Origin: Deltaproteobacteria bacterium
GTDB lineage: Bacteria > Myxococcota_A > UBA796 > GCA-2862545
Assembly: GCA_006226595.1 (NCBI GenBank)
Contig: SBGP01000104.1
Coordinates: 1-64,000 of the forward strand
Reading direction: 5' to 3'
DNA length: 64,000 nucleotides
Below the pieces are notes generated by a model. The model was given only the letters and a program-made list of their open reading frames with translations, made no database searches and was not told where the DNA came from. This document shows, in pieces, positions 1 through 64,000 of this stretch; within the stretch, counting starts at the first letter, position 1, and every line of letters begins with the position of its first letter. The position numbers and the translations under genes were made by a program.

Positions 1-341
1 AACAGCGCGTCCACCTGGTCCAGCGTCAGGCGGACCCGTGGGATCACCCGCTCGAGCGACGGTCCGTCGACGAACTCCATGAGCAGCGCCGGCAGACCGC
101 CGACCTTGAGCACCTCGACCATGCCGACGATGTTCGGGTGCCGCAGGGTCGCCTGCGCGCGACCCTCGCGGATCAGCCGTCCCTGCTGCGATGGACTCGG
201 GCTGTTGAGCACCTTGAGGGCAAAGCGCGCGCCGTCGTCGGTGCGCACGACCCGGTACACGATGGCCATGCCGCCGGCGCCGAGCAGCTGCTCGACGGTG
301 TAGCGGCCAGAAGCCAAGCGCGTCCCCGCCTGTAGGTCCAT
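1..341 (-). CDS. Ser/Thr protein kinase, N-terminal part (cut by window edge)
   Basis: Hanks-type bacterial serine/threonine kinase; only the first 113 codons lie in the window. The ATG is at 339-341. The translation shows a glycine-rich loop (LGAGGMAIVY, about residues 20-29), the ATP-anchoring Lys in FALKVL (about residue 43), the RHPNIV segment that follows helix C, and the hinge LLMEFVDGPSLE. The catalytic and activation loops lie outside the window, so activity cannot be judged. No membrane segment precedes the kinase fold. The gene is divergent from a second kinase at 478, with 136 bp between the two starts. Kinase identity is firm; the substrate is unknown. Confidence 0.88.
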   Translation of the reverse strand, partial: MDLQAGTRLASGRYTVEQLLGAGGMAIVYRVVRTDDGARFALKVLNSPSPSQQGRLIREGRAQATLRHPNIVGMVEVLKVGGLPALLMEFVDGPSLERVIPRVRLTLDQVDAL

Positions 342-455
342 CTACCTTCCCGACGAGCCGCCATGGTGCCACAGGCGCGCGTCGCGCCGGACCCGTTTCG
401 CATGGCCGGAGCCGGAGGCCGATGCCGCAGGCCCTCACGGCCCGGCCTCGCCACG

Positions 456-467
456 CCGGCATGCCGG
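456..467. promoter_or_regulatory. 12-bp perfect palindrome between divergent kinases
   Basis: CCGGCATGCCGG is a perfect palindrome ending 10 bases before the ATG of the membrane kinase at 478 and lying in the divergent region between two kinase genes. It could be an operator. In GC-rich DNA short palindromes occur by chance, so this is only a candidate. No clear Shine-Dalgarno sequence was seen before the 478 start. Confidence 0.25.
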
Positions 468-477
468 AATTGCTAGG

Positions 478-2019
478 ATGGCACGGGGGAGCTTGAACGA
501 CACCGCCACCAGCCTCGGCGCACGACTCGCAGACGGCGACCTGCGCCTTCGCCTGCAGATGACCGGCGCGACCGGCATCGGCGTGTGGTCCGCCGCCCTC
601 GTGTTCGGCCGGCTGCAGCAGGCGCTCGACCCGAGCCTCGCGAGCGGCTTCGCACGCATCGCCGAGCCGCTGTGCCTGCTGGAGATCGCGCTGTGCGGCC
701 TGGTGGTGCTCCTCGCCCGCCGCCTGCCTCCGGAGACGCCTGGACTGCTCGACCTCGGCTACCTCGTGAACTGGGTCGCCGCCCTCGCCGTCGAGCTGGT
801 CATGGGCGCGGTCGAGCTTCCAGTGAACGCGATGCGCGGCACCCCGTGGGCGGTGCTGTTCATCCTCTTCGTGCCGCTCTACCTGCCGCGGGGTCTGCGA
901 GCGACGCTGGGCTGGTGCCTGGCGTTCGCGACGACGCCGCTGATCGCCGTGTGGATGCACTGGGAGTGGTTCGGCACGCCGATGCCTCTGGCCGTGACCC
1001 TGGTTCAGTGGAGCATGGGGCCACTGTTCGCCGTCGGCATGGTCATGGTCCCCGTGTGGCTGCAGACCCGTCAGCGCGAGCGCCTCGAGGCCGCCGAGGC
1101 CCGCATCCGTCAGCTCGGTAGCTACGAGCTCGGCCGCAGCCTGGGTCAGGGCGGCATGGGCGAGGTGTGGGAGGCCTGGCACGAGCTGCTGCCTCGACCC
1201 GCCGCGGTGAAGATCATCCGCGCCGATCCCAGCGATCGCGAGCGTGCGGCGGCACGCTTTCGCGCCGAGGCCCAGGCGATGAGCGGCCTGCAGTCCCCCC
1301 ACACGGTCGAGCTCTACGACTTCGGCGTGAGCCCCGACGGTCGCTTCTTCTATGCGATGGAGCGGCTCGAGGGCGCCGATCTGCGACGTATCGTGCGGGA
1401 CACCGGTCCCCTGCCCCCCGAGCGCGTCGTTCACCTGCTGGTCCAGGTCTGCCGCTCGCTGGAAGAAGCGCATGCCCGACGCCTCGTACACGGCGACGTG
1501 AAGCCCGCCAACCTCTTCGCTTGCCACTACGCGATGGCGTGGGACTTCCTCAAGGTCCTCGACTTCGGCCTCGTGCTGCGCGACCCCGAGGGACGGGGAC
1601 GCATTGCTGGCACCCCCGGCTACCTCGCGCCCGAGCTCTGGGACGGGGGCGACGCGACCCCTCGCTCCGACCTGTACGCACTCGGCTGCACCGCGTGGGA
1701 GCTGCTCGTCGGCGAGCGCCTCTTCGAGGGCACCAGCCAGTCCCTGATCGAAGAGGCACACCGCGAGAAGCAGCCTGACTGGGACGCCCTGCCCGAGCTT
1801 CCGGAGGGTCTGCGGAGCCTGCTCGCCGACCTGCTCGCCAAGTCGCCCGCCGACCGCCCCCTCTCCGCGCGTGAGGTCGAACGGCGGCTCTCGGACATCG
1901 CACTCGACGAGCCGTGGACGGAGGAGCGCGCACGCCTGTGGTGGGTCGCCCACGACTCGCTCGTGATCACCGACACCCGCGAGTACGAGGTCGACACCTG
2001 GGTGTTCGAGGTTCGCTGA
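478..2019 (+). CDS. Membrane-anchored Ser/Thr protein kinase
   Basis: 513 residues. The first ~200 residues hold several hydrophobic segments (around 30-50, 60-80, 95-120, 125-150, 155-175 and 180-200), so the sensor part is polytopic. The kinase domain follows from about residue 212: glycine loop GQGGMGEVW (~219-227), ATP-binding Lys in AAVKII (~245), catalytic HGDVKPAN (H338, D340) and DFG (~362), then the GTPGYLAPELW activation segment. The Arg of the usual HRD motif is Gly here, so activation probably does not depend on activation-loop phosphorylation in the usual RD manner. Kinases with N-terminal rather than C-terminal membrane domains are less common. Signal and substrate are unknown. 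The start at 478 is the first ATG of the frame. Confidence 0.9.
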   Translation: MARGSLNDTATSLGARLADGDLRLRLQMTGATGIGVWSAALVFGRLQQALDPSLASGFARIAEPLCLLEIALCGLVVLLARRLPPETPGLLDLGYLVNWVAALAVELVMGAVELPVNAMRGTPWAVLFILFVPLYLPRGLRATLGWCLAFATTPLIAVWMHWEWFGTPMPLAVTLVQWSMGPLFAVGMVMVPVWLQTRQRERLEAAEARIRQLGSYELGRSLGQGGMGEVWEAWHELLPRPAAVKIIRADPSDRERAAARFRAEAQAMSGLQSPHTVELYDFGVSPDGRFFYAMERLEGADLRRIVRDTGPLPPERVVHLLVQVCRSLEEAHARRLVHGDVKPANLFACHYAMAWDFLKVLDFGLVLRDPEGRGRIAGTPGYLAPELWDGGDATPRSDLYALGCTAWELLVGERLFEGTSQSLIEEAHREKQPDWDALPELPEGLRSLLADLLAKSPADRPLSAREVERRLSDIALDEPWTEERARLWWVAHDSLVITDTREYEVDTWVFEVR

Positions 2020-2025
2020 CCGCGC

Positions 2026-2445
2026 TCACAGCGCCAGGAACATCGCGACCACCATGCCGATCATCCCGAGGATCTGCAGGAAGAAGAAGCTGAAGCGCAC
2101 GGTGGCGACGACGTCCGTCTGCACGAGGGTGATGTGCACCAGGCTGTGCACGACGCGCGCGCCGAGCACGAACAGCGCGAGCCCGTCAACCCACGGCGAG
2201 CGCACTCCGGACTGGTCCACCGCGTACACGATGGCGCCGAACACGGGCAGGTTTTCGACGGCGTTGAGATGGGCTCGCATGGCCCGGCGATACCAGTCCG
2301 CGCCGACGTTCGGGTCCGCGGTCCACTCCCCCGGACGCGAGCGGCCCGTGAGGATGCGGCTCCAGCGGTAATACCCGATGGTCACCGAGAGGATGAGCAC
2401 GGTCCACAGCGCAAAGCCAAGCAACGCAAACGTCGGAGTCGACAC
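2026..2445 (-). CDS. MAPEG family membrane protein
   Basis: 139 residues with about four hydrophobic helices, the size of MAPEG proteins (membrane-associated proteins in eicosanoid and glutathione metabolism). The family signature is visible as RAMRAHLNAVENLPVF at about residues 54-69, and VVHSLVHI follows in the third helix. Bacterial members may be glutathione transferases, but the reaction here cannot be inferred. The start is GTG at 2443-2445 with GGAGG a few bases upstream; that ribosome-binding site lies inside a short hairpin (2446-2461). The gene is 21 bp downstream of the M23 protein gene on the same strand and its end faces the kinase gene. Confidence 0.85.
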   Translation of the reverse strand: MSTPTFALLGFALWTVLILSVTIGYYRWSRILTGRSRPGEWTADPNVGADWYRRAMRAHLNAVENLPVFGAIVYAVDQSGVRSPWVDGLALFVLGARVVHSLVHITLVQTDVVATVRFSFFFLQILGMIGMVVAMFLAL

Positions 2446-2461
2446 GGAGCCTCCAGGCTCC
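2446..2461 (-). promoter_or_regulatory. Hairpin overlapping the MAPEG ribosome-binding site
   Basis: The 16-base inverted repeat GGAGCCT-cc-AGGCTCC (plus-strand reading) fills the gap between the M23 gene stop and the MAPEG GTG start. On the transcript it folds as a 6-bp stem with a TGGA loop and holds part of the GGAGG ribosome-binding sequence. It may tune MAPEG translation or terminate part of the upstream transcript. There is no T-run. Confidence 0.35.
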
Positions 2462-2466
2462 CCGGC

Positions 2467-4449
2467 CTATCCGCGTGGTCTGCGGGGCACCATCCGTCGG
2501 CGTCGCCAGGACACGGCCCCAAGCGCAACCAGCCACATCGCGCGGCTACCACCCGAACCATGACCACAGCCACAGCCCGGCTCGGCGGGCGCGTCGCCGC
2601 CGCCGCCCCCGGAGTCCGAATCTACGGGGCGATCGCTGTCCCCGTTCCCGCCGCTGTCACCGCTGTCGCCACCGGAGTCCTCGAACGCACGGGTACAGGG
2701 TGGCGCATCGCGCGTGCCACAGCTGCGGCCGCCCGACCAGATCGAGCCGTACACCGCGGGTGCATCCGCTCCGTCGGCATTGGTGAGCCCGGAGAGCACG
2801 AACTGTCCAGAGAACCCGGTGCCCTGCGACGGGATGCAGCGCCAGCCCTGCGAACCTCGCCCACACGCGTCGGCCAGCCCATCCCCGGTCGCATCGGCAA
2901 GGCGGATGGAGTGCATGTACGAGGGCGCCGTCCAGCCCTGCGCATCGGACCACGTCGGCCCGGCGATCTGCGTGGTGTTCGAGCCGTCCCAGGTCCAGCA
3001 GTAGAGCCCGGCATCGCCGCGCGCGCACACGTCGAAGGACCCGTCCCCATCGACATCTTCGACCCGGATGGTGTGAAAGTTCGAGGGGTCGCTCCACCCC
3101 CGATCGTTGCTGAGCGGAGCGACGATGGACGAGGGCGAGGCAAAGCTGGCGCCATCGGACAGGCCGCAGCGAAATCCGGCCGAGGACCGCACGCAGGGCT
3201 CCTGCTTGCCGTCGCCGTCCACGTCCGCGAGCCGAAAGGTGCTCCAGTAGTGGAAGGGCGAGAAGCCGCGGGAGTCGCTCCAGTCGATCTCGATGGGCGT
3301 GGTCGCGAAGCCCTGTGCCGTACTCAGGTGGCAGTCCACGCCATCGGCACGACGCAGACACACGTCGGCCCGGCCGTCGCCGTCGAGGTCGCCCGTTCGC
3401 AGCGTGCCGTAGTAGGTCGCGCCGGACTGCTCGGCGGCCGCCCATGGCGGCCCCTCGAACGAGGTCTCGAAGGCGCGCCCGTTGGACAGGTAGCAGCGAA
3501 GCCCTTGCGCTTCGAGCAAGCACAGGTCGTCCCCGCCATCGCCGTTGACGTCGGCGAGGCGCAGCGACGTGTACCGCGCCGGGTCGGAGAATCCCGCCTC
3601 GGCCGTGAGCCCACTCCGCCAGACGGTCGGGAGCCCAAAGCCCGCGCCGTCGGAGAGTGCACACACCATGTCCTGGCCGTCCCAGCCGCACACGTCCGCG
3701 AAGCCGTTGGCGTCGAGGTCCCCCATGCGCAGGGTCGCGAAGCGCTCCGGGGCGTCCCAGCCGGCGGCACTCGTCCACGCCACCGGCGTCCATGGCGCGT
3801 CCCAGCTCGCCTCACGCGCGGGCCAACACCGGAAGCCGTCGGTCTCGAGGGCGCAGGTGTCGGCCTTTCCGTCGCCGTCGACGTCGGTGGTGCTCGGGCG
3901 CGCGTACACCGGCGCGGTCACGTGCAGGTAGTCGAGCTCGCAGGTGGTCGCATCGTCGATCAGCCCGTTGCAGTCGTCATCCTCGCCATTACAGGTCTCG
4001 GGCTCGGGCCCGCGAGAGGTGATGAACGTGTACGGATCGACGGTCGTCCCGGTGTACCAGCCATCGACGTGGTCCGCCATGGTCAGGTGAAGGTGCGCGC
4101 CGTTCGAGCAACTGCCGGTGTTGCCGACCGCACCCACGGCATCGCCGATGGTGACGAGCGTGCCCACCGCGAGCGGAGACGCAGACTGGAGGTGCGCGTA
4201 GCCCGAGAACCAGCCATCCGGGTGCTCGACGACCACGACGTTGCCCAGGCAGTTCGACCACTGGTTGACGACCACGCGACCGTTGCTGACGGCTGGAATC
4301 GGCGTGCCTGCGGCCTGCGGGAAGTCGACCCCGCGGTGCGGATTGGTGCGCCCGCAGCAGGTGGAGCCCCACCCATCCGAGAGGTTGGGGTTGCTGAAAG
4401 GAAGTTCGTAGCAGCCGCCGAAGGCGAGTCCGATCGCGAGCAGGAACAC
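2467..4449 (-). CDS. Secreted M23 metallopeptidase with FG-GAP repeats and MYXO-CTERM-like tail
   Basis: 660 residues. A short lipoprotein-like leader (hydrophobic stretch ending GGC at residue 13) precedes an M23/LytM domain (~25-150) with the zinc ligands in HRGVDF and HLHL. A MopE-like CNGEDDDCNGLIDD segment follows at ~157-170. The middle (~180-570) consists of repeated units with a DxDGDGxxD calcium-binding core, typical of VCBS/FG-GAP propellers. The end is Gly/Ser/Asp-rich, then GCGCG, a short hydrophobic stretch and RRRR, the layout of MYXO-CTERM sorting signals. M23 domains in this family cut peptidoglycan cross-bridges or act as inactive LytM scaffolds. The start is GTG (4447-4449) with GGGAGG upstream. 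The protein is probably surface displayed. Confidence 0.87.
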   Translation of the reverse strand: MFLLAIGLAFGGCYELPFSNPNLSDGWGSTCCGRTNPHRGVDFPQAAGTPIPAVSNGRVVVNQWSNCLGNVVVVEHPDGWFSGYAHLQSASPLAVGTLVTIGDAVGAVGNTGSCSNGAHLHLTMADHVDGWYTGTTVDPYTFITSRGPEPETCNGEDDDCNGLIDDATTCELDYLHVTAPVYARPSTTDVDGDGKADTCALETDGFRCWPAREASWDAPWTPVAWTSAAGWDAPERFATLRMGDLDANGFADVCGWDGQDMVCALSDGAGFGLPTVWRSGLTAEAGFSDPARYTSLRLADVNGDGGDDLCLLEAQGLRCYLSNGRAFETSFEGPPWAAAEQSGATYYGTLRTGDLDGDGRADVCLRRADGVDCHLSTAQGFATTPIEIDWSDSRGFSPFHYWSTFRLADVDGDGKQEPCVRSSAGFRCGLSDGASFASPSSIVAPLSNDRGWSDPSNFHTIRVEDVDGDGSFDVCARGDAGLYCWTWDGSNTTQIAGPTWSDAQGWTAPSYMHSIRLADATGDGLADACGRGSQGWRCIPSQGTGFSGQFVLSGLTNADGADAPAVYGSIWSGGRSCGTRDAPPCTRAFEDSGGDSGDSGGNGDSDRPVDSDSGGGGGDAPAEPGCGCGHGSGGSRAMWLVALGAVSWRRRRMVPRRPRG

Positions 4450-4500
4450 CGCGCCTCCCAGCCGCGAATGTTACCTCGGGCGCCGACTCGTGGAGGCCGA

Positions 4501-4932
4501 ATGAACGGAGAGAACGCCTACATGCTCGCCAACGCCTCGGTGGCGCCCTTCTGGCTGTGCATGATGCTCGCGCCACGCGCGGCCCTCACCCGACGCTTCG
4601 TCGCATCCCCTCTCGTGCCGCTGGTCTACGCCGCCGTGTACACGGTGATGATCGCGACGACGCTTGTGTCGCCCGCGGGCGGAACCATGAGCTCGATGGC
4701 CGGGCTGCGCGTGTCCTTCGAGAGCGACTTCGTGCTGCTCATGGCGTGGACGCACTACCTGTGCTTCGACATGCTCATCGGTATGTGGGAAGTGCGGGAC
4801 TCGGAGCGCTACGGCCTGTCCCCGTGGCGGCTCGCGCCATGCCTTGCCCTCACGCTGATGGCGGGCCCGGCGGGGTTCCTGGCATATGTGGCGGTGCGCT
4901 GGTTCCACACGCGGGAGCTCGCGCTGAGCTGA
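4501..4932 (+). CDS. ABA4-like (DUF4281) membrane protein
   Basis: 143 residues with about four hydrophobic helices. The spacing of FWLCMMLAPRAALTRR, MAWTHYLCFDMLIG and a late GPAGFLAYV matches the ABA4-like/DUF4281 family. The plant founder (ABA4) is needed for neoxanthin formation; the role of bacterial members is mostly unknown and a carotenoid role here is only a possibility. The start ATG at 4501 has GGAGG upstream. It is divergent from the M23 gene (51 bp between starts) and ends 7 bp before the convergent ABC transporter ATPase. Confidence 0.75.
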   Translation: MNGENAYMLANASVAPFWLCMMLAPRAALTRRFVASPLVPLVYAAVYTVMIATTLVSPAGGTMSSMAGLRVSFESDFVLLMAWTHYLCFDMLIGMWEVRDSERYGLSPWRLAPCLALTLMAGPAGFLAYVAVRWFHTRELALS

Positions 4933-4939
4933 CCCCGCG

Positions 4940-5656
4940 TCAGCGCAGGACATCCTCGGGCGGGCCATCGGCGACGAGGTGGCCGTCCACCATGCGCAGG
5001 ACGCGTCGGCAGCGGCGGGCGATGTCCGGGTCGTGGGTGACGATGACGAAGGTCGTGCGCTCGCGGCGGTTCCAGTCGACGAGAAAGTCCATGACCCGCA
5101 TGCTGCTCTCGGTGTCGAGGTTGCCGGTCGGCTCGTCCGCATACACCACGAGCGGGCTGTTCATCAGCGCGCGCACGACCGCGACCCGCTGCTGCATGCC
5201 GCCCGAGAGCTGCCGCGCGTAGCGATCGGCCTGATCGGCGAGCCCCACGTGACCGAGCAGGTCCACGGCCCGTGGCCGCTGCGTGGGGGCCAGGGCGCCC
5301 TCGCGGGCGGCGGCCGGGAGCATGACGTTCTCGGCGACGGTGAGCCCGGGGAGCAGGTGGTGAAACTGGAACACGAAGCCGAGGACCTCGGCGCGCAGCG
5401 AGGTGAGCTCGGCGTCGGACATGTCACTCACGTCGCGCCCGCGGATGCGCAGGATACCCGTCGTCGCGCGGTCCAGCAGACCGAGGATGTTGAGCAGCGT
5501 GCTCTTTCCGGAGCCGGAAGGGCCAACCAGTGCCACCAGCTCGCCGCGCCGGAGCGTGAGGTCGATGCCGTGCAGCACCTCGACCCGCGTCTCGGGTGCC
5601 TCCCCGAAGGACTTATGCACCCCGGAGAGCTCGACCAGGACGTCGTCGTCGCTCAC
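4940..5656 (-). CDS. ABC transporter ATP-binding protein, LolD/MacB type
   Basis: 238 residues. It has Walker A GPSGSGKST (~43-51), the Q-loop in FVFQFHHLLPGLT, the signature LSGGMQQRVAVVRAL, Walker B VVYADEPTGNLD and the switch His in THDPD. The arrangement and length match LolD/MacB-type ATPases that power FtsX-fold permeases. The GTG start (5654-5656) overlaps the permease stop by four bases (GTGA), so the two are translationally coupled. It is the third gene of an adaptor-permease-ATPase operon read right to left. Confidence 0.92.
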   Translation of the reverse strand: MSDDDVLVELSGVHKSFGEAPETRVEVLHGIDLTLRRGELVALVGPSGSGKSTLLNILGLLDRATTGILRIRGRDVSDMSDAELTSLRAEVLGFVFQFHHLLPGLTVAENVMLPAAAREGALAPTQRPRAVDLLGHVGLADQADRYARQLSGGMQQRVAVVRALMNSPLVVYADEPTGNLDTESSMRVMDFLVDWNRRERTTFVIVTHDPDIARRCRRVLRMVDGHLVADGPPEDVLR

Positions 5657-6846
5657 TCGTCCCCCCGGATGGCGGCCGCCGGGTCCATGCGTGCCGCCGT
5701 GCGCGCCGGCCACAACGCGGCGCCCAACCCCGTGAGCAGGCTGATGGCCAGCGCCTGGAGCGCGGTGCTCGGACCGACGACGATGTCGAAGGGCACGACC
5801 CTCTCGAGCATGCCGCCCACGAGCATGCCGAGAGCGGTGCCGAGCAGGGCGCCACCGATGCCGAGGAGCGCGCCCTGCCACAGGAAGGTGGCGAGAATCG
5901 TCCTCGCGCGCACCCCCATCGCACGGAGGATGCCGATCTGGCCTCGGCGCTGGACCACGGTCACCGCGAGCACGCTGGCGATGCCCATGGCCACCGCGAG
6001 CAAGGTGAACACGCGGATGAGCGTGGTCGACTGCGACTGCGCCGAGAGCGCGGTGAGCAGGGCGCCATTGCGCGCCATCCAGCTCTCCGCGGTCAGCCCC
6101 GTCCGCGCCGCGACCCTTTCCGCCACCTCGTCCGCAGCGAACAGCTCGTCGACGGTCGCATCGATCGAGCTGATGTCGCCGGGTCTTCCGAGCAGCGACT
6201 GAGCCGTGCGCAGGCTCGTGACGACCCACTGGCCATCCACCGCGTCCGAGCCGAGCTCGAAGATGCCCACCACGCGGACACTCGCCTCGCCGGCGCTGGT
6301 GCGGATGCGCATCGGCCGGCCCAGCGCGAGTCCCAGCTCCTCGGCGAGCACCGAGCCAATCACGACCTGGTCCGCGTCCGGCCGCCAGCTCCCCTCCACC
6401 AGGTTCGCGGGGATGTCGATGATGCGCCGAAGCCGCGTGGGGTCGGCGCCCACGACGCGAATGGCCTGTTGCCCACCACCGCGGATCGCCAGCCCGGAAC
6501 CCGCGAGCGTCGGACACGCGGCGCGCACGCCCGGCGTGGCCTCGACCCGCTCCAGTGCGCGCTGCCACTGGTCGAACGGCTTCTGACGGGGCTCGGGCTG
6601 GACCACCGTGCGCAGCACGAGGCGTCCTTCGGGGTGGACCAGCGGCTGCGGCGGCATCGGCTCGTCGAGCACCGAGATGTGCGCCTGGCTGCCGAGCGTC
6701 TTCGCGACCATGTTCTGCTCCACGCCGAGCATCGTCGCCGTGATGAACACGTACGCGGCGACGCCGACCGTCACGCCGGCCAGGATCAGGCTCGTCTGGG
6801 TGCGTCCCTCGCCGAGAAACCGCAGCGCGAGCTGGAGCGCCAGCAC
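5653..6846 (-). CDS. FtsX-family ABC permease (MacB/LolE-like)
   Basis: 397 residues. One N-terminal transmembrane helix (~18-38), a large periplasmic domain (~40-265) with MacB-PCD-like features, and three C-terminal helices (~275-300, 322-350, 360-380): the 1+3 layout of FtsX/LolE permeases. The start is GTG (6844-6846), immediately after the TGA of the upstream adaptor gene. The gene is flanked by a periplasmic adaptor and a LolD/MacB-type ATPase, so the complex is probably a tripartite-like exporter for a peptide, lipid or lipoprotein. The substrate cannot be read from the sequence. Confidence 0.9.
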   Translation of the reverse strand: MLALQLALRFLGEGRTQTSLILAGVTVGVAAYVFITATMLGVEQNMVAKTLGSQAHISVLDEPMPPQPLVHPEGRLVLRTVVQPEPRQKPFDQWQRALERVEATPGVRAACPTLAGSGLAIRGGGQQAIRVVGADPTRLRRIIDIPANLVEGSWRPDADQVVIGSVLAEELGLALGRPMRIRTSAGEASVRVVGIFELGSDAVDGQWVVTSLRTAQSLLGRPGDISSIDATVDELFAADEVAERVAARTGLTAESWMARNGALLTALSAQSQSTTLIRVFTLLAVAMGIASVLAVTVVQRRGQIGILRAMGVRARTILATFLWQGALLGIGGALLGTALGMLVGGMLERVVPFDIVVGPSTALQALAISLLTGLGAALWPARTAARMDPAAAIRGDE

Positions 6847-8076
6847 TCAGTCCTCCACGCGAATGGCGGGGCGCGGCTCGCGCGCACGTACCGGCTCCCC
6901 CGGCTCCACGGCGACGTCGGGGGCGAGCACGGCATCGTCCTCGGCCAGACCCGAGGTGATCTCGACGGTCTCGGTGCCCTCCAGACCGAGGCCCACCGGC
7001 ACGCGCACGGCCGCCCCGTCACGCGCGACCAGCACCCAGGGCTCGCGGCTTCCCAGGTCGCGAACGAGCCAGGTGGGGAGGACCAGTGCGTCGTCGCGCT
7101 CGCCGAGGATGACCTCGACGGTGGCGGTCATGTCCGGACGCAGCGCGAGATCGTCGACCTCGCCGGTGAGCGCGAGCCGCACCTCCACGGTGCCCCGCGT
7201 GGCGTCGACCCGGGGGGCCATGCGCGACACACGCGCATACAGCGGTCGGTCCGGAAAGGCCTCGGTGACGACCATGGCCTGCTGGTCGATGGCGAGCTGG
7301 CCGAGATGGAACTCGTCCGGCGTGATGCGGACCTCGAGGTCCCCCTCGCCAGCGAACTGCAGCAGCACGTCCCCCGGGCGCACGACCTGGCCCACCTCGA
7401 CGTGGCGCTCGAGCACCCGTCCGCGAGACGGGGCCCGGAGTCGCGTGCGCTCGAGGCCGGCCTGCGCGAGCTCGAGGGCGGCTTGCGCACGGGCCAGAGA
7501 TGCGGCGGCCGACGCCGTATCGGCGCCCGCCGGGTCCGTGGCCGCGGCCTCGAGCTGGGCCGCGACGAGCTGGCTTCGCGCCACGTCCCGTCGCTGACGC
7601 GCCGCATCGTGCTCGGCCTCGGCGAGGAAGCCGTCGACGAAGAGCTCGTCCGCCCTCGCAAACTGTCGATCGGCCTCCTCGGCGTTCACGCGCGCCTGCT
7701 CGAGGCGCTCTCCAGCCACCCGCCGGCCCACGCCGCGTATGCGCCGCAAGCGAGCGGCCGCCTCCGCCACCTGAGCCTCGGACTCCCGAACCCTTGCGGC
7801 GGCCTCGTCGTCGGCGAGTCGCACGAGGAGCACGCCTTCGTCGACGACATCCCCCTCTTCGACCGCGACCTCGGCCACCGTGCTCTGGACGAGGGCCCCA
7901 AGCTGGACGCGAGCCGGGGACGCGAGCCTCCCCGTGACCAGCAAGGTCTGGGTGATCGGCTGCCGAACTGGCAGGTACGCGACGGCGCGCGGCCCCTGCT
8001 GCTGGCGGCCCCACAGGAGCCCACCGCCCAGCACGAGCAGGACGACGAGGACGATGGCGAGGGCGCGGCGCGGCAT
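6847..8076 (-). CDS. Periplasmic adaptor protein (HlyD/MacA-like)
   Basis: 409 residues from the ATG at 8074-8076. That start places a basic MPRR and a hydrophobic anchor (~4-20) at the N-terminus; the frame remains open further upstream but without coding character. After a lipoyl-like half-motif (VTGRLASPARVQLGALVQS) comes a long Ala/Glu/Arg-rich coiled-coil hairpin (~95-225), then the second lipoyl half (TRLRAPSRGRVLERHVEVGQVV) and beta-barrel and membrane-proximal segments. This is the standard adaptor layout. It is the first gene of the export operon. No strong Shine-Dalgarno sequence is visible at the chosen start. Confidence 0.88.
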   Translation of the reverse strand: MPRRALAIVLVVLLVLGGGLLWGRQQQGPRAVAYLPVRQPITQTLLVTGRLASPARVQLGALVQSTVAEVAVEEGDVVDEGVLLVRLADDEAAARVRESEAQVAEAAARLRRIRGVGRRVAGERLEQARVNAEEADRQFARADELFVDGFLAEAEHDAARQRRDVARSQLVAAQLEAAATDPAGADTASAAASLARAQAALELAQAGLERTRLRAPSRGRVLERHVEVGQVVRPGDVLLQFAGEGDLEVRITPDEFHLGQLAIDQQAMVVTEAFPDRPLYARVSRMAPRVDATRGTVEVRLALTGEVDDLALRPDMTATVEVILGERDDALVLPTWLVRDLGSREPWVLVARDGAAVRVPVGLGLEGTETVEITSGLAEDDAVLAPDVAVEPGEPVRAREPRPAIRVED

Positions 8077-8181
8077 GGGGGAAGTGTAGCGCTGTCGGCG
8101 GGGGGCGAGCGTGTCCCGAAGCCACACGCCATCGACACGGTACGGGCGCACCGCCGCGGTTGGCGCCCTCCGCCCCATGGT

Positions 8182-8193
8182 GGGGAATTCCCC
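8182..8193. promoter_or_regulatory. 12-bp palindrome in divergent promoter region
   Basis: GGGGAATTCCCC is a perfect palindrome in the 261-bp region between the divergent adaptor gene (start 8076) and globin gene (start 8338). It could be an operator for either gene. The rest of the region shows no repeat or further gene that I can support. Confidence 0.3.
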
Positions 8194-8337
8194 CATGCCG
8201 TCTCCAGGCGACGCCTCGTCTCCTCCCTCCGCCAACCAGGCCGATCCACGAAGCAGCGGCTGCGTGAGTTGGACATCCAGCGCCGGGGCTCCCTAGGCTC
8301 GGAAACCCGTCGGCGCGTGCCGCCACCAGGAGTCCCC

Positions 8338-8754
8338 ATGAGCCTTCAGCCCGAGCTACTGCGCCAGTCCATCGCCATCGCCGCCGAGCGGGAGCCGGTG
8401 ATCACCAAGCGGTTCTACGCGATCTTCTTCGAGCGCTACCCCCAGGTGCGCCCGCTGTTCAGCCGCAACGCACCGGAGACCCAGCAGGAGATGCTTCAGG
8501 CCACGATCCTTGCGGCGCTCGATCATCTCGATGACCCGGACTGGCTCACGACCAACGTGAAGGCGCTCGGCCGTCAGCACGTCGCCTATGGCGTCACGGA
8601 CGAGATGTATCCGTGGGTCGGCGAGTGCCTGATCGCCGCGCTCGCCGAGCTGTGCGGCGACGAATGGACCCCCGAGCACGAGGCCTCGTGGGCGGCGGTC
8701 TATGGGGTGCTCACCGACCTCGCCCTCGCCGGAGCCGCCGAGGCGCGCGGCTAG
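8338..8754 (+). CDS. Single-domain globin
   Basis: 138 residues, the length of bacterial single-domain haemoglobins. Helix patterns of the globin fold are visible: VITKRFYAIFFERYPQVRPLF matches the B/C/CD region including the conserved Phe, and LGRQHVAYGV carries the expected proximal (F8) His at about residue 82. Such proteins bind oxygen or detoxify NO. The start ATG has AGGAG eight bases upstream. The stop overlaps the stop of the convergent LOV kinase (CTAG). There is no reductase domain, so it is not a full flavohaemoglobin. Confidence 0.85.
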   Translation: MSLQPELLRQSIAIAAEREPVITKRFYAIFFERYPQVRPLFSRNAPETQQEMLQATILAALDHLDDPDWLTTNVKALGRQHVAYGVTDEMYPWVGECLIAALAELCGDEWTPEHEASWAAVYGVLTDLALAGAAEARG

Positions 8755-11012
8755 CCGGCCTGCTCTGCGGCGATCTCGGCAAGCACGGTCTGAAGACCGT
8801 TGCGATCGAAGGGCTTGCTCACGACACGCACGCCCTCGACGGCGGTTCCCAGCACCTCGGGGGAGTATCCGGTCATCAGCACCACGGGCATGCCCGGCCG
8901 ATGCCTGCGAGCCGCCGCGACGAGGTCGAGGCCGGAGACCCCGGGCATGACCACATCGGTGAGCAACACGTCGATCGGCGTCTGCGGGTTCGCGAGCAGC
9001 TCGAGCGCCTCCGCGCCGCTCTCGGCCACGCGGACGTGATGGCCGTCGAGGGTGAGCAGCGTACTCATCGCCCGCCGCAGAATGGGTTCGTCGTCCGCGA
9101 TCAGCAGGTTGAGCCCCGTCGCCTTCCCGGGACTCGCGACCTCTGCCGTCGCGGGCTCGCTGGGAGGCCGGGCCTCGGGCAGCAGCAGGTGCACGCAGGT
9201 GCCGACGCCGACCTCGGAGTCGAGCCACACACCACCGCCCACCTGGCGCATCGTCCCGAACACGGAGGACAGGCCGAGGCCCGATCCGCCCGCATCGGCG
9301 CGGGTCGTGAAGAACGGATCGAAGGCATTGTCCCGGACGTCATGGGACATCCCGACGCCGTCGTCCTGCACGGCCACGTGGACCCAGCGCTCGGCACCGC
9401 GGACGTCGAGACCCGGGGCGATGCGCACCGCCTCGTCGGCGCCGATCACCCGCACGCGGAAGGCAAGGTTGCCGCCCTCGGGCAGCGCGGCCTCGGCGTT
9501 GGTCACGAGGTTGACGAGCACCTGGTCGAAGCGACCGGGATCGATACGCGCCCACACCGCGTCCTCGGACTCGACGTGAAGGCGAATGTCGTCACGCAGC
9601 AGGTGACGGAACAGGCTGACCCGCTGACGCACGAGCGAGCGGATGTCGACCGGCTCGTCGCGCACGGGCTGGACGCGCGCAAAGGCCAGCAGCTCCGAGG
9701 TGACGGAGACGCCCCGGTCGAGGAAGGCCTTCGCATCCTGGACGTGTTCGAGGGCCTCCGGCGGCATGTCCGGGTGGTCCGACGCGAGGTCGAGCAGCAT
9801 CTGCACGCCGCTGATCACGTTGCGCAAGTCGTGCGCCACGCCGCCAGCGAGACGACCCAGCGCGTTCAAGCGACGAGAGCGCTCGAGCTCCGCCTCCCTC
9901 GCGAGGAGCTCGGTGACGTCCTCCTGCACGCCGATGAAGTGCGTGACCACGCCCTCGGCATCGCGCACCGGCTCGATGCTCAGGCGGTTGTCGAACAGTG
10001 AGCCGTCGCGTCGCCGGTTCTTGAGGGTGACCACGCACGATCTGCCATTGGCCAGGGCCTGGCGAATGACGTCGGTCTCGGGCTGCGGAGGCAGATCACC
10101 CCGAAGGAAGCGGCAGTTGCGCCCGATGGCCTCTTCCCAGGCGTAGCCCGTGAGGCGGGTGAACCCGGGGTTGACGTAGATGGTCGGGATGTCGGGCGCG
10201 CGCGCGTCGGCAATCAACACGCCGAGGTCGATGTTGTCGAGGGCGTGCATGACGAGGTCGAGTCGCGTGCGCTGCTCTAGCTCGTCGGTGACGTCGCGGG
10301 ACACGGCCATGCCCCGTGGCGACCCGTCCGCACCCGGAGGGATGGGCCCGACCCACAGCTCCCAGGCCTTGCCCGCCCAGTCCAGGCGGTCGTAGGCGTA
10401 GGTGCCGCCGAGGGCGGTATCGAACAGCGGGCCCAGCTGCGCGGCGACCTCGGGGCCCCACACCTGCTCGATGTGCAGCCCGACGAAGTCCTCCGGGTTG
10501 GCCTCGATGTCGTTCCAGGCGCCCCCGCCCATGTACGTGTACACGTGCCGCGCATCGAAGATGGCAACGCCGGTCCTCGGAAGCTGCTCGAAGAATGCGC
10601 TGAGGCTGAGCGAGACACTCTCCGCGGTGCTCGCAGGCGTGAACACGAGCAGGCAGCCACCGTCACCCATGCCCTTGACGCGCACCTGCAGCCGGCGACC
10701 GACACGCGGGTCGGTGATCGCCGTGAGCACGTCACTGCGCTCCCCGCGGGCCACGGCTTCGATGACGGTGCGCGCACCGACATCCGAGGGTCCGAGGAGG
10801 GCCATGAAGTCCCGACCGATGAGCGTCTCGCCCCCGAGACCGCCGAGCATGCCCCTGGCCGGCCGATTCGCGAAGCTCACGGCGCCGTCCGCGTCGAGCC
10901 GCAGCACGCCGTCGGCCAGCTCGTCGAGGACGACGGACAGGTCGGACGCGGGCGGGACGTCGCTGGGCAGCAGGGCCTCCAGAGCCTCGCGTCGAGCATA
11001 GGCGATCGCCAC
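8751..11012 (-). CDS. LOV/PAS hybrid histidine kinase with receiver domain
   Basis: About 753 residues. Two PAS-like domains (~22-130, ~145-255) precede a third PAS that carries the LOV photoreceptor signature GRNCRFLRG (Cys ~300), NPGFTRLTGY before it and FIGVQEDVTE after it. Then come the H-box GGVAHDLRN (~His 392), the ATPase domain (N-box LVTNAEAALP, DDGVGM, GGSGLGLS) and a receiver domain (~636-750) with phospho-Asp in LLTDVVMPG. In known LOV proteins that Cys forms a blue-light-induced adduct with FMN. The frame continues to a TTG at 11105; I prefer the GTG at 11012, but the start is uncertain. The soluble architecture suggests a cytoplasmic light sensor. TspO lies immediately upstream on the same strand. 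Confidence 0.9.
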   Translation of the reverse strand: MAIAYARREALEALLPSDVPPASDLSVVLDELADGVLRLDADGAVSFANRPARGMLGGLGGETLIGRDFMALLGPSDVGARTVIEAVARGERSDVLTAITDPRVGRRLQVRVKGMGDGGCLLVFTPASTAESVSLSLSAFFEQLPRTGVAIFDARHVYTYMGGGAWNDIEANPEDFVGLHIEQVWGPEVAAQLGPLFDTALGGTYAYDRLDWAGKAWELWVGPIPPGADGSPRGMAVSRDVTDELEQRTRLDLVMHALDNIDLGVLIADARAPDIPTIYVNPGFTRLTGYAWEEAIGRNCRFLRGDLPPQPETDVIRQALANGRSCVVTLKNRRRDGSLFDNRLSIEPVRDAEGVVTHFIGVQEDVTELLAREAELERSRRLNALGRLAGGVAHDLRNVISGVQMLLDLASDHPDMPPEALEHVQDAKAFLDRGVSVTSELLAFARVQPVRDEPVDIRSLVRQRVSLFRHLLRDDIRLHVESEDAVWARIDPGRFDQVLVNLVTNAEAALPEGGNLAFRVRVIGADEAVRIAPGLDVRGAERWVHVAVQDDGVGMSHDVRDNAFDPFFTTRADAGGSGLGLSSVFGTMRQVGGGVWLDSEVGVGTCVHLLLPEARPPSEPATAEVASPGKATGLNLLIADDEPILRRAMSTLLTLDGHHVRVAESGAEALELLANPQTPIDVLLTDVVMPGVSGLDLVAAARRHRPGMPVVLMTGYSPEVLGTAVEGVRVVSKPFDRNGLQTVLAEIAAEQAG

Positions 11013-11138
11013 GCCGCGCGTCGTGCTCGCTACCCTCGGGCAACCCGCGCCATGACCGAGTCGCACAGGGAGCGACTCCGGGCGAGGCAGGAACCACACC
11101 CCCAATCCGCCAGAACGGCAAGACCGTCGTGCAATTTG

Positions 11139-11645
11139 CTAGTTGTAGGCCCAGATCCACCCGTTGAGGGCCGTCGCGAAGCTCACCCACGCGAGGTAGG
11201 GCACGAGCAGGCCGGCGGCGACGCGACTGCGCGAAGCAAACACGGCGATGGTCGCGGCAATGGCGAGCCACATGCCGACGATGTCGACGAGCGCGAGGTC
11301 CAGGCGGCGCACCCCGAAGAACAGCGGGGACCACAGGGCATTGAGCAGCAGCTGCACGCTCCACACCGCGGCACCGCGCCCGACGCCTTCGCGACGCCAC
11401 ACGAGCCACATCGCCACGGCCATGGCGGTGTACAGCATGGTCCACACCGGCCCGAACAGCCAGTTCGGTGGACGCCAGTCCGGGCGATTCAGCGTGGGGT
11501 ACCACTCGCGAACCCCGTCGGCCGTGGACAAGCCGCCGATGGCGGCGACCGCGAAGCACAGCGCGATCAGGCCCACGAGCACGCCCATCTGGACGCCCGT
11601 GGAAGGCGGGGAGGATTCGGCGTGATCGGTGACGGCGTCGCGCAT
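11139..11645 (-). CDS. tspO: TspO/MBR family protein
   Basis: 168 residues with five transmembrane helices. Family hallmarks are visible: GLSTADGVREWYPTLNRPDWRPPNWLFGPVW (shown here as positions ~38-68), the W.LW-type segment in helix 3, NALWSPLFFG, and PYLAWVSFATALN near the end. TspO binds porphyrins and in Rhodobacter tunes photopigment expression in response to oxygen. The gene lies directly upstream of a LOV-domain kinase on the same strand, which makes a light or tetrapyrrole link plausible but unproven. The N-terminal ~20 residues are hydrophilic and longer than usual, so a later start is possible. Confidence 0.9.
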   Translation of the reverse strand: MRDAVTDHAESSPPSTGVQMGVLVGLIALCFAVAAIGGLSTADGVREWYPTLNRPDWRPPNWLFGPVWTMLYTAMAVAMWLVWRREGVGRGAAVWSVQLLLNALWSPLFFGVRRLDLALVDIVGMWLAIAATIAVFASRSRVAAGLLVPYLAWVSFATALNGWIWAYN

Positions 11646-11707
11646 GCAGAGAGCCTAGCCTCTCTCCGAACGCGCCGTCGCACGTCGTGACAGGCCTTGA
11701 TGGGTCG

Positions 11708-12415
11708 CTACCAGCCGCAGCCCTGGGCCCAGAAGTCGTCCGGTCGGTCGTTGACCTCGGCAATCCACGTGTCGTACCAGTCGTTGGCTCGCTCCTGGAA
11801 GTCCGCGACATCCGCATCCTCGGCGGCCGCCGCGTTCATCGCCTCGCCGTTGAGGTCGATGCGGCCCTCGGCGTTTCCGAGCCCGGGAATGCGGCCCGAG
11901 AGTCGCGTCACGTCGTCACCCTCCGCCCAGGTGTCCTCGTCGGCCATGGGCAACAGTCCGGGCAGGTCGGACCACGCCTCGATCCACGTCATCTCGCCCG
12001 CGTCGTTGAACACGAACTCCTCGTAGATCGGGCAGCCACGCCCCTCGTGAGAGGCGTCCTCGTAATAGAAGACCACTCGACAGCGCGCGAAGGGCTGGGT
12101 GTCGAAGTAGCGGCAGTCCCGGTCGGGCACGGTCGACGGGTACAGCCGGAGCAAGGCGTCCGCGGAGAGGATGTTCTCCTCGGTGTAGGCGGTGAGCTTG
12201 AGCCACGGGGGCCACTCCCAGCGCGCCACGAGGTCGGAGTAGTCGGGACCGTCTTCCATGTCCTGCTCCGTGTCCATCGTGTTGAAGTACTTGTTCGCCT
12301 GCTCGACGTAGTACTCGGGCGTCTGTGTGGGCTCGAGGCAGCTCATCAAGGCGTCGTCGCCATCGCAGGGGCGGTCGCACGCGACGAGCAGGGCGAGCAG
12401 GACGGTCAGACGCAT
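11708..12415 (-). CDS. Uncharacterised lipoprotein
   Basis: 235 residues. A short signal ends in the lipobox LLVAC (Cys 13), so the protein should be lipid anchored. The mature part is acidic and rich in Trp, Tyr and Asp, with several Cys that could pair (CDGDD, MSCLE, DRDCRYF, ARCRVVF, GRGCPIYEEF, QGCGW). I recognise no domain. It lies 18 bp downstream of the LysR gene and 62 bp upstream of tspO on the same strand, so co-transcription with either is possible. Confidence 0.8.
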   Translation of the reverse strand: MRLTVLLALLVACDRPCDGDDALMSCLEPTQTPEYYVEQANKYFNTMDTEQDMEDGPDYSDLVARWEWPPWLKLTAYTEENILSADALLRLYPSTVPDRDCRYFDTQPFARCRVVFYYEDASHEGRGCPIYEEFVFNDAGEMTWIEAWSDLPGLLPMADEDTWAEGDDVTRLSGRIPGLGNAEGRIDLNGEAMNAAAAEDADVADFQERANDWYDTWIAEVNDRPDDFWAQGCGW

Positions 12416-12433
12416 GGAGCCTCCGGCGGAGGC

Positions 12434-13336
12434 CTATCCTACCCGCTCACCGCGCCGAAGGCCCGCGGCGAGAAGGTCGAAGACCACGCGCAGGCGCCGG
12501 CTGGTGTGCACCGCCCGGTGCGTGGTGAGCCACAAGGGCACAACCATCGGCGGCATCACCGCCGGGATGCGCGCGACGCTCGGCTCGGCGTCGCCGACGT
12601 CCTCCATCATGAAGCACAGCCCGAGACCGGCCCGGCACAGCGCCCACTGGACCAGGTGGTTGCGGGTGGCGATGGCCAGGTTCTCCTGGGTGAGGGCAGC
12701 CCCCATGTGGCGCAGGTGCCCGAGAAAGACCTCGCTTCGGTCGAAGGCGAGCAGCTGCGCGCGCTGAAGGTCCTCGGCGGTCTCGATGGGCCCGATGTCG
12801 GCGAGGTACGCGTGAGTGCCGTACAGCCACGCGGGGTCCTCACGGACCTTGCGGGCGGTGAGCTCGGGGTCGGTGGGTCGAAAGTTGCGCAGGGCGATGT
12901 CGGCCTCGCGCTTTCGCAGGTCCCGCACCTCGGTCGTCGCGACCAGATCGAGCTCGATGCCCGGATGCAGCTCGCGGATGCGCGCGAGGATCGGGGGGAG
13001 CAGGAACGCGCACTGGCTCTCGCTCGCGGTGATGCGAACCAGACCCTCCAGCGAGCGCGAGCGACCCGTGGCCGTCAGCGACACGCGCCGCGCCGCATCG
13101 CGCATCGCGCGGATGTGCTCGATGAGGTCGAGGCCGGCCTCGGTGAGCTCCAGCCCGCGACCCACCCGCTGCACGAGGGTCACACCCAGCTCGTCCTCCA
13201 GCGCCGCCACCTGGCGCCCGATGGTCGGCTGCGTCGCCCCGAGTGCACGCGCAGCCCCCGAGAACGAGCCCTCTTCGGCGGTGGCGAGCAGCGCCCTGGC
13301 CCGGTTCCAGTCGAAGTCGGTGGTCGCCCAATCCAT
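12434..13336 (-). CDS. LysR-family transcriptional regulator
   Basis: 300 residues from the ATG at 13334-13336; an ATG four codons earlier (13348) is also possible. The N-terminal winged helix is clear (FDWNRARALLATAEEGSFSG, then AARALGATQPTIGRQVAALE), followed by a typical LysR effector-binding domain. It is divergent from the oxidoreductase at 13447, the usual layout for a LysR regulator and its target. The unusually AT-rich divergent region holds a 17-bp dyad (13374-13390). Confidence 0.93.
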   Translation of the reverse strand: MDWATTDFDWNRARALLATAEEGSFSGAARALGATQPTIGRQVAALEDELGVTLVQRVGRGLELTEAGLDLIEHIRAMRDAARRVSLTATGRSRSLEGLVRITASESQCAFLLPPILARIRELHPGIELDLVATTEVRDLRKREADIALRNFRPTDPELTARKVREDPAWLYGTHAYLADIGPIETAEDLQRAQLLAFDRSEVFLGHLRHMGAALTQENLAIATRNHLVQWALCRAGLGLCFMMEDVGDAEPSVARIPAVMPPMVVPLWLTTHRAVHTSRRLRVVFDLLAAGLRRGERVG

Positions 13337-13373
13337 ACGCAAATGCATATCACATCGTCAATATTCCACCATT

Positions 13374-13390
13374 TTCGGAACGAATCCGAA
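13374..13390. promoter_or_regulatory. Inverted repeat, probable LysR operator
   Basis: TTCGGA-N5-TCCGAA is a perfect 6-bp dyad with a 5-base spacer in the AT-rich gap between the divergent LysR and oxidoreductase genes, about 55 bp before the oxidoreductase ATG. Size and position fit a LysR-type recognition site. Binding by this particular regulator is inference. Confidence 0.5.
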
Positions 13391-13446
13391 CACATAAACC
13401 AGGAGCGTGACCGGCACCGAAGCCGGCCCATCACCCTGGAGTTCCC

Positions 13447-14451
13447 ATGCGTGCCGCACTCGTCCCGACCTACGGAAGCCCCGACACCCTCGTGCTCGCG
13501 GAGCGCCAGACCCCGGAGCCCGGTCCCCGGGAGCTGCGAGTGCGCGTGCACGCGAGCCCGGTCACCCAGGGCGATCGCCGCATCCGGGCCGGCGACTTCC
13601 CCGGCATCATGGCGACGCTCGGGCGCCTGCTGGTGGGCTGGTCCGGTCCGCGCGCAGCCGTGCCTGGGAGCATGTTCGCCGGCGTGGTCGACGCCGTCGG
13701 CGCCGAGGTCACCGGCTTCGCTCCCGGAGACCGCGTGTTCGGGGCGAGCATGGACGGCGCGCACGCCGAGTACCTGGTCATCGACCACACCAAGGCGGTC
13801 GCCCACATGCCCGAGGGCGCATCCTTCGCGGAGGCGGCCGCCGTGTGCTTCGGCACCAGCACCGCGCTGCCCTTCCTGCGCGACCTCGGCGAGGTGAAGC
13901 CCGGTCAGCGAGTGCTCGTCATCGGCGCCGCCGGCGGCGTCGGCCGCTATGCCGTGCAGGTCGCTCGGCACCTGGGGGCGCGAGTCACCGGCGTGTGCCG
14001 ACGGGAGCAGGTCGAGCTCGTGCGCGCTCTCGGCGCCGACGACGTCATCGCCCGCGAGGATGCGGACTGGCGGGTCAGCGACGCGCAGTGGGACGTGATC
14101 TTCGACACCTCCGATCACTTCGTCTTCGCCGAGGCCCGTCCGCGACTCACCGCCCACGGACGCTTCCTCACCCTGGGGCTCGCGAGCTGGTCGGGTATCT
14201 GGGATCTGCTCCGGTCCGCCTGGTCCTCCGGCAAGAAGGCGCGGTGGACCGTGGTCATGGACGAGCAGTCGAACGTCGAAGCGGTGGCCGGGCTGCTCGA
14301 GACCGGCGCCATCCGACCGGTGGTGGGCCCACGCTTCCCCCTCGCGCAGCTCGCGGAAGCCCACCGGGTGCTCGAGGCCCGCAACACCGAAGGCGACGTG
14401 ATCATCGACGTCATCGCGCCGCGCCCGCGCGAGGTGGCGGCGACCGCCTGA
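13447..14451 (+). CDS. NAD(P)-dependent medium-chain dehydrogenase/reductase, quinone-oxidoreductase type
   Basis: 334 residues. GroES-like N-terminal domain with MFAGVVDAVGAEVTGFAPGDRVFG, then a Rossmann domain with VLVIGAAGGVGRYAVQVA (~155-172). The Cys and His ligands of zinc alcohol dehydrogenases are absent, so it belongs to the zinc-free quinone oxidoreductase/enoyl reductase branch. It reduces an unknown quinone, enone or aldehyde. It is divergent from a LysR regulator and probably its target. It ends two bases before the stop of the convergent GNAT-nitrilase gene. Confidence 0.9.
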   Translation: MRAALVPTYGSPDTLVLAERQTPEPGPRELRVRVHASPVTQGDRRIRAGDFPGIMATLGRLLVGWSGPRAAVPGSMFAGVVDAVGAEVTGFAPGDRVFGASMDGAHAEYLVIDHTKAVAHMPEGASFAEAAAVCFGTSTALPFLRDLGEVKPGQRVLVIGAAGGVGRYAVQVARHLGARVTGVCRREQVELVRALGADDVIAREDADWRVSDAQWDVIFDTSDHFVFAEARPRLTAHGRFLTLGLASWSGIWDLLRSAWSSGKKARWTVVMDEQSNVEAVAGLLETGAIRPVVGPRFPLAQLAEAHRVLEARNTEGDVIIDVIAPRPREVAATA

Positions 14452-14453
14452 CC

Positions 14454-16001
14454 TCAGACCTCCTCGCCGTCCTTCCACCGCACCCGGTAAAGGTCGTTGC
14501 GGCGATCCCGCCAGTTCTTGGTCGTGCCCCGTCGCCGGTGCATGCGGAGCGCCTCCAGGTCGAGGTCCTGGACGAGGAAGGTCTCGATGTTCTCACTGGC
14601 CAGGGCCGCGATGCCATCGCGCGCGAACACCACGTCGCAGGGGGTGTACACGCCCGACTGCGCGTAGTGCACGTCCGCATTCTCGACCATCGGCAGGTTG
14701 CCCACGCAGCCTGCGGTCACCACGTACAGGTGGTTCTCGACCGCACGAGCCTGAGCGCAGTACCGGACCCGAAGGTGCCCGGCCCGGTCGTTGGTGTTGT
14801 AGGGGACGAACAACAGGTCGGCACCCTTGGCGGCGGCCATGCGGACAAGCTCGGGAAACTCGACGTCGTAGCAGATCAACACTGCGATGCGACCGCAGTC
14901 GGTATCGAACACCGACACCGAGTCACCACCCTGGACTCCCCACCACCGCGTCTCCGAGGGCGTGACGTGGATCTTCTCCTGGCGGGCCAGCGTGCCATCG
15001 CGACGGAACAGCCACGCGACGTTGCGGAGCATGCCGTCGTCGTCCACGTGGAACTGGCTTCCGCCAATGATGTTCACGTTGTAGCGGAGCGCGAGATTGC
15101 TCATCAACTCCAGGTACCGAGGGCTGAACTCGGCGAGCGAGCGCGCGGCGAGGCCCGGGCGGCCATCCCGAACCAGGGACAGCAACTGAAGAGTAAACAG
15201 CTCGGGAAAGAGCAGGAAGTCCGCGCGATAGTCCCCAGCCGTGTCAACGAAGAACTCGACCTGCGTCTCGAAGTCCTCGAACGAGCGAATGCGGCGCAAT
15301 CCGTACTGGACCGAAGCCACGCGAACCATGCGAACCGCGCGCTGCGCGTGGCGCTGAGGTTCCTTGTACTCGAGGTTCACCCACTCGAGATAGGTCGCAT
15401 GGCCCAAGCTGTCGCTGTCTTCGGGGTAGTAGTCGCGAATGATGCGCTTGAGCGAAAAGCCGTTCGCCAGCTGACTGGTGAGGACCGGATCGTAGAGCTC
15501 CTTGCGACGCACCTTGTCGACGTATTCGGAGACGCTGAGGGTGCCCTCGTGTGCGGCGTAGCCGGGGATCCGTCCGCCGATCGCGATGCGACGGAGTCCG
15601 AGCTGACGACACAGCTCCTTCCGCGCATCGTAGAGGCGGCGAGCGAGGCGCATGCCGCGATGTGCGGGGTCGACCTGGATCTCGATGCCGTACAGCGTGT
15701 CGCCGTCGGCGTCGTGCGTCTCGAGCGTGCCTCCCGCCGTGACCGTGGACCAGTCGTGCCAGTCCGAGTGGTCCGACTCGTCGACGATCAGGCTCGAGCT
15801 GGTCGCGACGAGCTCACCGTCGAGTTCGATACCAAGCTGTCCCTCGGGGAACGCCTCGAGCATCAAGCGGAAGTGATGCTCTCCCCAGGGCTTCATCCCT
15901 GGGAAGCATCGCGCCTGGAGCGAAGTGACCGCCGCGAAGTCGTCAAGAACGAGCTGGCGGACGACGAGAAGTGACTCGAACTGGGTGGGATCGAGCGACA
16001 A
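14454..16001 (-). CDS. GNAT acetyltransferase-nitrilase fusion (YhcX-like)
   Basis: 515 residues. The N-terminal half (~10-200) is a GNAT domain with the acetyl-CoA motif QVDPAHRGMRLARRLYDARK. The C-terminal half is a carbon-nitrogen hydrolase (nitrilase) domain with the expected triad: Glu in LLFPELF, Lys in RQEKIHVTP and Cys in VLICYDVEFPE. The same two-domain order is known in Bacillus YhcX-type proteins; the substrate is presumably an amide or amine. I prefer the TTG start at 15999-16001 because GGAGG lies four bases upstream; an in-frame ATG at 16053-16055 adds 18 residues and lacks a ribosome-binding site. The 134 bp between this gene and the ABC ATPase downstream of 16190 hold nothing I can identify. 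Confidence 0.9.
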   Translation of the reverse strand: MSLDPTQFESLLVVRQLVLDDFAAVTSLQARCFPGMKPWGEHHFRLMLEAFPEGQLGIELDGELVATSSSLIVDESDHSDWHDWSTVTAGGTLETHDADGDTLYGIEIQVDPAHRGMRLARRLYDARKELCRQLGLRRIAIGGRIPGYAAHEGTLSVSEYVDKVRRKELYDPVLTSQLANGFSLKRIIRDYYPEDSDSLGHATYLEWVNLEYKEPQRHAQRAVRMVRVASVQYGLRRIRSFEDFETQVEFFVDTAGDYRADFLLFPELFTLQLLSLVRDGRPGLAARSLAEFSPRYLELMSNLALRYNVNIIGGSQFHVDDDGMLRNVAWLFRRDGTLARQEKIHVTPSETRWWGVQGGDSVSVFDTDCGRIAVLICYDVEFPELVRMAAAKGADLLFVPYNTNDRAGHLRVRYCAQARAVENHLYVVTAGCVGNLPMVENADVHYAQSGVYTPCDVVFARDGIAALASENIETFLVQDLDLEALRMHRRRGTTKNWRDRRNDLYRVRWKDGEEV

Positions 16002-16189
16002 GGGTCCTCCTCGAGGAACGGTAGGGTCTAACCTGTCCGCATCCTCCACGGCCATGCGGCTGCGAGCTGCAGCGCGATCAGGACCGACACGGCGTTCGCC
16101 CCGGCCCAGCCGACGCCGAGAGGTGCGGGCCTACCGGCCGAAGAAGGAGGGAGGCGCGAGGCTCCGGGTCCGGTCGCGGCGGCCCGGCC

Positions 16190-17392
16190 CTAGGGAGCCC
16201 AGCGGTCCAACGCGCGGATCAGCTCGGCATCCCCACAGACCCCGACCAGGGCACCGCCGTCGGTGAGCAACACGGGATGACCCGAGACCTGCCGCAGCCG
16301 GATGAGCGTGCGCAGGGTGGCGGTCTCGGGGACCTGGATCGCCGCGCGGTCGTCGGGGTCGATCTCGCCCTCCTCACCGGTCGCGCGGAGCTCGAGGGGG
16401 GTCCCGTCGAGCCACAGCGTGCGCGGAGCGCCGGACTCCGCCAGGTCCAGGCGATAGCGGCGCCCCTCGTCGAGGAACAGGGCGCCGTCGGCGCGCTCGA
16501 TCTGGCCGAGCGGCCGCATCACGGTGGCGCCGTTGACGACCGTGAGCGGGTTCATGTGCCGCACGAACTCGCTCACATACTCGCTGGCCGGGTGGAGCAC
16601 GATGTCCTGGGCGGTCCCGGTCTGCACGATGCGACCGCTCTCCATGATGGCGATGCGGTCGCCGATGCGAAGTGCCTCGTCGAGGTCGTGGCTGACGAAC
16701 AGGATGGTGCGCTGAACCTGCTCCTGAAGCGCGAGCAGCTCGTCCTGGAGCTTGCCGCGGATCAGCGGATCGAGTGCGGAGAACGGCTCGTCCATCAGCA
16801 GGATGTCGGCCTCGGTGGTCAGCGCGCGGGCCAGGCCGACCCGCTGCTGCATGCCGCCCGAGAGCTCCTTGACCGGCCGGTCTGCCCACTCGGTGAGCCC
16901 CACGACCTCGAGCTTGTCGGCCACGACGCGCTTCACCGCGGCCGCATCCTCGCCACGCAGCTCGAGCGCCAGCGCCACGTTGTCGGCGACGGTGCGCCAC
17001 GGCAGCAGCCCGAAGTGCTGGAACACCATCGAGACCCGCTCGCGCCGGAGCCTGCGGAGGGTGGCCGCGTCGCAGCCGGCGACGTCGATGGCGCCGTCCG
17101 CCCCGTCGACGAGCACTCGCCCGCGGGTGACGGGGTTGAGGCCGTTCGCTGCGCGAAGCAGCGTGGACTTGCCGCTGCCGGACAGGCCCATCAGCACGCA
17201 GATCTCCCCGCGGGCGACGCTCAGGTTCGCGCCCTGCACGCCGACGACGACGCCGTGCTGTTCGGAGATCTGGTCGCGGGTTCCGCCGGCATCGAGCGCC
17301 GCCAGCGCGCCCTTCAGCGCGTGCTTGCCAGCCCGGCCCTGCTCGCGTGGAAAGAGGATGTCGACGTCCTCGAACTCGATGGCGGGCTTCAT
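16190..17392 (-). CDS. Glycine betaine/choline ABC transporter ATP-binding protein (ProV/OpuAA-like)
   Basis: 400 residues. Walker A GLSGSGKST (~69-77), the Q-loop in MVFQHFGLLPWRTV, the signature LSGGMQQRVGLARAL, Walker B ILLMDEPFSALD and the switch His in VSHDLDEA. The insert around residues 20-45 (HALKGALAALDAGGTRDQI) is typical of ProV/OpuAA. A C-terminal CBS-like regulatory extension follows (~275-400); in related transporters it senses ionic strength. The ATG (17390-17392) overlaps the TGA of the fused permease gene (ATGA), so the two are coupled. Confidence 0.93.
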   Translation of the reverse strand: MKPAIEFEDVDILFPREQGRAGKHALKGALAALDAGGTRDQISEQHGVVVGVQGANLSVARGEICVLMGLSGSGKSTLLRAANGLNPVTRGRVLVDGADGAIDVAGCDAATLRRLRRERVSMVFQHFGLLPWRTVADNVALALELRGEDAAAVKRVVADKLEVVGLTEWADRPVKELSGGMQQRVGLARALTTEADILLMDEPFSALDPLIRGKLQDELLALQEQVQRTILFVSHDLDEALRIGDRIAIMESGRIVQTGTAQDIVLHPASEYVSEFVRHMNPLTVVNGATVMRPLGQIERADGALFLDEGRRYRLDLAESGAPRTLWLDGTPLELRATGEEGEIDPDDRAAIQVPETATLRTLIRLRQVSGHPVLLTDGGALVGVCGDAELIRALDRWAP

Positions 17393-19188
17393 CGCGACGC
17401 CTCCTCGGGGGGACGTCCGATGCGGTCGAGCAGGATGGCGAGCAGCACGATGGCGAAGCCCGCCTCGAAGCCCATGTCGACCTGGACCGTGTTCAGCGCG
17501 CGGACGACGGGCACGCCGAGCCCTCCGGCGCCCACCAGCGCGGCGATGACCACCATCGACAGCGAGAGCATGATGCACTGGGTGACGCCGGCCATGATGG
17601 TGGGCATCGCGTGCGGAAGCTCGACCTTGAACAGCCGCTGGGTGGGGGTCGCGCCAAACGCATCGACCGCGTCCAGCAGCGGGCGGGGCACCGAGGTGAT
17701 GCCCAGGTGGGTCAGTCGAATCGGGGCGGGCAGCGCGAAGATCACCGTCGAGATCAGCCCCGGCACGACGCCCAGTCCGAACAGCACCATGGTGGGGATG
17801 AGGTAGACGAAGGTCGGCAGCGTCTGCATCAGGTCGAGGAGTGGCCGCATCGCGGCGTGGAGCCGTGGTCGGTGGGCGGCGGCGATGCCGAGCGGCACAC
17901 CGATGACCGTGGAGAGCAGGGTCGCGATGAACACCAGCGACAGGGTCTCGAGGGTGGCGGCCCAGTAGCCGAGGTTCATGATGAACAGGAGGGAGCCGAC
18001 CACGAGGACGACGAGCTTCCAGCTGCGGTGGAGCACCCAGGCGAGCAAGGCGGTGAGCAGGATGAGCAGGGGTGCGGGCAGCCAGTTCAGCAGGGCGGTC
18101 GTGCCGTCGATGGCGGCGCCCAGCGCCGAGGACACCGCGTTGACGAGCCCTCCGCCGTAGGCCTGGATGAAGTCGATACCCGCGGCGAAGGCGGCGCCGA
18201 GCGGGATCTTGTAGCGCCGTACCCGGTCCTCGAAGGTCCGCGGTGCATCGGCTTCCTCGGCCTCGGCGGTGCCATGGGCGAAGGGCTGCACCCCGTCGAG
18301 CCAGGCGTCGCGCTGGTCGGGGTGGGCGGCGAGGTACTCGGCGGCGGCGGCCTCGGGCGCGAGCTTGCGGTCGAGGATGGCGCCCATCAGGGTGCTCTCC
18401 ATCGCCGGCGTGAACACGAGGTTGTCGAGCAGCTTGCCGACGTTGGGGCACTGCTCGAGGTAGCCGGCGCGGACGTTGGTGTAGACCGTCGCGCCCCCGA
18501 AGTCCGGGCCGAAGCTGTCGTCGCCGCCGGTGAGGTAGCGCATCTCGAAGCGCGTGTTCATCGGGTGCGGCGCCCAGCCCAGGAACACGATGGGCTCGCG
18601 GGCGTCCACCTTGCGCGCGACCTGCGACAGCATGCCCTGCTCGCTCGACTCCACCAGCTCGAAGGCGCCCAGGCCGAAGTCGTTGTGCTCGATCAGCCCG
18701 AGGATGAGCCGATTGCCGTCGTTTCCGGGCTCGATGCCGTAGATCTTGCCGTCCAGAGGCTCGGCGAAGCGCTGGATATCAGCGAAGTCGGCGAGCCCGG
18801 CCTCATGCGTGTAGAGCGGCACCGCGAGGGTGTACTTGGCCCCCTCGAGGTTGGCGCGCACCACCTCGACCGACCCATCGGCGACATAGGCTTCCCGGTC
18901 GTTGGCCATCGACGGCATCCAGTTGCCGAGGAACACGTCGATGTCGCCGTTCTGCATCGAGGCGTACGTGACCGGCACCGAGAGCATGGTCGTCTCGGGC
19001 TCGTAGCCGAGCTCCCGCAGCAGGTGGCTCGCGACGCCGGTGGTCGCGGTGACGTCGGTCCAGCCGATGTCTGCGAAGCGCACGGCGCCACACGAGGCCG
19101 GGTCGGACTCCTGGGCCGCCGCCGGGGCCGCGCAGAGGGTGGCCGCGGCAAGCAGGGCGAGCGTCCGGGTCGCGGAGACGCCGGGCAT
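17389..19188 (-). CDS. Fused substrate-binding protein and permease of a choline/betaine ABC importer
   Basis: 599 residues from the ATG at 19186-19188, which starts a clean signal peptide (SATRTLALLAAATLCAAPAAA). Residues ~25-300 form an OpuAC/ChoX-type binding domain; GWTDVTATTGVASHLL and SVPVTYASMQNGDIDVFLGN closely follow choline-binding ChoX proteins. Residues ~330-590 form a ProW/OpuAB-type permease with the EAA-like loop LLDAVDAFGATPTQRLFKVELP. Binding protein-permease fusions are known in this family, but usually with the binding domain at the C-terminus. The import substrate is probably choline or glycine betaine for osmoprotection. Confidence 0.9.
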   Translation of the reverse strand: MPGVSATRTLALLAAATLCAAPAAAQESDPASCGAVRFADIGWTDVTATTGVASHLLRELGYEPETTMLSVPVTYASMQNGDIDVFLGNWMPSMANDREAYVADGSVEVVRANLEGAKYTLAVPLYTHEAGLADFADIQRFAEPLDGKIYGIEPGNDGNRLILGLIEHNDFGLGAFELVESSEQGMLSQVARKVDAREPIVFLGWAPHPMNTRFEMRYLTGGDDSFGPDFGGATVYTNVRAGYLEQCPNVGKLLDNLVFTPAMESTLMGAILDRKLAPEAAAAEYLAAHPDQRDAWLDGVQPFAHGTAEAEEADAPRTFEDRVRRYKIPLGAAFAAGIDFIQAYGGGLVNAVSSALGAAIDGTTALLNWLPAPLLILLTALLAWVLHRSWKLVVLVVGSLLFIMNLGYWAATLETLSLVFIATLLSTVIGVPLGIAAAHRPRLHAAMRPLLDLMQTLPTFVYLIPTMVLFGLGVVPGLISTVIFALPAPIRLTHLGITSVPRPLLDAVDAFGATPTQRLFKVELPHAMPTIMAGVTQCIMLSLSMVVIAALVGAGGLGVPVVRALNTVQVDMGFEAGFAIVLLAILLDRIGRPPEEASR

Positions 19189-19349
19189 GCTACTCGTTCC
19201 GTTCCATCGCCTCAGCCTAGCAGGCGCGTCCATGGGCGGGGCCCACCATACGCGCCGTCGCTGTCGGTGCAGGCGCGTCTCTCGTCATGAGGGTTCAGCC
19301 ACACCCGGGACGACAACGGCGACGAACGGCGATCAGGAGACCACTCGAA

Positions 19350-21332
19350 CTATTCTGGCAACCGGCCGAGCCACGCCCGCACGTCGTTCATGCGAAAGGG
19401 CTTGTGAAGGACCTCGACGTCATCGAGGGCGTCTGGCAGCTCGTCGGGGGCGTAGCCCGTAATCATCAGCACGGGCAGATGGGGCGCATAACGGCGGGCC
19501 ACGCTCGCGACTTCGGTGCCGCGGGCCCCCTCCAGGACCACATCCGTAATCACGGCCTGTGGGCGGTGGTGCTCAAGCCAAGCGATGGCGGCGTGGCCGT
19601 TGGTGAGGTGGGTGACCTGGTGCCCTTCCTGGCGAAGGACCTCGAGCAGCAAGGTCGCCACCATGCGGTCGTCCTCGATGAGGAGGACGTTGCGCGCCGC
19701 GCCCCCAGCGGCTGGCTCGGCCTGAGATCCGGGGGGCACACTCGGCTGCGGGGCCTGATCCAGCGGTAGCAGGACACAGAAAGTACTGCCCCGACCGACC
19801 TCGCTCTCCACGTCGATGGTGCCACCGTACTCCTCCACGATGCCATGACACATCGCGAGGCCAAGGCCCGTGCCCTGGTGCTCGTCCTTGGTGGTGAAGA
19901 AGGGGTCGAAGATGTGCCGCAGCACCGAGGCCGGAATGCCCGCCCCCGTGTCTTCGACGAACAGCGCGGCCGAGGGTTCGTGGTCGAGTGTGGCCGCCGC
20001 CGTGCGTATCGAGAGCCTTCCGCCGTCCGGCATCGCGTCTCTCGCGTTCACGGCCAGGTTCATCACCACTTGCTCGATCTGGGTCGCATCAGCGCGAACC
20101 CAGAGCACCTCGTCGACCTGGATGTCGAGAGCGATGTCCTCGCCCAGGAGGCGCTCGATGAGGCTCGCACTCTCGCGCACCGTCGCGGAGAGGTCGATCA
20201 CTCGCGGCCGAGTGGGCAAGCGGCGGCTGAAGGCAAGCAGCTGACGCGTGAGGTTCGCAGCCCGTGATGCGGCCGACTCGAGGGTATCGAGTCGCTGGTG
20301 CTGGCTCTGATGCGTCAGCTCCAGGCGCAGTAGCTCCGAGGAGCCGAGGATGGCGGTGAGTAGATTGTTGAAGTCGTGCGCGACCCCACCCGCCAGCCGG
20401 CCGAGGCTCTCGAGGCGGTCCGAACGCTGCAGGCGTCGCTCGAGCTCACGGCGCTCGGTGTGGTCGGCTGCGATGCCCGTGACTCGAATCGGTTGGCCGT
20501 CTTCGAAGAGGACCTGCCCCCGGCACTGTAGCCAGTGCACGGTGCCGTCGTCCCAGCAGACGCGGTGCTCGACGAAGTAGTCTCCGCCGGCGAGTATCGC
20601 GTCCTCGAGGGCCTCTCCGAGGAGCGGCCGATCTTCGGGGTGAATCAGCGCCATATAGGTGTCGAGGTCGGGGGGCTGCCAGCCCTCGGGCTTGCCGAAG
20701 AGGGGGCCCACGTCCGCGGACCAGCGAACGGAGTCCTCGCGCATATCCCACGCCCAATCCCCGACCGCCGCGGCCCGCAGCGCGATGCGCACCTCGCGTT
20801 CCCGACGCCGAAGGCGTTCCTCGGTGGCGCGCAAGCGGGCCGACTGACGTGCCAGCGCGACCAGATCGCCGATCGACGCCGCAAACGACTTCTCCGGTTC
20901 GGTCCACGAGCGCGGTGCGCCGCGGGACTCGTGGCAGACCACACCCGCCATTGCGCCGCCGATCAGGATGGGGGCGTCGAGCATGGCGCCGATGTTCAGA
21001 GGCACGAGGTAGCCCTCGGCCAGGCCGCGGGTGCGCGGATCGTTGGGCGCGTCGTCGACGGCGACCACCCGCGCCCCCGAGATGGCCTCGAAGTACTCGG
21101 GACAATCCGCAAACGCGAGGAAGGCCCCGGTCTCGACGATGCCCGTGCTCACGTCGAACAGGTGCTCGCAGCGGATGCCGTCGTCGTGCAGGTCCCAGAA
21201 CGAGACGCGGTCCGATCGCAGCGCACGACTCGCGGCTTCGGCAAGGGCCTGAAGCGCGTCCTCGAGCGAGCCTCCCGCCCAGCGGGGGTCGCGCACGATG
21301 TCGTGGAGCACGTGGGTGAACGGATTCGCCAT
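19350..21332 (-). CDS. GAF-PAS hybrid histidine kinase with receiver domain
   Basis: 660 residues from the ATG at 21330-21332; a GTG five codons upstream is possible. GAF domain (~20-150), PAS domain (~170-290, with the PAC-like FEDGQPIRVTGIAADHTERR), H-box GGVAHDFNNLL (His ~321), ATPase domain (N-box MNLAVNARDAMPDGG, DTGAGIP, GTGLGLAM) and a C-terminal receiver (~547-660) with phospho-Asp in AVITDVVLEG. The protein is soluble. No dedicated response regulator is adjacent. Its 5' end faces the hemerythrin gene across 256 bp. Confidence 0.93.
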   Translation of the reverse strand: MANPFTHVLHDIVRDPRWAGGSLEDALQALAEAASRALRSDRVSFWDLHDDGIRCEHLFDVSTGIVETGAFLAFADCPEYFEAISGARVVAVDDAPNDPRTRGLAEGYLVPLNIGAMLDAPILIGGAMAGVVCHESRGAPRSWTEPEKSFAASIGDLVALARQSARLRATEERLRRREREVRIALRAAAVGDWAWDMREDSVRWSADVGPLFGKPEGWQPPDLDTYMALIHPEDRPLLGEALEDAILAGGDYFVEHRVCWDDGTVHWLQCRGQVLFEDGQPIRVTGIAADHTERRELERRLQRSDRLESLGRLAGGVAHDFNNLLTAILGSSELLRLELTHQSQHQRLDTLESAASRAANLTRQLLAFSRRLPTRPRVIDLSATVRESASLIERLLGEDIALDIQVDEVLWVRADATQIEQVVMNLAVNARDAMPDGGRLSIRTAAATLDHEPSAALFVEDTGAGIPASVLRHIFDPFFTTKDEHQGTGLGLAMCHGIVEEYGGTIDVESEVGRGSTFCVLLPLDQAPQPSVPPGSQAEPAAGGAARNVLLIEDDRMVATLLLEVLRQEGHQVTHLTNGHAAIAWLEHHRPQAVITDVVLEGARGTEVASVARRYAPHLPVLMITGYAPDELPDALDDVEVLHKPFRMNDVRAWLGRLPE

Positions 21333-21514
21333 ATGTCCAGTATGCACCGCAGCGACGACTCGATGGGTGCCTTCGTGGCTCGGGTCGATGGCACCGCGCG
21401 GCGATCAGGCTCTACCCGCACCTCCGGCATGGCCAGCCGTCCACCACGAACGCCCGCTGGAGCGCCCGCTGCCTCGCGGTTGAAGCGGGCCCTCGGATCC
21501 GCCCTCAACTTTTT

Positions 21515-21545
21515 TGGCGCACTTCCGAACCCCCTGTCGCAGGGG
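21515..21545 (+). promoter_or_regulatory. Shared promoter-like motif, copy A (hemerythrin gene)
   Basis: TGGCGCACTT followed after 9 bases by CTGTCGCAGGGG. The same two blocks with identical spacing occur at 22359, 30121 and, on the minus strand, 30109-30080. The motif lies 43 bp before the ATG at 21589. The two-block form resembles a -35/-10 promoter for an alternative sigma factor. The 240 bp around it, between divergent genes, hold nothing else I can identify. Confidence 0.55.
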
Positions 21546-21588
21546 TGGGTGACGGCCGATGCGGCTGCCCACGTTCACGGAGGTTCCC

Positions 21589-22251
21589 ATGTCCCAGTTC
21601 AACGTCCGCCCCTTCGCCTTCATGCGTCTGACCCACGAAGCCCTGCGGGAAGGCATCCTCGCGCTCCAGGCCCACGCGGACGACGGCGACCTCGCCGCCG
21701 TGAACGACGAGTACGTCCGCCTCCGTGCGGTCATCGACATCCACGCCGCACAGGAGGAGGGCCGGTTCTTCCCCCTGCTCGACGAGCTGTTCGACGGTGC
21801 GGTCGCCAAGGCCGGCCTGCGCGAAGCCCACGAGCGCGAGGAGTCTCACCAGGCCGCCTTCGAAGGCGCCCTCGCCGTGCGGGATGTCCGCGCGGTTCGC
21901 GAAGCCCTCGCCGCCTGGGCCGTGTCCTTCGAGGCCCACCTCGCGGATGAGGAGGCCGTCATGATGCCGCTGACCCAGCGCGTGGCCCCGACGCTGGAGG
22001 GACGCGCGGCAGCCGTTCGCACGCTGCTCGAGGTCGACTGGGACGGCCTGCGCACCCACCACCTGCCCTACGTCGTCCGTACGCTGGCGGCGACCCGGCC
22101 GTTCGGCCCCACCCGCATGTTCATCGCGGCCCTCCAGCTCGCCGCCGGCGAGCGCTACGGCGAGCTCGCGCCGGTGGTCGAAGACGCACTGCCCGCCGCC
22201 CTGCGCGACCAGCTCAGCGCCCTCGGCCACCTGCCCGGCAGGGCTGCGTGA
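21589..22251 (+). CDS. Hemerythrin-like (HHE) domain protein
   Basis: 220 residues. The start ATG has ACGGAGG seven bases upstream; the frame opens ten codons earlier without a ribosome-binding site. The N-terminal ~130 residues form a four-helix HHE domain with candidate iron ligands in MRLTHEALREG, IDIHAAQEEGRFFP, EREESHQAAFE and FEAHLADEEAVMMP. The C-terminal ~85 residues are Ala/Leu-rich helices. Hemerythrins of this kind bind oxygen or NO or protect iron. The gene has copy A of the shared promoter-like motif and the same leader (GGAGGTTCCCATGTCC) as the next gene. Confidence 0.82.
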   Translation: MSQFNVRPFAFMRLTHEALREGILALQAHADDGDLAAVNDEYVRLRAVIDIHAAQEEGRFFPLLDELFDGAVAKAGLREAHEREESHQAAFEGALAVRDVRAVREALAAWAVSFEAHLADEEAVMMPLTQRVAPTLEGRAAAVRTLLEVDWDGLRTHHLPYVVRTLAATRPFGPTRMFIAALQLAAGERYGELAPVVEDALPAALRDQLSALGHLPGRAA

Positions 22252-22358
22252 GTCCAGGGCGTTCGCGCCGGGCCGACCGACATCACCTCGACCGACGACG
22301 CCTTGCTCCCTGGAGCGAGGCGTTCCTCGTTGAGGAGCCAAGAAAAGATCGACGGCCT

Positions 22359-22388
22359 TGGCACAGTTTCCGACGACTCGTCGCAGGG
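22359..22388 (+). promoter_or_regulatory. Shared promoter-like motif, copy B (exported protein gene)
   Basis: TGGCACAGTT followed after 9 bases by TCGTCGCAGGG, 20 bp before the ATG at 22409. It is the second of four copies with identical block spacing. The downstream leader is also nearly identical to that of the hemerythrin gene. Confidence 0.55.
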
Positions 22389-22408
22389 CTTGGTGAACGG
22401 AGGTTCCC

Positions 22409-23215
22409 ATGTCCAAGCTCGCGCTCCTCGCCCTCGCGACTCTCGCTGCCGCCCCGCTGCTCGGCCAGGTCGCGAGCAACGCGGTCACGGCGGACATTCG
22501 CCCCGAGGACTTCGTGGGGCAGGCGGAGGATGCGGACCGGCAGGCACGCGGCCGAGCCATCGCCGAGCGCGGCGTGCTGGCCCAGGGCGGCCGAGCGCTC
22601 TGGGACCGGCAGCAGTCCCTGCACCTCGCCATCTCCGACGACTGGGACCTCACCCCGTTCCGCATGTACATGCCGCTCGCAGAGGACCAGGTGTCGTTCG
22701 AGGGCGACATCGACCTGCATCACGACCTGGGCGAGTCCTCCTGGACGATCACGAGCGGGAGCGCGGCCGGAAGCCAGTTCGGCGTCCACAACGGTCGAGC
22801 CTGGAAGGGAAGCCAGGAGGCGAACGCAGGTCCGGGCGTGCAGTTCTTCGCGCCCACCATGGAATTCCTCCCCACACTGGCCTTCCACGTCGGCTCCGCG
22901 GACGTCGTGTCCTACGTCGACACGGTGCAGCGCGACGGCGAGGCCTACGACCGGGTGTTCGTGACCTGGGGAGACCCCGAGACGCCCACCGCGACCATGG
23001 ACCAATACCTGGTCTACTACGCACAGGACACGGGCCTGCTGACCTACCTCGAGTGCACCGTGCGGGACTTCGGCCCCTTCGTCACGGGGTCGGTGCACTA
23101 CGGTGCATGGACCAGCGATGACCTGTCGCTTCCGACCGAATACGCCATGCATCTCATAGACCTCGCTGGACCGCGGGTGCATCGCGTGACCCTCGACCGG
23201 GTCGCCTGGCGATGA
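22409..23215 (+). CDS. Uncharacterised exported protein
   Basis: 268 residues with a signal peptide (MSKLALLALATLAAAPLLGQ). The mature part (~25-268) is rich in Asp, Tyr and Trp and has alternating beta-type patterns (TWGDPETPTATMDQYLVYYA, YVDTVQRDGEAYDRVFVTW) of the kind seen in periplasmic lipid-binding or lipoprotein-carrier folds. I recognise no family with confidence. It sits behind copy B of the shared motif with a strong GGAGG, and its TGA is 65 bp before the preferred start of the histidine kinase. Confidence 0.78.
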   Translation: MSKLALLALATLAAAPLLGQVASNAVTADIRPEDFVGQAEDADRQARGRAIAERGVLAQGGRALWDRQQSLHLAISDDWDLTPFRMYMPLAEDQVSFEGDIDLHHDLGESSWTITSGSAAGSQFGVHNGRAWKGSQEANAGPGVQFFAPTMEFLPTLAFHVGSADVVSYVDTVQRDGEAYDRVFVTWGDPETPTATMDQYLVYYAQDTGLLTYLECTVRDFGPFVTGSVHYGAWTSDDLSLPTEYAMHLIDLAGPRVHRVTLDRVAWR

Positions 23216-23230
23216 GCATCGGCCTGAGGT

Positions 23231-23264
23231 ATCGAAGCCCGTCATACGGCGGGTCGAAGCCCGT
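23231..23264 (+). repeat. Direct repeat with hairpin before the histidine kinase gene
   Basis: Two copies of TCGAAGCCCGTCA (23231-23243 and 23252-23264) lie 8 bases apart between the exported protein gene and the histidine kinase GTG at 23281. The first copy also forms a short CCGT-cat-ACGG hairpin. The repeat could be an operator or an attenuating structure in the leader. It is short, so its significance is uncertain. Confidence 0.35.
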
Positions 23265-23280
23265 CAGTCGGAGGACCCTC

Positions 23281-24879
23281 GTGAACGATCTGCTCGCACG
23301 CATCGGCGCCATCGCAGACCGACCAGGCGATGACGACGAGACCAAGCTCAAGCACCGCATCCTGGTGTTCGCGGGCGTCCTGATGAGCGGCGGTGGCCTG
23401 CTGTGGGGCACGATCACCTTCGTGTTCGGGCTGTACTGGGAGTCGTCGGTTCCGTTCGCCTACGTCGTGCTCACCGCGATCAACTTCCTCATCCTGTGGC
23501 GGACGAAGAGCTTCCCGGCGGCACGGTTCTTCCAGGTAGCGATCAGCCTGCTGCTGCCCTTCGCGTTCCAGTGGGTGCTCGGCGGCTTCGTGACCAGCGG
23601 CGCCATGATGATCTGGGCGATGCTGTGCCTGCTTGGTTCGCTCACGTTCGAAGAGGCCAAGTCCACGTTTCAGTGGCTCGGCATGTTCATCCTCCTCACG
23701 ATCGCCTCCGGCATCCTCGAGCCGCACCTCGTCCCCCCCGAGGCGATTCGCGAAGCGTGGCTCTCCACCCTGTTCTGGATGATGAACCTCATTGTCGTGA
23801 CCAGTGTCGTCTTCGGGCTGACCCTGTTCTTCGTGCGACAGCGCAAGGTTGCCATCGACGAGCTGGCGGTCCGCAACCGACAGATCGCCGAGAGCCAGCA
23901 GGCACTGGTCCAGAGCGAGAAACTGGCTGCGCTGGGGCAGCTCGTCGCGGGCGTTGCCCATGAGCTCAACACGCCGCTCGGCGCCATCAACGCCTCGGTA
24001 GACAACCTCGAGCACGCCATCGGGCACGCGCTGACGGCGATTCCCGGCATCATCCTCGACACGACGGACGAGGAGAAGGCCGCCCTGCTGATGATGATCG
24101 TCAAGGCGAGCACGCACCCGGTGTACCTCTCCTCCCGCGAAGAGCGCGCCGCTCGCCGGAAGCTCCGGAAGTCCCTGGAGGCCGAGGAGCTCGCGGAGGC
24201 CGTCGCGATGGTGGACCTGCTCGTCGACCTCGGGGTGCACGAGTACGACCCCGCGCTTCGCCCGGCGCTCGACTCGCCGCGGACCAAGCGCATCGTGAAG
24301 CTGGCGCACGACTTCTCCGCGATGCGCCGCAGTAGCGGCAACATCAAGGTGGCGGCCGAGCGCTCCGCGAAGATCGTATTCGCGCTCAAGTCCTACGCGC
24401 ATCCCGGCGGGAGCGGTGAGTGCACCACCGGCGACCTCGGCGAGCACCTCGATACGGTGCTGACGCTGTACCACAACAAGATGAAGCGGGGCGTCGAGGT
24501 CACTCGCGACTACTGCGACAATGCGGTCATCGACGCGCGACACGACCAGCTCAACCAGGTGTGGACCAACCTCGTGCACAACGCGATCCAAGCCATGGAC
24601 TTCGAGGGCAAGCTGATCATCGCGGTGGTCGAGGTCGACGACGGCGTCGAGGTACGGGTGACCGACACGGGCCCCGGCATCCCTCCGGAGGTCCAGGACC
24701 GCATCTTCGAGCCCTTCTACACCACCAAGGCGGCGGGGGAAGGCAGCGGGCTCGGCCTGTCGATCTGCAAGGACATCGTCGACCGCCACCAGGGACGGAT
24801 GTCGGTCGAGAGCCGGCCCGGCCACACCCAGTTCACCGTATTCCTGCATCGCAAGTGTGCCTTCGAGGAGGCTGCGTGA
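23281..24879 (+). CDS. Membrane sensor histidine kinase
   Basis: 532 residues from the GTG at 23281, which has CGGAGG seven bases upstream; an in-frame ATG at 23212 overlaps the previous stop but lacks that site. About five to six transmembrane helices (~25-190) form the sensor. A short coiled linker leads to SEKLAALGQLVAGVAHELNT (His 227). An unusually long helical insert (~250-360) separates the two dimerisation helices. The ATPase domain has the N-box NLVHNAIQAMD, DTGPGIPP and GEGSGLGLS. The stop overlaps the response regulator start by four bases (GTGA), so the two are a cognate pair. Confidence 0.92.
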   Translation: MNDLLARIGAIADRPGDDDETKLKHRILVFAGVLMSGGGLLWGTITFVFGLYWESSVPFAYVVLTAINFLILWRTKSFPAARFFQVAISLLLPFAFQWVLGGFVTSGAMMIWAMLCLLGSLTFEEAKSTFQWLGMFILLTIASGILEPHLVPPEAIREAWLSTLFWMMNLIVVTSVVFGLTLFFVRQRKVAIDELAVRNRQIAESQQALVQSEKLAALGQLVAGVAHELNTPLGAINASVDNLEHAIGHALTAIPGIILDTTDEEKAALLMMIVKASTHPVYLSSREERAARRKLRKSLEAEELAEAVAMVDLLVDLGVHEYDPALRPALDSPRTKRIVKLAHDFSAMRRSSGNIKVAAERSAKIVFALKSYAHPGGSGECTTGDLGEHLDTVLTLYHNKMKRGVEVTRDYCDNAVIDARHDQLNQVWTNLVHNAIQAMDFEGKLIIAVVEVDDGVEVRVTDTGPGIPPEVQDRIFEPFYTTKAAGEGSGLGLSICKDIVDRHQGRMSVESRPGHTQFTVFLHRKCAFEEAA

Positions 24880-25268
24880 GTGAAGCCGCTTTCGTGCTCG
24901 TAGATGACGACAAGATCGTGCTCGACTCCCTGCGGGGCCAGCTACGCCGCGCATTCGGACCCGGCTACGTCTACGAGACTGCCGAGAACGTGTCCGAGGC
25001 CTGGGAGGTCATCGACGAGCTCCACGACGACGGCCTGCGCACGGTAGTGGTCGTCTCCGACTGGCTGATGCCGGGCGTTCGCGGCGACGAGTTCCTCCGC
25101 GACGTGCGCGCCCGCTTTCCCGACATCGTGCGCATCCTGCTCACCGGGCAAGCCGATGAGGATGCGATCGAGCGCGCCCATCGCGATGCCAAGGTCGCGG
25201 AGGTCTTCTACAAGCCGTGGAACATCGACGAGCTGGCAGGTGCCATCCGACGCGAGCTCCCAGAATGA
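24876..25268 (+). CDS. Single-domain response regulator
   Basis: 130 residues, a receiver domain alone. Acidic cluster VLVDDD (~6-11), phospho-Asp in VVVVSDWLMPG (~55), conserved Thr in RILLTGQA and Lys in VFYKPWNID. GAGGAGG precedes the GTG start. The gene overlaps the kinase upstream (GTGA) and the receiver-cyclase downstream (ATGA). A stand-alone receiver between a kinase and another receiver may act as a phosphate sink or relay. Confidence 0.93.
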   Translation: MSEAAFVLVDDDKIVLDSLRGQLRRAFGPGYVYETAENVSEAWEVIDELHDDGLRTVVVVSDWLMPGVRGDEFLRDVRARFPDIVRILLTGQADEDAIERAHRDAKVAEVFYKPWNIDELAGAIRRELPE

Positions 25269-26569
25269 GCACCCGTAGGGCCATCCTGTGCGTCGACGAC
25301 GAGCGCATTATCCTGACCAGCTTGCGCGCACAGCTTCGACGCCGGTTCCCCGACGATCTCGAGATCGAGACCGCCGAGGACGGAACCGAGGGCCTCGAGG
25401 TCCTCGAGGAGCTCATCGCGGACGGCGTCGAGGTGCCCCTGGTCATCTCGGACCAGCTGATGCCCGGCATGCGCGGCGAAGAGTTCCTTGCCGAGGTGCA
25501 CCGCAGACTACCGGACACCCTCACCGTCCTCCTCACCGGCCAGGCCACGGCCGAAGCTGTCGGGCAGGCGGTCAACACGGCGCGTCTGTACCGCTTCATC
25601 GGCAAGCCATGGACCGAGGACGACCTGGCCATGACCGTGCGCGAAGCGCTGCGTGCCTGGAACCAGACCCACCAGATCCGCCTTCGCGATGCCGAGCTCC
25701 AGCAGGCGCACAAGGCGTCGCTGCGCTTCGTGCCTCGCGAGTTCCTGGGCCTGCTCGGCCGCGAGAAGCTCGTCGACGTGCGCTACGGCGATCACGTCGA
25801 GCGCGAGATGCACATCTTGTTCGCCGACATGCGTGGGTTCACGGCGCTGGTCGAGGGCAAGGGCCCCGCGGAGTCCTTCGCATTCATCAACGACTACATG
25901 CAGCTGCTCGACCGCTCGATCCGAGATCACCACGGGTTCATCAGCAACATCGAAGGTGACGCGGTGCTCGGCCTGTTCGGCGGGACCGCAGACCAGGCCG
26001 TTCGCGCCGGCGTGGAAGCCCACCGGGAGCTGAGTGCCTGGAACACGCGCAGGGCCACCACGGGCGAGGCGCCAATCCACATGGGGGTCGGCGTCAACTC
26101 GGGCCCACTGCTGCTCGGCACCATCGGTGGCGAAGACCGCCTGCAGTGTGACGTCGTGGGCGATGCGGTGAATCTGGGCTCGCGGGTCGAGAGCCTCACC
26201 AAGGTCTACCAGACCGAGATGCTGATCACCGACACCACCGAACGCCAGCTGACCGAGCCCTGGTTGCTCCGCCGCGTCGACCGCGTCCGAGCCAAGGGCA
26301 AGACCCACGCCGTGACGCTGTACGAGGTGCTCGATGCCCTCGATGACGAGCGGCGAGAAGCGCGACGCCGCACTGCCGACGCTTACGCGCAAGCCCGGGA
26401 AGCCTACGAGCGGGGCGACATCGCGGCGGCCACGGTCGGATTCGCCACGGTTGTGGCGGACGATCCCACCGATGGCGCGGCCTGGCTGCACACGGACCGC
26501 TGCGCGCGCCTCGCGGGGACCGAGCTACCTGAAGACTGGGACGGCACCACGCGCATGCACAGGAAGTAG
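25265..26569 (+). CDS. Receiver-domain class III adenylate/guanylate cyclase
   Basis: 434 residues. Receiver domain (~5-125) with phospho-Asp in PLVISDQLMPG and Lys in FIGKPWTEDD, then a class III cyclase domain (~175-350). Metal-binding Asp residues lie in HILFADMRGFTALVEGKGP and SNIEGDAVLGLFGG, and the transition-state Asn/Arg pair in VVGDAVNLGSRVES. The adenine-selecting Asp is present in LQCDVVGD, but the usual partner Lys position (SNIEGD) is Asn. The C-terminal ~60 residues are a TPR-like helical tail. Cyclase activity is probably controlled by phosphorylation from the adjacent kinase. Confidence 0.92.
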   Translation: MSTRRAILCVDDERIILTSLRAQLRRRFPDDLEIETAEDGTEGLEVLEELIADGVEVPLVISDQLMPGMRGEEFLAEVHRRLPDTLTVLLTGQATAEAVGQAVNTARLYRFIGKPWTEDDLAMTVREALRAWNQTHQIRLRDAELQQAHKASLRFVPREFLGLLGREKLVDVRYGDHVEREMHILFADMRGFTALVEGKGPAESFAFINDYMQLLDRSIRDHHGFISNIEGDAVLGLFGGTADQAVRAGVEAHRELSAWNTRRATTGEAPIHMGVGVNSGPLLLGTIGGEDRLQCDVVGDAVNLGSRVESLTKVYQTEMLITDTTERQLTEPWLLRRVDRVRAKGKTHAVTLYEVLDALDDERREARRRTADAYAQAREAYERGDIAAATVGFATVVADDPTDGAAWLHTDRCARLAGTELPEDWDGTTRMHRK

Positions 26570-26681
26570 GCCGCGCGAGTGCTACCGTCTCCCGCGTCGA
26601 GGAGGCACAGCGGGCATCTGGCGAGCCATCGTCGACTCGGGAACCCGCGCCGAGGGGCTCGACCCTTCGGACGCGAAGCAC

Positions 26682-27809
26682 GTGCGGGTCGCGAACGTGG
26701 CCTCGCTGATGCTCACGCTGTCGACGGGCTGGTGGGTGCCGGTCAACCTCGCGGAAGGCATCGTCTGGAACGCCGCGGCAAACGCACTCGTCGCCGCACT
26801 CTTCTTCGCCGCATTCTGGGTGAACCGCGCGGGCCGACACGCCTCCGCAGCCGCCATGATCCTGGTGTTGGGCCACTTCCAGCTCGGGTGGGCCGTGTTC
26901 TGGTTCGGCTACCCTTCGGGCAGCCTCGCCTACTACGCGTCCCTCATCGCAGGTGGCTACCTGCTGTGCGCACGCCGCTTGCGCTGGATGGCGCACGTCT
27001 CCTCCGTCGCGAGCGTGGGCACCGTAGCTGTGTTCGCGTCGATGGCGGATCAGCTCCCACAGCGCATCCCCTTGATGCCGGTCGAGCAGCAGGCCGTCAT
27101 CAACGAGACCCTCGGAGCCGTGGTGCTGCTCGTCGCCGTGTGGGCCTACGCGCGCATGGCGGACGGCGCCGAGGACGACCTCGCCAGGGAGCGAGAGCGC
27201 TCGGACCGGCTGCTGCTCAACGTCTTGCCACCGTCCATCGCCGAGCGACTCAAGGACGCGCCCGACGAGCTGATCGCGGACGACCACGACGAGGTGACCG
27301 TGCTGTTCGCCGACCTCGTGGGCTTCACGCCGATGTCCGAGAAGGTCGGCGCACGGGCGACAGTGGATCTGCTCAACGAGCTGTTCAGTCACTTCGACCA
27401 GATCTGCGAGGCCGCTGGCGTCGAGAAGATCCGCACGATTGGCGACGGGTACATGGCGGTGTGCGGTGCCCCACTCGCCAACCCGGACCACGCCGTGGTC
27501 ATGACCCGGGTCGCCATGCAGATGCGCGACCATGTGGCCACTCTGCCGAGTGCGGCAGACGTGCGCGTGCGCATCGGCCTCAACACCGGGCCCGCCGTGG
27601 GCGCCGTCGTGGGCCGACAGCGTTTCCACTTCGACCTGCTCGGCGACACCGTGAACGTCGCCGCGCGCATGGAGTCGCTCGGCGAGCCGGGGCGTATCCA
27701 CCTGGCTCGCCCCACCTGGGAACGCATCCACGACGTCATCCCGTGCGAAGCGAGGGGCACCCTCGAGGTCAAGGGCAAGGGACCCATGGAGACGTGGTTC
27801 GTCGCCTAG
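26682..27809 (+). CDS. Membrane class III adenylate cyclase
   Basis: About 375 residues. Five to six transmembrane helices (~10-165), then a helical linker (RERERSDRLLLNVLPPSIAERLK) and a class III cyclase domain (~195-370). Metal Asp residues lie in VLFADLVGFTPMSEK and RTIGDGYMAVCG. Adenine selectors are Lys in VEKIRTIGD and Asp in FHFDLLGD, and the Asn/Arg pair is in VNVAARMES, so it should make cAMP. The start is unclear: the frame has no ATG, GTG or TTG between 26508 and the GTG at 26682, yet coding-like sequence and a GGAGG at 26601-26605 lie upstream, with an ATC ten bases after it (26616). Confidence 0.88.
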   Translation: MRVANVASLMLTLSTGWWVPVNLAEGIVWNAAANALVAALFFAAFWVNRAGRHASAAAMILVLGHFQLGWAVFWFGYPSGSLAYYASLIAGGYLLCARRLRWMAHVSSVASVGTVAVFASMADQLPQRIPLMPVEQQAVINETLGAVVLLVAVWAYARMADGAEDDLARERERSDRLLLNVLPPSIAERLKDAPDELIADDHDEVTVLFADLVGFTPMSEKVGARATVDLLNELFSHFDQICEAAGVEKIRTIGDGYMAVCGAPLANPDHAVVMTRVAMQMRDHVATLPSAADVRVRIGLNTGPAVGAVVGRQRFHFDLLGDTVNVAARMESLGEPGRIHLARPTWERIHDVIPCEARGTLEVKGKGPMETWFVA

Positions 27810-27854
27810 TACCGCGCGGAATTGGTTACACTCGCCGACGATGCGGAGAAGGAC

Positions 27855-28406
27855 ATGGCAGAGGTGACGGAGCTCCTCGTCCGGTCGCGAGAAGGAGACG
27901 AGGCAGCGCGCAACGCCCTGGCCCCCCTCGTCTACGACGAGCTCAAGCAACTCGCAGCTCGGCACATGCGGCGGGAGCACAGCGCCCACAGTGTCCAGGC
28001 GACTCAGCTCGTGAGCGACGCCTTCATGAGGCTGGTCGGGCAGGCCCGCGTGGACTGGGAGAGCCGCAGCCACTTCTACGCCCTGGCAAGTCGCGTGATG
28101 CGGCAGATCCTGGTCGAGCACGCTCGCGCCCGCGGTCGCCAGAAGCGCGGCGACGGGGCCACGCACGTCTCGTTCGACGACGTGGTCACCGTGTCGACCG
28201 ACCGAGACGAGGACATCCTCGCCATCGAGGATGCGCTGGAAGCACTCGAGGCCATCGATCCTCGCCAGGCCGAGATCGTGACCATGCGGTTCTACGGCGG
28301 CATGAGCATGCAGGCGGTCGCCGATGCGCTGGGGATGTCGAAGCGCAGCGCCGACCGGGAGTGGGCGTTGATCAAGGCCTGGCTGCGACGGGAGTTGGCC
28401 CAGTGA
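27855..28406 (+). CDS. ECF-type RNA polymerase sigma factor
   Basis: 183 residues. Region 2 is visible in YDELKQLAARHMRRE through DAFMRLVG and FYALASRVMRQILVEHARA; region 4 in ALEAIDPRQAEIVTMRFYGG and ADALGMSKRSADREWALIKAWL. The features (LVSDAFMRL, VDWESRSHFYALA, KRSADREW) match the ECF group that is typically encoded next to Ser/Thr kinases instead of an anti-sigma factor. The ATG at 27855 has GAGAAGG close upstream. The TGA overlaps the GTG of the kinase gene (GTGA), so sigma factor and kinase are coupled. Confidence 0.93.
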   Translation: MAEVTELLVRSREGDEAARNALAPLVYDELKQLAARHMRREHSAHSVQATQLVSDAFMRLVGQARVDWESRSHFYALASRVMRQILVEHARARGRQKRGDGATHVSFDDVVTVSTDRDEDILAIEDALEALEAIDPRQAEIVTMRFYGGMSMQAVADALGMSKRSADREWALIKAWLRRELAQ

Positions 28407-29836
28407 GGGTGGACGCCAACCGTGTACGCGAGCTCTTCTTCGGCGCGCTCGACCTCGAACCGGAGGCCATTCCCGCCTACCTCGACGAGGCCTGCGGTGA
28501 CGATGCGGCCCTCCGCGCCGAGGTCGCGTCGCTGCTCGGGTTCCACGACGAGAGCGACCTGGTGGCGCAAGGTTCGTCGAACACCGCCTTCCTCGAGACG
28601 CTCGTCGACGCGCACGAGGCGCCTCTCCCATCCACCGTCGACACCGGGCGGTACCGTGAGCTCTCGGAGCTGGGCGTCGGCGGTTGCGGACGGGTGACCC
28701 GCGCCTGGGACGCCGTCCTGAAGCGGGTCATCGCCCACAAGCGGGTTCGGTTCGACGACGAGATGCGCAAGGGCATGCTGCAGCACGAGGCGAGGTTGCT
28801 GGCGTGGCTCGATCACCCCGGCGCGGTGCCCGTGTTCGAGGGGTCGTTCGATGAGGAGGCCGGTGCCTTCTACACAATGCGGCTTCTCGAGGGCGACACC
28901 CTGCGGGAGCGCCTCGATGCGAAGGGCCAGCTGGCGGTTCGCGAGGCCATTCGCATCGTGGCCCGCATCAGCGAGACGATGGCCAACGCACACGCCAAGG
29001 GCGTGCTCCACCTCGACCTCAAACCGGCCAACATCATGCTGCTCCCCTACGGCCAGGTGTGCATCCTGGACTGGGGTGTCGCGCGGTTCCACGACATGGA
29101 CGCCTACCGGGCGTACCTCCGTTCGGTGGGCGAAGCAGAGGAGGCACCCGAGGCGGGCTACGCCGGAGTCGCCGGTACACCGGCCTACATGCCGGTCGAG
29201 CAGGCCACCGGAGACGGGGTGTCGGTCGGCGCGGACATCTATGCGTGCGGCACCCTCCTCTACGAGATGCTGGCCGGAGAGCTGCCTCACCGGACGGGCA
29301 GCTCAGCGCTCGCGGTGTTCCAGAAGGCGCTCGCCGAGGTCACCCCGCTGCGGGAGCACCGAGCCGACATCCCCGAAGCCCTCGAGGCGCTGTGTCTCCA
29401 GATGATCGCGCCGGACCCGGACGACCGCCCCGCGAGCTTCGATGACGTGCTCGCGGCCCTCGACCAGCTGAATCACGGAGCCACGAATGCCGAAGAGCGG
29501 CGACTGGCCCCTGGGCAGGTGCTGTTCCGGGAGGGCGACCGCGGCGCCGAGGCCTTCCAGATCCTCGAAGGCGCCGTGGCCATCTCGGTGGCGGGTCCAG
29601 AGGGTCCCACCGAGCTCGCCCGCCGTGGTGTGGGCGATCTGATCGGCGAGATGGCCGTCGTGAGCGGGGCGCCGCGAAGTGCCACGGTGACGGCCGTGGA
29701 GCCGACCCGGGTCGCGGTGGTCACCGGCGACGTCATCGAGCGCGCGCTGGAAGCCTCCAATCCTCTGGTCGCTCGCATGCTGCGCAGCCTGGTCGACCGG
29801 CTTCGCGAAGAGGCCGACCGCGCCCGCCAGAGCTAG
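28403..29836 (+). CDS. Ser/Thr protein kinase with C-terminal cyclic-nucleotide-binding domain
   Basis: 477 residues. An N-terminal ~75-residue helical segment is followed by a kinase domain (~80-355): glycine loop LGVGGCGRV, Lys in IAHKRV, catalytic HLDLKPANIML and DWG in place of DFG, then GVAGTPAYMPVEQATG. The C-terminal ~105 residues are a cNMP-binding domain (LAPGQVLFREGDRGAEAFQI) whose phosphate-binding cassette IGEMAVVSGAPRSATVTA keeps the Glu and Arg that hold cyclic nucleotides. Two cyclase genes lie upstream on the same strand, so cAMP control of the kinase, and through it of the coupled ECF sigma factor, is a reasonable inference. The stop overlaps the convergent small gene by four bases. 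Confidence 0.93.
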   Translation: MRVDANRVRELFFGALDLEPEAIPAYLDEACGDDAALRAEVASLLGFHDESDLVAQGSSNTAFLETLVDAHEAPLPSTVDTGRYRELSELGVGGCGRVTRAWDAVLKRVIAHKRVRFDDEMRKGMLQHEARLLAWLDHPGAVPVFEGSFDEEAGAFYTMRLLEGDTLRERLDAKGQLAVREAIRIVARISETMANAHAKGVLHLDLKPANIMLLPYGQVCILDWGVARFHDMDAYRAYLRSVGEAEEAPEAGYAGVAGTPAYMPVEQATGDGVSVGADIYACGTLLYEMLAGELPHRTGSSALAVFQKALAEVTPLREHRADIPEALEALCLQMIAPDPDDRPASFDDVLAALDQLNHGATNAEERRLAPGQVLFREGDRGAEAFQILEGAVAISVAGPEGPTELARRGVGDLIGEMAVVSGAPRSATVTAVEPTRVAVVTGDVIERALEASNPLVARMLRSLVDRLREEADRARQS

Positions 29837-30051
29837 GCGGCCACGGACGTCGGGGTCGCCGTCGCTGGCCGAGGCTCCTCGTCGGTGAGCAGCGCAGCCG
29901 CCATCGGCACCGCGATGCCGCCGAGCATGCCCAGGATCGTGGCCGTGGACGAAGCCACCAGACCGTAGTGAGACGCCAGTGCGCCGAGGGCGGGCAGGCC
30001 CCACACGGACAGGGAAGCGACGACGAGAGCGGGGGCGGGAGAGGTGGGCAT
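29833..30051 (-). CDS. Small membrane protein
   Basis: 72 residues. The ATG at 30049-30051 has AAAGGAG six bases upstream. Two hydrophobic segments (~8-24 and ~34-54) are joined by a short loop with a His (ASHYGL); the tail TDEEPRPATATPTSVAA is polar. No family recognised. Copy D of the shared promoter-like motif lies 28 bp upstream in the right orientation, placing this gene in the same putative regulon as its divergent neighbour at 30193. Confidence 0.72.
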   Translation of the reverse strand: MPTSPAPALVVASLSVWGLPALGALASHYGLVASSTATILGMLGGIAVPMAAALLTDEEPRPATATPTSVAA

Positions 30052-30079
30052 CGGGTGCTCCTTTCGGGCGTTCACCGAG

Positions 30080-30109
30080 CCCTGCGCCAACCCCCGCGAG
30101 ACTGTGCCA
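30080..30109 (-). promoter_or_regulatory. Shared promoter-like motif, copy D (small membrane protein)
   Basis: On the minus strand TGGCACAGTC is followed after 9 bases by TTGGCGCAGGG. It has the same block spacing as copies A, B and C and points to the gene starting at 30051. Together with copy C it forms a back-to-back pair: TGTGCCA (30103-30109) and TGGCACA (30121-30127) are an exact inverted repeat separated by 11 bases. Confidence 0.55.
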
Positions 30110-30120
30110 ACTTTCTTTTC

Positions 30121-30152
30121 TGGCACAGTTCGCGACCGGCTGACGCAGGGGG
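30121..30152 (+). promoter_or_regulatory. Shared promoter-like motif, copy C (acetoacetate decarboxylase-like gene)
   Basis: TGGCACAGTT followed after 9 bases by CTGACGCAGGGG, 40 bp before the ATG at 30193. Block spacing is identical to copies A, B and D. It forms a divergent pair with copy D. Confidence 0.55.
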
Positions 30153-30192
30153 AGGTGAAGGCTCGGACGCACCGAGTCGAAGGAGGTCCACC

Positions 30193-31059
30193 ATGCTGTT
30201 CACCCTCGAATCCGACCAGATCCGCGCCCTCGACCAGTTCTCCAAGAACGGCGAGTTCTACGGTGCAGAGATGCTCTTCGCACGGTTTCGGACCGACCCG
30301 GCAGTCGTGGCGCAGATCCTCCCGAACGGGCTGAAGCCCACCCCCGAGGCGCGCGGCGTGGTCTTCGTCGCGCACTACCCGAGCACGAACTTCGAGTGCG
30401 TCTACAACGAGGGTGCGCTGTTCCTCGAGTGCGAGCGCCGCGGCGAGAAGGGCCTGTACTGTCTGTCGATGCCCGTCGACGACGACATCGCCCTGATCGG
30501 TGGGCGCGAACTGTTCGGGTACCCCAAGAAGATGGCCGAGCGCATCGAGCTCACCCGCGTGGGCAACCGCATCGTCGGAAGCGTCGTGCGCCGCGGCACC
30601 GAGATCCTGCGCATCGAGCTCGACGACGCGGCGCCAGCCGAGGCCGACGCCATGGGCGCCTTCGGGGTCTCGACGACCGACGAGGCCGGTGCAGCCGCGT
30701 TCCTCGCCCCGTCGTTTCTCTACAAGTACTTCCCCCATCCCGGCAGTGACGGGCTCGACTACCTCCCGCGGCTGATCCGCCAGCCCAACCTGCTGCGTCC
30801 CCGTCTGGGATTGCTGCGGGGCCGGGGCCGGGTCACGCTCAACTCGACCGTGCGGGATCCACTGGGCGAGGTGCCCGTCGTCGAGGTGACCGACTGCGTG
30901 TACGGGCGCTTCGACAACACGATGCTGCCGGGAAAGGTGGTGGGCCGTGCATGGAACGTCTGGAAGTTCGCCAAGCACGCGTTCTTCAAGACGGACATCG
31001 TGGCCTGCCGCCTCGACAGGCTCCAGCGGGAAGAACGAGCGAAGGTCGAGGTCGCGTGA
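30193..31059 (+). CDS. Acetoacetate decarboxylase family protein
   Basis: 288 residues. The family signature IGGRELFGYPKKMAE (~100-114) is present and includes the Lys pair in which one residue forms the Schiff base in acetoacetate decarboxylase. Length and the beta-rich pattern fit the ADC fold. Many ADC-fold proteins act on other keto acids, so the substrate is open. The ATG has AGGAGG six bases upstream and the gene carries copy C of the shared promoter-like motif. A 17-bp palindrome follows its stop. Confidence 0.85.
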   Translation: MLFTLESDQIRALDQFSKNGEFYGAEMLFARFRTDPAVVAQILPNGLKPTPEARGVVFVAHYPSTNFECVYNEGALFLECERRGEKGLYCLSMPVDDDIALIGGRELFGYPKKMAERIELTRVGNRIVGSVVRRGTEILRIELDDAAPAEADAMGAFGVSTTDEAGAAAFLAPSFLYKYFPHPGSDGLDYLPRLIRQPNLLRPRLGLLRGRGRVTLNSTVRDPLGEVPVVEVTDCVYGRFDNTMLPGKVVGRAWNVWKFAKHAFFKTDIVACRLDRLQREERAKVEVA

Positions 31060-31081
31060 CCGCGAGCTCGGCAGGGGGCCT

Positions 31082-31098
31082 GCGACTCGACGAGTCGC
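31082..31098. repeat. 17-bp perfect palindrome after the decarboxylase gene
   Basis: GCGACTCG-A-CGAGTCGC, starting 22 bases after the stop of the decarboxylase-like gene. It could act as a transcript-end hairpin, though the one-base loop would need the stem to open. No T-run follows it on the plus strand. Confidence 0.4.
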
Positions 31099-31118
31099 GA
31101 ACCTCTCCGAACGAAGAA

Positions 31119-31148
31119 GCCCCCTCCGAAACACTGCTCGGAGGGGGC
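31119..31148 (-). terminator. Rho-independent terminator of the tRNA-Gln gene
   Basis: Perfect 10-bp stem (GCCCCCTCCG with CGGAGGGGGC) around a 10-base loop, starting 8 bases after the 3' end of the tRNA. On the minus strand a T-rich stretch (TTCTTCGTT) follows. The symmetric stem could also stop transcripts arriving from the plus strand. Confidence 0.8.
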
Positions 31149-31156
31149 CCTTCAGA

Positions 31157-31231
31157 TGGCTGGGGCGGAAGGATTCGAACCTTCGAATGCCGGACCCAAA
31201 AACCGGTGTCTTGCCACTTGACGACGCCCCA
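31157..31231 (-). tRNA. tRNA-Gln (anticodon UUG)
   Basis: 75 bases including an encoded CCA end. Acceptor stem TGGGGCG/CGCCCCA with discriminator G; D arm GTC-AAGTGGCAA-GAC; anticodon arm CCGGT-TTTTGGG-TCCGG with anticodon TTG; variable bases CATTC; T arm GAAGG-TTCGAAT-CCTTC. The layout closely follows bacterial tRNA-Gln. The base pair closing the anticodon loop (31-39) is T-T instead of a Watson-Crick pair. A strong terminator follows. Confidence 0.93.
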
Positions 31232-31276
31232 AGACAAGCCCTGCCTATCGGCCGGCTCGACCCTCGGCAAGGCGGC

Positions 31277-32095
31277 TCACGCGCGCCGCGCGAAGGTCAC
31301 CGAGAACCGTACCTTCCCGATGGGCGCGACCTCGTGCGGAACCGTCGGCTCGACCACGCCATCGCGTCCGGGCTCGAGGCGGAACACCCCGCCGAGACCC
31401 CCGCGAATTCGGTACCACAACGCGCCCTCGTCGACGGAGATGCGCGCCCACACGCCCTCCTTGGTGGTGTGCTGCGCGAGCAGCCCGGCGGGCACGGTCG
31501 CCTCGGTGAACGCCACGCTGCGGTAGGCCTCGGCATCCGCGGGCATCGTCGGCATGGCCGGGCCAGGCTCGTGGGGACGGTCGAGGGCGAGATCCACGCC
31601 CTCGATGGGGGTGATGTCGAGGGTCTCTCCCGCGCGGATCAGGGTCTCGGCCGCGAGGGTCGCGACCTCGGTGGCCAGGCGCGTGCAGAAGGCGGCGCGC
31701 TCGGGGCTGCGGAACTCGTCGAACTGGTCGGTGAGGTCGTGGCACACGTCGCTCTCGGCACGCATGCGGTCCACGCGCCGAGGAAGCTCTCGGTCGAAGA
31801 AGGCCACCGCAGCGAGCAGCCGCGACGTGGCGGCACCCGTGGGGTCGGGGTCGCCGAGCACCTCGCCGAGCACGAGGCGTCCGCCCATCATCGCGCCGCA
31901 CGTGCCCATGCCGGTGAGCCCGCCCTTGCGCAGGGCCTGGTACGGGCGAGTGGGCAGCCCGAAGGTCTCGGCCAGGCTGATGCCGCAGCTGCGATGGGGC
32001 GTGGCGGTGCCCTCGTACAGGGTCCACGCCTTGAGTCGGGCGGCGGCGACGAGCCGCGCCTCCGCCTCGGTGAGCTCACGCGTCCACGCGTCCAC
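31277..32095 (-). CDS. C_GCAxxG_C_C-type redox domain fused to a DUF1971 (TehB-like) cupin
   Basis: 272 residues in two parts. Residues ~1-150 match the C_GCAxxG_C_C family: Cys in RSCGISLAETFG, GTCGAMMGGRLVLGEVLG, a later Cys in SDVCHDLTDQFDEF and AAFCTRLATEVA. These proteins are small Cys-rich putative redox or metal proteins. Residues ~185-272 (YRSVAFTEATVPAGLLAQHT through VEPTVPHEVAPIGKVRFSV) match the DUF1971/YeaR/TehB-type cupin associated with tellurite or nitrate response. I do not know the fusion as a described protein. The function is probably oxidant or metalloid detoxification (inference). Confidence 0.75.
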   Translation of the reverse strand: MDAWTRELTEAEARLVAAARLKAWTLYEGTATPHRSCGISLAETFGLPTRPYQALRKGGLTGMGTCGAMMGGRLVLGEVLGDPDPTGAATSRLLAAVAFFDRELPRRVDRMRAESDVCHDLTDQFDEFRSPERAAFCTRLATEVATLAAETLIRAGETLDITPIEGVDLALDRPHEPGPAMPTMPADAEAYRSVAFTEATVPAGLLAQHTTKEGVWARISVDEGALWYRIRGGLGGVFRLEPGRDGVVEPTVPHEVAPIGKVRFSVTFARRA

Positions 32096-32133
32096 GGCGC
32101 CTCCAGCGAGTACGCTATCTCGCGGAGGTGCGG

Positions 32134-32688
32134 ATGGCCGTGCGGTTCCTGGTGGGTGAGCGCTTGTACTTTCGGCCGGTGGAGGAAGCAGACCTACCGC
32201 AGCTCCACGCGTGGATCAACGACCCGGACACTCGCGTGCGCCTGGGCCAGGTGCGGCCCATGGACCTCAAGGCCGAGCAGAGCTGGTGGGAGGCACAGGA
32301 CCGCAGCCGCACGCCCCGCTCCGTGCAGTTCGCGGTGTGCCTCAACGAAGACGACGCGCTGCTCGGCACCACCGGCCTGCACATCATCAACTGGCTGCAC
32401 CGCTGGGCCGAGAGCGGCACCCTGCTCGGCCCCGCCGAGGCCCGCGGTCGCGGCTACGGCACCGAGGCGAAGCGCATGCTGCTCGCGTACGCCTTCGACA
32501 CGCTGAACCTGCACAAGGTGATGAGCCGCGTGTACGAGGACAACGAGCCGTCACTACGCCACCTGCTCCGCTGCGGCTTCCGCGAGGAGGGTCGCCTGCG
32601 ACAGCAGCTGTTCCGCGACGGGCGCTACCACGACGAGCTCGTGCTCGGCTGCCTCGCCGACGAGTGGCGCGCGGCTCACAGCGCGTAG
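32134..32688 (+). CDS. GNAT N-acetyltransferase, RimJ/RimL type
   Basis: 184 residues from the ATG at 32134, with GGAGG five bases upstream; an earlier GTG overlaps that site. The acetyl-CoA-binding motif A is clear (LLGPAEARGRGYGTEAKRMLLAYAF), preceded by the strand LGTTGLHIINW and followed by LHKVMSRVYEDNEPSLRHLLRCGF. This is the Acetyltransf_3 pattern of RimJ/RimL-like enzymes, which acetylate protein N-termini or small amines. The last 13 bases overlap the end of the convergent methyltransferase gene. Confidence 0.9.
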   Translation: MAVRFLVGERLYFRPVEEADLPQLHAWINDPDTRVRLGQVRPMDLKAEQSWWEAQDRSRTPRSVQFAVCLNEDDALLGTTGLHIINWLHRWAESGTLLGPAEARGRGYGTEAKRMLLAYAFDTLNLHKVMSRVYEDNEPSLRHLLRCGFREEGRLRQQLFRDGRYHDELVLGCLADEWRAAHSA

Positions 32689-33272
32689 ACGAACAGCGGC
32701 CGCTGGCCCTCGTGGTCCTCGACCAGCGGCGTCCAGCCAGGAACGGGCGTGTGGTAGCTGACGAGCCGGGCTCCCGGCCGCGCGTGGGCCTTCATGGCCT
32801 CGGCGAACGCCGGCGTGCCTACGGAGTACGCCGTGCCCCACACGTAGAGCACGTCGAACTCGGACAGATCGGCCTCGTACAGGTCGCCGAGACGGACCTC
32901 GGTCCCCTGCCCTCCCTGGAGCGCGAGGCGCACGCGCGCGACGAGCCACTGCAACGGCGAGGCCTCGATACCCACACAGTGCGCGCCCGTCGCCGCGTGA
33001 ACCCAGAGGACCAGGCGCCCGTCGCCCGCGCCCAGGTCGCAGAAGCGCTGATCCGGCGTCAGCGCGAGCAGGGCGACCAGCCGCTCCAGCTCCGCCCGCG
33101 GCGTCGGCTGCCATGGCGCGTGTCGCCAGGAGTACATCAGTGCGGGCACGGCGAGCAGCAGGACGACGAGCTGCCACACCAGGGACCAAGGCTGCGGGAT
33201 CAGCCAGGCGGGCGTGAGCAGCACGCCGAGCAGCACGGCCGTGAGCAGCAGATCGCGCTGACGCTCGTCCAC
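32676..33272 (-). CDS. Membrane-anchored SAM-dependent methyltransferase
   Basis: 198 residues. Two hydrophobic helices (~8-25 and ~28-46) anchor a class I methyltransferase domain: motif I FCDLGAGDGRLVLWV (~77-91), acidic residue after strand 2 in CVGIEASP, and FDVLYVW as the fourth strand. Membrane-anchored members like this are found in many proteobacteria; the substrate is unknown. The start lies one base from the stop of the adjacent lipoprotein gene. Confidence 0.85.
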   Translation of the reverse strand: MDERQRDLLLTAVLLGVLLTPAWLIPQPWSLVWQLVVLLLAVPALMYSWRHAPWQPTPRAELERLVALLALTPDQRFCDLGAGDGRLVLWVHAATGAHCVGIEASPLQWLVARVRLALQGGQGTEVRLGDLYEADLSEFDVLYVWGTAYSVGTPAFAEAMKAHARPGARLVSYHTPVPGWTPLVEDHEGQRPLFVYAL

Positions 33273-33273
33273 G

Positions 33274-34191
33274 TCAGTGGCAGGCGCACACGAGCTGGCG
33301 CTCGGCCTCGAGCCCGCCGCCCACCGACTCGCCCGGGTAGGTGCCGATGATCGAAGTGCCGGTCACGCACTTGCCGTAGAACGACTTCACGTTCACGTAG
33401 CCATAGCCAAAGCCGTGGCCGCCGGTGCCCCCGCCCGTCTGCGTCCAGCCGCCCGGGTTGCCGTTCTCGTAGAACCACGTGCTCACATCGCCGGCGCCCG
33501 CGACCGAGCACGAGTCCGGGAATGCATCCTCGGCCTGCAGCGCGCGGTTCGACACGCCGAGCGAGGTGCACACCTCGTCGCAGGTCTTGCCCGGGCTGCC
33601 CAGGTACCAGCAGAAGCCGTAGAGCTCGGCGGGCCCGGCAATGGCCTCCCCACCGCCGCTCGCGCACACCACCGGGTCGGTGTCGGTGTCGGTGTCCGTG
33701 TCCGCATCCGTGTCGGTGTCCGCATCCGCGTCGGTGTCCGCATCGGCGTCGGTGTCCGCGTCCGCGTCGGTGTCCGCGTCCGCGTCGGTGTCCGCGTCCG
33801 CGTCGGTGTCCGCGTCGGTGTCGGTGTCCGCGTCGGTGTCGGTGTCCGCGTCGGTGTCGGCGTCGGTGTCGGTGTCCGTCTCGCAGCCGCCGTCGTCGTC
33901 GGGCGTGGAGGGGTCGCAGTCGTCGTCGAGGCCGTTGCACAGCACCTCGGCGGCTCCCGGGTGCACGTCCGGGTTTCCGTCGTCGCAGTCGAGACCCGCC
34001 GGGGAATAGGCGTCCGCGCAGTCGAGGATCGTGCCGTCGACGTAGCCGTCCTCGTCCGCGTCGAAGGGCGAGTCCACCGGGTCTTCGGAGGGCTGCTGGA
34101 CCCCGTCGCAGCGCGCGTTCTCGGCGACCCCGATGTCGCCGTTGCACGCGGCGAGGGCCAGGAGGAGCGTGGGAAGGAGCGATCGGTGCAT
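33274..34191 (-). CDS. MopE-type lipoprotein with long Asp-Thr-Ala repeat
   Basis: 305 residues from the ATG at 34189-34191. Signal with lipobox ALAAC (Cys ~16), then a MopE-like putative metal-binding region (DADEDGYVDG, DCDDGNPDVHPGAAEVLCNG, LDDDCDPSTPDDDGGC). A ~70-residue tract of alternating Asp with Thr or Ala follows (~110-180). The C-terminal ~115 residues contain six to eight Cys and a Gly-rich segment (TQTGGGTGGHGFGYGYVNV) and may be a separate lectin-like or adhesive domain. The Asp tract probably acts as a stalk or calcium binder. It is 1 bp downstream of the SLC12-like transporter gene on the same strand. Confidence 0.85.
   Translation of the reverse strand: MHRSLLPTLLLALAACNGDIGVAENARCDGVQQPSEDPVDSPFDADEDGYVDGTILDCADAYSPAGLDCDDGNPDVHPGAAEVLCNGLDDDCDPSTPDDDGGCETDTDTDADTDADTDTDADTDTDADTDADADTDADADTDADADTDADADTDADADTDTDADTDTDTDTDPVVCASGGGEAIAGPAELYGFCWYLGSPGKTCDEVCTSLGVSNRALQAEDAFPDSCSVAGAGDVSTWFYENGNPGGWTQTGGGTGGHGFGYGYVNVKSFYGKCVTGTSIIGTYPGESVGGGLEAERQLVCACH
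33677..33890 (-). repeat. Hexanucleotide repeat tract coding for Asp-Thr/Asp-Ala
   Basis: About 210 bp of imperfect 6-bp units (GTGTCG, GTGTCC, GCGTCG or GCGTCC on the plus strand) inside the lipoprotein gene. Each unit codes for two residues, Asp-Thr or Asp-Ala, so slippage changes length without breaking the frame. The opposite strand is also open over this tract, which is a by-product of the repeat. Confidence 0.9.
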
Positions 34192-34192
34192 G

Positions 34193-36394
34193 TCAGGCCC
34201 TCGCGGATTCCACGCCAGAATCGCGCACGAACAGGCAGGTCGACCCACTCATCTCGACGAAGCTGCGTATCGCCTCGGCATCCGGCTCGTTGTTCGGCAG
34301 TCCGACCAGCGTGATGTCCGGGGCGCCGAGGCGGGCACAGGCCTCGCGGAGCGTGCCCACCTCGACGTGGCACTCCGTGTGCTTCGGCTGCAGCCGCACG
34401 AGGTCGATGAGCTCGCGCTGGAGCGCGCGCGCCGCCGAGACCTCGGCCTGGCTGTCGACCACCGTGACCATCGACAGGCTGCCGCCCCAGACCTTCGCGA
34501 GGCGATAGCCGAGGAGCAGCACGAGGTTGAGGTTTCCCCGCGAGAAAGCGGCCTCGACGCTGAAGTCCTTGGACGGCGCGACGAGCACCCGCACGTGCGC
34601 CCGGTCGCCGAGACCGCGGGTGTGAGACGCGTACACCGCCGCCCCGACCGCGCTCAGTCGCGCGTGCACGAGCAGCTGCTTCATGGTCCTGGCGCTGTCC
34701 TCGTCCTCCGGCGCGGCGAGGAACAGCAGGTTTGGCCGGAAGAAGGCGCCCTGCAGCGCCATCATCCCGACGGAGACCGCGTTTCGGTAGTCGTCGAGGG
34801 CGACCACCGAGTAGCGGGCCGGCACGCCCTTGGTGATCAGCGCGTTGGCAGCGCGGTCCAGGCGGTGGTCGAGCTCCGCGGGCTCGGCAACGGTCGCGAG
34901 CCCGAGAAGGTGCACGCTGCCCACCGGCGAGGCGAGGTCGGCGAGCACGTGGAACTTGCCGCGCAGGTCCTCCATGTCCTCGACGGGCACGAGCAGGTTG
35001 GGCTTCCAGCTGCGGGCCGAGCGGCGGTCCTCGGCACTCACCTTGTTCGCGGCCCACTCCGCGACGTTCGCGAAGATGCTCGAGCGCACGCCCTCTTCAC
35101 CGTGCTCGCCAATGCCCTGGCGGTGCAGGACCGCGAAGATCACGCCGACCACCGCGATGCTGATCAACGAGAACTCGGGCGAGACGATGAACATCGAGAA
35201 GATGCAGCCGACCAGGCCGACCGCGGGCACGAGGATCGGCACCTGCAGCGTCGGTCGGTAGCTCACGAGACCCAGGCCATCCTCGACGAGCACGACCACG
35301 TTGATCATCGCGTACGTGATCAGGAAGAACATCGTCACGGCGGGCGCAATCGCGTTGAGGTCGCGCATCGCGATGCACGCGAGCGTGAGCACGCCGGTGA
35401 TCGCGAGCGCGTTGCGCGGCTCCCCCTCGCGGATCTCCGCAAGCCACTCCGACGCGGGGAGGATGCGGTTCTGGCCCATGGCCATCAGGATGCGTGGGCC
35501 GCCGACCAGCCCTGCCAGCGCCGAGGACGCGGTGGCGCCGAGCAGACCCGCGAGCACGATGGGCGGGAACACGGACGCGTCGATCACCGCGTTGTAGTTC
35601 TTCACGAGCTCGTCGGGCGGGATGTTCACCGCCGCCCACACGGCGAGCGCGTAGTAGATGATCGCCGAGACGACGATGGCGGCGAGCGTGCCGACCGGGA
35701 TGGCGCGGCGAGGGTCCGCGAGGTCCCCGCTCATGTTGGCGCCGGCGAGGATGCCGGTGGTCGCCGGGAAGAACACCGCGAACACGATCCAGAAGTCGGC
35801 GCCCGAGAAGTCGTTGTCGACCGAGCCCGGGTACGAGCCCCAGCCCTCCCAGGCGTGCGAGCTGTCCGGGTTCGCGGCGAAGATGGACACCAGCGACAGC
35901 GCGATGATGCCCATGATCACGTACTGGGTCTTGAACGCGAGGTCGGCCGAGCGGTACGCGATGCCGAAGAGCAGCCCGAAGATGATCAGGTCGATGGCGA
36001 GGGCCGGCACGAGGTCCGGGCCGAGGATCCACTGCACGCCTTCGCGAAAACCGAAGATGTACATCGCCACGCCGAGCGGGCGCGTGAGGTACAGCGGAAT
36101 ACCGATGGAACCGCCGATATCGAGGCCCAGCGAGCGGTTCATGATCGCGTAGGGGCCGCCGGCGCCGATGCGCGTGTTCGTCGCGATGGACGACAGCGAC
36201 AAGCCGGTGCACGCGGTGATCACCAGGCCGAGGGTGAGGATGGCGAGCGCGCCGAAGAGGCCGGCGTTGCCGACGACCCAGCCGATGCGCACGTACATGA
36301 TGACGCCGAGGATGGTGAGCAGCGTCGGCGTGAACACCCCCGTGAAGGTGCCGAAGTTCGCGTTCGGTTGCTCGGGCGCGGCTTGCTCTGCCAG
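34193..36394 (-). CDS. SLC12-like cation-chloride cotransporter / amino acid permease
   Basis: 733 residues if started at the CTG 36392-36394. Twelve transmembrane helices fill ~25-480. The N-terminal NFGTFTGVFTPTLLTILGVI and GAGGPYAIMNRSLG are typical of NKCC-type (SLC12) transporters in bacteria. The C-terminal ~250 residues are a soluble regulatory domain. The first standard start in frame is a GTG at 36335-36337, but that would remove the conserved NFGTFTG segment. The CTG 19 codons upstream has a perfect AGGAGG at a 6-base spacing. The transporter probably moves chloride with Na or K, or an amino acid. Confidence 0.88.
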   Translation of the reverse strand: MAEQAAPEQPNANFGTFTGVFTPTLLTILGVIMYVRIGWVVGNAGLFGALAILTLGLVITACTGLSLSSIATNTRIGAGGPYAIMNRSLGLDIGGSIGIPLYLTRPLGVAMYIFGFREGVQWILGPDLVPALAIDLIIFGLLFGIAYRSADLAFKTQYVIMGIIALSLVSIFAANPDSSHAWEGWGSYPGSVDNDFSGADFWIVFAVFFPATTGILAGANMSGDLADPRRAIPVGTLAAIVVSAIIYYALAVWAAVNIPPDELVKNYNAVIDASVFPPIVLAGLLGATASSALAGLVGGPRILMAMGQNRILPASEWLAEIREGEPRNALAITGVLTLACIAMRDLNAIAPAVTMFFLITYAMINVVVLVEDGLGLVSYRPTLQVPILVPAVGLVGCIFSMFIVSPEFSLISIAVVGVIFAVLHRQGIGEHGEEGVRSSIFANVAEWAANKVSAEDRRSARSWKPNLLVPVEDMEDLRGKFHVLADLASPVGSVHLLGLATVAEPAELDHRLDRAANALITKGVPARYSVVALDDYRNAVSVGMMALQGAFFRPNLLFLAAPEDEDSARTMKQLLVHARLSAVGAAVYASHTRGLGDRAHVRVLVAPSKDFSVEAAFSRGNLNLVLLLGYRLAKVWGGSLSMVTVVDSQAEVSAARALQRELIDLVRLQPKHTECHVEVGTLREACARLGAPDITLVGLPNNEPDAEAIRSFVEMSGSTCLFVRDSGVESARA

Positions 36395-36502
36395 CGGATT
36401 CCTCCTGCGCGGGGCGCTCCGTCGGAGGATAGCGCACGTCTTCGCTCGCCCCCCGCACCCTCAGGATGACTCGACGTCTCACGAGTGATTTCGAGACACA
36501 TC

Positions 36503-36518
36503 TGTGAGCGAGCTCACT
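36503..36518. promoter_or_regulatory. CRP/FNR-like dyad upstream of the porin-like gene
   Basis: TGTGA-N6-TCACT, the layout of a CRP/FNR-family site, 29 bp upstream of a sigma-54 promoter match. The centre GAGC is part of a longer GTGAGC-ga-GCTCAC dyad. It could equally be an enhancer-binding-protein site for sigma-54 activation. Confidence 0.5.
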
Positions 36519-36546
36519 GGATCCGCATGGACAGGCGGTTGGGGGG

Positions 36547-36563
36547 TGGCACACCACTTGCGT
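36547..36563 (+). promoter_or_regulatory. Sigma-54 promoter
   Basis: TGGCAC-N5-TTGCGT with GG (36548-36549) and GC (36560-36561) separated by exactly 10 bases, an excellent match to the -24/-12 consensus. Transcription should begin near 36573, followed by a short leader peptide ORF and the porin-like gene. Confidence 0.75.
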
Positions 36564-36594
36564 GAGACCGAGGTGTCGCACACGAGGAGCCCCC

Positions 36595-36645
36595 ATGCCC
36601 ACGCCCGAAACACAGGGAACCACCCGCCCGGGAGGCCGCCCATGA
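36595..36645 (+). CDS. Possible 16-residue leader peptide
   Basis: An ATG with GAGGAG upstream opens a 16-codon frame (MPTPETQGTTRPGGRP) whose TGA overlaps the ATG of the porin-like gene (ATGA). It lies about 22 bases after the predicted sigma-54 transcription start. It could couple translation of the downstream gene. Only position and overlap support it; the peptide itself has no recognisable function. Confidence 0.4.
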   Translation: MPTPETQGTTRPGGRP

Positions 36646-37526
36646 CCCCCGCTGCGGACATGCCGCCCGAGCCGCCCCAGATCGAGCTCCATGGCTGGGT
36701 GGAGGCCGGCGTCGCGGTCGACGAGCAGGGCGAGGGCACGGTGAGCGTCGACCTGGCGAGGTTCCAGACCAGGCTCGAGCACGGCAGCTACGCGGGCATG
36801 ATCCAGTTCGAGGGCAAGTCCGGGACCGTGGAGCTGCTCGACGCCGTGGTGCGGCTCGGTCCCGCACAAGGCCTCTCGGTGCGGGCCGGCCAGTTCAAGA
36901 CCCCGTTCTCGATGGAGTTTGGCATCCCGGCGCCCAAGCTCATCCTGCCCACCCGACTGCTGGTGGTCTCCGCCGCCCCACGCCGCGAGCTCGGCGCGGA
37001 GCTGCGCTACGTCGACGAGGTGGTCGACGTGCAGGTCGGCCTGTTCGACTCGGCCTCGCCGATCCTCATCACGGGCCCGGGCGTGCGCCCGGTCGGCGCG
37101 GTGGACGTGACCCTTGCCGACTGGCACCTCCACGCGGGCGTCGCGAGCTGGCTGCATGGGGGCGAGACCGAGCACGGCCCGTCCTGGGACCACGAAGCCG
37201 ACGTGGGCGTGGGCTGGCATCATGAGGGGAGCACCCTCGCCGTCGAGGGTCTCGTCGCTCGGGCGGTCGCCACCCACCACTGGGACGCAGGCGTCGGCGC
37301 GCTCGCCGCACAGCGCATCCACGCTGGCAGCACCGATGTCGAGCCAGCCGTCGGCTACGACGCCGTGGACTTCGAGGGCGAAGTCCGCCAGCGGGTGACC
37401 ACGGCGTTCAACGTGCACCTCGACGAGTGGCATGCCGTGACCCGGCTGTCGTGGGAAGCCGAGATCGCCAAGCACGGCGAGGAGATCACCCAGGTCGCGC
37501 GCGCCCAGCTCCAGGTCGGCTTCTGA
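36642..37526 (+). CDS. Phosphate-selective-porin-like outer membrane protein lacking a visible signal peptide
   Basis: 294 residues. LLDAVVRLGPAQGLSVRAGQFKTPFSMEFG (shown here as positions ~65-95) and alternating beta-strand patterns to the C-terminal Phe (ARAQLQVGF) match OprP/OprO-type phosphate-selective porins, which form trimeric outer membrane barrels. The ATG has GGGAGG upstream. The protein begins MTPAADMPPEPPQIELHGWV and has no hydrophobic signal, which is odd for a porin; at 294 residues it is also shorter than typical members (about 400). The sigma-54 promoter upstream suggests nutrient-dependent expression. Confidence 0.7.
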   Translation: MTPAADMPPEPPQIELHGWVEAGVAVDEQGEGTVSVDLARFQTRLEHGSYAGMIQFEGKSGTVELLDAVVRLGPAQGLSVRAGQFKTPFSMEFGIPAPKLILPTRLLVVSAAPRRELGAELRYVDEVVDVQVGLFDSASPILITGPGVRPVGAVDVTLADWHLHAGVASWLHGGETEHGPSWDHEADVGVGWHHEGSTLAVEGLVARAVATHHWDAGVGALAAQRIHAGSTDVEPAVGYDAVDFEGEVRQRVTTAFNVHLDEWHAVTRLSWEAEIAKHGEEITQVARAQLQVGF

Positions 37527-37542
37527 GGCGACGGACGAGCCC

Positions 37543-38487
37543 CTAGATCGCGCCGAGCTTCCAGGTGCCCGGCGGCTCCAGCCCCAGGCGCGGTGCCCAC
37601 GCGACGCAGTGGTCGACGAAGGCGCGAACCCGAGGGGCCAGGTGCCGAGACGCCGGCCACATCAGACACATCTCTGAGCCGCCGAGGTCGAGCTCCGTGC
37701 ACACGCGCACCAGGCGCCCGTCTTCGAGGAGGTGAGCGGCGACCAGCTCGGGCGCGACGGCAACCCCGGCACCCGCCGCGGCGAGAGCGACCACCGAGTC
37801 GAAGTCGTCGACCACGATGGGGGTGCTGCACGCGTGCAGCCGAGACCACCCCGGGAAGAACCGGGAGGCCATGCGCGCGATGCGCAGGATGGGATGGCCG
37901 ATGAGCAGCCCGTCGAGCGCCGCCACGTCGACCTCGGCGAGCTCGGGGGCCGCGTACAGGCCGAACGGCGCGCCTCCGAGCATGCGAATGCGCAAGTCCC
38001 CGCTGCGCATCGGCGTCTGTGGCGTGTACGGCCGAAAGGCGACGTCGACGCCTTCCTCGACCAGGTCGACCACCCGGTTGCTCACCCTCAGCTCGATGTG
38101 CACGGCTGGATGCGCCTCCCGGAACGCGGAGAGCATGGCGGCGAAGCCGTGGCGGGCGGTGGCACCCACCCCTGCCGTCAGCCGCAACACGCCCTGGACC
38201 TCGTCGCCGTCGAGGTCGGATGCGACCTCGTCGAGCTCGCGCAGGGCGGTGCGGGTGCGCCGGTACAGCGCCTCGCCATCGGCGGTGAGCCCCACCCGGC
38301 GGTGTTCCCGATGGAGCAGTGCGACGCCCAGTGCGTCCTCGAGCCGCGTCACCCGACGACTCACCGTGGACGGCGGTACGCCCAGCTGCTCGGCGGCGGC
38401 GCTCAGGGATCCGGCCTCGGCGACGCGCACGAAGGTGTCCAGGTCATCGAGGCTATGATTGCGCTCACGCAAAGTATGGCTGCTCAT
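37543..38487 (-). CDS. LysR-family transcriptional regulator
   Basis: 314 residues from the ATG at 38485-38487. Winged helix LDDLDTFVRVAEAGSLSAAA, then EQLGVPPSTVSRRVTRLED (~12-55), followed by the two-lobed effector domain. It is close to the LysR group with short effector domains that regulate aldehyde or oxidant response genes. It is divergent from the DUF924 gene with 59 bp between the starts, in an AT-rich stretch that contains a dyad (38511-38529). Confidence 0.92.
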   Translation of the reverse strand: MSSHTLRERNHSLDDLDTFVRVAEAGSLSAAAEQLGVPPSTVSRRVTRLEDALGVALLHREHRRVGLTADGEALYRRTRTALRELDEVASDLDGDEVQGVLRLTAGVGATARHGFAAMLSAFREAHPAVHIELRVSNRVVDLVEEGVDVAFRPYTPQTPMRSGDLRIRMLGGAPFGLYAAPELAEVDVAALDGLLIGHPILRIARMASRFFPGWSRLHACSTPIVVDDFDSVVALAAAGAGVAVAPELVAAHLLEDGRLVRVCTELDLGGSEMCLMWPASRHLAPRVRAFVDHCVAWAPRLGLEPPGTWKLGAI

Positions 38488-38510
38488 TTGCTCATTGTAT
38501 GCGATTTCGC

Positions 38511-38529
38511 GAAGACCTAGGTTCTCTTC
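38511..38529. promoter_or_regulatory. Dyad in the LysR/DUF924 divergent region
   Basis: GAAGA-cctaggttc-TCTTC, with the inner 8-bp palindrome ACCTAGGT at 38515-38522, lies 18 bp before the DUF924 start. It is a candidate binding site for the divergent LysR regulator. Confidence 0.4.
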
Positions 38530-38546
38530 ATCCACGAGGAGGACCG

Positions 38547-39227
38547 ATGTCCCAAGAAGCCCCCCTGCCGACCCCCGATGCCATCCTCTCCTTCTGGTTC
38601 CACGCGGACCACGGGGACGATCCCACTGCCTGGATGCACCAGGCGATGCGCTGGTTCCGCGGCGGCATGGACGAGGCCATCGTCGCGCGCTTCGGACCGA
38701 CCCTGGCCGCCGCCGAGCGAGGCGAGCTCGACCACTGGGCCGAGACTCCGCAGGGCCGCCTGGCCTTGATCCTGGTGCTCGACCAGTTCCCGCGCAGCCT
38801 GCATCGTGGCACCCCGCGCGCCTTCGCCAGCGATGCGCGCGCCCTGGCGCTGTGCGAGGAGGGCCTCGCGAACGGGCACTACGAGGCCCTCGAGGGCCCT
38901 TGGCACAAGACCTTCTTCTCGCTTCCCCTCGGTCACGCGGAGGGCCCGGATCACCTCGCCCGACTGGACCGCGTGATCGCGCTCGCCGACGCACTGTGGG
39001 CCGAGGCCCCGGACGTGCTCAAGCCGCTGTGGGACGCGAACCGTCAGCAGCCGCGCCGCGCCCGCTCCGTGATCGCTCGCTTCGGCCGCCACCCGCACCG
39101 CAACGCCGTGCTCGACCGCCCGTCCACGCCCGAGGAGCAGGTCTACATCGACACAGGCGTGTTCCCCCACGCGAGCGCGTCGCCGCAGATGAAGGCCGTC
39201 GCCGAGGCCGCCGGCATCCAGCTGTGA
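38547..39227 (+). CDS. DUF924 family protein
   Basis: 226 residues. Conserved features of DUF924 proteins are visible: ILSFWFHADHGDDPTAWM, MRWFRGGMDEAIVARFGPTL, ALILVLDQFPRSLHRGTPRAFASD, HYEALEGPWHKTFFSLPL and HPHRNAVLDRPSTPEE. The fold is all-helical; the biochemical role is unknown. The ATG has GAGGAGG five bases upstream. It is divergent from a LysR regulator. Confidence 0.9.
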   Translation: MSQEAPLPTPDAILSFWFHADHGDDPTAWMHQAMRWFRGGMDEAIVARFGPTLAAAERGELDHWAETPQGRLALILVLDQFPRSLHRGTPRAFASDARALALCEEGLANGHYEALEGPWHKTFFSLPLGHAEGPDHLARLDRVIALADALWAEAPDVLKPLWDANRQQPRRARSVIARFGRHPHRNAVLDRPSTPEEQVYIDTGVFPHASASPQMKAVAEAAGIQL

Positions 39228-39228
39228 G

Positions 39229-41724
39229 CTACTCGGCGTCGCGCTTGCCCTGGGCCAGGAACACCTCGCCAGCGGCGCGAACGCCCTCGAAGAGTGACAC
39301 CCCACCACCAGCGAGCGCCCGGTCCTTCGACTTCACTGCGGTCTGCTCCATCGAGAGCTTCACCGCCTGGATGCCGTTGCGTCCGGTGTTGTGGAAGGCC
39401 GTCACCGCGGCCATCGCGTCGGGCACCCAGTTCACGGTGTCCGGTGTGCCCCGCAGCGAGCCCGGCTCCAGACCCGCCACCGGCATCAGGCGCACCTGGT
39501 TGATCAGCCAGCGCTGCCGCTTCTCGGCCTCGAGCACGGCGCGGTCGTAGGCCTTCTCCTGGGTGGGGGTGCCGCCCTTGCGGAAGGCCGTGGACGCCGA
39601 CGCCGCCCGCGCCGTCGCGAGCACCGCGCCGTTCGCGAAGTGAGCGATGTTGTCCCAGGCAGCCACCCGCTTCTTCGCGCGGGAGCCCGCCGCCAGCGCC
39701 TCGATGCGCGACAGCTCGTCGCTGAGCAGCTTCACGTAGGCCAGGCCGATGCCCACCGCGCTTCCGGCGGTGCCCGCACCCACCACGCCCGCGGCCTCGG
39801 CGGCGGTCGCCGCGATACCGACCCCGGCGCTCGCGAGGTCGAAGGACGCTCCGCGGATCTCTTCGTCGGTGGCGTCGGCGTCGAGCAGCGTCATCACTGC
39901 AGCCGCAGCGCTCAGGAAGTCGCCGGGGGCACCGATCTTGCCGAGCTGCTTGGCCGCGCTCTGGAAGCGGTTTCCGGCGCGGCACGCGCGGATACCGTCG
40001 AAGCGAGCGAGCTCCTTGGCCCCCTCGTCGAGGTCACCGAGGGCACCGAGCTTGGCGTTGCCGTACAGCGTGAGCCCCGCGCCGAGGGTCTCGAGCGCAC
40101 CGGCGGAGGCCTTCGCGCAGGCGTCGGCGAGCTCGTGGATGGCCTTGGCCGTCTCGACGGACGAGGCGAGGCCCTTCTTGCGGGCCTCCTCGGCGATCTC
40201 CCCGGCCTTCGACAGCTTCTTGCCGGCCTTGTAGAACGCGAGGATCTTGCCGAGCCCCTCGATCTTGCCGGCGCCGTCGTGGCCAAGGGCCACCGCGCTC
40301 TCCCCAGCGGTCTTCACGAGCTCCTCGACCTTGCCGGCCGCCTCGACCGCCTGGACCGCGAGGTCGTCCTCGCCGAGGGCGCCGAAGGACTGCTCGGCGA
40401 TCAGGTTGCGCGCGCCGACCTCGATGGTCACGACCGTGCGCTGCTCGTCGAACACGCGCTGGTACTGGCGGTCCATGGCGTCGACCGCGAGCTCGGGCAG
40501 CGCCTTGTCCGCCTTCTCGCGCATCGCGGCCGGGGGGGCCTTGTCGAGCAGTGGCCCGAGCACCGTCTGGCAGCCGATCCACTCGGCTTCCGCCTCGAGC
40601 AGGTGCCGGGTCATCGCCTCGTAGGTCGCGATCGGCGCCGCGCCCTGCTCCGCCGCCTGCACCTCTTCGAGGGCCTGAAAGTAGCGGACCATGTGGTTGT
40701 GGGAGCGCACGAAGCCCGAGATGGCGAGCATGTGCTCGGCGACGCGAACGTTGGCCGGCAGCTGGCGAATGGCGGTGAAACCGTTGGTCGAGATGGCGAA
40801 CTTCTCCTCGCCCTCCGCGCTGGCCGCGACTGAGGTGCCGATGAACGCCTGGTCGATGTGCTGCGCCTCGAGCAGCGTCGCGAGGTAGTCGGCCTTCAGC
40901 GCCTCGTCGTCGAGATCGGCGCCGTCCACCGCGTCGAGCCACGGCGCGACGAACACCGGGAAGTCCGCGGTGCTCATGCCGACCTCGTTCAGCGCGGCGA
41001 TGAGCAGGTCGAGGTCGCGACGCTCGGCGGGCAGGCGCTGCATGACCACACGAAACACGTAGTGAACCGCGTCGGGGTAGCCGGCAATGGCCTTGCCCAG
41101 GCGCTTTCCGGCCTCGGCGGAGGTCTCCTTGCCGTTCTTGCCGTGGTAGAAGGCGCCCCAGAACAGGTCGCCTTCGATGGCCATCTCGACCAACCAGTCC
41201 GCGCCGGCGGCGACCTCGTCGAGCAGGTCGCCCTCGCCGCCGACCAGGGTCTTCGACTCCGGGGTGAGCCGGAAGGCGTCGCGCAGATCGAGCGCGGCCT
41301 GATCGCGCGCCGCGTCCACGGCGCCGAGATCCTTGCGGACGTTGCTGACCAGCGTCTTGTCGGCCTTCTTGTCGCTCTTGCAGGCCTCGGCGTCCTGGAT
41401 CAGCGCCCAGCCGCGGTCGCGCATGCGCTCACCCGCCGAGAGATCGGCCTCGACCAGATCGGTGACGCCACGGGTCTCCGCGGCGAAGGCCGCCGCCAGG
41501 ACCGGCGGGAGGTCACTGTCGACGCGGCTCACCGCCGAGCGGAAGTCGCCAGCGCCGAGCCCCATGCCGAAGCGCTCGTGGAGGTCGACGAGGCCCTCGC
41601 GGGTCGCGTCGTCGAGGGCCGCACACATCTCGCTGTTCGAGGGCAGCGCCTGCTCGGGCGCCTTGCTCTGCGGTGCCGGGGCGCTCTGCGGCGCCTTCTC
41701 GGCAGCCTGCTGTCCCTTGCCCAT
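39229..41724 (-). CDS. Large uncharacterised protein
   Basis: 831 residues, ATG with GGAGG five bases upstream. The first ~30 residues are a low-complexity Ala/Pro/Gln linker (MGKGQQAAEKAPQSAPAPQS). The body is mostly helical, rich in Ala, Glu, Asp and Leu, with heptad-like stretches (~470-560). A Gly/Ala-rich hydrophobic region (~640-690, ASAGVGIAATAAEAAGVVGA) resembles membrane-inserting helices of toxins. There is no signal peptide. I recognise no family. The N-terminal linker, helical body and hydrophobic hairpin would suit a secreted effector, contractile-injection cargo or phage-like structural protein, but no such machinery is visible nearby. Confidence 0.8.
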   Translation of the reverse strand: MGKGQQAAEKAPQSAPAPQSKAPEQALPSNSEMCAALDDATREGLVDLHERFGMGLGAGDFRSAVSRVDSDLPPVLAAAFAAETRGVTDLVEADLSAGERMRDRGWALIQDAEACKSDKKADKTLVSNVRKDLGAVDAARDQAALDLRDAFRLTPESKTLVGGEGDLLDEVAAGADWLVEMAIEGDLFWGAFYHGKNGKETSAEAGKRLGKAIAGYPDAVHYVFRVVMQRLPAERRDLDLLIAALNEVGMSTADFPVFVAPWLDAVDGADLDDEALKADYLATLLEAQHIDQAFIGTSVAASAEGEEKFAISTNGFTAIRQLPANVRVAEHMLAISGFVRSHNHMVRYFQALEEVQAAEQGAAPIATYEAMTRHLLEAEAEWIGCQTVLGPLLDKAPPAAMREKADKALPELAVDAMDRQYQRVFDEQRTVVTIEVGARNLIAEQSFGALGEDDLAVQAVEAAGKVEELVKTAGESAVALGHDGAGKIEGLGKILAFYKAGKKLSKAGEIAEEARKKGLASSVETAKAIHELADACAKASAGALETLGAGLTLYGNAKLGALGDLDEGAKELARFDGIRACRAGNRFQSAAKQLGKIGAPGDFLSAAAAVMTLLDADATDEEIRGASFDLASAGVGIAATAAEAAGVVGAGTAGSAVGIGLAYVKLLSDELSRIEALAAGSRAKKRVAAWDNIAHFANGAVLATARAASASTAFRKGGTPTQEKAYDRAVLEAEKRQRWLINQVRLMPVAGLEPGSLRGTPDTVNWVPDAMAAVTAFHNTGRNGIQAVKLSMEQTAVKSKDRALAGGGVSLFEGVRAAGEVFLAQGKRDAE

Positions 41725-41923
41725 CTCGACCTCCGTCCATCATCCGACAGGTGATCGAGGTCGGCGATCGGTTCGCGAGAACGGCAACTTTCCCGTGAGC
41801 GCGCCCAGCGCCCACGCTCGCGACCAGGTGCCTGCGAACACCGAGTCGACACGCTCGATCGCCTCGCGGGCGCGCGGACAAGCGAGTTCTCACGGTGCAC
41901 CATCCTGCGCTTGTCGCCCGAAA

Positions 41924-41937
41924 TAGAACATGTTCTA
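41924..41937. promoter_or_regulatory. KstR-like operator, distal copy
   Basis: TAGAACATGTTCTA, a perfect 14-bp palindrome. It fits the TNNAACNNGTTNNA consensus of KstR, the TetR-type repressor of steroid degradation. Its centre is 30 bp (about three helical turns) from the second copy. The remaining ~200 bp between this site and the orphan gene at 41724 hold nothing I can identify. Confidence 0.7.
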
Positions 41938-41953
41938 CTTCCCATCCCCGAAC

Positions 41954-41967
41954 TAGAACACGTTCTA
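41954..41967. promoter_or_regulatory. KstR-like operator, proximal copy
   Basis: TAGAACACGTTCTA, a second 14-bp palindrome (one central mismatch pair from perfect), 13 bp before the oxygenase ATG and immediately before its GGAG. Bound repressor would cover the promoter or the ribosome-binding region. Confidence 0.7.
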
Positions 41968-41980
41968 CTTGGAGCCCCCC

Positions 41981-42925
41981 ATGGCCGAGCTCACCGGCTT
42001 TCCCCGCGGCTGGTTCGTCGTCGCCTGGTCCCACGAGCTGCCCGCCGGCGGCGTGAAGCCGCTGAAGTACTTCGGCAAGGACCTCGTGCTGTTCCGCACC
42101 GCGAGCGGCGAGGCGAAGATCCTCGACGCCTTCTGCCCTCACCTCGGCGCCCACCTCGGCTACGGCGGCAGCGTCAGTGGCGAGTCCATCGTGTGCCCCT
42201 TCCACGCGTGGGAGTTCAACGGCGAAGGCGAGTGCACCGCCATCCCCTACGCGAAGAAGATCCCGAAGAAGGCGAAGATGGCGTGCTGGCCGGTCACCGA
42301 GAAGAACGGGGTGATCTTCGTGTGGCACGACCGGGACGGCGGCGGCCCGACCTGGGAGGTCCCCGCGATCGAGGGCCATGGCAGCGAGGAGTGGACCGCG
42401 TGGTTCCCGAACATCCTCGAGGGCGTGAAGACGCACCCGCGTGAGATCGTCGAGAACGTCGCCGACAGCGCGCACTTCCCGATCGTGCACCGCACCGAGG
42501 TCGAGTCCTTCGAGAACATCTACGAGGACCACAAGGCCACCCAGCACACCGTGGGCACCGCGGAGCCTCCGCAGGGCGGCGTCGACCACTTCGACATCGT
42601 CGCGACCTACCACGGTCCCGCCTTCCAGATCAGCGACATGAAGGGCTACCTGCACAGCAAGCTGCTGCTCGCGCACACGCCCATCGACGAGGGGCACCTC
42701 GACCTGCGCTTCGCGGTGATGCTCGAGAAGAAGGGCCCGAAGACCGAGTCCTTCGCGAAGTTCTACGTGGACAACCTGCGGCTCGGCTTCCACGAGGACA
42801 TCCAGATCTGGGAGCACAAGGTGTACCGGGACGTGCCGCGACTGGTCGACGGGGACGGCCCGATCGGCAAGCTGCGTCGCTGGTACAGCCAGTTCTACAA
42901 GTCCGCCGAGGAGACGGGCGCATGA
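41981..42925 (+). CDS. Rieske non-heme iron oxygenase, KshA-like (steroid 9-alpha-hydroxylase type)
   Basis: 314 residues. The N-terminal GFPRGWFVVAWSHELPAGGV and PLKYFGKDLVLFR are typical of KshA, the oxygenase of 3-ketosteroid 9-alpha-hydroxylase. Rieske ligands are in DAFCPHLGAHLG (C-x-H) and VCPFHAWEF (C-x2-H). The mononuclear iron site is in ENVADSAHFPIVH. It is shorter than mycobacterial KshA (about 380) at the C-terminus. The ATG follows GGAG; the frame opens at a TTG four codons earlier. Two KstR-like palindromes precede it and it overlaps a KstD-like dehydrogenase gene, which supports a steroid role. The reductase partner is not in the window. Confidence 0.82.
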   Translation: MAELTGFPRGWFVVAWSHELPAGGVKPLKYFGKDLVLFRTASGEAKILDAFCPHLGAHLGYGGSVSGESIVCPFHAWEFNGEGECTAIPYAKKIPKKAKMACWPVTEKNGVIFVWHDRDGGGPTWEVPAIEGHGSEEWTAWFPNILEGVKTHPREIVENVADSAHFPIVHRTEVESFENIYEDHKATQHTVGTAEPPQGGVDHFDIVATYHGPAFQISDMKGYLHSKLLLAHTPIDEGHLDLRFAVMLEKKGPKTESFAKFYVDNLRLGFHEDIQIWEHKVYRDVPRLVDGDGPIGKLRRWYSQFYKSAEETGA

Positions 42926-44553
42926 GCTGGGACCACGAGGTCGACTTCGTCTCGATCGGCTCCGGACTGGGCGGGGTCACCGCGGCGATTCACGTCGCGG
43001 AGCTCGGCGGCAGCGCGCTGATCCTCGAGAAGGCCCCCAAGCTCGGCGGGGTGTGCGCCTACTCGGGTGGCGAGGTGTTCGTGTGCATGAACCACCTCAT
43101 GCAGGACAGCGACGCGCCCGACAACGAGTCCGACGCCCGCGCCTACCTGGACTTCCTGGCCGGCGGCTACGCGGACAAGGCGATGGCCGGCAAGCTGTTC
43201 GAGCTCGGCCCGTACGTGGCGAAGTGGGTCGCGGACCGCGGCGTGAAGTGGCGCATCATCAGCGACTTCCCCGACTACCACTACCCGCACGCGCCGGGCA
43301 CCGTGGCCAAGGGCCGCTACCTGGAGCCGGAGCTGTTCGAGGGCGCTCAGCTCGGCGAGTGGCAGAAGAAGTCGTACACCACGCCGCACATGCCGCCGGG
43401 CATCACCCACGACGAGCTCTTCGCCTGGGGCGGGCTCGCGGCGATGCCTCGCTGGGACTTCGCGACCATGGGCGGGCGCATCGCCAAGGACATCCGCGGC
43501 ATGGGCCCCGCGATGATGGGCTGGTTCCTCAAGGCCGCCTTCGACCGCGGCGTGCAGGCGATGGTGAGCACCCCCGCCACCAAGCTGATCCATGAGGACG
43601 GCAAGGTCGTCGGCGTGGAGGCCGAGCGCGAGGGCCAGACCATCCGCATCCGGGCGCGCAAGGGCGTGCTCGTGGCGTGCGGCGGCTACGACTGGAACGA
43701 GGAGATGGCCCGCCACTTCGAGGGATTGCCCGAGTGGGGCTCGATGACGCAGCCGTACCTCGAGGGCGACAACCTCGTGCTCGGCGGCGAGATCGGCGCG
43801 GCGCTGGCCGGGGTGCCCTCGTACAACCTGGGCATGTTCTTCGGCTACCAGGTGCCGGGCGAGAAGGCCGACGGCAAGCCCATGTGGCGGGCGAGCTGGG
43901 AGGGCGGCTACCCGCACGCCATCTGGGTGAACAAGGAGGGCAAGCGCTTCGCGGACGAGTCCTTCTACCGGAACTACCTGCCGCGCTGTCACGACTGGGA
44001 CGGCGAAGCGCAGGAGCACCCGAACTACCCGCCGTACCTGATCCTCGATCAAAACTACCGGGACAAGTACGCGTTCTGCAGCTTCATGCCGGGTGTCGAG
44101 GCGCCCGAGGCCCTGCTCAAGAAGGCGGACACGCCGGCCGAGCTCGCCGAGAAGCTGGGCATCGATCCCGAGGGTCTGACCGCGACCATCGAGCGGTTCA
44201 ACGAGTTCGCGCACGGTGATGTCGACCCGGACTTCGGGCGCGGACGCTATCCGTGGGCGGCGTGCATGGTCGGCGACCGCAGCCGTGCGAACCAGAACCT
44301 CGGCCCGCTCGACAAGCCGCCGTACTACGGCGTGAAGCTCACCGCCGTGGGTGTCGGCGTGAACGCGGTGGGGCTCAAGACCAACCTCGACGCGCAGGTG
44401 ATGCACGTCCGCGGGCGGCCGATCGACGGGCTGTACGCGGCGGGCAACAGTGCCGCGCTGCTCGACATCGGTGCCGGCTACCAGAGCGGGTTGAGCAACC
44501 TGCGCGGCATGGTGTGGGGCTGGGTCGCGGCGAAGCACGCGATGGGTGGCTGA
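42922..44553 (+). CDS. FAD-dependent 3-ketosteroid dehydrogenase-like flavoprotein (KstD-like)
   Basis: 543 residues. N-terminal FAD-binding motif VDFVSIGSGLGGVTAAIHV (~8-26), ILEKAPKLGGVCAYSGG as the second FAD contact, GVLVACGGYDWN mid-protein and NSAALLDIGAGYQSGLSNL (~505-523) near the end. Layout and length match 3-ketosteroid-delta-1-dehydrogenases and related fumarate-reductase-like flavoproteins. The ATG overlaps the oxygenase stop (ATGA). With KshA this would open ring B of 3-ketosteroids. Other delta-4 or delta-1 steroid dehydrogenases share the fold, so the exact bond is open. Confidence 0.82.
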   Translation: MSWDHEVDFVSIGSGLGGVTAAIHVAELGGSALILEKAPKLGGVCAYSGGEVFVCMNHLMQDSDAPDNESDARAYLDFLAGGYADKAMAGKLFELGPYVAKWVADRGVKWRIISDFPDYHYPHAPGTVAKGRYLEPELFEGAQLGEWQKKSYTTPHMPPGITHDELFAWGGLAAMPRWDFATMGGRIAKDIRGMGPAMMGWFLKAAFDRGVQAMVSTPATKLIHEDGKVVGVEAEREGQTIRIRARKGVLVACGGYDWNEEMARHFEGLPEWGSMTQPYLEGDNLVLGGEIGAALAGVPSYNLGMFFGYQVPGEKADGKPMWRASWEGGYPHAIWVNKEGKRFADESFYRNYLPRCHDWDGEAQEHPNYPPYLILDQNYRDKYAFCSFMPGVEAPEALLKKADTPAELAEKLGIDPEGLTATIERFNEFAHGDVDPDFGRGRYPWAACMVGDRSRANQNLGPLDKPPYYGVKLTAVGVGVNAVGLKTNLDAQVMHVRGRPIDGLYAAGNSAALLDIGAGYQSGLSNLRGMVWGWVAAKHAMGG

Positions 44554-47500
44554 TCAACCTCCAGGCGGACAGATCCGCCACAGCGAAGAAACCGTACCCA
44601 GCGCCTCGCCCTCTGCATCCTCCCGGTCCGAGGCCGCGGAAACGTACGCTCCCCCCAGCCCGTCGGAATGAAGGGCCGCCGCGAAGTCGTCCAGGGGCGT
44701 GCCAAGCTGCATGGTCCACTCGTGTGCGCCAGCCGTGGAGTAATGAGTGAGAAATACATCCCGCCCCCCCAAAGCTTCGCCCGCCGCCATCTCGCCACGC
44801 GTATAGCCGAGGATCAGGAAACCACTGTCGTCCGCGGCGGTCGCAATGGCGCGGTCCTCGGACGAAGTCCCGAACTGGCGGGTCCACAGCTTCGTGCCAT
44901 CGGCATCGAAGACGGAGATGAAACCATCCACGTTCCCGAAGGCCTGCTGGAAATCGAGACTCGCCGAGGTGCCTCCCACGACCGCGACGTTACCCGATGA
45001 GTCCACCGTCACGCCGTAGGCAACATCCTCAGCGGTAGTACCAAACTGTCGGGCCCACACCTGGCCTCCGGACTCGTCGAATCGAGTCAAGAAGACGTCG
45101 GTCCCGCCAGCGGACGGCGCAGCAAGATCACCCCGCGTCCCACCAGTAACGACCACGCCGCCGGCATCGACACTCGCAATGGCATACGCCTCATCGCTCT
45201 GCGCGGTCCCGAACTGGGACACCCAGGTCTCGCCTCCGGATGGGTCCATGCGCAGGACGAAGCCATCAACCCCGCCGAGGGGTGTGCCCCAGCTACCGGA
45301 GGTCGTCCCCGCCAGGTAAGCACCACCGACACCATCCGGTACAGCACCAGCCGCGTAGTCACTGGACGATGTGCCGAAGAGTTTGGTCCACGTGCTCCTC
45401 CCCTGCAGGTCATGGGCCGCGACGAAGACGTCGCCACCACCCAGTACCGGCTGCCCATCCATCGGTCCGGAAGTGTAGCCCACCAAGAAGTAGGTGTTCG
45501 TACCCACGACGACTGCAGAACCGCTATCGTTCTCCAGAGTGCCGTGCTGGGTGGACCAGACTCGCTCGCCACCGAGGGAGTACAGCGACAGGACGGCGTC
45601 GTAGGCGCCGGCCGAGTACTCGCCCGGGGCATACGAAGTGACATCCTCGGCCACCAGGATCCCCTGCTCATCCAACGCCATGCCCCAAGCGCCGCGATCC
45701 GTCGCCGCGGCAAGCGCGCGAGTCCACTGCTCGTCGCCCTGGGCGTTGAAGGCCACCAACAGCCCATCACCGCGCTGTGGCTGTTGGTTGTTTGGAGTGC
45801 GCTGGAAGCCGCCGACGACCACTTCACCAGCCACGGTCACCGCCACGTCCCGCCCCTCGTCGACCTCGAGTCCACCCACCTGGCGAATCCAATCGAGCTC
45901 CCCATCAGAGGTCAGTGCTGCCAGAACGAGATCTGTGTGAACATCCGCGATGGTCTGTCCCCAGGAACCCGTGGTCGTGCCCGTCACGTAGATCTCCCCT
46001 GCGTCACCCAGGGCCATGCCGGCCGACCGCTCGTCCATCGGCGTGCCAGCGAGACGTGTCCACTCTCTCGACGAAGCGCCGAACTTGGTCACAAAGAGGT
46101 CCCAACCGCCGGATGACGTCTCGCCGTGAAGATCCCCATTAGTACTTCCGAGAACCAGGAGAGACCCGTCGGCTGCCTCGACGACTGCGGTCGCCGATTC
46201 AGCGCCACTCGAGCCAAACTGTTCGGTTCGAGTCACCACCCCGTCGCGCGACAGCACCACGAGGAAGGCATCACCGCCCTCTGCGGACGTGGCACCTTCC
46301 AGCGCTCCAGAGCCACCCACGTAGCCAACGGCCGCCACGGACCCATCCGCGAGCAGGGCAAGCCCAGCGACGGACACCGGATCATCGGCCACGCCAAACT
46401 GGTGTGTCCAAGCCACCCCACCATCGGCCTCCAGGGCTACGACGAATCCGTCCCAGTCCACAGATGTTGGGCTGCTGATGCCGTCCAGGGCGCCCGACGT
46501 GTAGCCTCCGACGAACACTCGTCCGGCATCCTCTACGGCGATCGCCCGGGCAACGTCAGTCGCTGCTGATCCGAGCTGGGTGGTCCAGGCAACAGCCCCA
46601 GACTCATCGAGCTTGCTCACGAAGATGTCTGTCTCGCCGGCGCTGACGTTACCGTCGAGACCCGCCGCCGTATATCCGGCGACATAGACGGATCCGTCCG
46701 AGTCCGAAGTCACGGCAAGCCCCCCGTCCGCCACCTCGGTCCCCCACTGATGGGTCCACAGCAATCCGCCGTCGTCATCGAAGCGACTGACGAACGCATC
46801 CCGATCGAGCCCCTCCGAGGGTGCCAAGGGACCCCGAGCAGAGCCGGTGGCGAATCCACCCGCTGACGGGTGCGGGGCGACCCCAAAGACCAGGATCTCT
46901 GCCAGGGCAGCGTCGCTTAGCTGCCAACCACAGGCACACCCACTGCTGCACGCACTCATGGTTCCGTCATTCGTTCCGTCGTCGCACTCCTCGCCTCCGT
47001 CGGTGTCCACAGCGGCATCGCCACAGAATGCGGCCACCGTGCAATTCGGCTCACATCCATCGTAGGAGCCATCATTCACGCCGTCGTCGCACTCTTCTCC
47101 ATGGACGTCGTCGACGATCGCATCACCGCAATACGGCGCAAGCGTACAGTCACCCTCGCAGCCGCCGTACGCACCATCGTTCCGGCCGTCGTCGCAATCC
47201 TCACCCTCCGAGAGATCAGGAGTCCCGTCGCCGCAGTACCTCGCGCTCACACAGCCCGGTGCGCAGCCGCCTTCCTCGCCGTAGACAGCGTCGTTCACAC
47301 CGTCGTCGCAATCCTCACCGTCGACCTCGTCTACGTCACCGTCGCCACAGTTGGTGCATTCATCCGTGACGAATGAACAGGACGAACATGTGAGCTGGCC
47401 TCCATAGAAGCCCTGGGTCTCGCAGTTCTCACCCGCGAGGTCCGTCCCGTCGCAGACCTCGATACCTTCGACGCGGTTGTCGCCACATACCGAGGAATCC

Positions 47501-47577
47501 TCCACCTCGGTGGTCGGATTCCAGCCGAGCAGGCAACCCGAAAGGAGGCAGGTCGGAAGAAGTCGAACAAACCGCAC
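44554..47577 (-). CDS. Surface lipoprotein with DUF4215 Cys-rich repeats and SBBP-like propeller
   Basis: 1007 residues from the GTG at 47575-47577 (GGGAGG five bases upstream). The signal ends in the lipobox LLSGC (~15). Residues ~30-210 hold four to five Cys-rich DUF4215-type repeats (CGDG..D..EGEDCDDG..NDG), a myxobacterial hallmark. The rest (~220-1000) is a run of ~50-residue beta units with the motif YVAGYTAAGLDG...D.FV..LDESG...WT.QFG, as in SBBP-type propeller proteins. The function is unknown, probably adhesive or surface binding. The stop is adjacent to the stop of the convergent KstD-like gene. The start overlaps the upstream gene stop (TAGTG). Confidence 0.87.
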   Translation of the reverse strand: MRFVRLLPTCLLSGCLLGWNPTTEVEDSSVCGDNRVEGIEVCDGTDLAGENCETQGFYGGQLTCSSCSFVTDECTNCGDGDVDEVDGEDCDDGVNDAVYGEEGGCAPGCVSARYCGDGTPDLSEGEDCDDGRNDGAYGGCEGDCTLAPYCGDAIVDDVHGEECDDGVNDGSYDGCEPNCTVAAFCGDAAVDTDGGEECDDGTNDGTMSACSSGCACGWQLSDAALAEILVFGVAPHPSAGGFATGSARGPLAPSEGLDRDAFVSRFDDDGGLLWTHQWGTEVADGGLAVTSDSDGSVYVAGYTAAGLDGNVSAGETDIFVSKLDESGAVAWTTQLGSAATDVARAIAVEDAGRVFVGGYTSGALDGISSPTSVDWDGFVVALEADGGVAWTHQFGVADDPVSVAGLALLADGSVAAVGYVGGSGALEGATSAEGGDAFLVVLSRDGVVTRTEQFGSSGAESATAVVEAADGSLLVLGSTNGDLHGETSSGGWDLFVTKFGASSREWTRLAGTPMDERSAGMALGDAGEIYVTGTTTGSWGQTIADVHTDLVLAALTSDGELDWIRQVGGLEVDEGRDVAVTVAGEVVVGGFQRTPNNQQPQRGDGLLVAFNAQGDEQWTRALAAATDRGAWGMALDEQGILVAEDVTSYAPGEYSAGAYDAVLSLYSLGGERVWSTQHGTLENDSGSAVVVGTNTYFLVGYTSGPMDGQPVLGGGDVFVAAHDLQGRSTWTKLFGTSSSDYAAGAVPDGVGGAYLAGTTSGSWGTPLGGVDGFVLRMDPSGGETWVSQFGTAQSDEAYAIASVDAGGVVVTGGTRGDLAAPSAGGTDVFLTRFDESGGQVWARQFGTTAEDVAYGVTVDSSGNVAVVGGTSASLDFQQAFGNVDGFISVFDADGTKLWTRQFGTSSEDRAIATAADDSGFLILGYTRGEMAAGEALGGRDVFLTHYSTAGAHEWTMQLGTPLDDFAAALHSDGLGGAYVSAASDREDAEGEALGTVSSLWRICPPGG

Positions 47578-48371
47578 TAGAACCTCCCAGAGATGGTGAC
47601 CTGAGCCGTCGGTGCGGGTCGAGCCACATGCACGACCGCAAGCCCAGAGCCCACACCGGCAAGCGCCCATCCACCGACGTTGAGCGCCTTCAGCGTCCCA
47701 ACCTTGGCTGCGCTCGGCGCCTCAGCGTTGACCGCCATCGCCCAGCTCGTCACCGCAGTAGCCGCTCCTGCGACTCCGAGCGCCAGGCCGGTCACTGGAA
47801 GTGCCGGACTCCTCCGGCGTTTGACCTCCGCGGACTCCGCAACCGGGGCGACCCAGTTGCTCGGAAACGGCGCATCCTCAAGGTACCGCGTTTCCCAGCG
47901 ACCGGCCGCGTATGCTTGGACCAGGTGGGGGCCTGCGAGCTCACCAGGCTGCACCGCCTCGACTTGCCGCCCGTCGAGAAAGAAGATGCCATCTCTCGCG
48001 ACTGGCACCAGATACGTCGGATCCTCGATGGGAAGGGGGTACTCCCGAATTTCCTTGGGACCAACATCATGGGCCACGCCAGGATCCGCCAACAGGGCCG
48101 AAGTCAGCGGTGCGCGCCAGTCGCGGCCAAGAGCGGACTCGACGAGCGCCTGAGTCACGAGCAAACGCGCCCAGGTCTTGGCATCGACAGGCTCACTTAG
48201 GCACTCGGCCGAGGCTCGGATCTCAGCCATGACTCGGCCATGTGCCACCATGTCGTCCTGATCGATCGCAGCGTCGGCCTCCGAAGCCAGCCGCCGAAGC
48301 GCCTCGACGTCAAAGCTCTGCTCACACGGCGCAGCGACTGCTGAGGCGAGAAGGAACAGCAACACCCACAT
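47577..48371 (-). CDS. Uncharacterised exported protein
   Basis: 264 residues from the ATG at 48369-48371, which starts a signal peptide (MWVLLFLLASAVAAPC). The central part contains GIFFLDGRQVEAV and a Pro/Tyr-rich segment. A late pair of hydrophobic stretches (~180-205 and ~220-245, Ala/Gly-rich) may anchor it. The overall layout resembles lipoprotein-like proteins that accompany myxobacterial surface propeller proteins. No family recognised. The stop overlaps the GTG of the propeller lipoprotein, so the two are likely expressed together. Confidence 0.78.
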   Translation of the reverse strand: MWVLLFLLASAVAAPCEQSFDVEALRRLASEADAAIDQDDMVAHGRVMAEIRASAECLSEPVDAKTWARLLVTQALVESALGRDWRAPLTSALLADPGVAHDVGPKEIREYPLPIEDPTYLVPVARDGIFFLDGRQVEAVQPGELAGPHLVQAYAAGRWETRYLEDAPFPSNWVAPVAESAEVKRRRSPALPVTGLALGVAGAATAVTSWAMAVNAEAPSAAKVGTLKALNVGGWALAGVGSGLAVVHVARPAPTAQVTISGRF

Positions 48372-48437
48372 CGGAAACTCTCTGAAGATGCGCTCCACGG
48401 TACCCGGTCTCCCAACCAGGCACAACCCGATGGGCGG

Positions 48438-49334
48438 CTAGGACCCGGGCGACACGCCGAGCGCGACGATGAGGTCGCTGTGGCTCTCCCAGGTCAGCGG
48501 CTCGACCGTGCCTCCCTGCGGCAGCACGAGCACGACGGCCTCGGCGAGCGCCTGGTAGCCGTCGGCGTAGTACACGACGGTCGCGTCGCGGGCCTTCTTT
48601 GCAGGCTGCATGCGCTGGAAGTGCAGCCCCGCCTTGCTGCGCAGCACACCCGAGGCCTGGGTGGTGACGCGCTCGTCGACCGAGGCGTGCGCCATGACCG
48701 TGACCAGGGTGGTGTCGAGGACGACCGGGTGCACGCTGGGCGGCACGGGTCCGCGCATGTGCCAGCCGCCCTTGTCCTCGAAGAACAGCGCCATCCAGCG
48801 ATGGGAGGGCGCCCAGCTCACGCTCACGACGCGGTCTCGGCCAAATGCGGAGGTCAGCGCCGGGTCGAGGGTGGCGGTCCACGTCTCCCCGCCGCGCGAC
48901 AAGGTCGCGGTCAGCGCGCTCGCTTCTCCGGTGATGGTCCAGCCCGTCTCGGTGGGGTCGGTGGGCGTATCGGTGGTGTCGATGGCGAGGGTGCGCCCGT
49001 CCACGGTCTTCGCGGAAGAACCGGGTCGGGTGACGTGGGCTTTGGTCCACGCGGCGAGCTCGGCGGGCTTGCCGAAGTGCTCGGCCCCGAAGGCCTTCGC
49101 GTCCGCGGCGTTCCGCACGTAGCAGGTCGACGGAGACTCCCCAGGCGAGTGCACGCAGGTGAGCGGGTACTTGCCGCTGATCGGCTCGCTCTCCTCCTCG
49201 TCCTCGGGGTCTCCGGTGTACTCCTCGTAGCTGTGGGTGCCCTCGAACACGACGGCGCCGAGGTCGGTCCAGCCGACGACCTTGTCGAGGCCCGCGTCAG
49301 CGGAGAGGGCGGTGGCGACGAGCCAGAGCAGCAT
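48438..49334 (-). CDS. Exported protein with LytR_C-like domain
   Basis: 298 residues. Short signal (MLLWLVATALSADA); the ATG has GGAGG four bases upstream. The first two thirds are beta-rich and unassigned, with a Glu/Asp-rich loop (GDPEDEEESEPISG). The last ~60 residues (LHFQRMQPAKKARDATVVYYADGYQALAEAVVL then LTWESHSDLIVALG) resemble the LytR_C domain found at the end of cell-envelope proteins. Domain assignment is moderate. Confidence 0.75.
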   Translation of the reverse strand: MLLWLVATALSADAGLDKVVGWTDLGAVVFEGTHSYEEYTGDPEDEEESEPISGKYPLTCVHSPGESPSTCYVRNAADAKAFGAEHFGKPAELAAWTKAHVTRPGSSAKTVDGRTLAIDTTDTPTDPTETGWTITGEASALTATLSRGGETWTATLDPALTSAFGRDRVVSVSWAPSHRWMALFFEDKGGWHMRGPVPPSVHPVVLDTTLVTVMAHASVDERVTTQASGVLRSKAGLHFQRMQPAKKARDATVVYYADGYQALAEAVVLVLPQGGTVEPLTWESHSDLIVALGVSPGS

Positions 49335-49395
49335 GAAACCTCCGGCCGAGAGTGTCGCACGAGCCCGCGGGAAAGTGCCCCGCGAACGCCCGGAG

Positions 49396-50565
49396 CTAGC
49401 CCATCAGCGCTTCGACCACCGCGGCCCAGCCCTCGGCCATGCCGGTGAGTTCGTAGCCGCCGCCGCCGAGCACGAGCAGGCGTCCCTCGGCGTGCTCCTC
49501 GGCGAGGGCCTTCACGCGGCGCGCGATCTCCCCGAACACCGCCGGGGTCAGATCCTGGCGGGACATGGGGTCCCCGGCGAGCCCGTCGACACCGGCCTCG
49601 AACACGATGAACGAGGGCTTCGCCTCACGCACGAAGGCCTCGAGCCGCTCCCAGGCCGCAAGGTAGCGCGCATCGTCCATGCCGTGGCCGACGGCGAGCG
49701 CGCGCTTGGTCCCGACCGCGGCGCCCTCGCCGATGTGGCCGGTCTCGCGAACCTCGCCCGCCGGGACCCGCGGACCCTCGTGGAGGTCGGCGATGACCAC
49801 GCGGGGATGCGCGGCGAAGGCCTCGTACACGCCGTCCCCGTGGTGGATGTCGACGTCGATGTACGCGACGGTGCCCTCCACGGCGCGCAACGCCATCTCC
49901 AGCGCCAGGCCGGGGTCGTTGTACAGGCAGTACATGCGCGCTTCCTGGCGATGCGCGTGGTGGAAGCCGGCGATGGGCACGAAGGCGGTCTTCACGTCGC
50001 CCCGAGCGAGACGCCGGGTGGCGTCGATCACCGCCCCGCACACGTGCCGCGCGGCGCGCTCGACGTGGGCCCGAGCGAAGGTCGGACCACCGAGGGTCGC
50101 CGCTGGATCGGCGAGGAACGCGGCACCGGCGTCGGTGAGGCGCACCGCGTTGGCGATGGCGTCGTACTCGACCAGGCCCTCGCTCTCGAGGAAGGGCGCG
50201 AAGGCGGCGAGGGTCGCGTCGAGGGCATCGAGCACGGGCTCGAGGGCGATCTCGGGCACCCACTCACCCCGGACCTCGGCGATGCCGCGGAGCAGCTCCC
50301 GAGAGCGGGCGCACACGATGTCGGGGGCCCGGTCCAGGCTGCCCCGGTTCTCGGCACAGCGCCGAGTGACCTCCGCGACGTAGTCCCGGTCGTGGAAGGT
50401 CGCGAGCTCCTCGTCGGTGGCCGGGGGCGCCTCCGCCCAGGACACGGCCAGACCGCGTCCTTCGAGCTGCCCGAGGAAGGCCTCGAGCCGAGCGCCCGGC
50501 TGGTACCAGGGCTTCTCTTCGTAACCGTAGTCTCCGAGCTCTCGTCCTGCGTACACCGTCAGCAT
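49396..50565 (-). CDS. Histone-deacetylase family protein (AcuC-like)
   Basis: 389 residues. Class I/II HDAC features are visible: GFHHAHR (usual GHHA) and the zinc-binding AYIDVDIHHGDGVYEAF (~233-249), ADLHEG, GVDGLAGDP with the second metal Asp, and GGGGYELTGMA near the end. The extra ~60 residues around 90-160 (RELLRGIAEVRGEWVPEIAL onward) are an insertion compared with short bacterial AcuC proteins. Such enzymes deacetylate proteins, polyamines or small amides. It has its own start with an AGGAG-like site. Confidence 0.87.
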   Translation of the reverse strand: MLTVYAGRELGDYGYEEKPWYQPGARLEAFLGQLEGRGLAVSWAEAPPATDEELATFHDRDYVAEVTRRCAENRGSLDRAPDIVCARSRELLRGIAEVRGEWVPEIALEPVLDALDATLAAFAPFLESEGLVEYDAIANAVRLTDAGAAFLADPAATLGGPTFARAHVERAARHVCGAVIDATRRLARGDVKTAFVPIAGFHHAHRQEARMYCLYNDPGLALEMALRAVEGTVAYIDVDIHHGDGVYEAFAAHPRVVIADLHEGPRVPAGEVRETGHIGEGAAVGTKRALAVGHGMDDARYLAAWERLEAFVREAKPSFIVFEAGVDGLAGDPMSRQDLTPAVFGEIARRVKALAEEHAEGRLLVLGGGGYELTGMAEGWAAVVEALMG

Positions 50566-50634
50566 CGCTACCTCGCACTCCTGAGGTGTCGGCAGCGGCC
50601 AAGCGGTTCACGAAAAAGTGCATCTCGCTTCGGG

Positions 50635-50814
50635 TCTGACGCCTGAGCTGGGTCTGACCCCGAGGGCGGCTCTGACCCCGGCGGAGGGTCTGACCCTGGC
50701 GGAGGGTCTGACCCCGGCGGAGGGTCTGACCCCGAGGGCGGCTCTGACCCCAGGGGCGGCTCTGACCCCCAAGAGGGGTCTGACCCCTCAGGGGGGTCTG
50801 ACCCCGTTTCAGGC
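50635..50814. repeat. Ten-unit 18-bp tandem repeat
   Basis: Ten units, each starting TCTGAC at exactly 18-base steps (50635, 50653, 50671 and so on to 50797). The commonest unit is GGTCTGACCCCGGCGGAG. Most units contain the imperfect dyad GGGTC-T-GACCC. It fills most of the 319-bp gap between the deacetylase and the histidine-kinase-like gene. Both strands stay open because 18 is a multiple of three (plus GLTPAE, minus SDPPPG), but I see no ribosome-binding site or conserved protein, so I treat it as non-coding. A chi-like or REP-like role, transcription stop or protein array is possible. Confidence 0.9.
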
Positions 50815-50884
50815 CGTTCCCATCGAAGGGTTCGCCACATCGACGCCTCCCGGCGGGATGCGCCGCTCACCTCACCGGACTACG

Positions 50885-51892
50885 CTATTCGGTCGGCACC
50901 GCGGGCCAGAAGAACCAGGCCACGTAGTGCCCGTCGACGAGCCGGGCGCCGAGATGCCCGGTGGCAATCGCCTCGGACGGCGCGATGCCGTAGCCATGCG
51001 CGACGACGTCGGCGACGATGCGCAGCCCCACGCCATGCCCGCCGGTCGTGAACCCGCTCCCGAAGACCTTGGACAGGTCCGCGCCGAAGGCCTCGTCCAG
51101 CGCTGCCTGCTGGCCCTCGCTCACCGCGTTCGCCACCACGAAGCGCAGGTGCGTCTCGCCGCCGTGGTCCTCGGGCAGCACCGCCACGCGCACGCGCTGA
51201 TCCGCCGCGAAGCGCGCCGCGTTGTTCACGAGGTTGTACAGGACCCGGTCCAGCGCGGCGAACTCCATGCACCGCTCGGATACCGAGCCATCGAAGCCCG
51301 CCTCCAGCGTCACCCGCGCCTGATGCTCGCCGATCTGGTACGCCACGTCGTCCCACTTCTCCTGGAGCAGGGCGACGCGGTGAGGCCTCGGCGCGAGGTC
51401 GACGTCGTACCCGGCCTCGTCGAGATCGATCAGCGCGTTGCGCATCATCTTGCGGTGGTCCCGCGCCAGGATGAACGCGCGCTCGCCGTCACCCGGCTCC
51501 TCGAGCCCCGCCTCGATGAGGTCGAGGTGGATGAACAAGCCCTGGAAGCTGCCCCCGCGCACGTCGTGCAGGGCCTTGCGGACCGCGAGGTCCGCACCGC
51601 TTCCGAGTCCCTCGCCCAGCCAGCGAGCCGCCTCCACCGCCCGATCCCACTCCGGCTGCCCGAGCAGCGCCCGCACCCGCTCCGAGCCATCCTCGGCTGA
51701 GCCGAGTGCGGCGGGCCGCAGCGCATCCAGGATCTTGCCGAGCTCGTCGTAGATCACCCGGACCGCCGCCACGTCCTGCGGCCGGAGCATGGCGAGGGGA
51801 ATGCCGTCCTCCTCGCCGCGATAGCGCACTTCACGTGCGCTCAGACCCACCGGGGCCGGCAGTGCCTTCGCGAGCTCCTCGACTCCAACCAT
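50885..51892 (-). CDS. Soluble histidine-kinase-like ATPase protein
   Basis: 335 residues from the ATG at 51890-51892; another ATG lies six codons upstream (51910). The C-terminal ATPase domain has an N-box (DRVLYNLVNNAARFAA, ~220-235) and GFTTGGHGVGLRIVADVV as the G2 box. The candidate phospho-His is in LAVRKALHDVRGGSFQGLFI (~110-125), a degenerate H-box. No transmembrane or sensor domain is visible. It lies 35 bp after the CoA-transferase genes on the same strand and may be the last gene of the aromatic operon. A partner response regulator is not seen. Confidence 0.75.
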   Translation of the reverse strand: MVGVEELAKALPAPVGLSAREVRYRGEEDGIPLAMLRPQDVAAVRVIYDELGKILDALRPAALGSAEDGSERVRALLGQPEWDRAVEAARWLGEGLGSGADLAVRKALHDVRGGSFQGLFIHLDLIEAGLEEPGDGERAFILARDHRKMMRNALIDLDEAGYDVDLAPRPHRVALLQEKWDDVAYQIGEHQARVTLEAGFDGSVSERCMEFAALDRVLYNLVNNAARFAADQRVRVAVLPEDHGGETHLRFVVANAVSEGQQAALDEAFGADLSKVFGSGFTTGGHGVGLRIVADVVAHGYGIAPSEAIATGHLGARLVDGHYVAWFFWPAVPTE

Positions 51893-51927
51893 CGCTCCCC
51901 CCGGCCGCATCGCGGCAACGCCCCAGC

Positions 51928-52572
51928 CTACACGAGTCCGGCGGCCGGACGAAGCAGCGCTCCGGTGAGCGCCTGGACCTCGGCCAGACCGTGGCCCTCC
52001 GCCAGCGCGACCACCGAGAACCCGTCCCCCTCTGCATCGAACACGCCGTACTCGGTGATCACCCGGTCCACCACGCCCGCTGCCGTCAGCGGAAAGCTCA
52101 CCGGATCGACCAGCTTGGGCGCGCCGTTCTTGGCGACATGCCGGGTGAGCACGACCACCCGCCTCGCGCCCGCCGCAAGGTCCATGGCCCCGCCGATGCC
52201 CATCATCCGGCCGCCGGGCACCCGCCAGTTCGCGAGGTCGCCGTTGGCGCCGACCTGCAGGGCTCCGAGGATGGCGAGGTCCACGTGGCCACCGCGAATC
52301 ATCGCGAAGCTCGTCGCCGAGTCGAACAGCGATGCGCCGGGGGCCAGCGTCACGGTCTGCTTGCCCGCGTTGATGAGCTGCGCGTCCTCCTCGCCCTCCA
52401 CGGGAAACGGGCCCATGCCGAGGATGCCGTTCTCGGACTGCAGCCACACCGGCATCTCGGGGTCGAGCGCGTCGGCGACCCGCGTGGGCAGGCCGATGCC
52501 GAGGTTGACCACGGTCCACGGCCGGATCTCGTCCGCCGCCTTGCACACCATCTCGTCGAGGCTCCACGTCAT
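51928..52572 (-). CDS. 3-oxoacid/3-oxoadipate CoA-transferase, beta subunit
   Basis: 214 residues. VNLGIGLPTRVAD, the catalytic Glu in WLQSENGILGMGP (~47-59), NAGKQTVTLAPGASLFDS and GGHVDLAILGALQV are family hallmarks of the B subunits of SCOT/PcaJ/AtoA enzymes. It transfers CoA from succinyl-CoA or an acyl-CoA to a 3-oxoacid. The ATG (52570-52572) overlaps the alpha-subunit stop (ATGA). Position after a maleylacetate reductase domain fits a 3-oxoadipate transferase; acetoacetate is also possible. Confidence 0.92.
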   Translation of the reverse strand: MTWSLDEMVCKAADEIRPWTVVNLGIGLPTRVADALDPEMPVWLQSENGILGMGPFPVEGEEDAQLINAGKQTVTLAPGASLFDSATSFAMIRGGHVDLAILGALQVGANGDLANWRVPGGRMMGIGGAMDLAAGARRVVVLTRHVAKNGAPKLVDPVSFPLTAAGVVDRVITEYGVFDAEGDGFSVVALAEGHGLAEVQALTGALLRPAAGLV

Positions 52573-53264
52573 CGCGGCCTCACGGTGCGGTGCTCGATGA
52601 CGTCGGCGTGCTCGGGCACGTGGACGACCCGCTGCACGAAGGCCCCGGGCAGGTGCACGTCTCCCGGCGCGATGCCCCCGAGGTCGACGAGGTGCTCGAC
52701 CTCGGCAATCGCAACCTCCGCGGCCATCGCCATCGCCGGTCCGAAGTTCGCCGAGGTTCCGATAAAGCGGAGGTTGCCGAAGGGGTCGGCCCGCCACGCC
52801 CGCAGGAACGCGAAGTCGACGCGCAGCGCGTGCTCGAGCAGGTGCACCCGGCCGTCGAACTCGCGCAGCTCCTTGCCTTCGGCCACCACGGTGTGCGCCC
52901 CGGTCGGCGTGTAGAACGCGGCGATACCCGCGCCCGCGGCCCGCATGCGCTCGGTGAACGTGCCCTGCGGGATCACCTCGACCTCGACCGAGCCATCGTC
53001 GATGACCCGCTGAAGGTCGTGGTTGCTGCCGATGTAGGTACAGATGACCTTGGCGACGCGACCCTCCTGCAGCCACTTCGCGAGCCCCAGCCCCATTGCG
53101 CCCGCGTTGTTCGAGACGAGGGTCAGCCCGCGCACCTCGGTGTCGAGCACCGCGTCGATGAGCGCCTCGGGATTGGAGGACAGACCGAAGCCGCTCACCG
53201 CCACCGACATGCCGTCGGCGAGCCCCTCGAGGGCCTGCTCCAGCGAGCGGACCTTGCCGTTCAC
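52569..53264 (-). CDS. 3-oxoacid/3-oxoadipate CoA-transferase, alpha subunit
   Basis: 231 residues. SVAVSGFGLSSNPEALIDAV (CoA-binding loop), LTLVSNNAGAMGLGLAKWL and ICTYIGSNHD, then EVEVIPQGTFTERMRAAGAGI match SCOT/PcaI/AtoD alpha subunits. The GTG start (53262-53264) overlaps the stop of the three-domain fusion gene (GTGA) and the stop overlaps the beta-subunit start, so all three are translationally coupled. Cleavage of 3-oxoadipate or acetoacetate-type intermediates is the likely role. Confidence 0.92.
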   Translation of the reverse strand: MNGKVRSLEQALEGLADGMSVAVSGFGLSSNPEALIDAVLDTEVRGLTLVSNNAGAMGLGLAKWLQEGRVAKVICTYIGSNHDLQRVIDDGSVEVEVIPQGTFTERMRAAGAGIAAFYTPTGAHTVVAEGKELREFDGRVHLLEHALRVDFAFLRAWRADPFGNLRFIGTSANFGPAMAMAAEVAIAEVEHLVDLGGIAPGDVHLPGAFVQRVVHVPEHADVIEHRTVRPR

Positions 53265-56260
53265 AGCGTCGCCTTCGGCCCATAGTCGGCGAAGTCCGCG
53301 AGGTAGTCCTCCTCGACGGTCTCGTGGTGAAGCCACCACTTCATCACCTTGAGCGGGTACGTGCTCTCGAACTGGATCCACAGGGACTCGTCGGGAAGCC
53401 GTGCCGGCTCGGTGGACTCGTCGTACACCTCGCGCTCGTAGGCATGCGCGCTGATGCCGTGGGGCGAGAGGTACGGTGTCCAGCTGAACACGCCCGGCTG
53501 CCAGGTCCGCGACCCCTCCACGTTCTTGATCACGCCGTTGAACTCGACCGCGGAGTTGCGGTGGAAGTACGGCGGGCGGAAGCTGTGCTCGGAGGCATCC
53601 CAGCGCCCTCGGAACACCGCGATGTCCAGGGCGTTGCGCCCGTGCGTGTCCATGGGACAGGTCAGCACCGTGAGGATCGACGGGTCCGGATGGTCCCACG
53701 ACACCGATCCCAGGCTGTTGAAGTGCATGAGGTCGTACTTGTACGGCGCGTAGTTCCCGTGCCAGGCGACGACGTCGAAGGGGTCGTGGCTCGCGGTGTT
53801 CTTCCACAGTACGCCGCCCTGCCGCACGAGCACGGTCCACGGCTCCTCGACGTCCGCGAAGTCCGCGACCGGCGACAGGAAGTGCCGCTCGTCGGCCAGC
53901 CCGTTGGCCCCGACGGGCCCTCGGTTCGGAAGCTGCAGGTGAGCGTCGAAGACCTCGGCGACCCAGCCACGCGCCTCCCCGTCCGGCAAGCTCACCGTGA
54001 ACCGGATCCCGCGGGGAATCACGCAGATCTCGCCGGGCGAGACCTGCAGGCGGCCGAGCTCCGTGCGCACGTGCAGCCGCCCGAGCTCCGGAACCAGGCA
54101 AAGGTCGCCGTCGATGTTGCACATCGCGGTGCGCGTCATGTCCGCGTTCGCTGCGTACACGTGAATCGCCGCCCCGCGCCGCTCGCTCGGGTCCCCTGCC
54201 CCCGCATAGGTGGTGAGACCGTGGAGGAAGTCCGTCGGCTTCTCGGGGATGGGGTGCGGTCGAAAGCGGCGGATCTGCGGGCTCGACACCCCGTGCTCGA
54301 AGGTCCCCACGAAGTGCGACGGCGCATCGGCGTAGCGGGTGAACGGCGTGGAGAGCAGCGCGGGACGCAGGCGATACATCCACGTGCGCTGGTTCAGGCC
54401 GCGCTCCAGCGTGAAGCCGGTGCCGTTGATCTGCTCGGCCACGAGGCCGTAGGCGACACGACGCGGCGAGTTCTGCACCGCCGGCAGTACGTTGGGTCGC
54501 GCCTCGCTGGCCATGGCTCCCATGAACCCGCGCTGGTAGGCGAGTCGGTCGCCGGCCACCGCCTCGGCCACGGCAGTCCGCAGGGCCAGGTCGTCGAAGT
54601 CGTGGATGGCGTGCTGCTCGCCCGGTGCCAGGTGCGCGGACACCTTCGCCCCCGCCTCTCGGAAGCGCGCCGCCGCCGACTCGAACACCGCCCGGTCGAT
54701 CCACGGGTCCCCCGCCGCCGAGCCCATGTGCACGTCCACGCCCCTCGCCGCCGCGAAGCTCGCCCCATCGAGCTCGGTGTGGGCCCCGGTGAACGCGAGG
54801 ACGCGTACCGGTCGGGACTCGGTCACCGACAGCCACGTGAGCACGGTGCACGCGCCCTGCGAGAAGCCGACCGGCACGATGCGCTCGTCCCCGACCACCG
54901 CTCGTGCGTGGCGGTACAGCGCCTCGACGACCGAGAGCGTGCTGTCGAGCTTGGGCTGGTTGTCCTCGACCGGGGCCCGGAAGCCCTTGGGATACCAGGT
55001 GTTGTCGCGGGCCTGCGCGCCGAGGAAACACACGTCCGGCCGCGGTCCGAGCCGTCGCTCGAGATCGGCGAGGAACCGGTCCGCGCTGGCCCCGCGCCCG
55101 TGCACACCAAGCACCACGGCCTTGGCCTCGCGCAGCGGCGCTCCCCGCTCGGTGATCTCCAGCTCCGCGTGCGGGCCCACCGCGCCCTCGGGCATGGCCA
55201 TGCGCCGGGTGCTCAGCGAGGGCCGCCGGTCGTGCAGCGCATCGAGCAGGAAGCTGCGCAGGCTCGTGGCGTCGTAGTCGCGCGGGTTGTCGTAGCGCTT
55301 GGCGAGCACCTGCTCGACGATGCCGTCGAGATGCGACTCGTCGAGGCCAAGCTCGCGAAGCGACGTCTTCAGGCCCAGCTCGCGCTGCAGGTCGTAGAGG
55401 AAGCCCGGCGGGTCGAAGGTGTTCCACGCGTCCTGCGCGGCCCGCAGCGCATCCCGGGCCGCCGGCGCGTTGAACCCGAAGGTGTAGGACAGCAGGATGC
55501 TGTGCGTATCGGCGTGCGAGGTGCCGTAGCTGCCGCCGAGCACGTGGGCGAGCTTGTGGTGCAGCGCCATCGACGCCCCGGCCAGGGCCTCGGACGCGAG
55601 GTACGCCCCGTAGGTCGCCTGCTCGCGGGCGTCGTCCTCGCCTCGGTGGATGCCGCGAATACCCGCCACGAGGGGCTCGAGGCTCTCTTCCGCGCAGCGA
55701 CGCGCGTGCTCGCTCACCTCGACGGCGTACAGCGCCTCGAGGCTGTGGGCCAGCGCGTTGAACAGGCTCTTGTAGGACAGGTCCGGAGGCAGGTTCGCGG
55801 AGAGGTCCGGGTCGTAGACGACCAGCCGCGGACGTACCTTGTCGTCGCGACCCGTGGTCTTGATGCCGTCACGCGTCTCGCCCCAGATGTTGGTGCGCTC
55901 CGAGCCCGCATAGGTCGTGGGTACCGCCGCGATGGGCAGCGACAGCTCGCGAGCGACGACCTTGGCGATGCCGATGGGCGTGCCTCCGCCGTGTGCGCAC
56001 AGCCAGTCGGCGCCGGTCTCCCGGGCCATGGCGATGGCCGCGTCGGCGACCTCGCCGGGCACCTGGGGCACCTCGGTGGTGAACACGCCCACCGCCTTGT
56101 CACCGAGGGCCTCGGCCAGGCGGTCGGCCCCCGCGCGGTGATGGGCCTGGGCGACGAGCAACACGCGCTTCGCCCCGTGCTCGGCGAGCAAGCGGGCGGT
56201 CTCCGCCTCGGCGCCACGGCCGAAGACGACGTGATCGGGTGAGGTCTGCAGCGTGCGCAT
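53261..56260 (-). CDS. Three-domain fusion: maleylacetate reductase, alpha/beta-hydrolase, homogentisate-dioxygenase-like
   Basis: 999 residues in one uninterrupted frame from the ATG at 56258-56260 (CGGAG upstream). Residues ~1-362: iron-alcohol-dehydrogenase-type maleylacetate reductase (HGGGTPIGIAK, TTYAGSERTNIWG, HHKLAHVLGGSYGTSHADTH). Residues ~365-570: carboxylesterase-like hydrolase (VLGVHGRGASADRF, nucleophile GFSQGAC at ~464, His in GEQHAIHDFDD). Residues ~570-999: cupin-fold homogentisate 1,2-dioxygenase homologue (SEARPNVLPAVQNSPRRV, YGLVAEQINGTGFT, iron ligands in FRPPYFHRNSAVEF and SPHGIS). The linkers are short and no strong internal start is visible. It probably channels a ring-cleavage product through hydrolysis and reduction. 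The substrate is not certain because the usual RPG segment differs (CPMDTHGRNALD). Confidence 0.9.
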   Translation of the reverse strand: MRTLQTSPDHVVFGRGAEAETARLLAEHGAKRVLLVAQAHHRAGADRLAEALGDKAVGVFTTEVPQVPGEVADAAIAMARETGADWLCAHGGGTPIGIAKVVARELSLPIAAVPTTYAGSERTNIWGETRDGIKTTGRDDKVRPRLVVYDPDLSANLPPDLSYKSLFNALAHSLEALYAVEVSEHARRCAEESLEPLVAGIRGIHRGEDDAREQATYGAYLASEALAGASMALHHKLAHVLGGSYGTSHADTHSILLSYTFGFNAPAARDALRAAQDAWNTFDPPGFLYDLQRELGLKTSLRELGLDESHLDGIVEQVLAKRYDNPRDYDATSLRSFLLDALHDRRPSLSTRRMAMPEGAVGPHAELEITERGAPLREAKAVVLGVHGRGASADRFLADLERRLGPRPDVCFLGAQARDNTWYPKGFRAPVEDNQPKLDSTLSVVEALYRHARAVVGDERIVPVGFSQGACTVLTWLSVTESRPVRVLAFTGAHTELDGASFAAARGVDVHMGSAAGDPWIDRAVFESAAARFREAGAKVSAHLAPGEQHAIHDFDDLALRTAVAEAVAGDRLAYQRGFMGAMASEARPNVLPAVQNSPRRVAYGLVAEQINGTGFTLERGLNQRTWMYRLRPALLSTPFTRYADAPSHFVGTFEHGVSSPQIRRFRPHPIPEKPTDFLHGLTTYAGAGDPSERRGAAIHVYAANADMTRTAMCNIDGDLCLVPELGRLHVRTELGRLQVSPGEICVIPRGIRFTVSLPDGEARGWVAEVFDAHLQLPNRGPVGANGLADERHFLSPVADFADVEEPWTVLVRQGGVLWKNTASHDPFDVVAWHGNYAPYKYDLMHFNSLGSVSWDHPDPSILTVLTCPMDTHGRNALDIAVFRGRWDASEHSFRPPYFHRNSAVEFNGVIKNVEGSRTWQPGVFSWTPYLSPHGISAHAYEREVYDESTEPARLPDESLWIQFESTYPLKVMKWWLHHETVEEDYLADFADYGPKATL

Positions 56261-56353
56261 GAACACTCCGGGTGCGCGACCGCCGCGCATCGCACGGCGG
56301 AGGGATCCATCTCGGACCCGAAGGCCCCGGGACGCGCCCGGGGCCCGGTTCGA

Positions 56354-57040
56354 TCAGGCCTGCGACTTCACGTGGGCCACGAAGCCACGCACGTCGGCGG
56401 CGGGCTCGCTGTACGCGTTGCCGAGGGCCTCCTCGACGCGAGCGACGTAGGACTGGGCCCACTCCGGCAGCGCCGTGTCGTTCATCGCGAGGAACTCGAG
56501 GGTCGCCGCGAGGCGGATGTCGGCGATGGACGGACCGTCGCCGTCCCCGATGAAGCCGTCGTTGACGAAGTAGTTCTCGAACACCGAGAGCGGCTCGGCC
56601 AGCGCGGCCTCAGACTCCTTGCGGGCGGCCTCCTTCACGTCGTCGCCGAGGTCGCTGTTCGCGACCTCACCCGGGTAGCAGGGGAAGCCGAGGCGGGGGT
56701 ACGTGGAGCGCGACACGAGCGGGTAGAACGTGCCCGTGAGGTAGAAGTTCGCGCTGTCGATGAGCGCGCGACGCCCCGGGTCGGAGGGGTACAGGCCCTC
56801 GAGGCCGTGCTTGTTGGCCAGGTACATCATGATCGCGCAGCTCTCCCACATCGCACCGCGCGGATGGTCGGCGGTCTCGATGGCGGGCGTGAGGTGCGCC
56901 GGGACCTTGCCCATGAACTCGTCCGAGCGCGTCTTGCCCCACGCGTTCTCCTCGGTGTGATCGAGCCCAGACGCACGCAGGAACACGCGCACGGTGAGGT
57001 TGTTGACGCTGGGCGGAAGCATGTGCAGATGCAGGCTCAT
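56354..57040 (-). CDS. Glutathione S-transferase family protein (maleylacetoacetate-isomerase-like role likely)
   Basis: 228 residues. The thioredoxin-fold half includes HMLPPSVNNLTVRVFLRASG (~6-25) and the cis-Pro/glutathione-binding LTPAIETADHPRGAMWESCAIMMYLANKHG (positions ~50-79). The all-helical half has GPSIADIRLAATLEF. The ATG has AAGGAG six bases upstream. Inside an operon with a homogentisate-dioxygenase-like domain, isomerisation of a maleyl to a fumaryl product with glutathione is the natural role, but this is inferred from context. It lies three bases after the stop of the selenoprotein gene. Confidence 0.88.
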   Translation of the reverse strand: MSLHLHMLPPSVNNLTVRVFLRASGLDHTEENAWGKTRSDEFMGKVPAHLTPAIETADHPRGAMWESCAIMMYLANKHGLEGLYPSDPGRRALIDSANFYLTGTFYPLVSRSTYPRLGFPCYPGEVANSDLGDDVKEAARKESEAALAEPLSVFENYFVNDGFIGDGDGPSIADIRLAATLEFLAMNDTALPEWAQSYVARVEEALGNAYSEPAADVRGFVAHVKSQA

Positions 57041-57043
57041 GGG

Positions 57044-57547
57044 TCACTCCTTGGTGGATGGCTGGCGCTTGGAACGCCAGAAGTCGAGAAGTCGGAGGAG
57101 CTCGTCGGGCATCAGCCGCCCGACCGCTCCGGTGCTCGTGACAGCCAACTCGACGCGGCCGTCGCGATCAAAGAGAAAGCTCGCCGCGTGGAGAATGTGG
57201 CGGCGCGGCTCATAGAACAGTCCCAGGGTCTCGGCGGTGGCCTCGAGGGGAAGTCCCACTCCGAGGGGCGTGGTCAGTCCGGTCTCGTCGACCAGCCGCC
57301 GACTGCCCTCCGCGTCGGCGGTGCTCACGACCCACAGGGTCAGCCCCCGCTCGGCGAGGGCTTGCCGCGAGGCCTCGAAGGCCGCCAACTGGCGGCGACA
57401 GTGGCTTCACCATGCCGCCCTCACCACGACGAGCAGGCCCCACTCGGTGGCGAGGTCGTCGGGAAGTCGCACCGCACCGTGCGCCAGCGTGTCGAAGGAC
57501 AGCGCCGGGAGCACATCGCCGGTGTCGAGGCGTCGGCCGGCGTGCAT
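57044..57547 (-). CDS. Thioredoxin-fold (redoxin) protein with in-frame TGA at the active site: probable selenoprotein
   Basis: 168 codons from the ATG at 57545-57547 to the stop at 57044-57046. Codon 47 (57407-57409) is TGA. The sequence around it is LLVVVRAAW-U-SHCRRQLAAF, so TGA replaces the first Cys of a WCxxC redox motif (C50 is intact). Protein-like sequence continues for 120 codons in the same frame with typical redoxin features (LTLWVVSTADAEGS, ILHAASFLFDRDGRV). A GC-rich hairpin starts 11 bases after the TGA (57396-57381). The ATG overlaps the VOC gene stop (TGATG). Selenocysteine is the best reading; a recent nonsense mutation is the alternative. Role: peroxide or disulfide reduction, probably protecting the oxygenase. 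Confidence 0.8.
57381..57396 (-). promoter_or_regulatory. Candidate bacterial SECIS stem-loop
   Basis: GCCGCC-AGTT-GGCGGC on the minus strand: perfect 6-bp stem with a four-base loop. The stem begins 11 bases and the loop 17 bases after the in-frame TGA (57407-57409). In bacterial SECIS elements the loop lies within about 16-37 bases of the UGA and carries a G in the first two loop positions, which is met here. A second hairpin (GGCC-ttcga-GGCC) follows immediately. Confidence 0.6.
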
Positions 57548-58041
57548 CAGGCGCTCGCCTTCTTCGCCTGCCACTGCGCGAGCACGCCGCGGGCGTCGTT
57601 CTTGGTGTTGTCCGTCGCCTCGTCGTGGTTCGGCATCTTCGCGGTGAGCTCGATGACATACCCGTTGGGGTCGCGGAAGTAGATCGAGTGGATGAAGTTG
57701 TGGTCGGCCACGCCGCGAACCTCGCGGCCCTCGGCCTCGCCCTTCGCCTTCATCGCCAGCATGTGCTCGTACGAGACCTCGAGGGCGATGTGCAGGTCGT
57801 AGTCGTGGAAGTCCACGAAGTCGTGAGGCATCGACGGGACCTCGAAAAACGCGAGGTAGCTGCCGTTGTCCATCTCGTAGAAGGTGTGCAGCGCCTCGAC
57901 CGAGCGGCCCGTCTTCGACTCGTTGATCCACAGGGTCGCGGCGAGCGGCAGCTCGAGGAAGTCCTCGTAGAAGACGCGCGTCTCCTCGGAGTCACGACAG
58001 CGGTAGGCGTTGTGGTGAAGGCCGACGATTCCGGAAGTCAT
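57547..58041 (-). CDS. VOC (vicinal oxygen chelate) family protein
   Basis: 164 residues from the ATG at 58039-58041. It contains the first metal-binding strand GLHHNAYRCRDSEETRVFYEDF (~6-27), the second in DYDLHIALEVSY, and HSIYFRDPNGYVIELTAKM (~116-134), which carries the last Glu ligand. This is a single-domain glyoxalase/extradiol-dioxygenase-like fold. It could be an isomerase, epimerase or ring-cleavage accessory. The ATG overlaps the stop of the upstream citryl-CoA-lyase-like gene (ATGA), and the stop overlaps the selenoprotein start. Confidence 0.88.
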   Translation of the reverse strand: MTSGIVGLHHNAYRCRDSEETRVFYEDFLELPLAATLWINESKTGRSVEALHTFYEMDNGSYLAFFEVPSMPHDFVDFHDYDLHIALEVSYEHMLAMKAKGEAEGREVRGVADHNFIHSIYFRDPNGYVIELTAKMPNHDEATDNTKNDARGVLAQWQAKKASA

Positions 58042-58799
58042 TCGCTCTCCTCGGGGACGTAGGGCACCGCCTGCTCGGCGGCGTGCCACAGCTCGCGCAT
58101 GGCGGGCCGCTGCTGCTCCTCACGGATGTGACCGACGAGACCCGCACATCGGCTGATCAGCGCGATCCCGCGCGCAATCTCGATGGGCACGTCCGCGTCG
58201 GCGAGCAGGGCGGCGATGGCGGCGGTGGCATTGGGTGGAAGGGGTCGATCGATGGCCATGCGAATCGCGCCATCGAGCACGTCCAGCGCTTCGCAGTGAG
58301 CGCCGTAGAGGTCGTGGGCCCGCGCCACGTCGAGCAGGGCCTCGGTGCGGGGGTCCACGGGCGTGTGCTGCGGGTGTCCGAAGCCGGGCAGACGCTGCTT
58401 GTGGGCCCGGGCATGGGCGACGATGTCGGCGGCCTCGGCAGCCGCGTCTTCGGCGGCGACGATGCGGGCGAGCAGCTGCCCGCAGCCCTCCATCGTGCCG
58501 ACGAACAAGCTTCCCACCGACAGCAGGCCCGCAGCGACCGCGCCCTGCATGGCCTCGGGAGCCGAGGTGTACGTGAGCCGGGTGCTGATCGCCGTCGGCG
58601 TGAGCCCGTGCTCCATCAGCGTGACCAGGCACGCATCGAGCACCGCCCGCTGACCGGCCGTCGCCTCGCGCCCGGTGAGGTGGAAGTACACCATCTCGGT
58701 GAAGGTCCAGCTTCCGATAATCTCACCCGGCAGACTGCGTCCGCGGATGCGCACGTCCGTGGCCGTAGACTCGCAAAGCGACGTCGTGACCTTGCTCAT
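58038..58799 (-). CDS. Citrate-synthase-family lyase (citryl-CoA-lyase-like)
   Basis: 253 residues. IRGRSLPGEIIGSWTFTEMVYFHLTGRE and LPGFGHPQHTPVDPRTEAL match the short citrate-synthase/citryl-CoA-lyase fold: the GFGHP His is a catalytic residue of the family. It is much shorter than citrate synthase (about 430) because it lacks the small domain, as citryl-CoA lyases do. It probably cleaves a 3-hydroxy-3-carboxyacyl-CoA or similar CoA ester. The ATG (58797-58799) overlaps the ligase stop (ATGA). Confidence 0.82.
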   Translation of the reverse strand: MSKVTTSLCESTATDVRIRGRSLPGEIIGSWTFTEMVYFHLTGREATAGQRAVLDACLVTLMEHGLTPTAISTRLTYTSAPEAMQGAVAAGLLSVGSLFVGTMEGCGQLLARIVAAEDAAAEAADIVAHARAHKQRLPGFGHPQHTPVDPRTEALLDVARAHDLYGAHCEALDVLDGAIRMAIDRPLPPNATAAIAALLADADVPIEIARGIALISRCAGLVGHIREEQQRPAMRELWHAAEQAVPYVPEESE

Positions 58800-60286
58800 G
58801 CGTCCTCCAGCAGTCGCTCGAGCTCGTGGCGCCGCACCTTGCCCGAGGCGCTGCGAGGAAAGTCTTCGAAGCCGATGAAGCGCACCGCCTTCGGCTTCTT
58901 GTACGAGGCGAGCTGGGCCTTGCACGCGGCGATGAGCCCCTCTTCGGTGACGCTGTCGTCACGTCGCGCCACGAAGGCGACCGGCACCTCGCCCCAGGTC
59001 GGGTCAGGTCGCCGGACCACCGCTGCCTCGGCCACGCGGGGGTCGGCGAGCAGCACGCGCTCGATCTCGGCCGGGTAGATGTTCTCGCCACCGGACTTGA
59101 TCAGGTACTTGCGGCGGTCGACGAAGTCGAGGGTGCCGTCGGGGTTGCGCACGAACACGTCACCCATCGCGAAGTAGCCGTCGACGAAGCCGGTCTCGCC
59201 CGCGCCCCAGTAGCCGGAGAACAGCGTCGGGCCGCGCATGTACAGCTCGCCGGGCAGCCCGTCGGCGACCTCGACGCCATCCTCGTCCACGAGCCGGATC
59301 TCGCAGTACGGGCTCTGCTCCTTGGACAGCGAGCTCGGCGCCACACCCACCGGGATCAGGCTCGACGAGCAGGGCGGACAACCGGTCTCGGTGGCCCCAA
59401 AGGTGTTCGCGTAGGGCGCGTCGAGCAGAGTGGTAATGCGGGCGATGTCCGCGGGGGGCACGAGGTCGGCCATGACCCCACAGACCTTGATGCCCGCGGG
59501 CTTCACGCCGCGCTCCTCGAGCAGGTCCGCGAAGCGCCCGACCATGCCCGGCATGAGCAGCAACCAGCCGATGGGATGCGCGGCGACGAGCCCGGCGAGC
59601 GCCTCGGCATCGAAGCCGTCGACCACGAACACCGCTCCCCCGCTCATCAGCGTTCCCAGCGAATACTCGGCACCACCCATATGGTACAGCGGGCTCCACG
59701 CGACGTAGGCATCCTCGGCGGCGATGCCGAACTCGGCGCGGAGCACGAGGTTGCGCACGATCTCGGCGCGATGGCTGATCACCGCACCCTTCGGCAGCCC
59801 CGTGGTCCCCGAGGTGTAGAGGATGATCAGCGGGGACTCGGGGTCGACGTCCACCGGGTGCTCCACGGGCGTCGCCTCGGCCAGGCGCGCCTCGACCTGC
59901 TCGAACACGAGCACCGGCTCACCGCGGTCTGCCACGCGCTCGGCCTGGGCGGGACTCGCGACGATGAGCGCGGGCTCGACGAGGTCGAGGCAGTGTGCGA
60001 GCTCGCTCGGCGCCAGGCGCCAGTTCTGGCACGCGACCACGGCCCCCAGCCACGCCGCGGCGAAGAAGAGCTCGAGATACTCGACGCGGTTGCGGGAGAG
60101 CACCGCGATGCGGTCCCCCTCCCCCACGCCGTGAGCGCGAAACAGGCCCGCCCAGCGCTGCACGCGCTCGAGCATCTCGCCGTAGGTCCGCTCTCCGCCC
60201 ACACCCGCGAGCGCCAGACGCTGGGGGTACACGCGCGCCCGCCCTCGGAACAGGCTGGCGACAGTGCTGGGGACGGCGGCAGGCAC
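58796..60286 (-). CDS. AMP-dependent acyl-CoA ligase
   Basis: 496 residues. Adenylate-forming hallmarks: ILYTSGTTGLPKGAVISHRA (~155-174), the A5-type segment NTFGATETGC, YFAMGDVFVRNPDGTLDFVDRRKYLIKSGG (positions ~386-415; hinge Asp in the A8 loop) and the late Lys in PRSASGKVRRHEL. The enzyme loads an unknown carboxylic acid, probably aromatic, onto CoA. It is the first gene of the operon read right to left. The start is GTG at 60284-60286, with GGAGG 11 bases upstream. Confidence 0.92.
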   Translation of the reverse strand: MPAAVPSTVASLFRGRARVYPQRLALAGVGGERTYGEMLERVQRWAGLFRAHGVGEGDRIAVLSRNRVEYLELFFAAAWLGAVVACQNWRLAPSELAHCLDLVEPALIVASPAQAERVADRGEPVLVFEQVEARLAEATPVEHPVDVDPESPLIILYTSGTTGLPKGAVISHRAEIVRNLVLRAEFGIAAEDAYVAWSPLYHMGGAEYSLGTLMSGGAVFVVDGFDAEALAGLVAAHPIGWLLLMPGMVGRFADLLEERGVKPAGIKVCGVMADLVPPADIARITTLLDAPYANTFGATETGCPPCSSSLIPVGVAPSSLSKEQSPYCEIRLVDEDGVEVADGLPGELYMRGPTLFSGYWGAGETGFVDGYFAMGDVFVRNPDGTLDFVDRRKYLIKSGGENIYPAEIERVLLADPRVAEAAVVRRPDPTWGEVPVAFVARRDDSVTEEGLIAACKAQLASYKKPKAVRFIGFEDFPRSASGKVRRHELERLLEDA

Positions 60287-60434
60287 GGGGGAAATCTCCT
60301 CCGGAAAGTCAGGTCGTCACTCGTGAATCGGGGCACAGGCCGCAGCAGCTCGCGGCATGTGTCGCACAATAAGACAGCTCAACCCCCAAATGTTCAAACA
60401 AAAGACTGATAGAATCCATCCAGGAATTCGATAG
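60287..60434. promoter_or_regulatory. Divergent promoter region, ligase operon / LysR gene
   Basis: 148 bp between divergent starts; the half next to the LysR gene is strikingly AT-rich. It contains a near-dyad GAATCC-atcca-GGAATTC (60412-60429) just before the LysR ATG, in the place expected for an autoregulatory LysR site. No strong -10/-35 pair was recognised. Confidence 0.45.
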
Positions 60435-61349
60435 ATGTACGCACCATTCACGCTGGATCAGCTGACCGTCTTCGTTGCCGTCGTCGACGAGGGCAGCTTC
60501 AGCGCCGCCGGACGCCGCTTGGGCCGCGTTCAGTCCGCCGTGTCGTACGCCGTGCAACAATTGGAGAGTGCGCTCGGCTCGCAGCTGTTCGACCGCAGTC
60601 GACGCACGCCGACCCTCACCGACGAAGGCCGGCGGTTGGCGGCCGAAGCGCGCCTGGTCCTCGCTCAGACCCGCGAGCTCGAAGAGGTCGCCGCCCGCCT
60701 GCAGTCCGGCATCGAGCCCGAGCTTCGCGTGGCCGTGGACGCCATCTACCCGACCTCGCGACTGGTCCAGGTGTGCGAGCGCTTCACCGAGTGGTTTCCA
60801 TCGACCTCGCTGCGCATCGACGTGGGTCTGCTCGGCGACGCCGCCGGACTCGTGCTCGCTGGCAAGGCCGACCTCGGCGCGTGCAACCTCGCGGGCAACG
60901 AGTACCCCGGGCTGGCGCAGTCCTACCTGGGCACGGTGGGCCTCGTGCCCGTGTGCAAGGCCACCCATCCCCTCGCCAAGGTCGATGGGCGTCCCCACGC
61001 CTCGGTCCTCCAGCAGCACGTCCAGATCGTGCACTCCGAGCGCAGCGCCTCCGAGACCCGGGACCAGGGCGTCATCGCGAGCCGCACCTGGCGCGTGACC
61101 GACCTCCAGCTCAAGACCGCGCTCATCCGGCGGGGTGTCGGCTGGGGAAGCCTGCCCTTGCCCATCGCCCTCCCCATGCTCGCGACCGGCGAGCTGGTGC
61201 GCCTGCGCCCCGACCCCTGGCCACCCGACGGCCACCGGCTGCCGCTACACGCCGTGGTTCGCGAAGATCAGACCCTCGGCCGCGCGGGCCAGTGGTTTCG
61301 TGAGCGCCTCCAGCTCGACCTTCCCCTGCCGACCGAGGAGGGCCTGTGA
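60435..61349 (+). CDS. LysR-family transcriptional regulator of the aromatic operon
   Basis: 304 residues. Winged helix FTLDQLTVFVAVVDEGSFSA, AAGRRLGRVQSAVSYAVQQLE (~5-45), then a regular effector-binding domain. It is divergent from the acyl-CoA ligase operon and probably activates it with a pathway intermediate. The stop overlaps the GTG of the steroid-reductase-like gene (GTGA), so the two are coupled. Confidence 0.92.
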   Translation: MYAPFTLDQLTVFVAVVDEGSFSAAGRRLGRVQSAVSYAVQQLESALGSQLFDRSRRTPTLTDEGRRLAAEARLVLAQTRELEEVAARLQSGIEPELRVAVDAIYPTSRLVQVCERFTEWFPSTSLRIDVGLLGDAAGLVLAGKADLGACNLAGNEYPGLAQSYLGTVGLVPVCKATHPLAKVDGRPHASVLQQHVQIVHSERSASETRDQGVIASRTWRVTDLQLKTALIRRGVGWGSLPLPIALPMLATGELVRLRPDPWPPDGHRLPLHAVVREDQTLGRAGQWFRERLQLDLPLPTEEGL

Positions 61350-62101
61350 TCGACCCTGTGTGGCAGCAGTACGCCGTGTGGGCCATCCTCGCGCTCACGC
61401 CGATCACCGTACTCGCACTCGTGTTCATCTCGGCCCCCTACGGTCGCCATGGACGCGCCGGCTGGGGTCCCACGCTGCCGGGTCGCCTCGGGTGGGTGCT
61501 GATGGAGTCGCCCGCGGTGCTGCTCTTCGGCGCCGTGTACGCGAGCGGGGCGCATGCCGGAGAGCCCGCTACGCTGCTGCTCGTCGCCGCGTGGCTCTTC
61601 CACTACATCCACCGCACCTTCATCTTCCCGTTTCGGCTCGCGTCGACCAAGCCGATGCCCGCTCTCGTGGCCCTTCTCGCCTTCGTGTTCCAGCTCCTCA
61701 ACAGCTACGGCAACGCCGCGTGGCTCGGGGAGCTCGGCGACTACTCGGGCTGGCTCGCGGACCCGAGGCTGTGGGTCGGCCTCGCGCTGTTCGTGGCTGG
61801 CGAGGTCGTCAACCTCCACGCCGACACCGTGCTCATCGGACTCCGCAAGCCTGGCGAGACCGGGTACAAGATCCCGGAGGGCGGTGCGTACCGCTACGTG
61901 ACCAACGCGAACTACTTCGGCGAGCTGGTGGCGTGGACCGGCTTTGCCATCGCCAGCTGGTCGCTGGCTGGCCTGGCCTTCGCGCTGTACACCGCGGCGA
62001 ACCTCGTCCCCCGCGCAGCCACGAACCACCAGTGGTACCTGGACAAGTTCGGGGAGGCCTACCCGCCGGAGCGACGCAGGCTCATCCCCTACCTGTGGTG
62101 A
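61346..62101 (+). CDS. Steroid 5-alpha-reductase-like membrane protein
   Basis: 251 residues with six to seven transmembrane helices. The C-terminal half carries the family signature: FHYIHRTFIFPFR (~91-103), KIPEGGAYRYVTNANYFGEL, WTGFAIASWSLAG and HQWYLDKFGEAYPPERRRLIPYL. The relatives are 3-oxo-5-alpha-steroid 4-dehydrogenases (NADPH), which reduce the delta-4 bond of a steroid; related bacterial proteins may act on other polyprenyl or enone substrates. GTG start overlapping the LysR stop (GTGA). The stop abuts the stop of the convergent MopE-type gene. Confidence 0.85.
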   Translation: MIDPVWQQYAVWAILALTPITVLALVFISAPYGRHGRAGWGPTLPGRLGWVLMESPAVLLFGAVYASGAHAGEPATLLLVAAWLFHYIHRTFIFPFRLASTKPMPALVALLAFVFQLLNSYGNAAWLGELGDYSGWLADPRLWVGLALFVAGEVVNLHADTVLIGLRKPGETGYKIPEGGAYRYVTNANYFGELVAWTGFAIASWSLAGLAFALYTAANLVPRAATNHQWYLDKFGEAYPPERRRLIPYLW

Positions 62102-64000
62102 TCACAGGGTGTGACCGAGCACCATCCACCGCACGCGCTCGACACCGGTATCGGGACGCATCGCGGTCACCGCGACCATCAGCCGTCCGTCGATGACCAC
62201 GAGGTCGGCGCCGGTGGGCTCGAACAGGCCGAGGTCGAGCGTGGTGCGCTCGAACCACGCATCCCGGCCCCAGGTGAGCACGAGGTCGTCGAGCCCGTCG
62301 CCGTCCTGGTCCTCGGTGACGAGGGCCGCGACGAGCGTGCCGTTGTGGTCGACGGTGTGGGCATCGCGCACCGCCGTCGACAGTGCCAGCGTCTCGAGCA
62401 CACCGGGGCCCTCGACCCAGGTCGTGCCGGTGGCCGCGTTGTACACCGTAAGCAGCTCGCCATCGCGGTTGACGAGGTCGAAGGACTGACCTGCGTACGC
62501 GGTGTCGACGACGCCCTCGGTCATGCCGGTGGAGGTCACGTCCCACTGCTCGAGCGGGCCATCCGCGGGCTGGACGTGGACTACGGCCTGGTACGCGTCC
62601 TCACCCGGGAGGGATGCAGTGCACGCGACCCCAGGCAACAGCTCGTCGTCGTGAGCGTACGCGCGGCTGTAGTACCCCGCCGACCTGGTCATCGCGGCGA
62701 CGGAGCTGCCACCCTCACTGCAGCCGATCCCGAACACGGATCCATCCGGGGCGACGACGACCTCGTGATCGCGGACGGGGGCTCCGGTCGAGATCGCGCG
62801 CAGCGCAGGCGACCCGTTGCTGTACACCCGCGAGACGTCGTTCCAAACGAGCGTGTCGAGGCGGAAGTAGGTGAAGTCGGAGCCGTTCGCCGCGGGGCGC
62901 TGGAGACTGGTCGCAAGTCCCAGGATGCCTTCGTGATCGGGATGACTGGCGAGGTCGATGCCGTAGCCCCGTGGATCCGCCGCGTTCACACCCAGGACGA
63001 ACTGCGTGACGGTCGGCTGCGACAGCCTGCCCAGGGCCCCTTCGAACGTGGCCAGCCCCACGGGGGTGAAGACCTCCAGCGGCGGGACCACCGGCTGAAC
63101 CGAACGGTCCGCTCCCCAGAGCAGCACGGTGCGGTTGCCGTCGCGAACGAGGTTCGGACGCCGCAGTCCCTCCACCTCCATGTCGAAGGTCACGAAGGCG
63201 CCGGCATCCGGGTTGCCGTTGCAGTCCTGGTCGACGTCGTCGCCGAGCCACTCGAGGGTGTCCGGGTGGACATCGGGGAGGTCGTCGGCACAGTCCGTGA
63301 CGGGCAGCGAGCCGTCATAGACATCGGCGTAGAGCGCACTCGCATAGCCGTCGCCATCCATGTCGTAGTCGTCGGCACCGTCGCAGTCGGTGTCCTCGCC
63401 GTCGTACCAGGTGTCGAAGGCCCCGGGATGCACGCTCGCGGCGCCGTCGTCACAGTCCCCCCACCGAGCCGTCAAGCCGCACTGATACGCCGCCTCGTAG
63501 CGCTGGAACGCCGCCTCCGTGGCCTCGGTACGGAGCATGTAGCCGTCCCCGTCCACGTCGAACTCGTCGGCGCAGTCACAGTCCATGTCGACGCCGTCGT
63601 AGGGCTCGTCGACGACGTCCGCGCCCGGGAACACCGCGGCATCGAGGTCGTTGCAGTCCCCGGAGGGCAGCGAGCCGGCGTACGGCGGGTCGTGAGGCAG
63701 GCCCGTGTTCGGGTTGAAGGTCGCGACGAACCCGTCGCCATCGACGTCGTAGTCGTCGTTTGCGCCACAGTCCGTATCGAGCCCATCGTAGGGCACCTCC
63801 AGCGGCGACCCCGGGTACACGTCAGGGTCGGTGTCGTCGCAGTCGACGAGGTCGGTCGGCAAGCCCGCGGGCCACGTCCCAGGGTAGTCGCCGAGCGCAA
63901 CGCCCGCGAAGCCGTCGCCGTCCACGTCGACCAGGTCTTCACCATCTCCGTCCTGGTCGACCCCGTCGTACGGAATCTCCTCCGAGAGCTCCGGTTCGGG
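62102..64000 (-). CDS. MopE-type Asp-rich surface protein (5' end outside the window)
   Basis: 633 codons visible; the frame runs open to the window edge (EEIPYDGVDQDGDGEDLVDVDGDGF at the start of the visible part). The first ~220 residues contain five to six MopE-like units (D.DGDG...DCDD..P.V.PG....YDG.DTDCDG..DYD), which resemble the copper/metal-binding MopE repeat. The remaining ~410 residues are beta-rich (propeller-like) with no recognised family. Signal peptide and N-terminus cannot be seen. Confidence 0.87.
   Translation of the reverse strand, partial: PEPELSEEIPYDGVDQDGDGEDLVDVDGDGFAGVALGDYPGTWPAGLPTDLVDCDDTDPDVYPGSPLEVPYDGLDTDCGANDDYDVDGDGFVATFNPNTGLPHDPPYAGSLPSGDCNDLDAAVFPGADVVDEPYDGVDMDCDCADEFDVDGDGYMLRTEATEAAFQRYEAAYQCGLTARWGDCDDGAASVHPGAFDTWYDGEDTDCDGADDYDMDGDGYASALYADVYDGSLPVTDCADDLPDVHPDTLEWLGDDVDQDCNGNPDAGAFVTFDMEVEGLRRPNLVRDGNRTVLLWGADRSVQPVVPPLEVFTPVGLATFEGALGRLSQPTVTQFVLGVNAADPRGYGIDLASHPDHEGILGLATSLQRPAANGSDFTYFRLDTLVWNDVSRVYSNGSPALRAISTGAPVRDHEVVVAPDGSVFGIGCSEGGSSVAAMTRSAGYYSRAYAHDDELLPGVACTASLPGEDAYQAVVHVQPADGPLEQWDVTSTGMTEGVVDTAYAGQSFDLVNRDGELLTVYNAATGTTWVEGPGVLETLALSTAVRDAHTVDHNGTLVAALVTEDQDGDGLDDLVLTWGRDAWFERTTLDLGLFEPTGADLVVIDGRLMVAVTAMRPDTGVERVRWMVLGHTL

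Follow-up and report, generated by a model that had tools for sequence, protein, structure and literature searches.

Four copies of a spaced sequence motif within 8.6 kb of a deltaproteobacterial genome as candidate core promoters of a locally encoded ECF sigma factor

The 64,000-nucleotide stretch of deltaproteobacterial DNA analysed here (the window) contains four copies of a 38-base motif, each close to a start codon, in and around a gene island that encodes an ECF sigma factor, a Ser/Thr kinase and two nucleotide cyclases. Based on the sequence, we consider it fairly probable that the four sites are core promoters that together form the private regulon of the ECF43-like sigma factor encoded at 27855-28406, with control by the kinase and a cyclic nucleotide and with feedback. 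Coordinates refer to the window, and genes lie on the forward strand unless stated otherwise.

The motif and its restriction to one block

The initial annotation had reported four identically spaced copies of a two-block motif, and both the copies and their spacing hold: all four match TGGCRCASTY-N13-CGCAGGG with zero mismatches at the positions that it gave. The gap between the blocks is 13 bases, not 9, a variable stretch of four bases having been counted into the second block. Furthermore, a third invariant block, GGTGA, begins three bases after CGCAGGG at the same spacing at all four sites. Site 1 (TGGCGCACTT-N13-CGCAGGG-NNN-GGTGA; 21515..21552, forward strand, two blocks at 21515-21544) is the predicted promoter of a hemerythrin gene and lies, measured from CGCAGGG, 44 nt before the ATG at 21589; site 2 (TGGCACAGTT-N13-CGCAGGG-NNN-GGTGA; 22359..22396, forward strand, two blocks at 22359-22388) is predicted to serve the gene row of the sigma factor and kinase, with 20 nt to the ATG at 22409. 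Site 3 (TGGCACAGTT-N13-CGCAGGG-NNN-GGTGA; 30121..30158, forward strand, two blocks at 30121-30150) is the predicted promoter of an acetoacetate-decarboxylase-like (ADC-like) gene, 42 nt from the ATG at 30193, and site 4 (TGGCACAGTC-N13-CGCAGGG-NNN-GGTGA; 30072..30109, reverse strand, two blocks at 30109-30080) that of a small membrane protein gene, 28 nt from the ATG at 30051. The position shortly before start codons thus stands, with these gaps in place of the 20-43 bp first stated. Sites 3 and 4 are divergent, their first blocks 11 bp apart, and a Shine-Dalgarno sequence is present at all four downstream start codons.

An alignment of the four sites has 20 invariant columns among the 38 of the core, compared with 13 among 300 in the upstream flank. 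The inter-block sequence is different in each copy, and the similarity of the flanks ends at the motif. These features bear on the idea of a repeated mobile or recombination site, such as a recombinase site present in direct and inverted orientation, which might otherwise come to mind, given that a unique island next to a tRNA-Gln gene is surrounded by three direct copies and an inverted one. That idea is scarcely credible and was rejected on the differing inter-block bases; in addition, every copy is followed by a start codon at the distance expected of a promoter, and no inverted-repeat arms are seen.

A scan of the whole genome (7,231,518 bases in 117 contigs, 97% complete) returned exactly four matches to the 38-base pattern at up to three mismatches, all within 8.6 kb and each 20-44 nt before a start codon, so that the motif is not scattered; the reversed pattern, used as a control at the same threshold and scope, gave none. 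A looser two-block pattern with one mismatch allowed found 16 matches versus 19 with its control pattern, which amounts to no signal beyond the four. Likewise, the four sites score 48-55 with a position matrix, the next best score being 18.4 in the 1.62 Mb scanned (22% of the genome), and in a leave-one-out analysis each site was recovered from the other three above 1.6 million positions elsewhere and, with the training sites set apart, above all other positions of the window.

The sites as probable core promoters

ECF promoters have a spacer of about 16-17 bp between their boxes, and at all four sites GGCRC and CGCAGG are separated by 17 bp. The earlier description of the motif as a promoter is therefore supported by geometry, namely by this ECF-like GGCRC-N17-CGCAGG spacing, by the 20-44 nt to starts preceded by a Shine-Dalgarno sequence, and by the lack of room for a promoter downstream of sites 2 and 4. 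Because the 20 and 28 nt that separate these two sites from their ATG codons accommodate a Shine-Dalgarno sequence but no further promoter, the motif is most simply read as the core promoter itself. The sequence preceding block 1 is 50-60% A+T, against 69% G+C in the window, and we take this A+T-rich stretch to resemble UP elements.

Other assignments were considered. The consensus of sigma-54 promoters is TGGCAC-N5-TTGC, and its -24 element is identical to the first block in the form TGGCAC, but the GC of GG-N10-GC is missing at four of four sites; a sigma-54 promoter was rejected, the bases at the -12 GC position being AA, GA, GA and CG in sites 1 to 4. The sites lie close to start codons, which would also fit a 5'-leader RNA element. 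Such an element is very improbable: the four leaders show no stable structure (z-scores of 0.23, -0.77, 1.60 and 0.12 against shuffled sequences), the blocks are not mutually complementary, and Rfam has no match at the sites and finds only the tRNA. It was rejected on the folds, no better than shuffles, and on the Rfam result.

The boxes themselves are not classical. According to the accessible part of PMC8103513, classical ECF promoters carry AAC at -35 and CGT at -10; at all four sites GGCAC or GGCGC replaces GGAAC, and CGCAGG, with CGC, replaces CGT. The sites share with classical ECF promoters the two short boxes, a spacer within 16-17 bp, the proximity to the start codon and the predicted autoregulation, and differ in the sequence of both boxes and in the extra third block. 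The conservation of GGTGA exceeds what a transcription start region would need, and this, like the non-classical boxes, counts against the promoter reading.

Instead, a transcription factor whose gene lies elsewhere than in the island could use the sites as operators, for instance as a dimer bound to the direct repeat TGGCRCAG / TGNCGCAG, and repress from within the 5' leader or over the promoter. Block 1 (TGGCRCAG/C) does resemble block 2 (TGNCGCAG in three copies, CGTCGCAG in site 2), and the fixed distance of 20 bp, about two helical turns, would suit a dimeric DNA-binding protein; that GGTGA follows the repeat, and that other sigma loci are without the motif, also speak for operators. We nevertheless consider them unlikely. 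At sites 2 and 4 the short distance to the ATG excludes an activator site of the classical upstream kind, and no sigma-70-type promoter (TTGACA-like and TATAAT-like elements 16-18 apart) was found in 21300-31300, though such a promoter is hard to see at this G+C content. Between 21.5 and 31.06 kb there is no recognised DNA-binding domain besides that of the sigma factor, the nearest regulator found being a LysR protein (12434-13348) next to a divergently oriented ADH gene; and of a regulator acting genome-wide one would expect further sites beyond this block, whereas the genome has four only.

The sigma factor and the genes of the block

If the sites are core promoters, the best candidate for reading them is the ECF sigma factor at 27855..28406. 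It has 183 residues with sigma2 and sigma4 domains only, belongs to PF07638 (2.8e-53) and TIGR02999 (199.9 bits, cut-off 126.15), and carries in region 2.2, by alignment, QATQ instead of DAED; the Thr of this QATQ is conserved in 23 of 23 aligned sigma sequences, its own included. The available portions of PMC13147305 and PMC8999054 describe ECF43 sigma factors as having uncharged residues and a conserved Thr in place of DAED. The present protein combines such a replacement with the bare sigma2/sigma4 architecture and an adjoining Hanks-type kinase gene, and the Thr in place of the acidic residues assigns it, as a prediction, to the phosphorylation-activated ECF43 type. Named relatives of this sigma factor include two Planctomycetota records.

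Site 2 heads a row of seven genes (22409-29836), putatively an operon. The first encodes an exported protein (22409..23215) that weakly resembles the LBF_0142 lipoprotein family (NF047762, 1.8e-20, below the NCBIfam cut-off); no match to this protein was found in 376 other genomes of the phylum at E<=1e-25. A two-component system follows, consisting of a sensor histidine kinase (23281..24879; PF02518, PF00512), which may start at 23281 with a Shine-Dalgarno sequence or at 23212 overlapping the upstream stop, and a single-domain response regulator (24876..25268; PF00072). Two cyclases come next: a response regulator fused to a class III nucleotide cyclase (25265..26569; PF00072 and PF00211) and a membrane class III cyclase with a weakly MASE7-like region and an uncertain start (26682..27809; PF00211), which from its best PDB matches is probably an adenylate cyclase. 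Downstream of the sigma factor gene, and overlapping its stop codon, lies the gene for a Hanks-type Ser/Thr kinase (28403..29836; PF00069, 4.5e-33) with a C-terminal cyclic-nucleotide-binding domain (PF00027) whose cassette, GEMAVVSGAPRSATV, resembles that of the PKA R subunit in a PDB alignment. Such a domain on the kinase next to a sigma factor of this type is unusual, and the kinase gene lies near those of the two cyclases. The sigma factor is likely to be controlled by this predicted cyclic-nucleotide-sensing kinase. The initial annotation described the sites as enclosing the sigma factor, kinase and cyclase genes; they do so by position, and site 2 in addition probably drives the row. Since the sigma factor gene lies in this row, the layout predicts autoregulation, in keeping with the roughly 55% of ECFs that are autoregulated according to the accessible part of PMC8103513.

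Site 1 precedes the hemerythrin (HHE) gene (21589..22251; PF01814), whose start at 21589 is favoured over 21559 by the Shine-Dalgarno sequence GGAGG and by homologues that begin close before F.VRPFAFMRLTH. Site 4 precedes the gene for a 72-residue membrane-like protein, recognised from its translation (29833..30051, reverse strand; no Pfam or NCBIfam match), and site 3 that for the ADC-like protein (30193..31059; PF06314, 2.6e-46). A tRNA-Gln gene adjoins the island.

Which sigma factor may read the motif

The proposal that the sigma factor at 27855 recognises the motif stands as the best candidate, with arguments on both sides. For it are its sigma4 domain, the only recognised DNA-binding domain encoded in 21.5-31.06 kb (Pfam, weak matches below the cut-off set aside), its place in the row of site 2, and the presence of just one other strong member of its family in the genome; against it is that neither the loci of homologous sigma factors nor homologues of the target genes elsewhere carry the motif. 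Among 22 sigma-homologue loci (19 of the 44 places listed outside this genome, and three further loci), 20 have a kinase match, and neither the motif nor a repeated motif of their own rises clearly above background; the upstream regions of the homologous sigma genes, read by eye, contain nothing motif-like. Likewise, 376 other genomes of the phylum gave two scattered matches at up to two mismatches and no second genome with the motif. The two-block pattern with one mismatch matches in 34 of 58 genomes (this one in both numbers), again scattered, and the most motif-like of these matches (G013 C8, L110) has no island genes nearby. This absence from sigma-homologue loci and other genomes, and likewise from the second PF07638 locus of this genome, counts against recognition by the local sigma factor. 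The motif is also missing from all five hemerythrin homologues that lack this adjoining sigma gene, a paralogue in the same genome included, and this counts for it. Looking within the G150 family brought no further relatives of the sigma factor, and a comparison with the genome of the same genus, aimed at dating the island, found no synteny.

Alternatively, the sites may be promoters of another alternative sigma factor, the local one having other targets. The genome does hold a second strong PF07638 sigma factor on contig 89 (C89:11498-11974) and six weaker matches, and a more distant ECF is conceivable. This is improbable: the locus on contig 89 is without the motif or similar sites, none of the four sites is near it, and a regulon restricted to one 8.6-kb block points to a sigma factor encoded there. 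We infer that the local sigma factor probably reads the motif.

A proposed circuit

In the circuit that we propose, each core promoter would consist of a -35 element (T)GGCRCA, a 17-bp spacer counted from GGCRC, a -10 element CGCAGG and a start region GGTGA. The sensor kinase with the receiver-cyclase, and the membrane cyclase, would alter the level of a cyclic nucleotide, which the Ser/Thr kinase would bind through its C-terminal domain; the kinase would phosphorylate the Thr of QATQ in region 2.2, and the phosphorylated sigma factor would bind core RNA polymerase and open the four promoters. Site 2 would then drive the 22409-29836 row with the sigma factor gene, giving positive feedback, while sites 1, 3 and 4 would drive the hemerythrin, the ADC-like enzyme and the small membrane protein, respectively. 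As a complete chain, from cyclic nucleotide through a PKA-like bacterial Ser/Thr kinase to a phosphorylation-type sigma factor whose whole regulon is four non-classical promoters, its own included, this is a tentative proposal to which we give a little less than an even chance.

Comparison with known systems

Few sigma factors activated by phosphorylation are known, and if the proposal is true this one would have a regulon of only four promoters. Here the motif, the sigma factor, the kinase and a plausible source of the ligand lie together in one 10-kb block, so that few genes would suffice to reconstruct promoter recognition, cyclic-nucleotide gating of the kinase and feedback in a laboratory strain. 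The available portions of PMC13147305, PMC8999054 and PMC8103513 give no ECF43 promoter motif, and a literature search on promoters of ECF43 and planctomycete ECFs and on cyclic-nucleotide-gated bacterial kinases showed no such motif or circuit among the papers listed.

As in eukaryotic PKA and PKG, a Ser/Thr kinase is coupled here to a cyclic-nucleotide domain with a PKA-like phosphate-binding cassette; in contrast to these, the kinase is a bacterial Hanks-type enzyme, the domain is C-terminal, and the probable substrate is a sigma factor. The nearer comparison is with EcfP/PknT of Vibrio parahaemolyticus and EcfK/PknS of Xanthomonas citri, in which an ECF sigma gene likewise adjoins a Hanks-type kinase gene and, as far as the accessible text of the sources goes, DAED is replaced with retention of the Thr (STTA in EcfP and QATE in EcfK, QATQ here). 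Unlike in those systems, the present kinase has a cyclic-nucleotide-binding domain at its C-terminus, whereas PknS is a transmembrane receptor; the gene row also includes cyclases and a two-component system; and there is a visible motif, which would define a local regulon of four promoters.

The motif and its genomic distribution

The initial annotation had described four copies of a promoter-like motif, and all four are present with zero mismatches as TGGCRCASTY-N13-CGCAGGG, at 21515 (+, site 1), 22359 (+, site 2), 30121 (+, site 3) and 30109-30080 (-, site 4). The spacing of 9 bases originally given for the two blocks becomes 13 when counted as far as CGCAGGG. At all four sites a third block, GGTGA, lies 3 bases 3′ of CGCAGGG; from TGGC through GGTGA, 20 of 38 columns are invariant, compared with 13 of 300 in the upstream flanks (-330 to -30). 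The 20 bp preceding block 1 are 50–60% A+T at every site, in a window of 69.4% G+C.

A genome-wide scan for the motif had been proposed, and the 38-base pattern, searched at ≤3 mismatches through the whole genome (7,231,518 bases, 117 contigs; assembly 97% complete), returned only the four sites, with 0 in the reversed control. Without the third block, the two-block pattern at ≤1 mismatch occurs in this genome at 16 places versus 19 in the control; hence, the 12 other places are background. When a weight matrix was trained on three sites, the fourth always outscored every other position in the window that was not a training site, and also outranked 1,604,358 positions from other loci. Over 1,618,251 bases of the genome, window included (22% of the total), the four sites score 47.9–55.5, the next-best position 18.4 and the reversed matrix at most 15.6. 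Across 377 genomes of the phylum, this one included, only two single matches at ≤2 mismatches accompany the four sites.

Genes behind the sites

The copies do lie close before start codons, although CGCAGGG is 44, 20, 42 and 28 nt away from ATG at sites 1 to 4, not 20–43 bp as annotated; a purine-rich Shine-Dalgarno sequence precedes each ATG. The start of the hemerythrin gene (site 1) was taken as 21589, because a Shine-Dalgarno sequence is present and homologues begin there, and that of the ECF sigma factor (27855-28406, +) as 27855, because a Shine-Dalgarno sequence is present and the Pfam match begins there. Divergent to site 1 is a GAF-PAS hybrid histidine kinase with a C-terminal receiver (19350-21347, -), whose upstream region shares its intergenic space with the predicted hemerythrin promoter. 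Sites 3 and 4 also point apart, their first blocks separated by 11 bp.

The first gene behind site 2 (22409-23215) is followed on the same strand by a histidine kinase, a receiver, a receiver-cyclase, a cyclase, the sigma factor and a kinase, seven genes in total, ending at 29836. By the starts used here, neighbouring genes overlap or sit ≤112 nt apart, and no terminator-like site was found in 21300-31300. Given this order, the close spacing and the lack of a terminator-like site, site 2 probably drives the row encoding the sigma factor itself, which would be transcribed as an operon.

A candidate regulatory circuit

The sigma factor is a PF07638/TIGR02999 family member and carries QATQ at the place of the DAED of other sigma factors, with the Thr kept in 23 of 23 aligned sequences (its own included). 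In the parts of PMC13147305 and PMC8999054 that treat ECF43 factors, a neighbouring kinase is described as phosphorylating this Thr and so supplying the missing charge. Here the C-terminal domain of the kinase can be aligned to the regulatory subunit of PKA through GEMAVVSGAPRSATV; no such cyclic-nucleotide domain was found in 23 loci (22 homologue loci plus the locus L110; phmmer, E≤1). The kinase retains the catalytic Lys and Asp residues, with HLDLKPAN and with DWG instead of DFG. Two class III cyclases lie 5′ of the sigma gene, and the best solved relatives of the second are adenylate cyclases.

The QATQ Thr, the PKA-like domain and the two preceding cyclases suggest a chain in which two-component input would act through a cyclic nucleotide on the Ser/Thr kinase, the kinase on the sigma factor and the sigma factor on the four promoters, with site 2 giving feedback onto the sigma factor's own row. 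The receiver of the receiver-cyclase (25265-25690) matches NF053512, the model of the nitric-oxide-related NosR family of response regulators (3.1e-36; 125 bits, below the cut-off of 400). Together with the hemerythrin target, this suggests that the signal may be oxygen or nitric oxide.

Which factor reads the motif

The sigma factor is the sole protein of 21.5–31.06 kb in which Pfam recognised a DNA-binding domain, weak below-cut-off matches set aside; Pfam gave no DNA-binding output domain in the two response regulators and no CRP-type helix-turn-helix in the kinase. Five hemerythrin homologues were compared (52–57% identity in three other genomes, 47% in the same genus, 44% for a paralogue in this genome), and neither a match to this sigma in their fetched neighbourhoods nor the motif within 300 bp upstream was found for any (best scores 11–13 of 17, where the four sites each reach 17), which indicates that the motif goes with the island and not with the target gene. 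The paralogue has cyclase, Ser/Thr-kinase and histidine-kinase matches within 10 kb (L141, G000:C110:47001-58781), and one in-frame TGA is reported in the 52%-identical homologue (L138, G098:C63).

Although these observations favour the proposed reading by the sigma factor, the motif is absent from all 22 sigma-homologue loci read (19 of 44 places outside this genome from one list, 3 from another), and this counts against it. None of these loci has a repeated motif of its own clearly above background, in a weak test where the window's own best pair scores 27 of 38, equalled at several other loci. Besides the island's own factor, this genome has one other strong PF07638 sigma factor, on contig 89, as well as six weaker matches; contig 89 holds no copy of the motif. 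Its sigma gene (C89:11498-11974; L143, G000:C89:2001-22000) adjoins a Ser/Thr kinase, and upstream of it lie CGCAGGGG and GGTGAA, at a spacing that differs from the motif's.

The island itself appears unique, because matches to the exported protein (22409-23215) at E≤1e-25 are lacking from the 376 other genomes of the phylum and no hemerythrin, exported-protein or ADC-like (acetoacetate-decarboxylase-like) homologue occurs at the sigma-homologue loci. Around it, no synteny with the same-genus genome was found. A tRNA-Gln(TTG) gene (31157-31231, -), immediately past the ADC-like gene, sits at the island's right edge and could mark an integration site. Beyond it, positions 33676-33901, inside an ORF without a Pfam match (33274-34248, -), have dozens of dispersed DNA matches at ~75–90% identity in this genome and the family, much like a repeated protein-coding module.

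Promoter or operator

At sites 2 and 4, only 20 and 28 nt separate the motif's end from the ATG. A Shine-Dalgarno sequence fits into this distance and a second promoter does not, so the motif is either the promoter itself or an operator placed across or downstream of a promoter. The strongest case for an operator comes from the block 2 versions TGTCGCAG, CGTCGCAG, TGACGCAG and TGGCGCAG, which resemble TGGCRCAG/C of block 1 at an offset of 20 bp. The core-promoter reading does not account for this likeness or for the strict conservation of GGTGA. Folding of the four leaders gave none significantly better than shuffles. A sigma-54 promoter was rejected (the GC of GG-N10-GC is absent at all four sites), as was a sigma-70-like one (none found on scanning 21300-31300). 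A core promoter is the likelier reading, and GGCRC-N17-CGCAGG shares the two-box geometry of ECF promoters, including their box spacing. The boxes of the classical ECF promoters, in the passages of PMC8103513 that describe them, are AAC and CGT.

Follow-up and report, generated by a model that had tools for sequence, protein, structure and literature searches.

Selenoproteins of the peroxiredoxin-like (Prx-like) kind were described between 2005 and 2008 (PMC1088965, PMC1794560, PMC2398784). The Sargasso Sea survey reported 22 sequences with a UXXC motif instead of TXXU (PMC1088965), UxxC Prx-like selenoproteins were also reported among bacterial genomes (PMC1794560), and the GOS survey gave 225 sequences for Prx-like 1 (PMC2398784). 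A 2026 review lists the Prx-like thiol:disulfide oxidoreductase in its Table 1 as a high-confidence prediction, its activity also being predicted (PMC13188914). The family's published representative is WP_010940744.1. Members of this family have a PF00578 domain, a single selenocysteine (Sec) in a UxxC motif and a SECIS element just past the UGA, as does, by prediction, the redoxin gene studied here. The Redoxin family selenoprotein (PF08534; PMC13188914) has UxxC in common with our redoxin, which is also above the PF08534 cut-off but scores higher as PF00578.

By its PF00578 match and UxxC motif, the predicted redoxin belongs to the Prx-like thiol:disulfide oxidoreductase family, as a divergent newcomer of a kind already known. 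It differs from the described members in having AAW-U-SHC where the family has YRGHW-U-P[FY]C, in a hairpin whose loop has four bases and whose stem is displaced by one base on its 3' side, in an identity of at most about 40%, and in its location in an aromatic-catabolism operon. The first-pass annotation called it a probable new selenoprotein; our analysis supports the selenoprotein part, but with the UxxC Prx-like family of selenoproteins already established, "new" applies to the gene itself and not to the kind. The family's function is so far a prediction; the gene would add a deep branch to it, and the surrounding operon is a rare hint at a pathway that may involve such a protein.

The redoxin gene and its in-frame TGA

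The redoxin gene lies in the window, by which we mean the whole 64,000-nucleotide stretch of DNA analysed, with the following features:

57044..57547, (-) strand: predicted Sec-containing Prx-like (AhpC/TSA) redoxin gene, 167 aa, U47, UxxC motif U47-S-H-C50 (from PF00578, relatives and AlphaFold)
57407..57409, (-) strand: in-frame TGA, codon 47, probably read as selenocysteine (position kept as TGA in the family)
57381..57396, (-) strand: putative bacterial SECIS hairpin GCCGCC-AGUU-GGCGGC, +11 to +26 past the UGA (relatives have a covarying stem at this place and a loop of the AGUU type)

Re-reading the sequence bore out the description given in the first pass of a frame coupled to the upstream gene and broken only at codon 47. 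The start codon, an ATG at 57547, shares bases with the stop of the VOC gene upstream (TGATG), and the frame runs through 167 codons to a final TGA at 57046-57044, with TGA47 as its sole disruption. The TGA is located at the active-site position, in the context AAW-U-SHC-RRQL, and is followed by 120 in-frame, redoxin-like codons; the GC-rich stem with its four-base loop was likewise found 11-26 bases past it, at 57396-57381. GC3 is coding-like on both sides of TGA47 (0.87 and 0.84). In DNA of 69% GC, such a long open frame is weak evidence when taken alone. A standard gene caller would stop the gene at codon 46 or begin it past the TGA, and the open-reading-frame listing at this locus contains only a TTG-started fragment of 114 residues.

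The translated frame matches AhpC-TSA (PF00578) with 50.5 bits (cut-off 26) over residues 10-133, and Redoxin (PF08534) with 31.9 bits (cut-off 26.6), both matches extending across the TGA. The AlphaFold model is confident over the full length (pLDDT 91.5, pTM 0.87) and adopts a peroxiredoxin fold, in which residue 47 begins the active-site helix. Assignment to the SelL-related redox proteins (NF040769) was rejected at 31.3 bits against a curated cut-off of 120, the similarity being partial and confined to residues 14-96.

Relatives of the redoxin

At an E-value of 1e-8, a search of 57 genomes from the genus, family and order of the host gave no relative of the redoxin, and a class-wide search returned weak matches only. 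Across the phylum, the better matches (27-39% identity) have as a rule one in-frame TGA, which is present in 10 of the best 11 Myxococcota matches, the query among them. Because a scan of genome contigs with the single redoxin protein gave no match, relatives were gathered with an alignment bearing X at the Sec codon, which avoids a bias towards Cys. The resulting set comprises 80 named loci from public genomes (Myxococcota, Nitrospinota, Pseudomonadota, Chloroflexota and others). The codon equivalent to codon 47 is TGA in 79 of the 80 (seven of these being assigned from translations showing HW-U, outside the search motif) and Cys in one (L079), a count in which some pull towards the Sec clade remains, since the alignment rows were mostly Sec forms even though the search patterns left out the Sec codon. 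Homology, together with a TGA at the same codon in nearly every relative, puts the predicted frame beyond chance.

The nearest relative by motif and identity, from a Chloroflexota genome (L114), also has U-SHC and is 38-40% identical; about 40% was the best identity to any relative found. In the tree, the redoxin forms a lone long branch (0.92) with 77 other members of a Sec-rich clade (support 99/96), within which it has no firm placement. The first-pass annotation took the Sec to have replaced a catalytic Cys. The Sec site itself stands, but this clade does not display such a replacement, Sec being usual there and Cys exceptional. None of the homologues has an ordinary stop or a decayed sequence at this place, which the same annotation had named as grounds for refuting it; in the close relatives searched, the gene is absent.

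The putative SECIS hairpin

Considered from its own sequence alone, the redoxin hairpin is only mildly unusual. Its fold z-score was -1.75 for a segment of 41 nt and -0.09 for one of 50 nt, and an equal stem arose in 28% of synonymous recodings under a loose rule and in 11% at the family position. A stem at the family position together with an AGTT loop was obtained in 0.8% of recodings, the loop requiring the rare Leu codon TTG (13 of the 371 Leu codons in the window's genes). The hairpin was rejected as stand-alone evidence after these recoding tests.

Across the family, the evidence for a SECIS element is strong, as far as comparison of sequences can tell. Among 50 relatives with Gln-Leu at the hairpin, 72% have at least 5 pairs, compared with 7% of synonymous recodings. 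In 30 aligned sequences, the cells of the 6-bp stem are paired in 92.8% of cases versus 80.9% in shuffles, with 20 double-change cells versus 5.5; variants of the stem include GCCGGC/GCCGGC, GGCGGC/GCCGCC and GTCGTC/GACGAC. The shuffle control does not take out relatedness; a control that does preserve it, in which the partner was displaced by 1 to 3 columns, brought the stem score down from 0.346 to at most 0.141. The redoxin hairpin has the same loop start as the family and a 3' arm one base nearer, and lies just past the UGA with a G in its apical loop, as expected of bacterial SECIS elements. The proposal of a bacterial SECIS is upheld by family conservation and covariation, and weakly by the hairpin's own z-scores and recodings.

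A second Prx-like gene with a predicted Sec is present in the same genome (contig C112, about 41438-41596 (-); L138). It has the motif FRGHW-U-PYC and a 6-bp stem, GCGCCG-AGTTG-CGGCGC, at a similar distance from the UGA.

Selenocysteine machinery and probable decoding of the TGA

The source genome (7.23 Mb, 97% complete) is a draft in 117 contigs. The first-pass annotation had proposed a search for selA, selB, selC (tRNA-Sec) and selD, and all four were found over their cut-offs: tRNA-Sec at 63 bits, with the anticodon TCA according to ARAGORN, and, above curated cut-offs, selA at 489 bits, selB at 297 bits in a 635-codon frame, and selD at 257 bits. The C-terminal part of SelB retains winged-helix domains 2 and 3. 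Most relatives of the genus, family and order have kept selA. The completeness of this machinery removes the main objection to reading the gene as a selenoprotein.

TGA47 might instead be a true stop, leaving either a recent nonsense pseudogene or a peptide of 46 residues. Such a reading would agree with the divergent surroundings of the active site, where the redoxin has AAW-U-SHC in place of YRGHW-U-P[FY]C, even though L114 also has U-SHC, and with the want, at a best identity of about 40%, of a close homologue that would show purifying selection on this copy. The nonsense mutation would, however, have to have landed by chance on the very codon at which 79 of 80 relatives have TGA, in front of a SECIS stem and loop at the family position, in a genome with all the Sec genes, and in a gene with no other disruption in 167 codons and a confidently predicted full-length fold; we consider this highly improbable. 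Still less probable is an assembly or sequencing error for a real TGC or TGG. The draft state of the genome allows for errors, but this one would have had to hit the exact codon for Sec in a family dominated by Sec, with a suitable hairpin next to it, and elsewhere the genome has another Sec gene of this kind.

The redoxin gene is very probably functional and encodes, with the same probability, a selenoprotein of the Prx-like UxxC thiol:disulfide oxidoreductase family. Conservation, covariation and the complete machinery suggest that the hairpin, 11-26 nt past UGA47, would direct SelB and tRNA-Sec to insert Sec at this codon.

The selD gene (L018, 268-2505 (+) on genome contig C1) encodes a fusion with a pyridine-nucleotide-disulfide oxidoreductase domain at the N-terminal end, and its SelD motif, VCGGCAAK, contains Cys and no Sec.

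Predicted fold and chemistry

The solved folds closest to the redoxin model are peroxiredoxins, with a Foldseek E-value of 8e-12 to LsfA and a VIA Z of 20.2 to Bcp4. These 1-Cys Prx and Bcp-type proteins (LsfA, 7kuu; Bcp4, 3hjp) have the fold in common with the redoxin, at an identity of 14-21%, but LsfA has TxxC where the redoxin has UxxC. Aligned pairwise with LsfA, the redoxin has residue 47 opposite the Thr of TxxC and Cys50 opposite its Cys, which we take to be the peroxidatic Cys. The redoxin therefore carries its Sec in UxxC (U47-S-H-C50) and not in the Prx TxxU/TxxC arrangement.

The product would be a monodomain peroxiredoxin-fold protein, with Sec47 at the position of the canonical Prx Thr and Cys50 at that of the peroxidatic Cys. 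We infer that Sec47 and Cys50 may act as the redox pair of a thiol:disulfide oxidoreductase or a peroxidase. Fold and motif make it likely that the selenolate attacks a disulfide or hydroperoxide, and a Sec47-Cys50 selenenylsulfide would then form and be reduced by thioredoxin or glutathione. It is possible, though not the reading we would favour, that the selenoprotein is a true Prx-type peroxidase and not a thiol:disulfide oxidoreductase, Cys50 being peroxidatic and Sec47 resolving. The nearest solved folds and the alignment of Cys50 with the peroxidatic Cys argue for such a role, whereas UxxC is thioredoxin-like, Sec stands where Prx proteins conserve the Thr of TxxC, and the published name of the family, itself a prediction, is thiol:disulfide oxidoreductase. 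This is a sub-question within the selenocysteine explanation and not an alternative to Sec.

Operon context

The genes around the redoxin are as follows:

51928..53264, (-) strand: CoA-transferase subunits A and B
53261..56290, (-) strand: three-domain fusion of Fe-ADH, Abhydrolase_2 and HgmA
56354..57040, (-) strand: GST-like gene, downstream, beginning 3 nt past the redoxin stop
57547..58041, (-) strand: VOC/glyoxalase-family gene, upstream, its TGA stop overlapping the redoxin ATG
58041..60286, (-) strand: citryl-CoA-lyase-like and AMP-binding acyl-CoA ligase genes

The content of the operon points to ring cleavage and CoA-linked catabolism, and the redoxin is apparently set in a homogentisate-dioxygenase/CoA-transferase operon. 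The first pass had described a redoxin in an aromatic-catabolism operon as unusual, and the operon genes agree with this. By local tblastn, the VOC/redoxin/GST gene order was shared by none of the relatives; isolated ligase or VOC matches near relatives are not evidence of an adjacent operon. The GST-like gene recurs in one relative of the family (G015), where the contig ends inside that gene. As no relative found shares the neighbourhood, only gene overlap and position connect the redoxin with the pathway. We found no paper joining selenocysteine, SECIS and homogentisate dioxygenase.

A guess from the operon partners (VOC, GST-like and the HgmA fusion) is that the redoxin may provide redox or thiol chemistry for aromatic-ring catabolism. 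That a Prx-like selenoprotein lineage was recruited to this operon and dedicated to the redox or thiol chemistry of the pathway, for example reactions of glutathione or hydroperoxides connected with the GST-like and HgmA-type enzymes, is a speculative idea that we rate as rather unlikely. If recruitment did occur, selenium would be linked to the degradation of aromatic rings in Myxococcota.

The fusion at 53261-56290 (-) is unusual in its own right, a single ORF of 1009 residues combining an iron-containing alcohol dehydrogenase, a hydrolase and a full homogentisate 1,2-dioxygenase-like domain. Elsewhere in the window, 62102-63925 (-) encodes a 607-residue protein with repeated DxDGDG/MopE-type metal-binding motifs (PF11617), and a putative short ORF at 50568-50870 (-), just upstream of a histone-deacetylase-like ORF, contains many tandem repeats of the S-D/E-P-P-x-G type.
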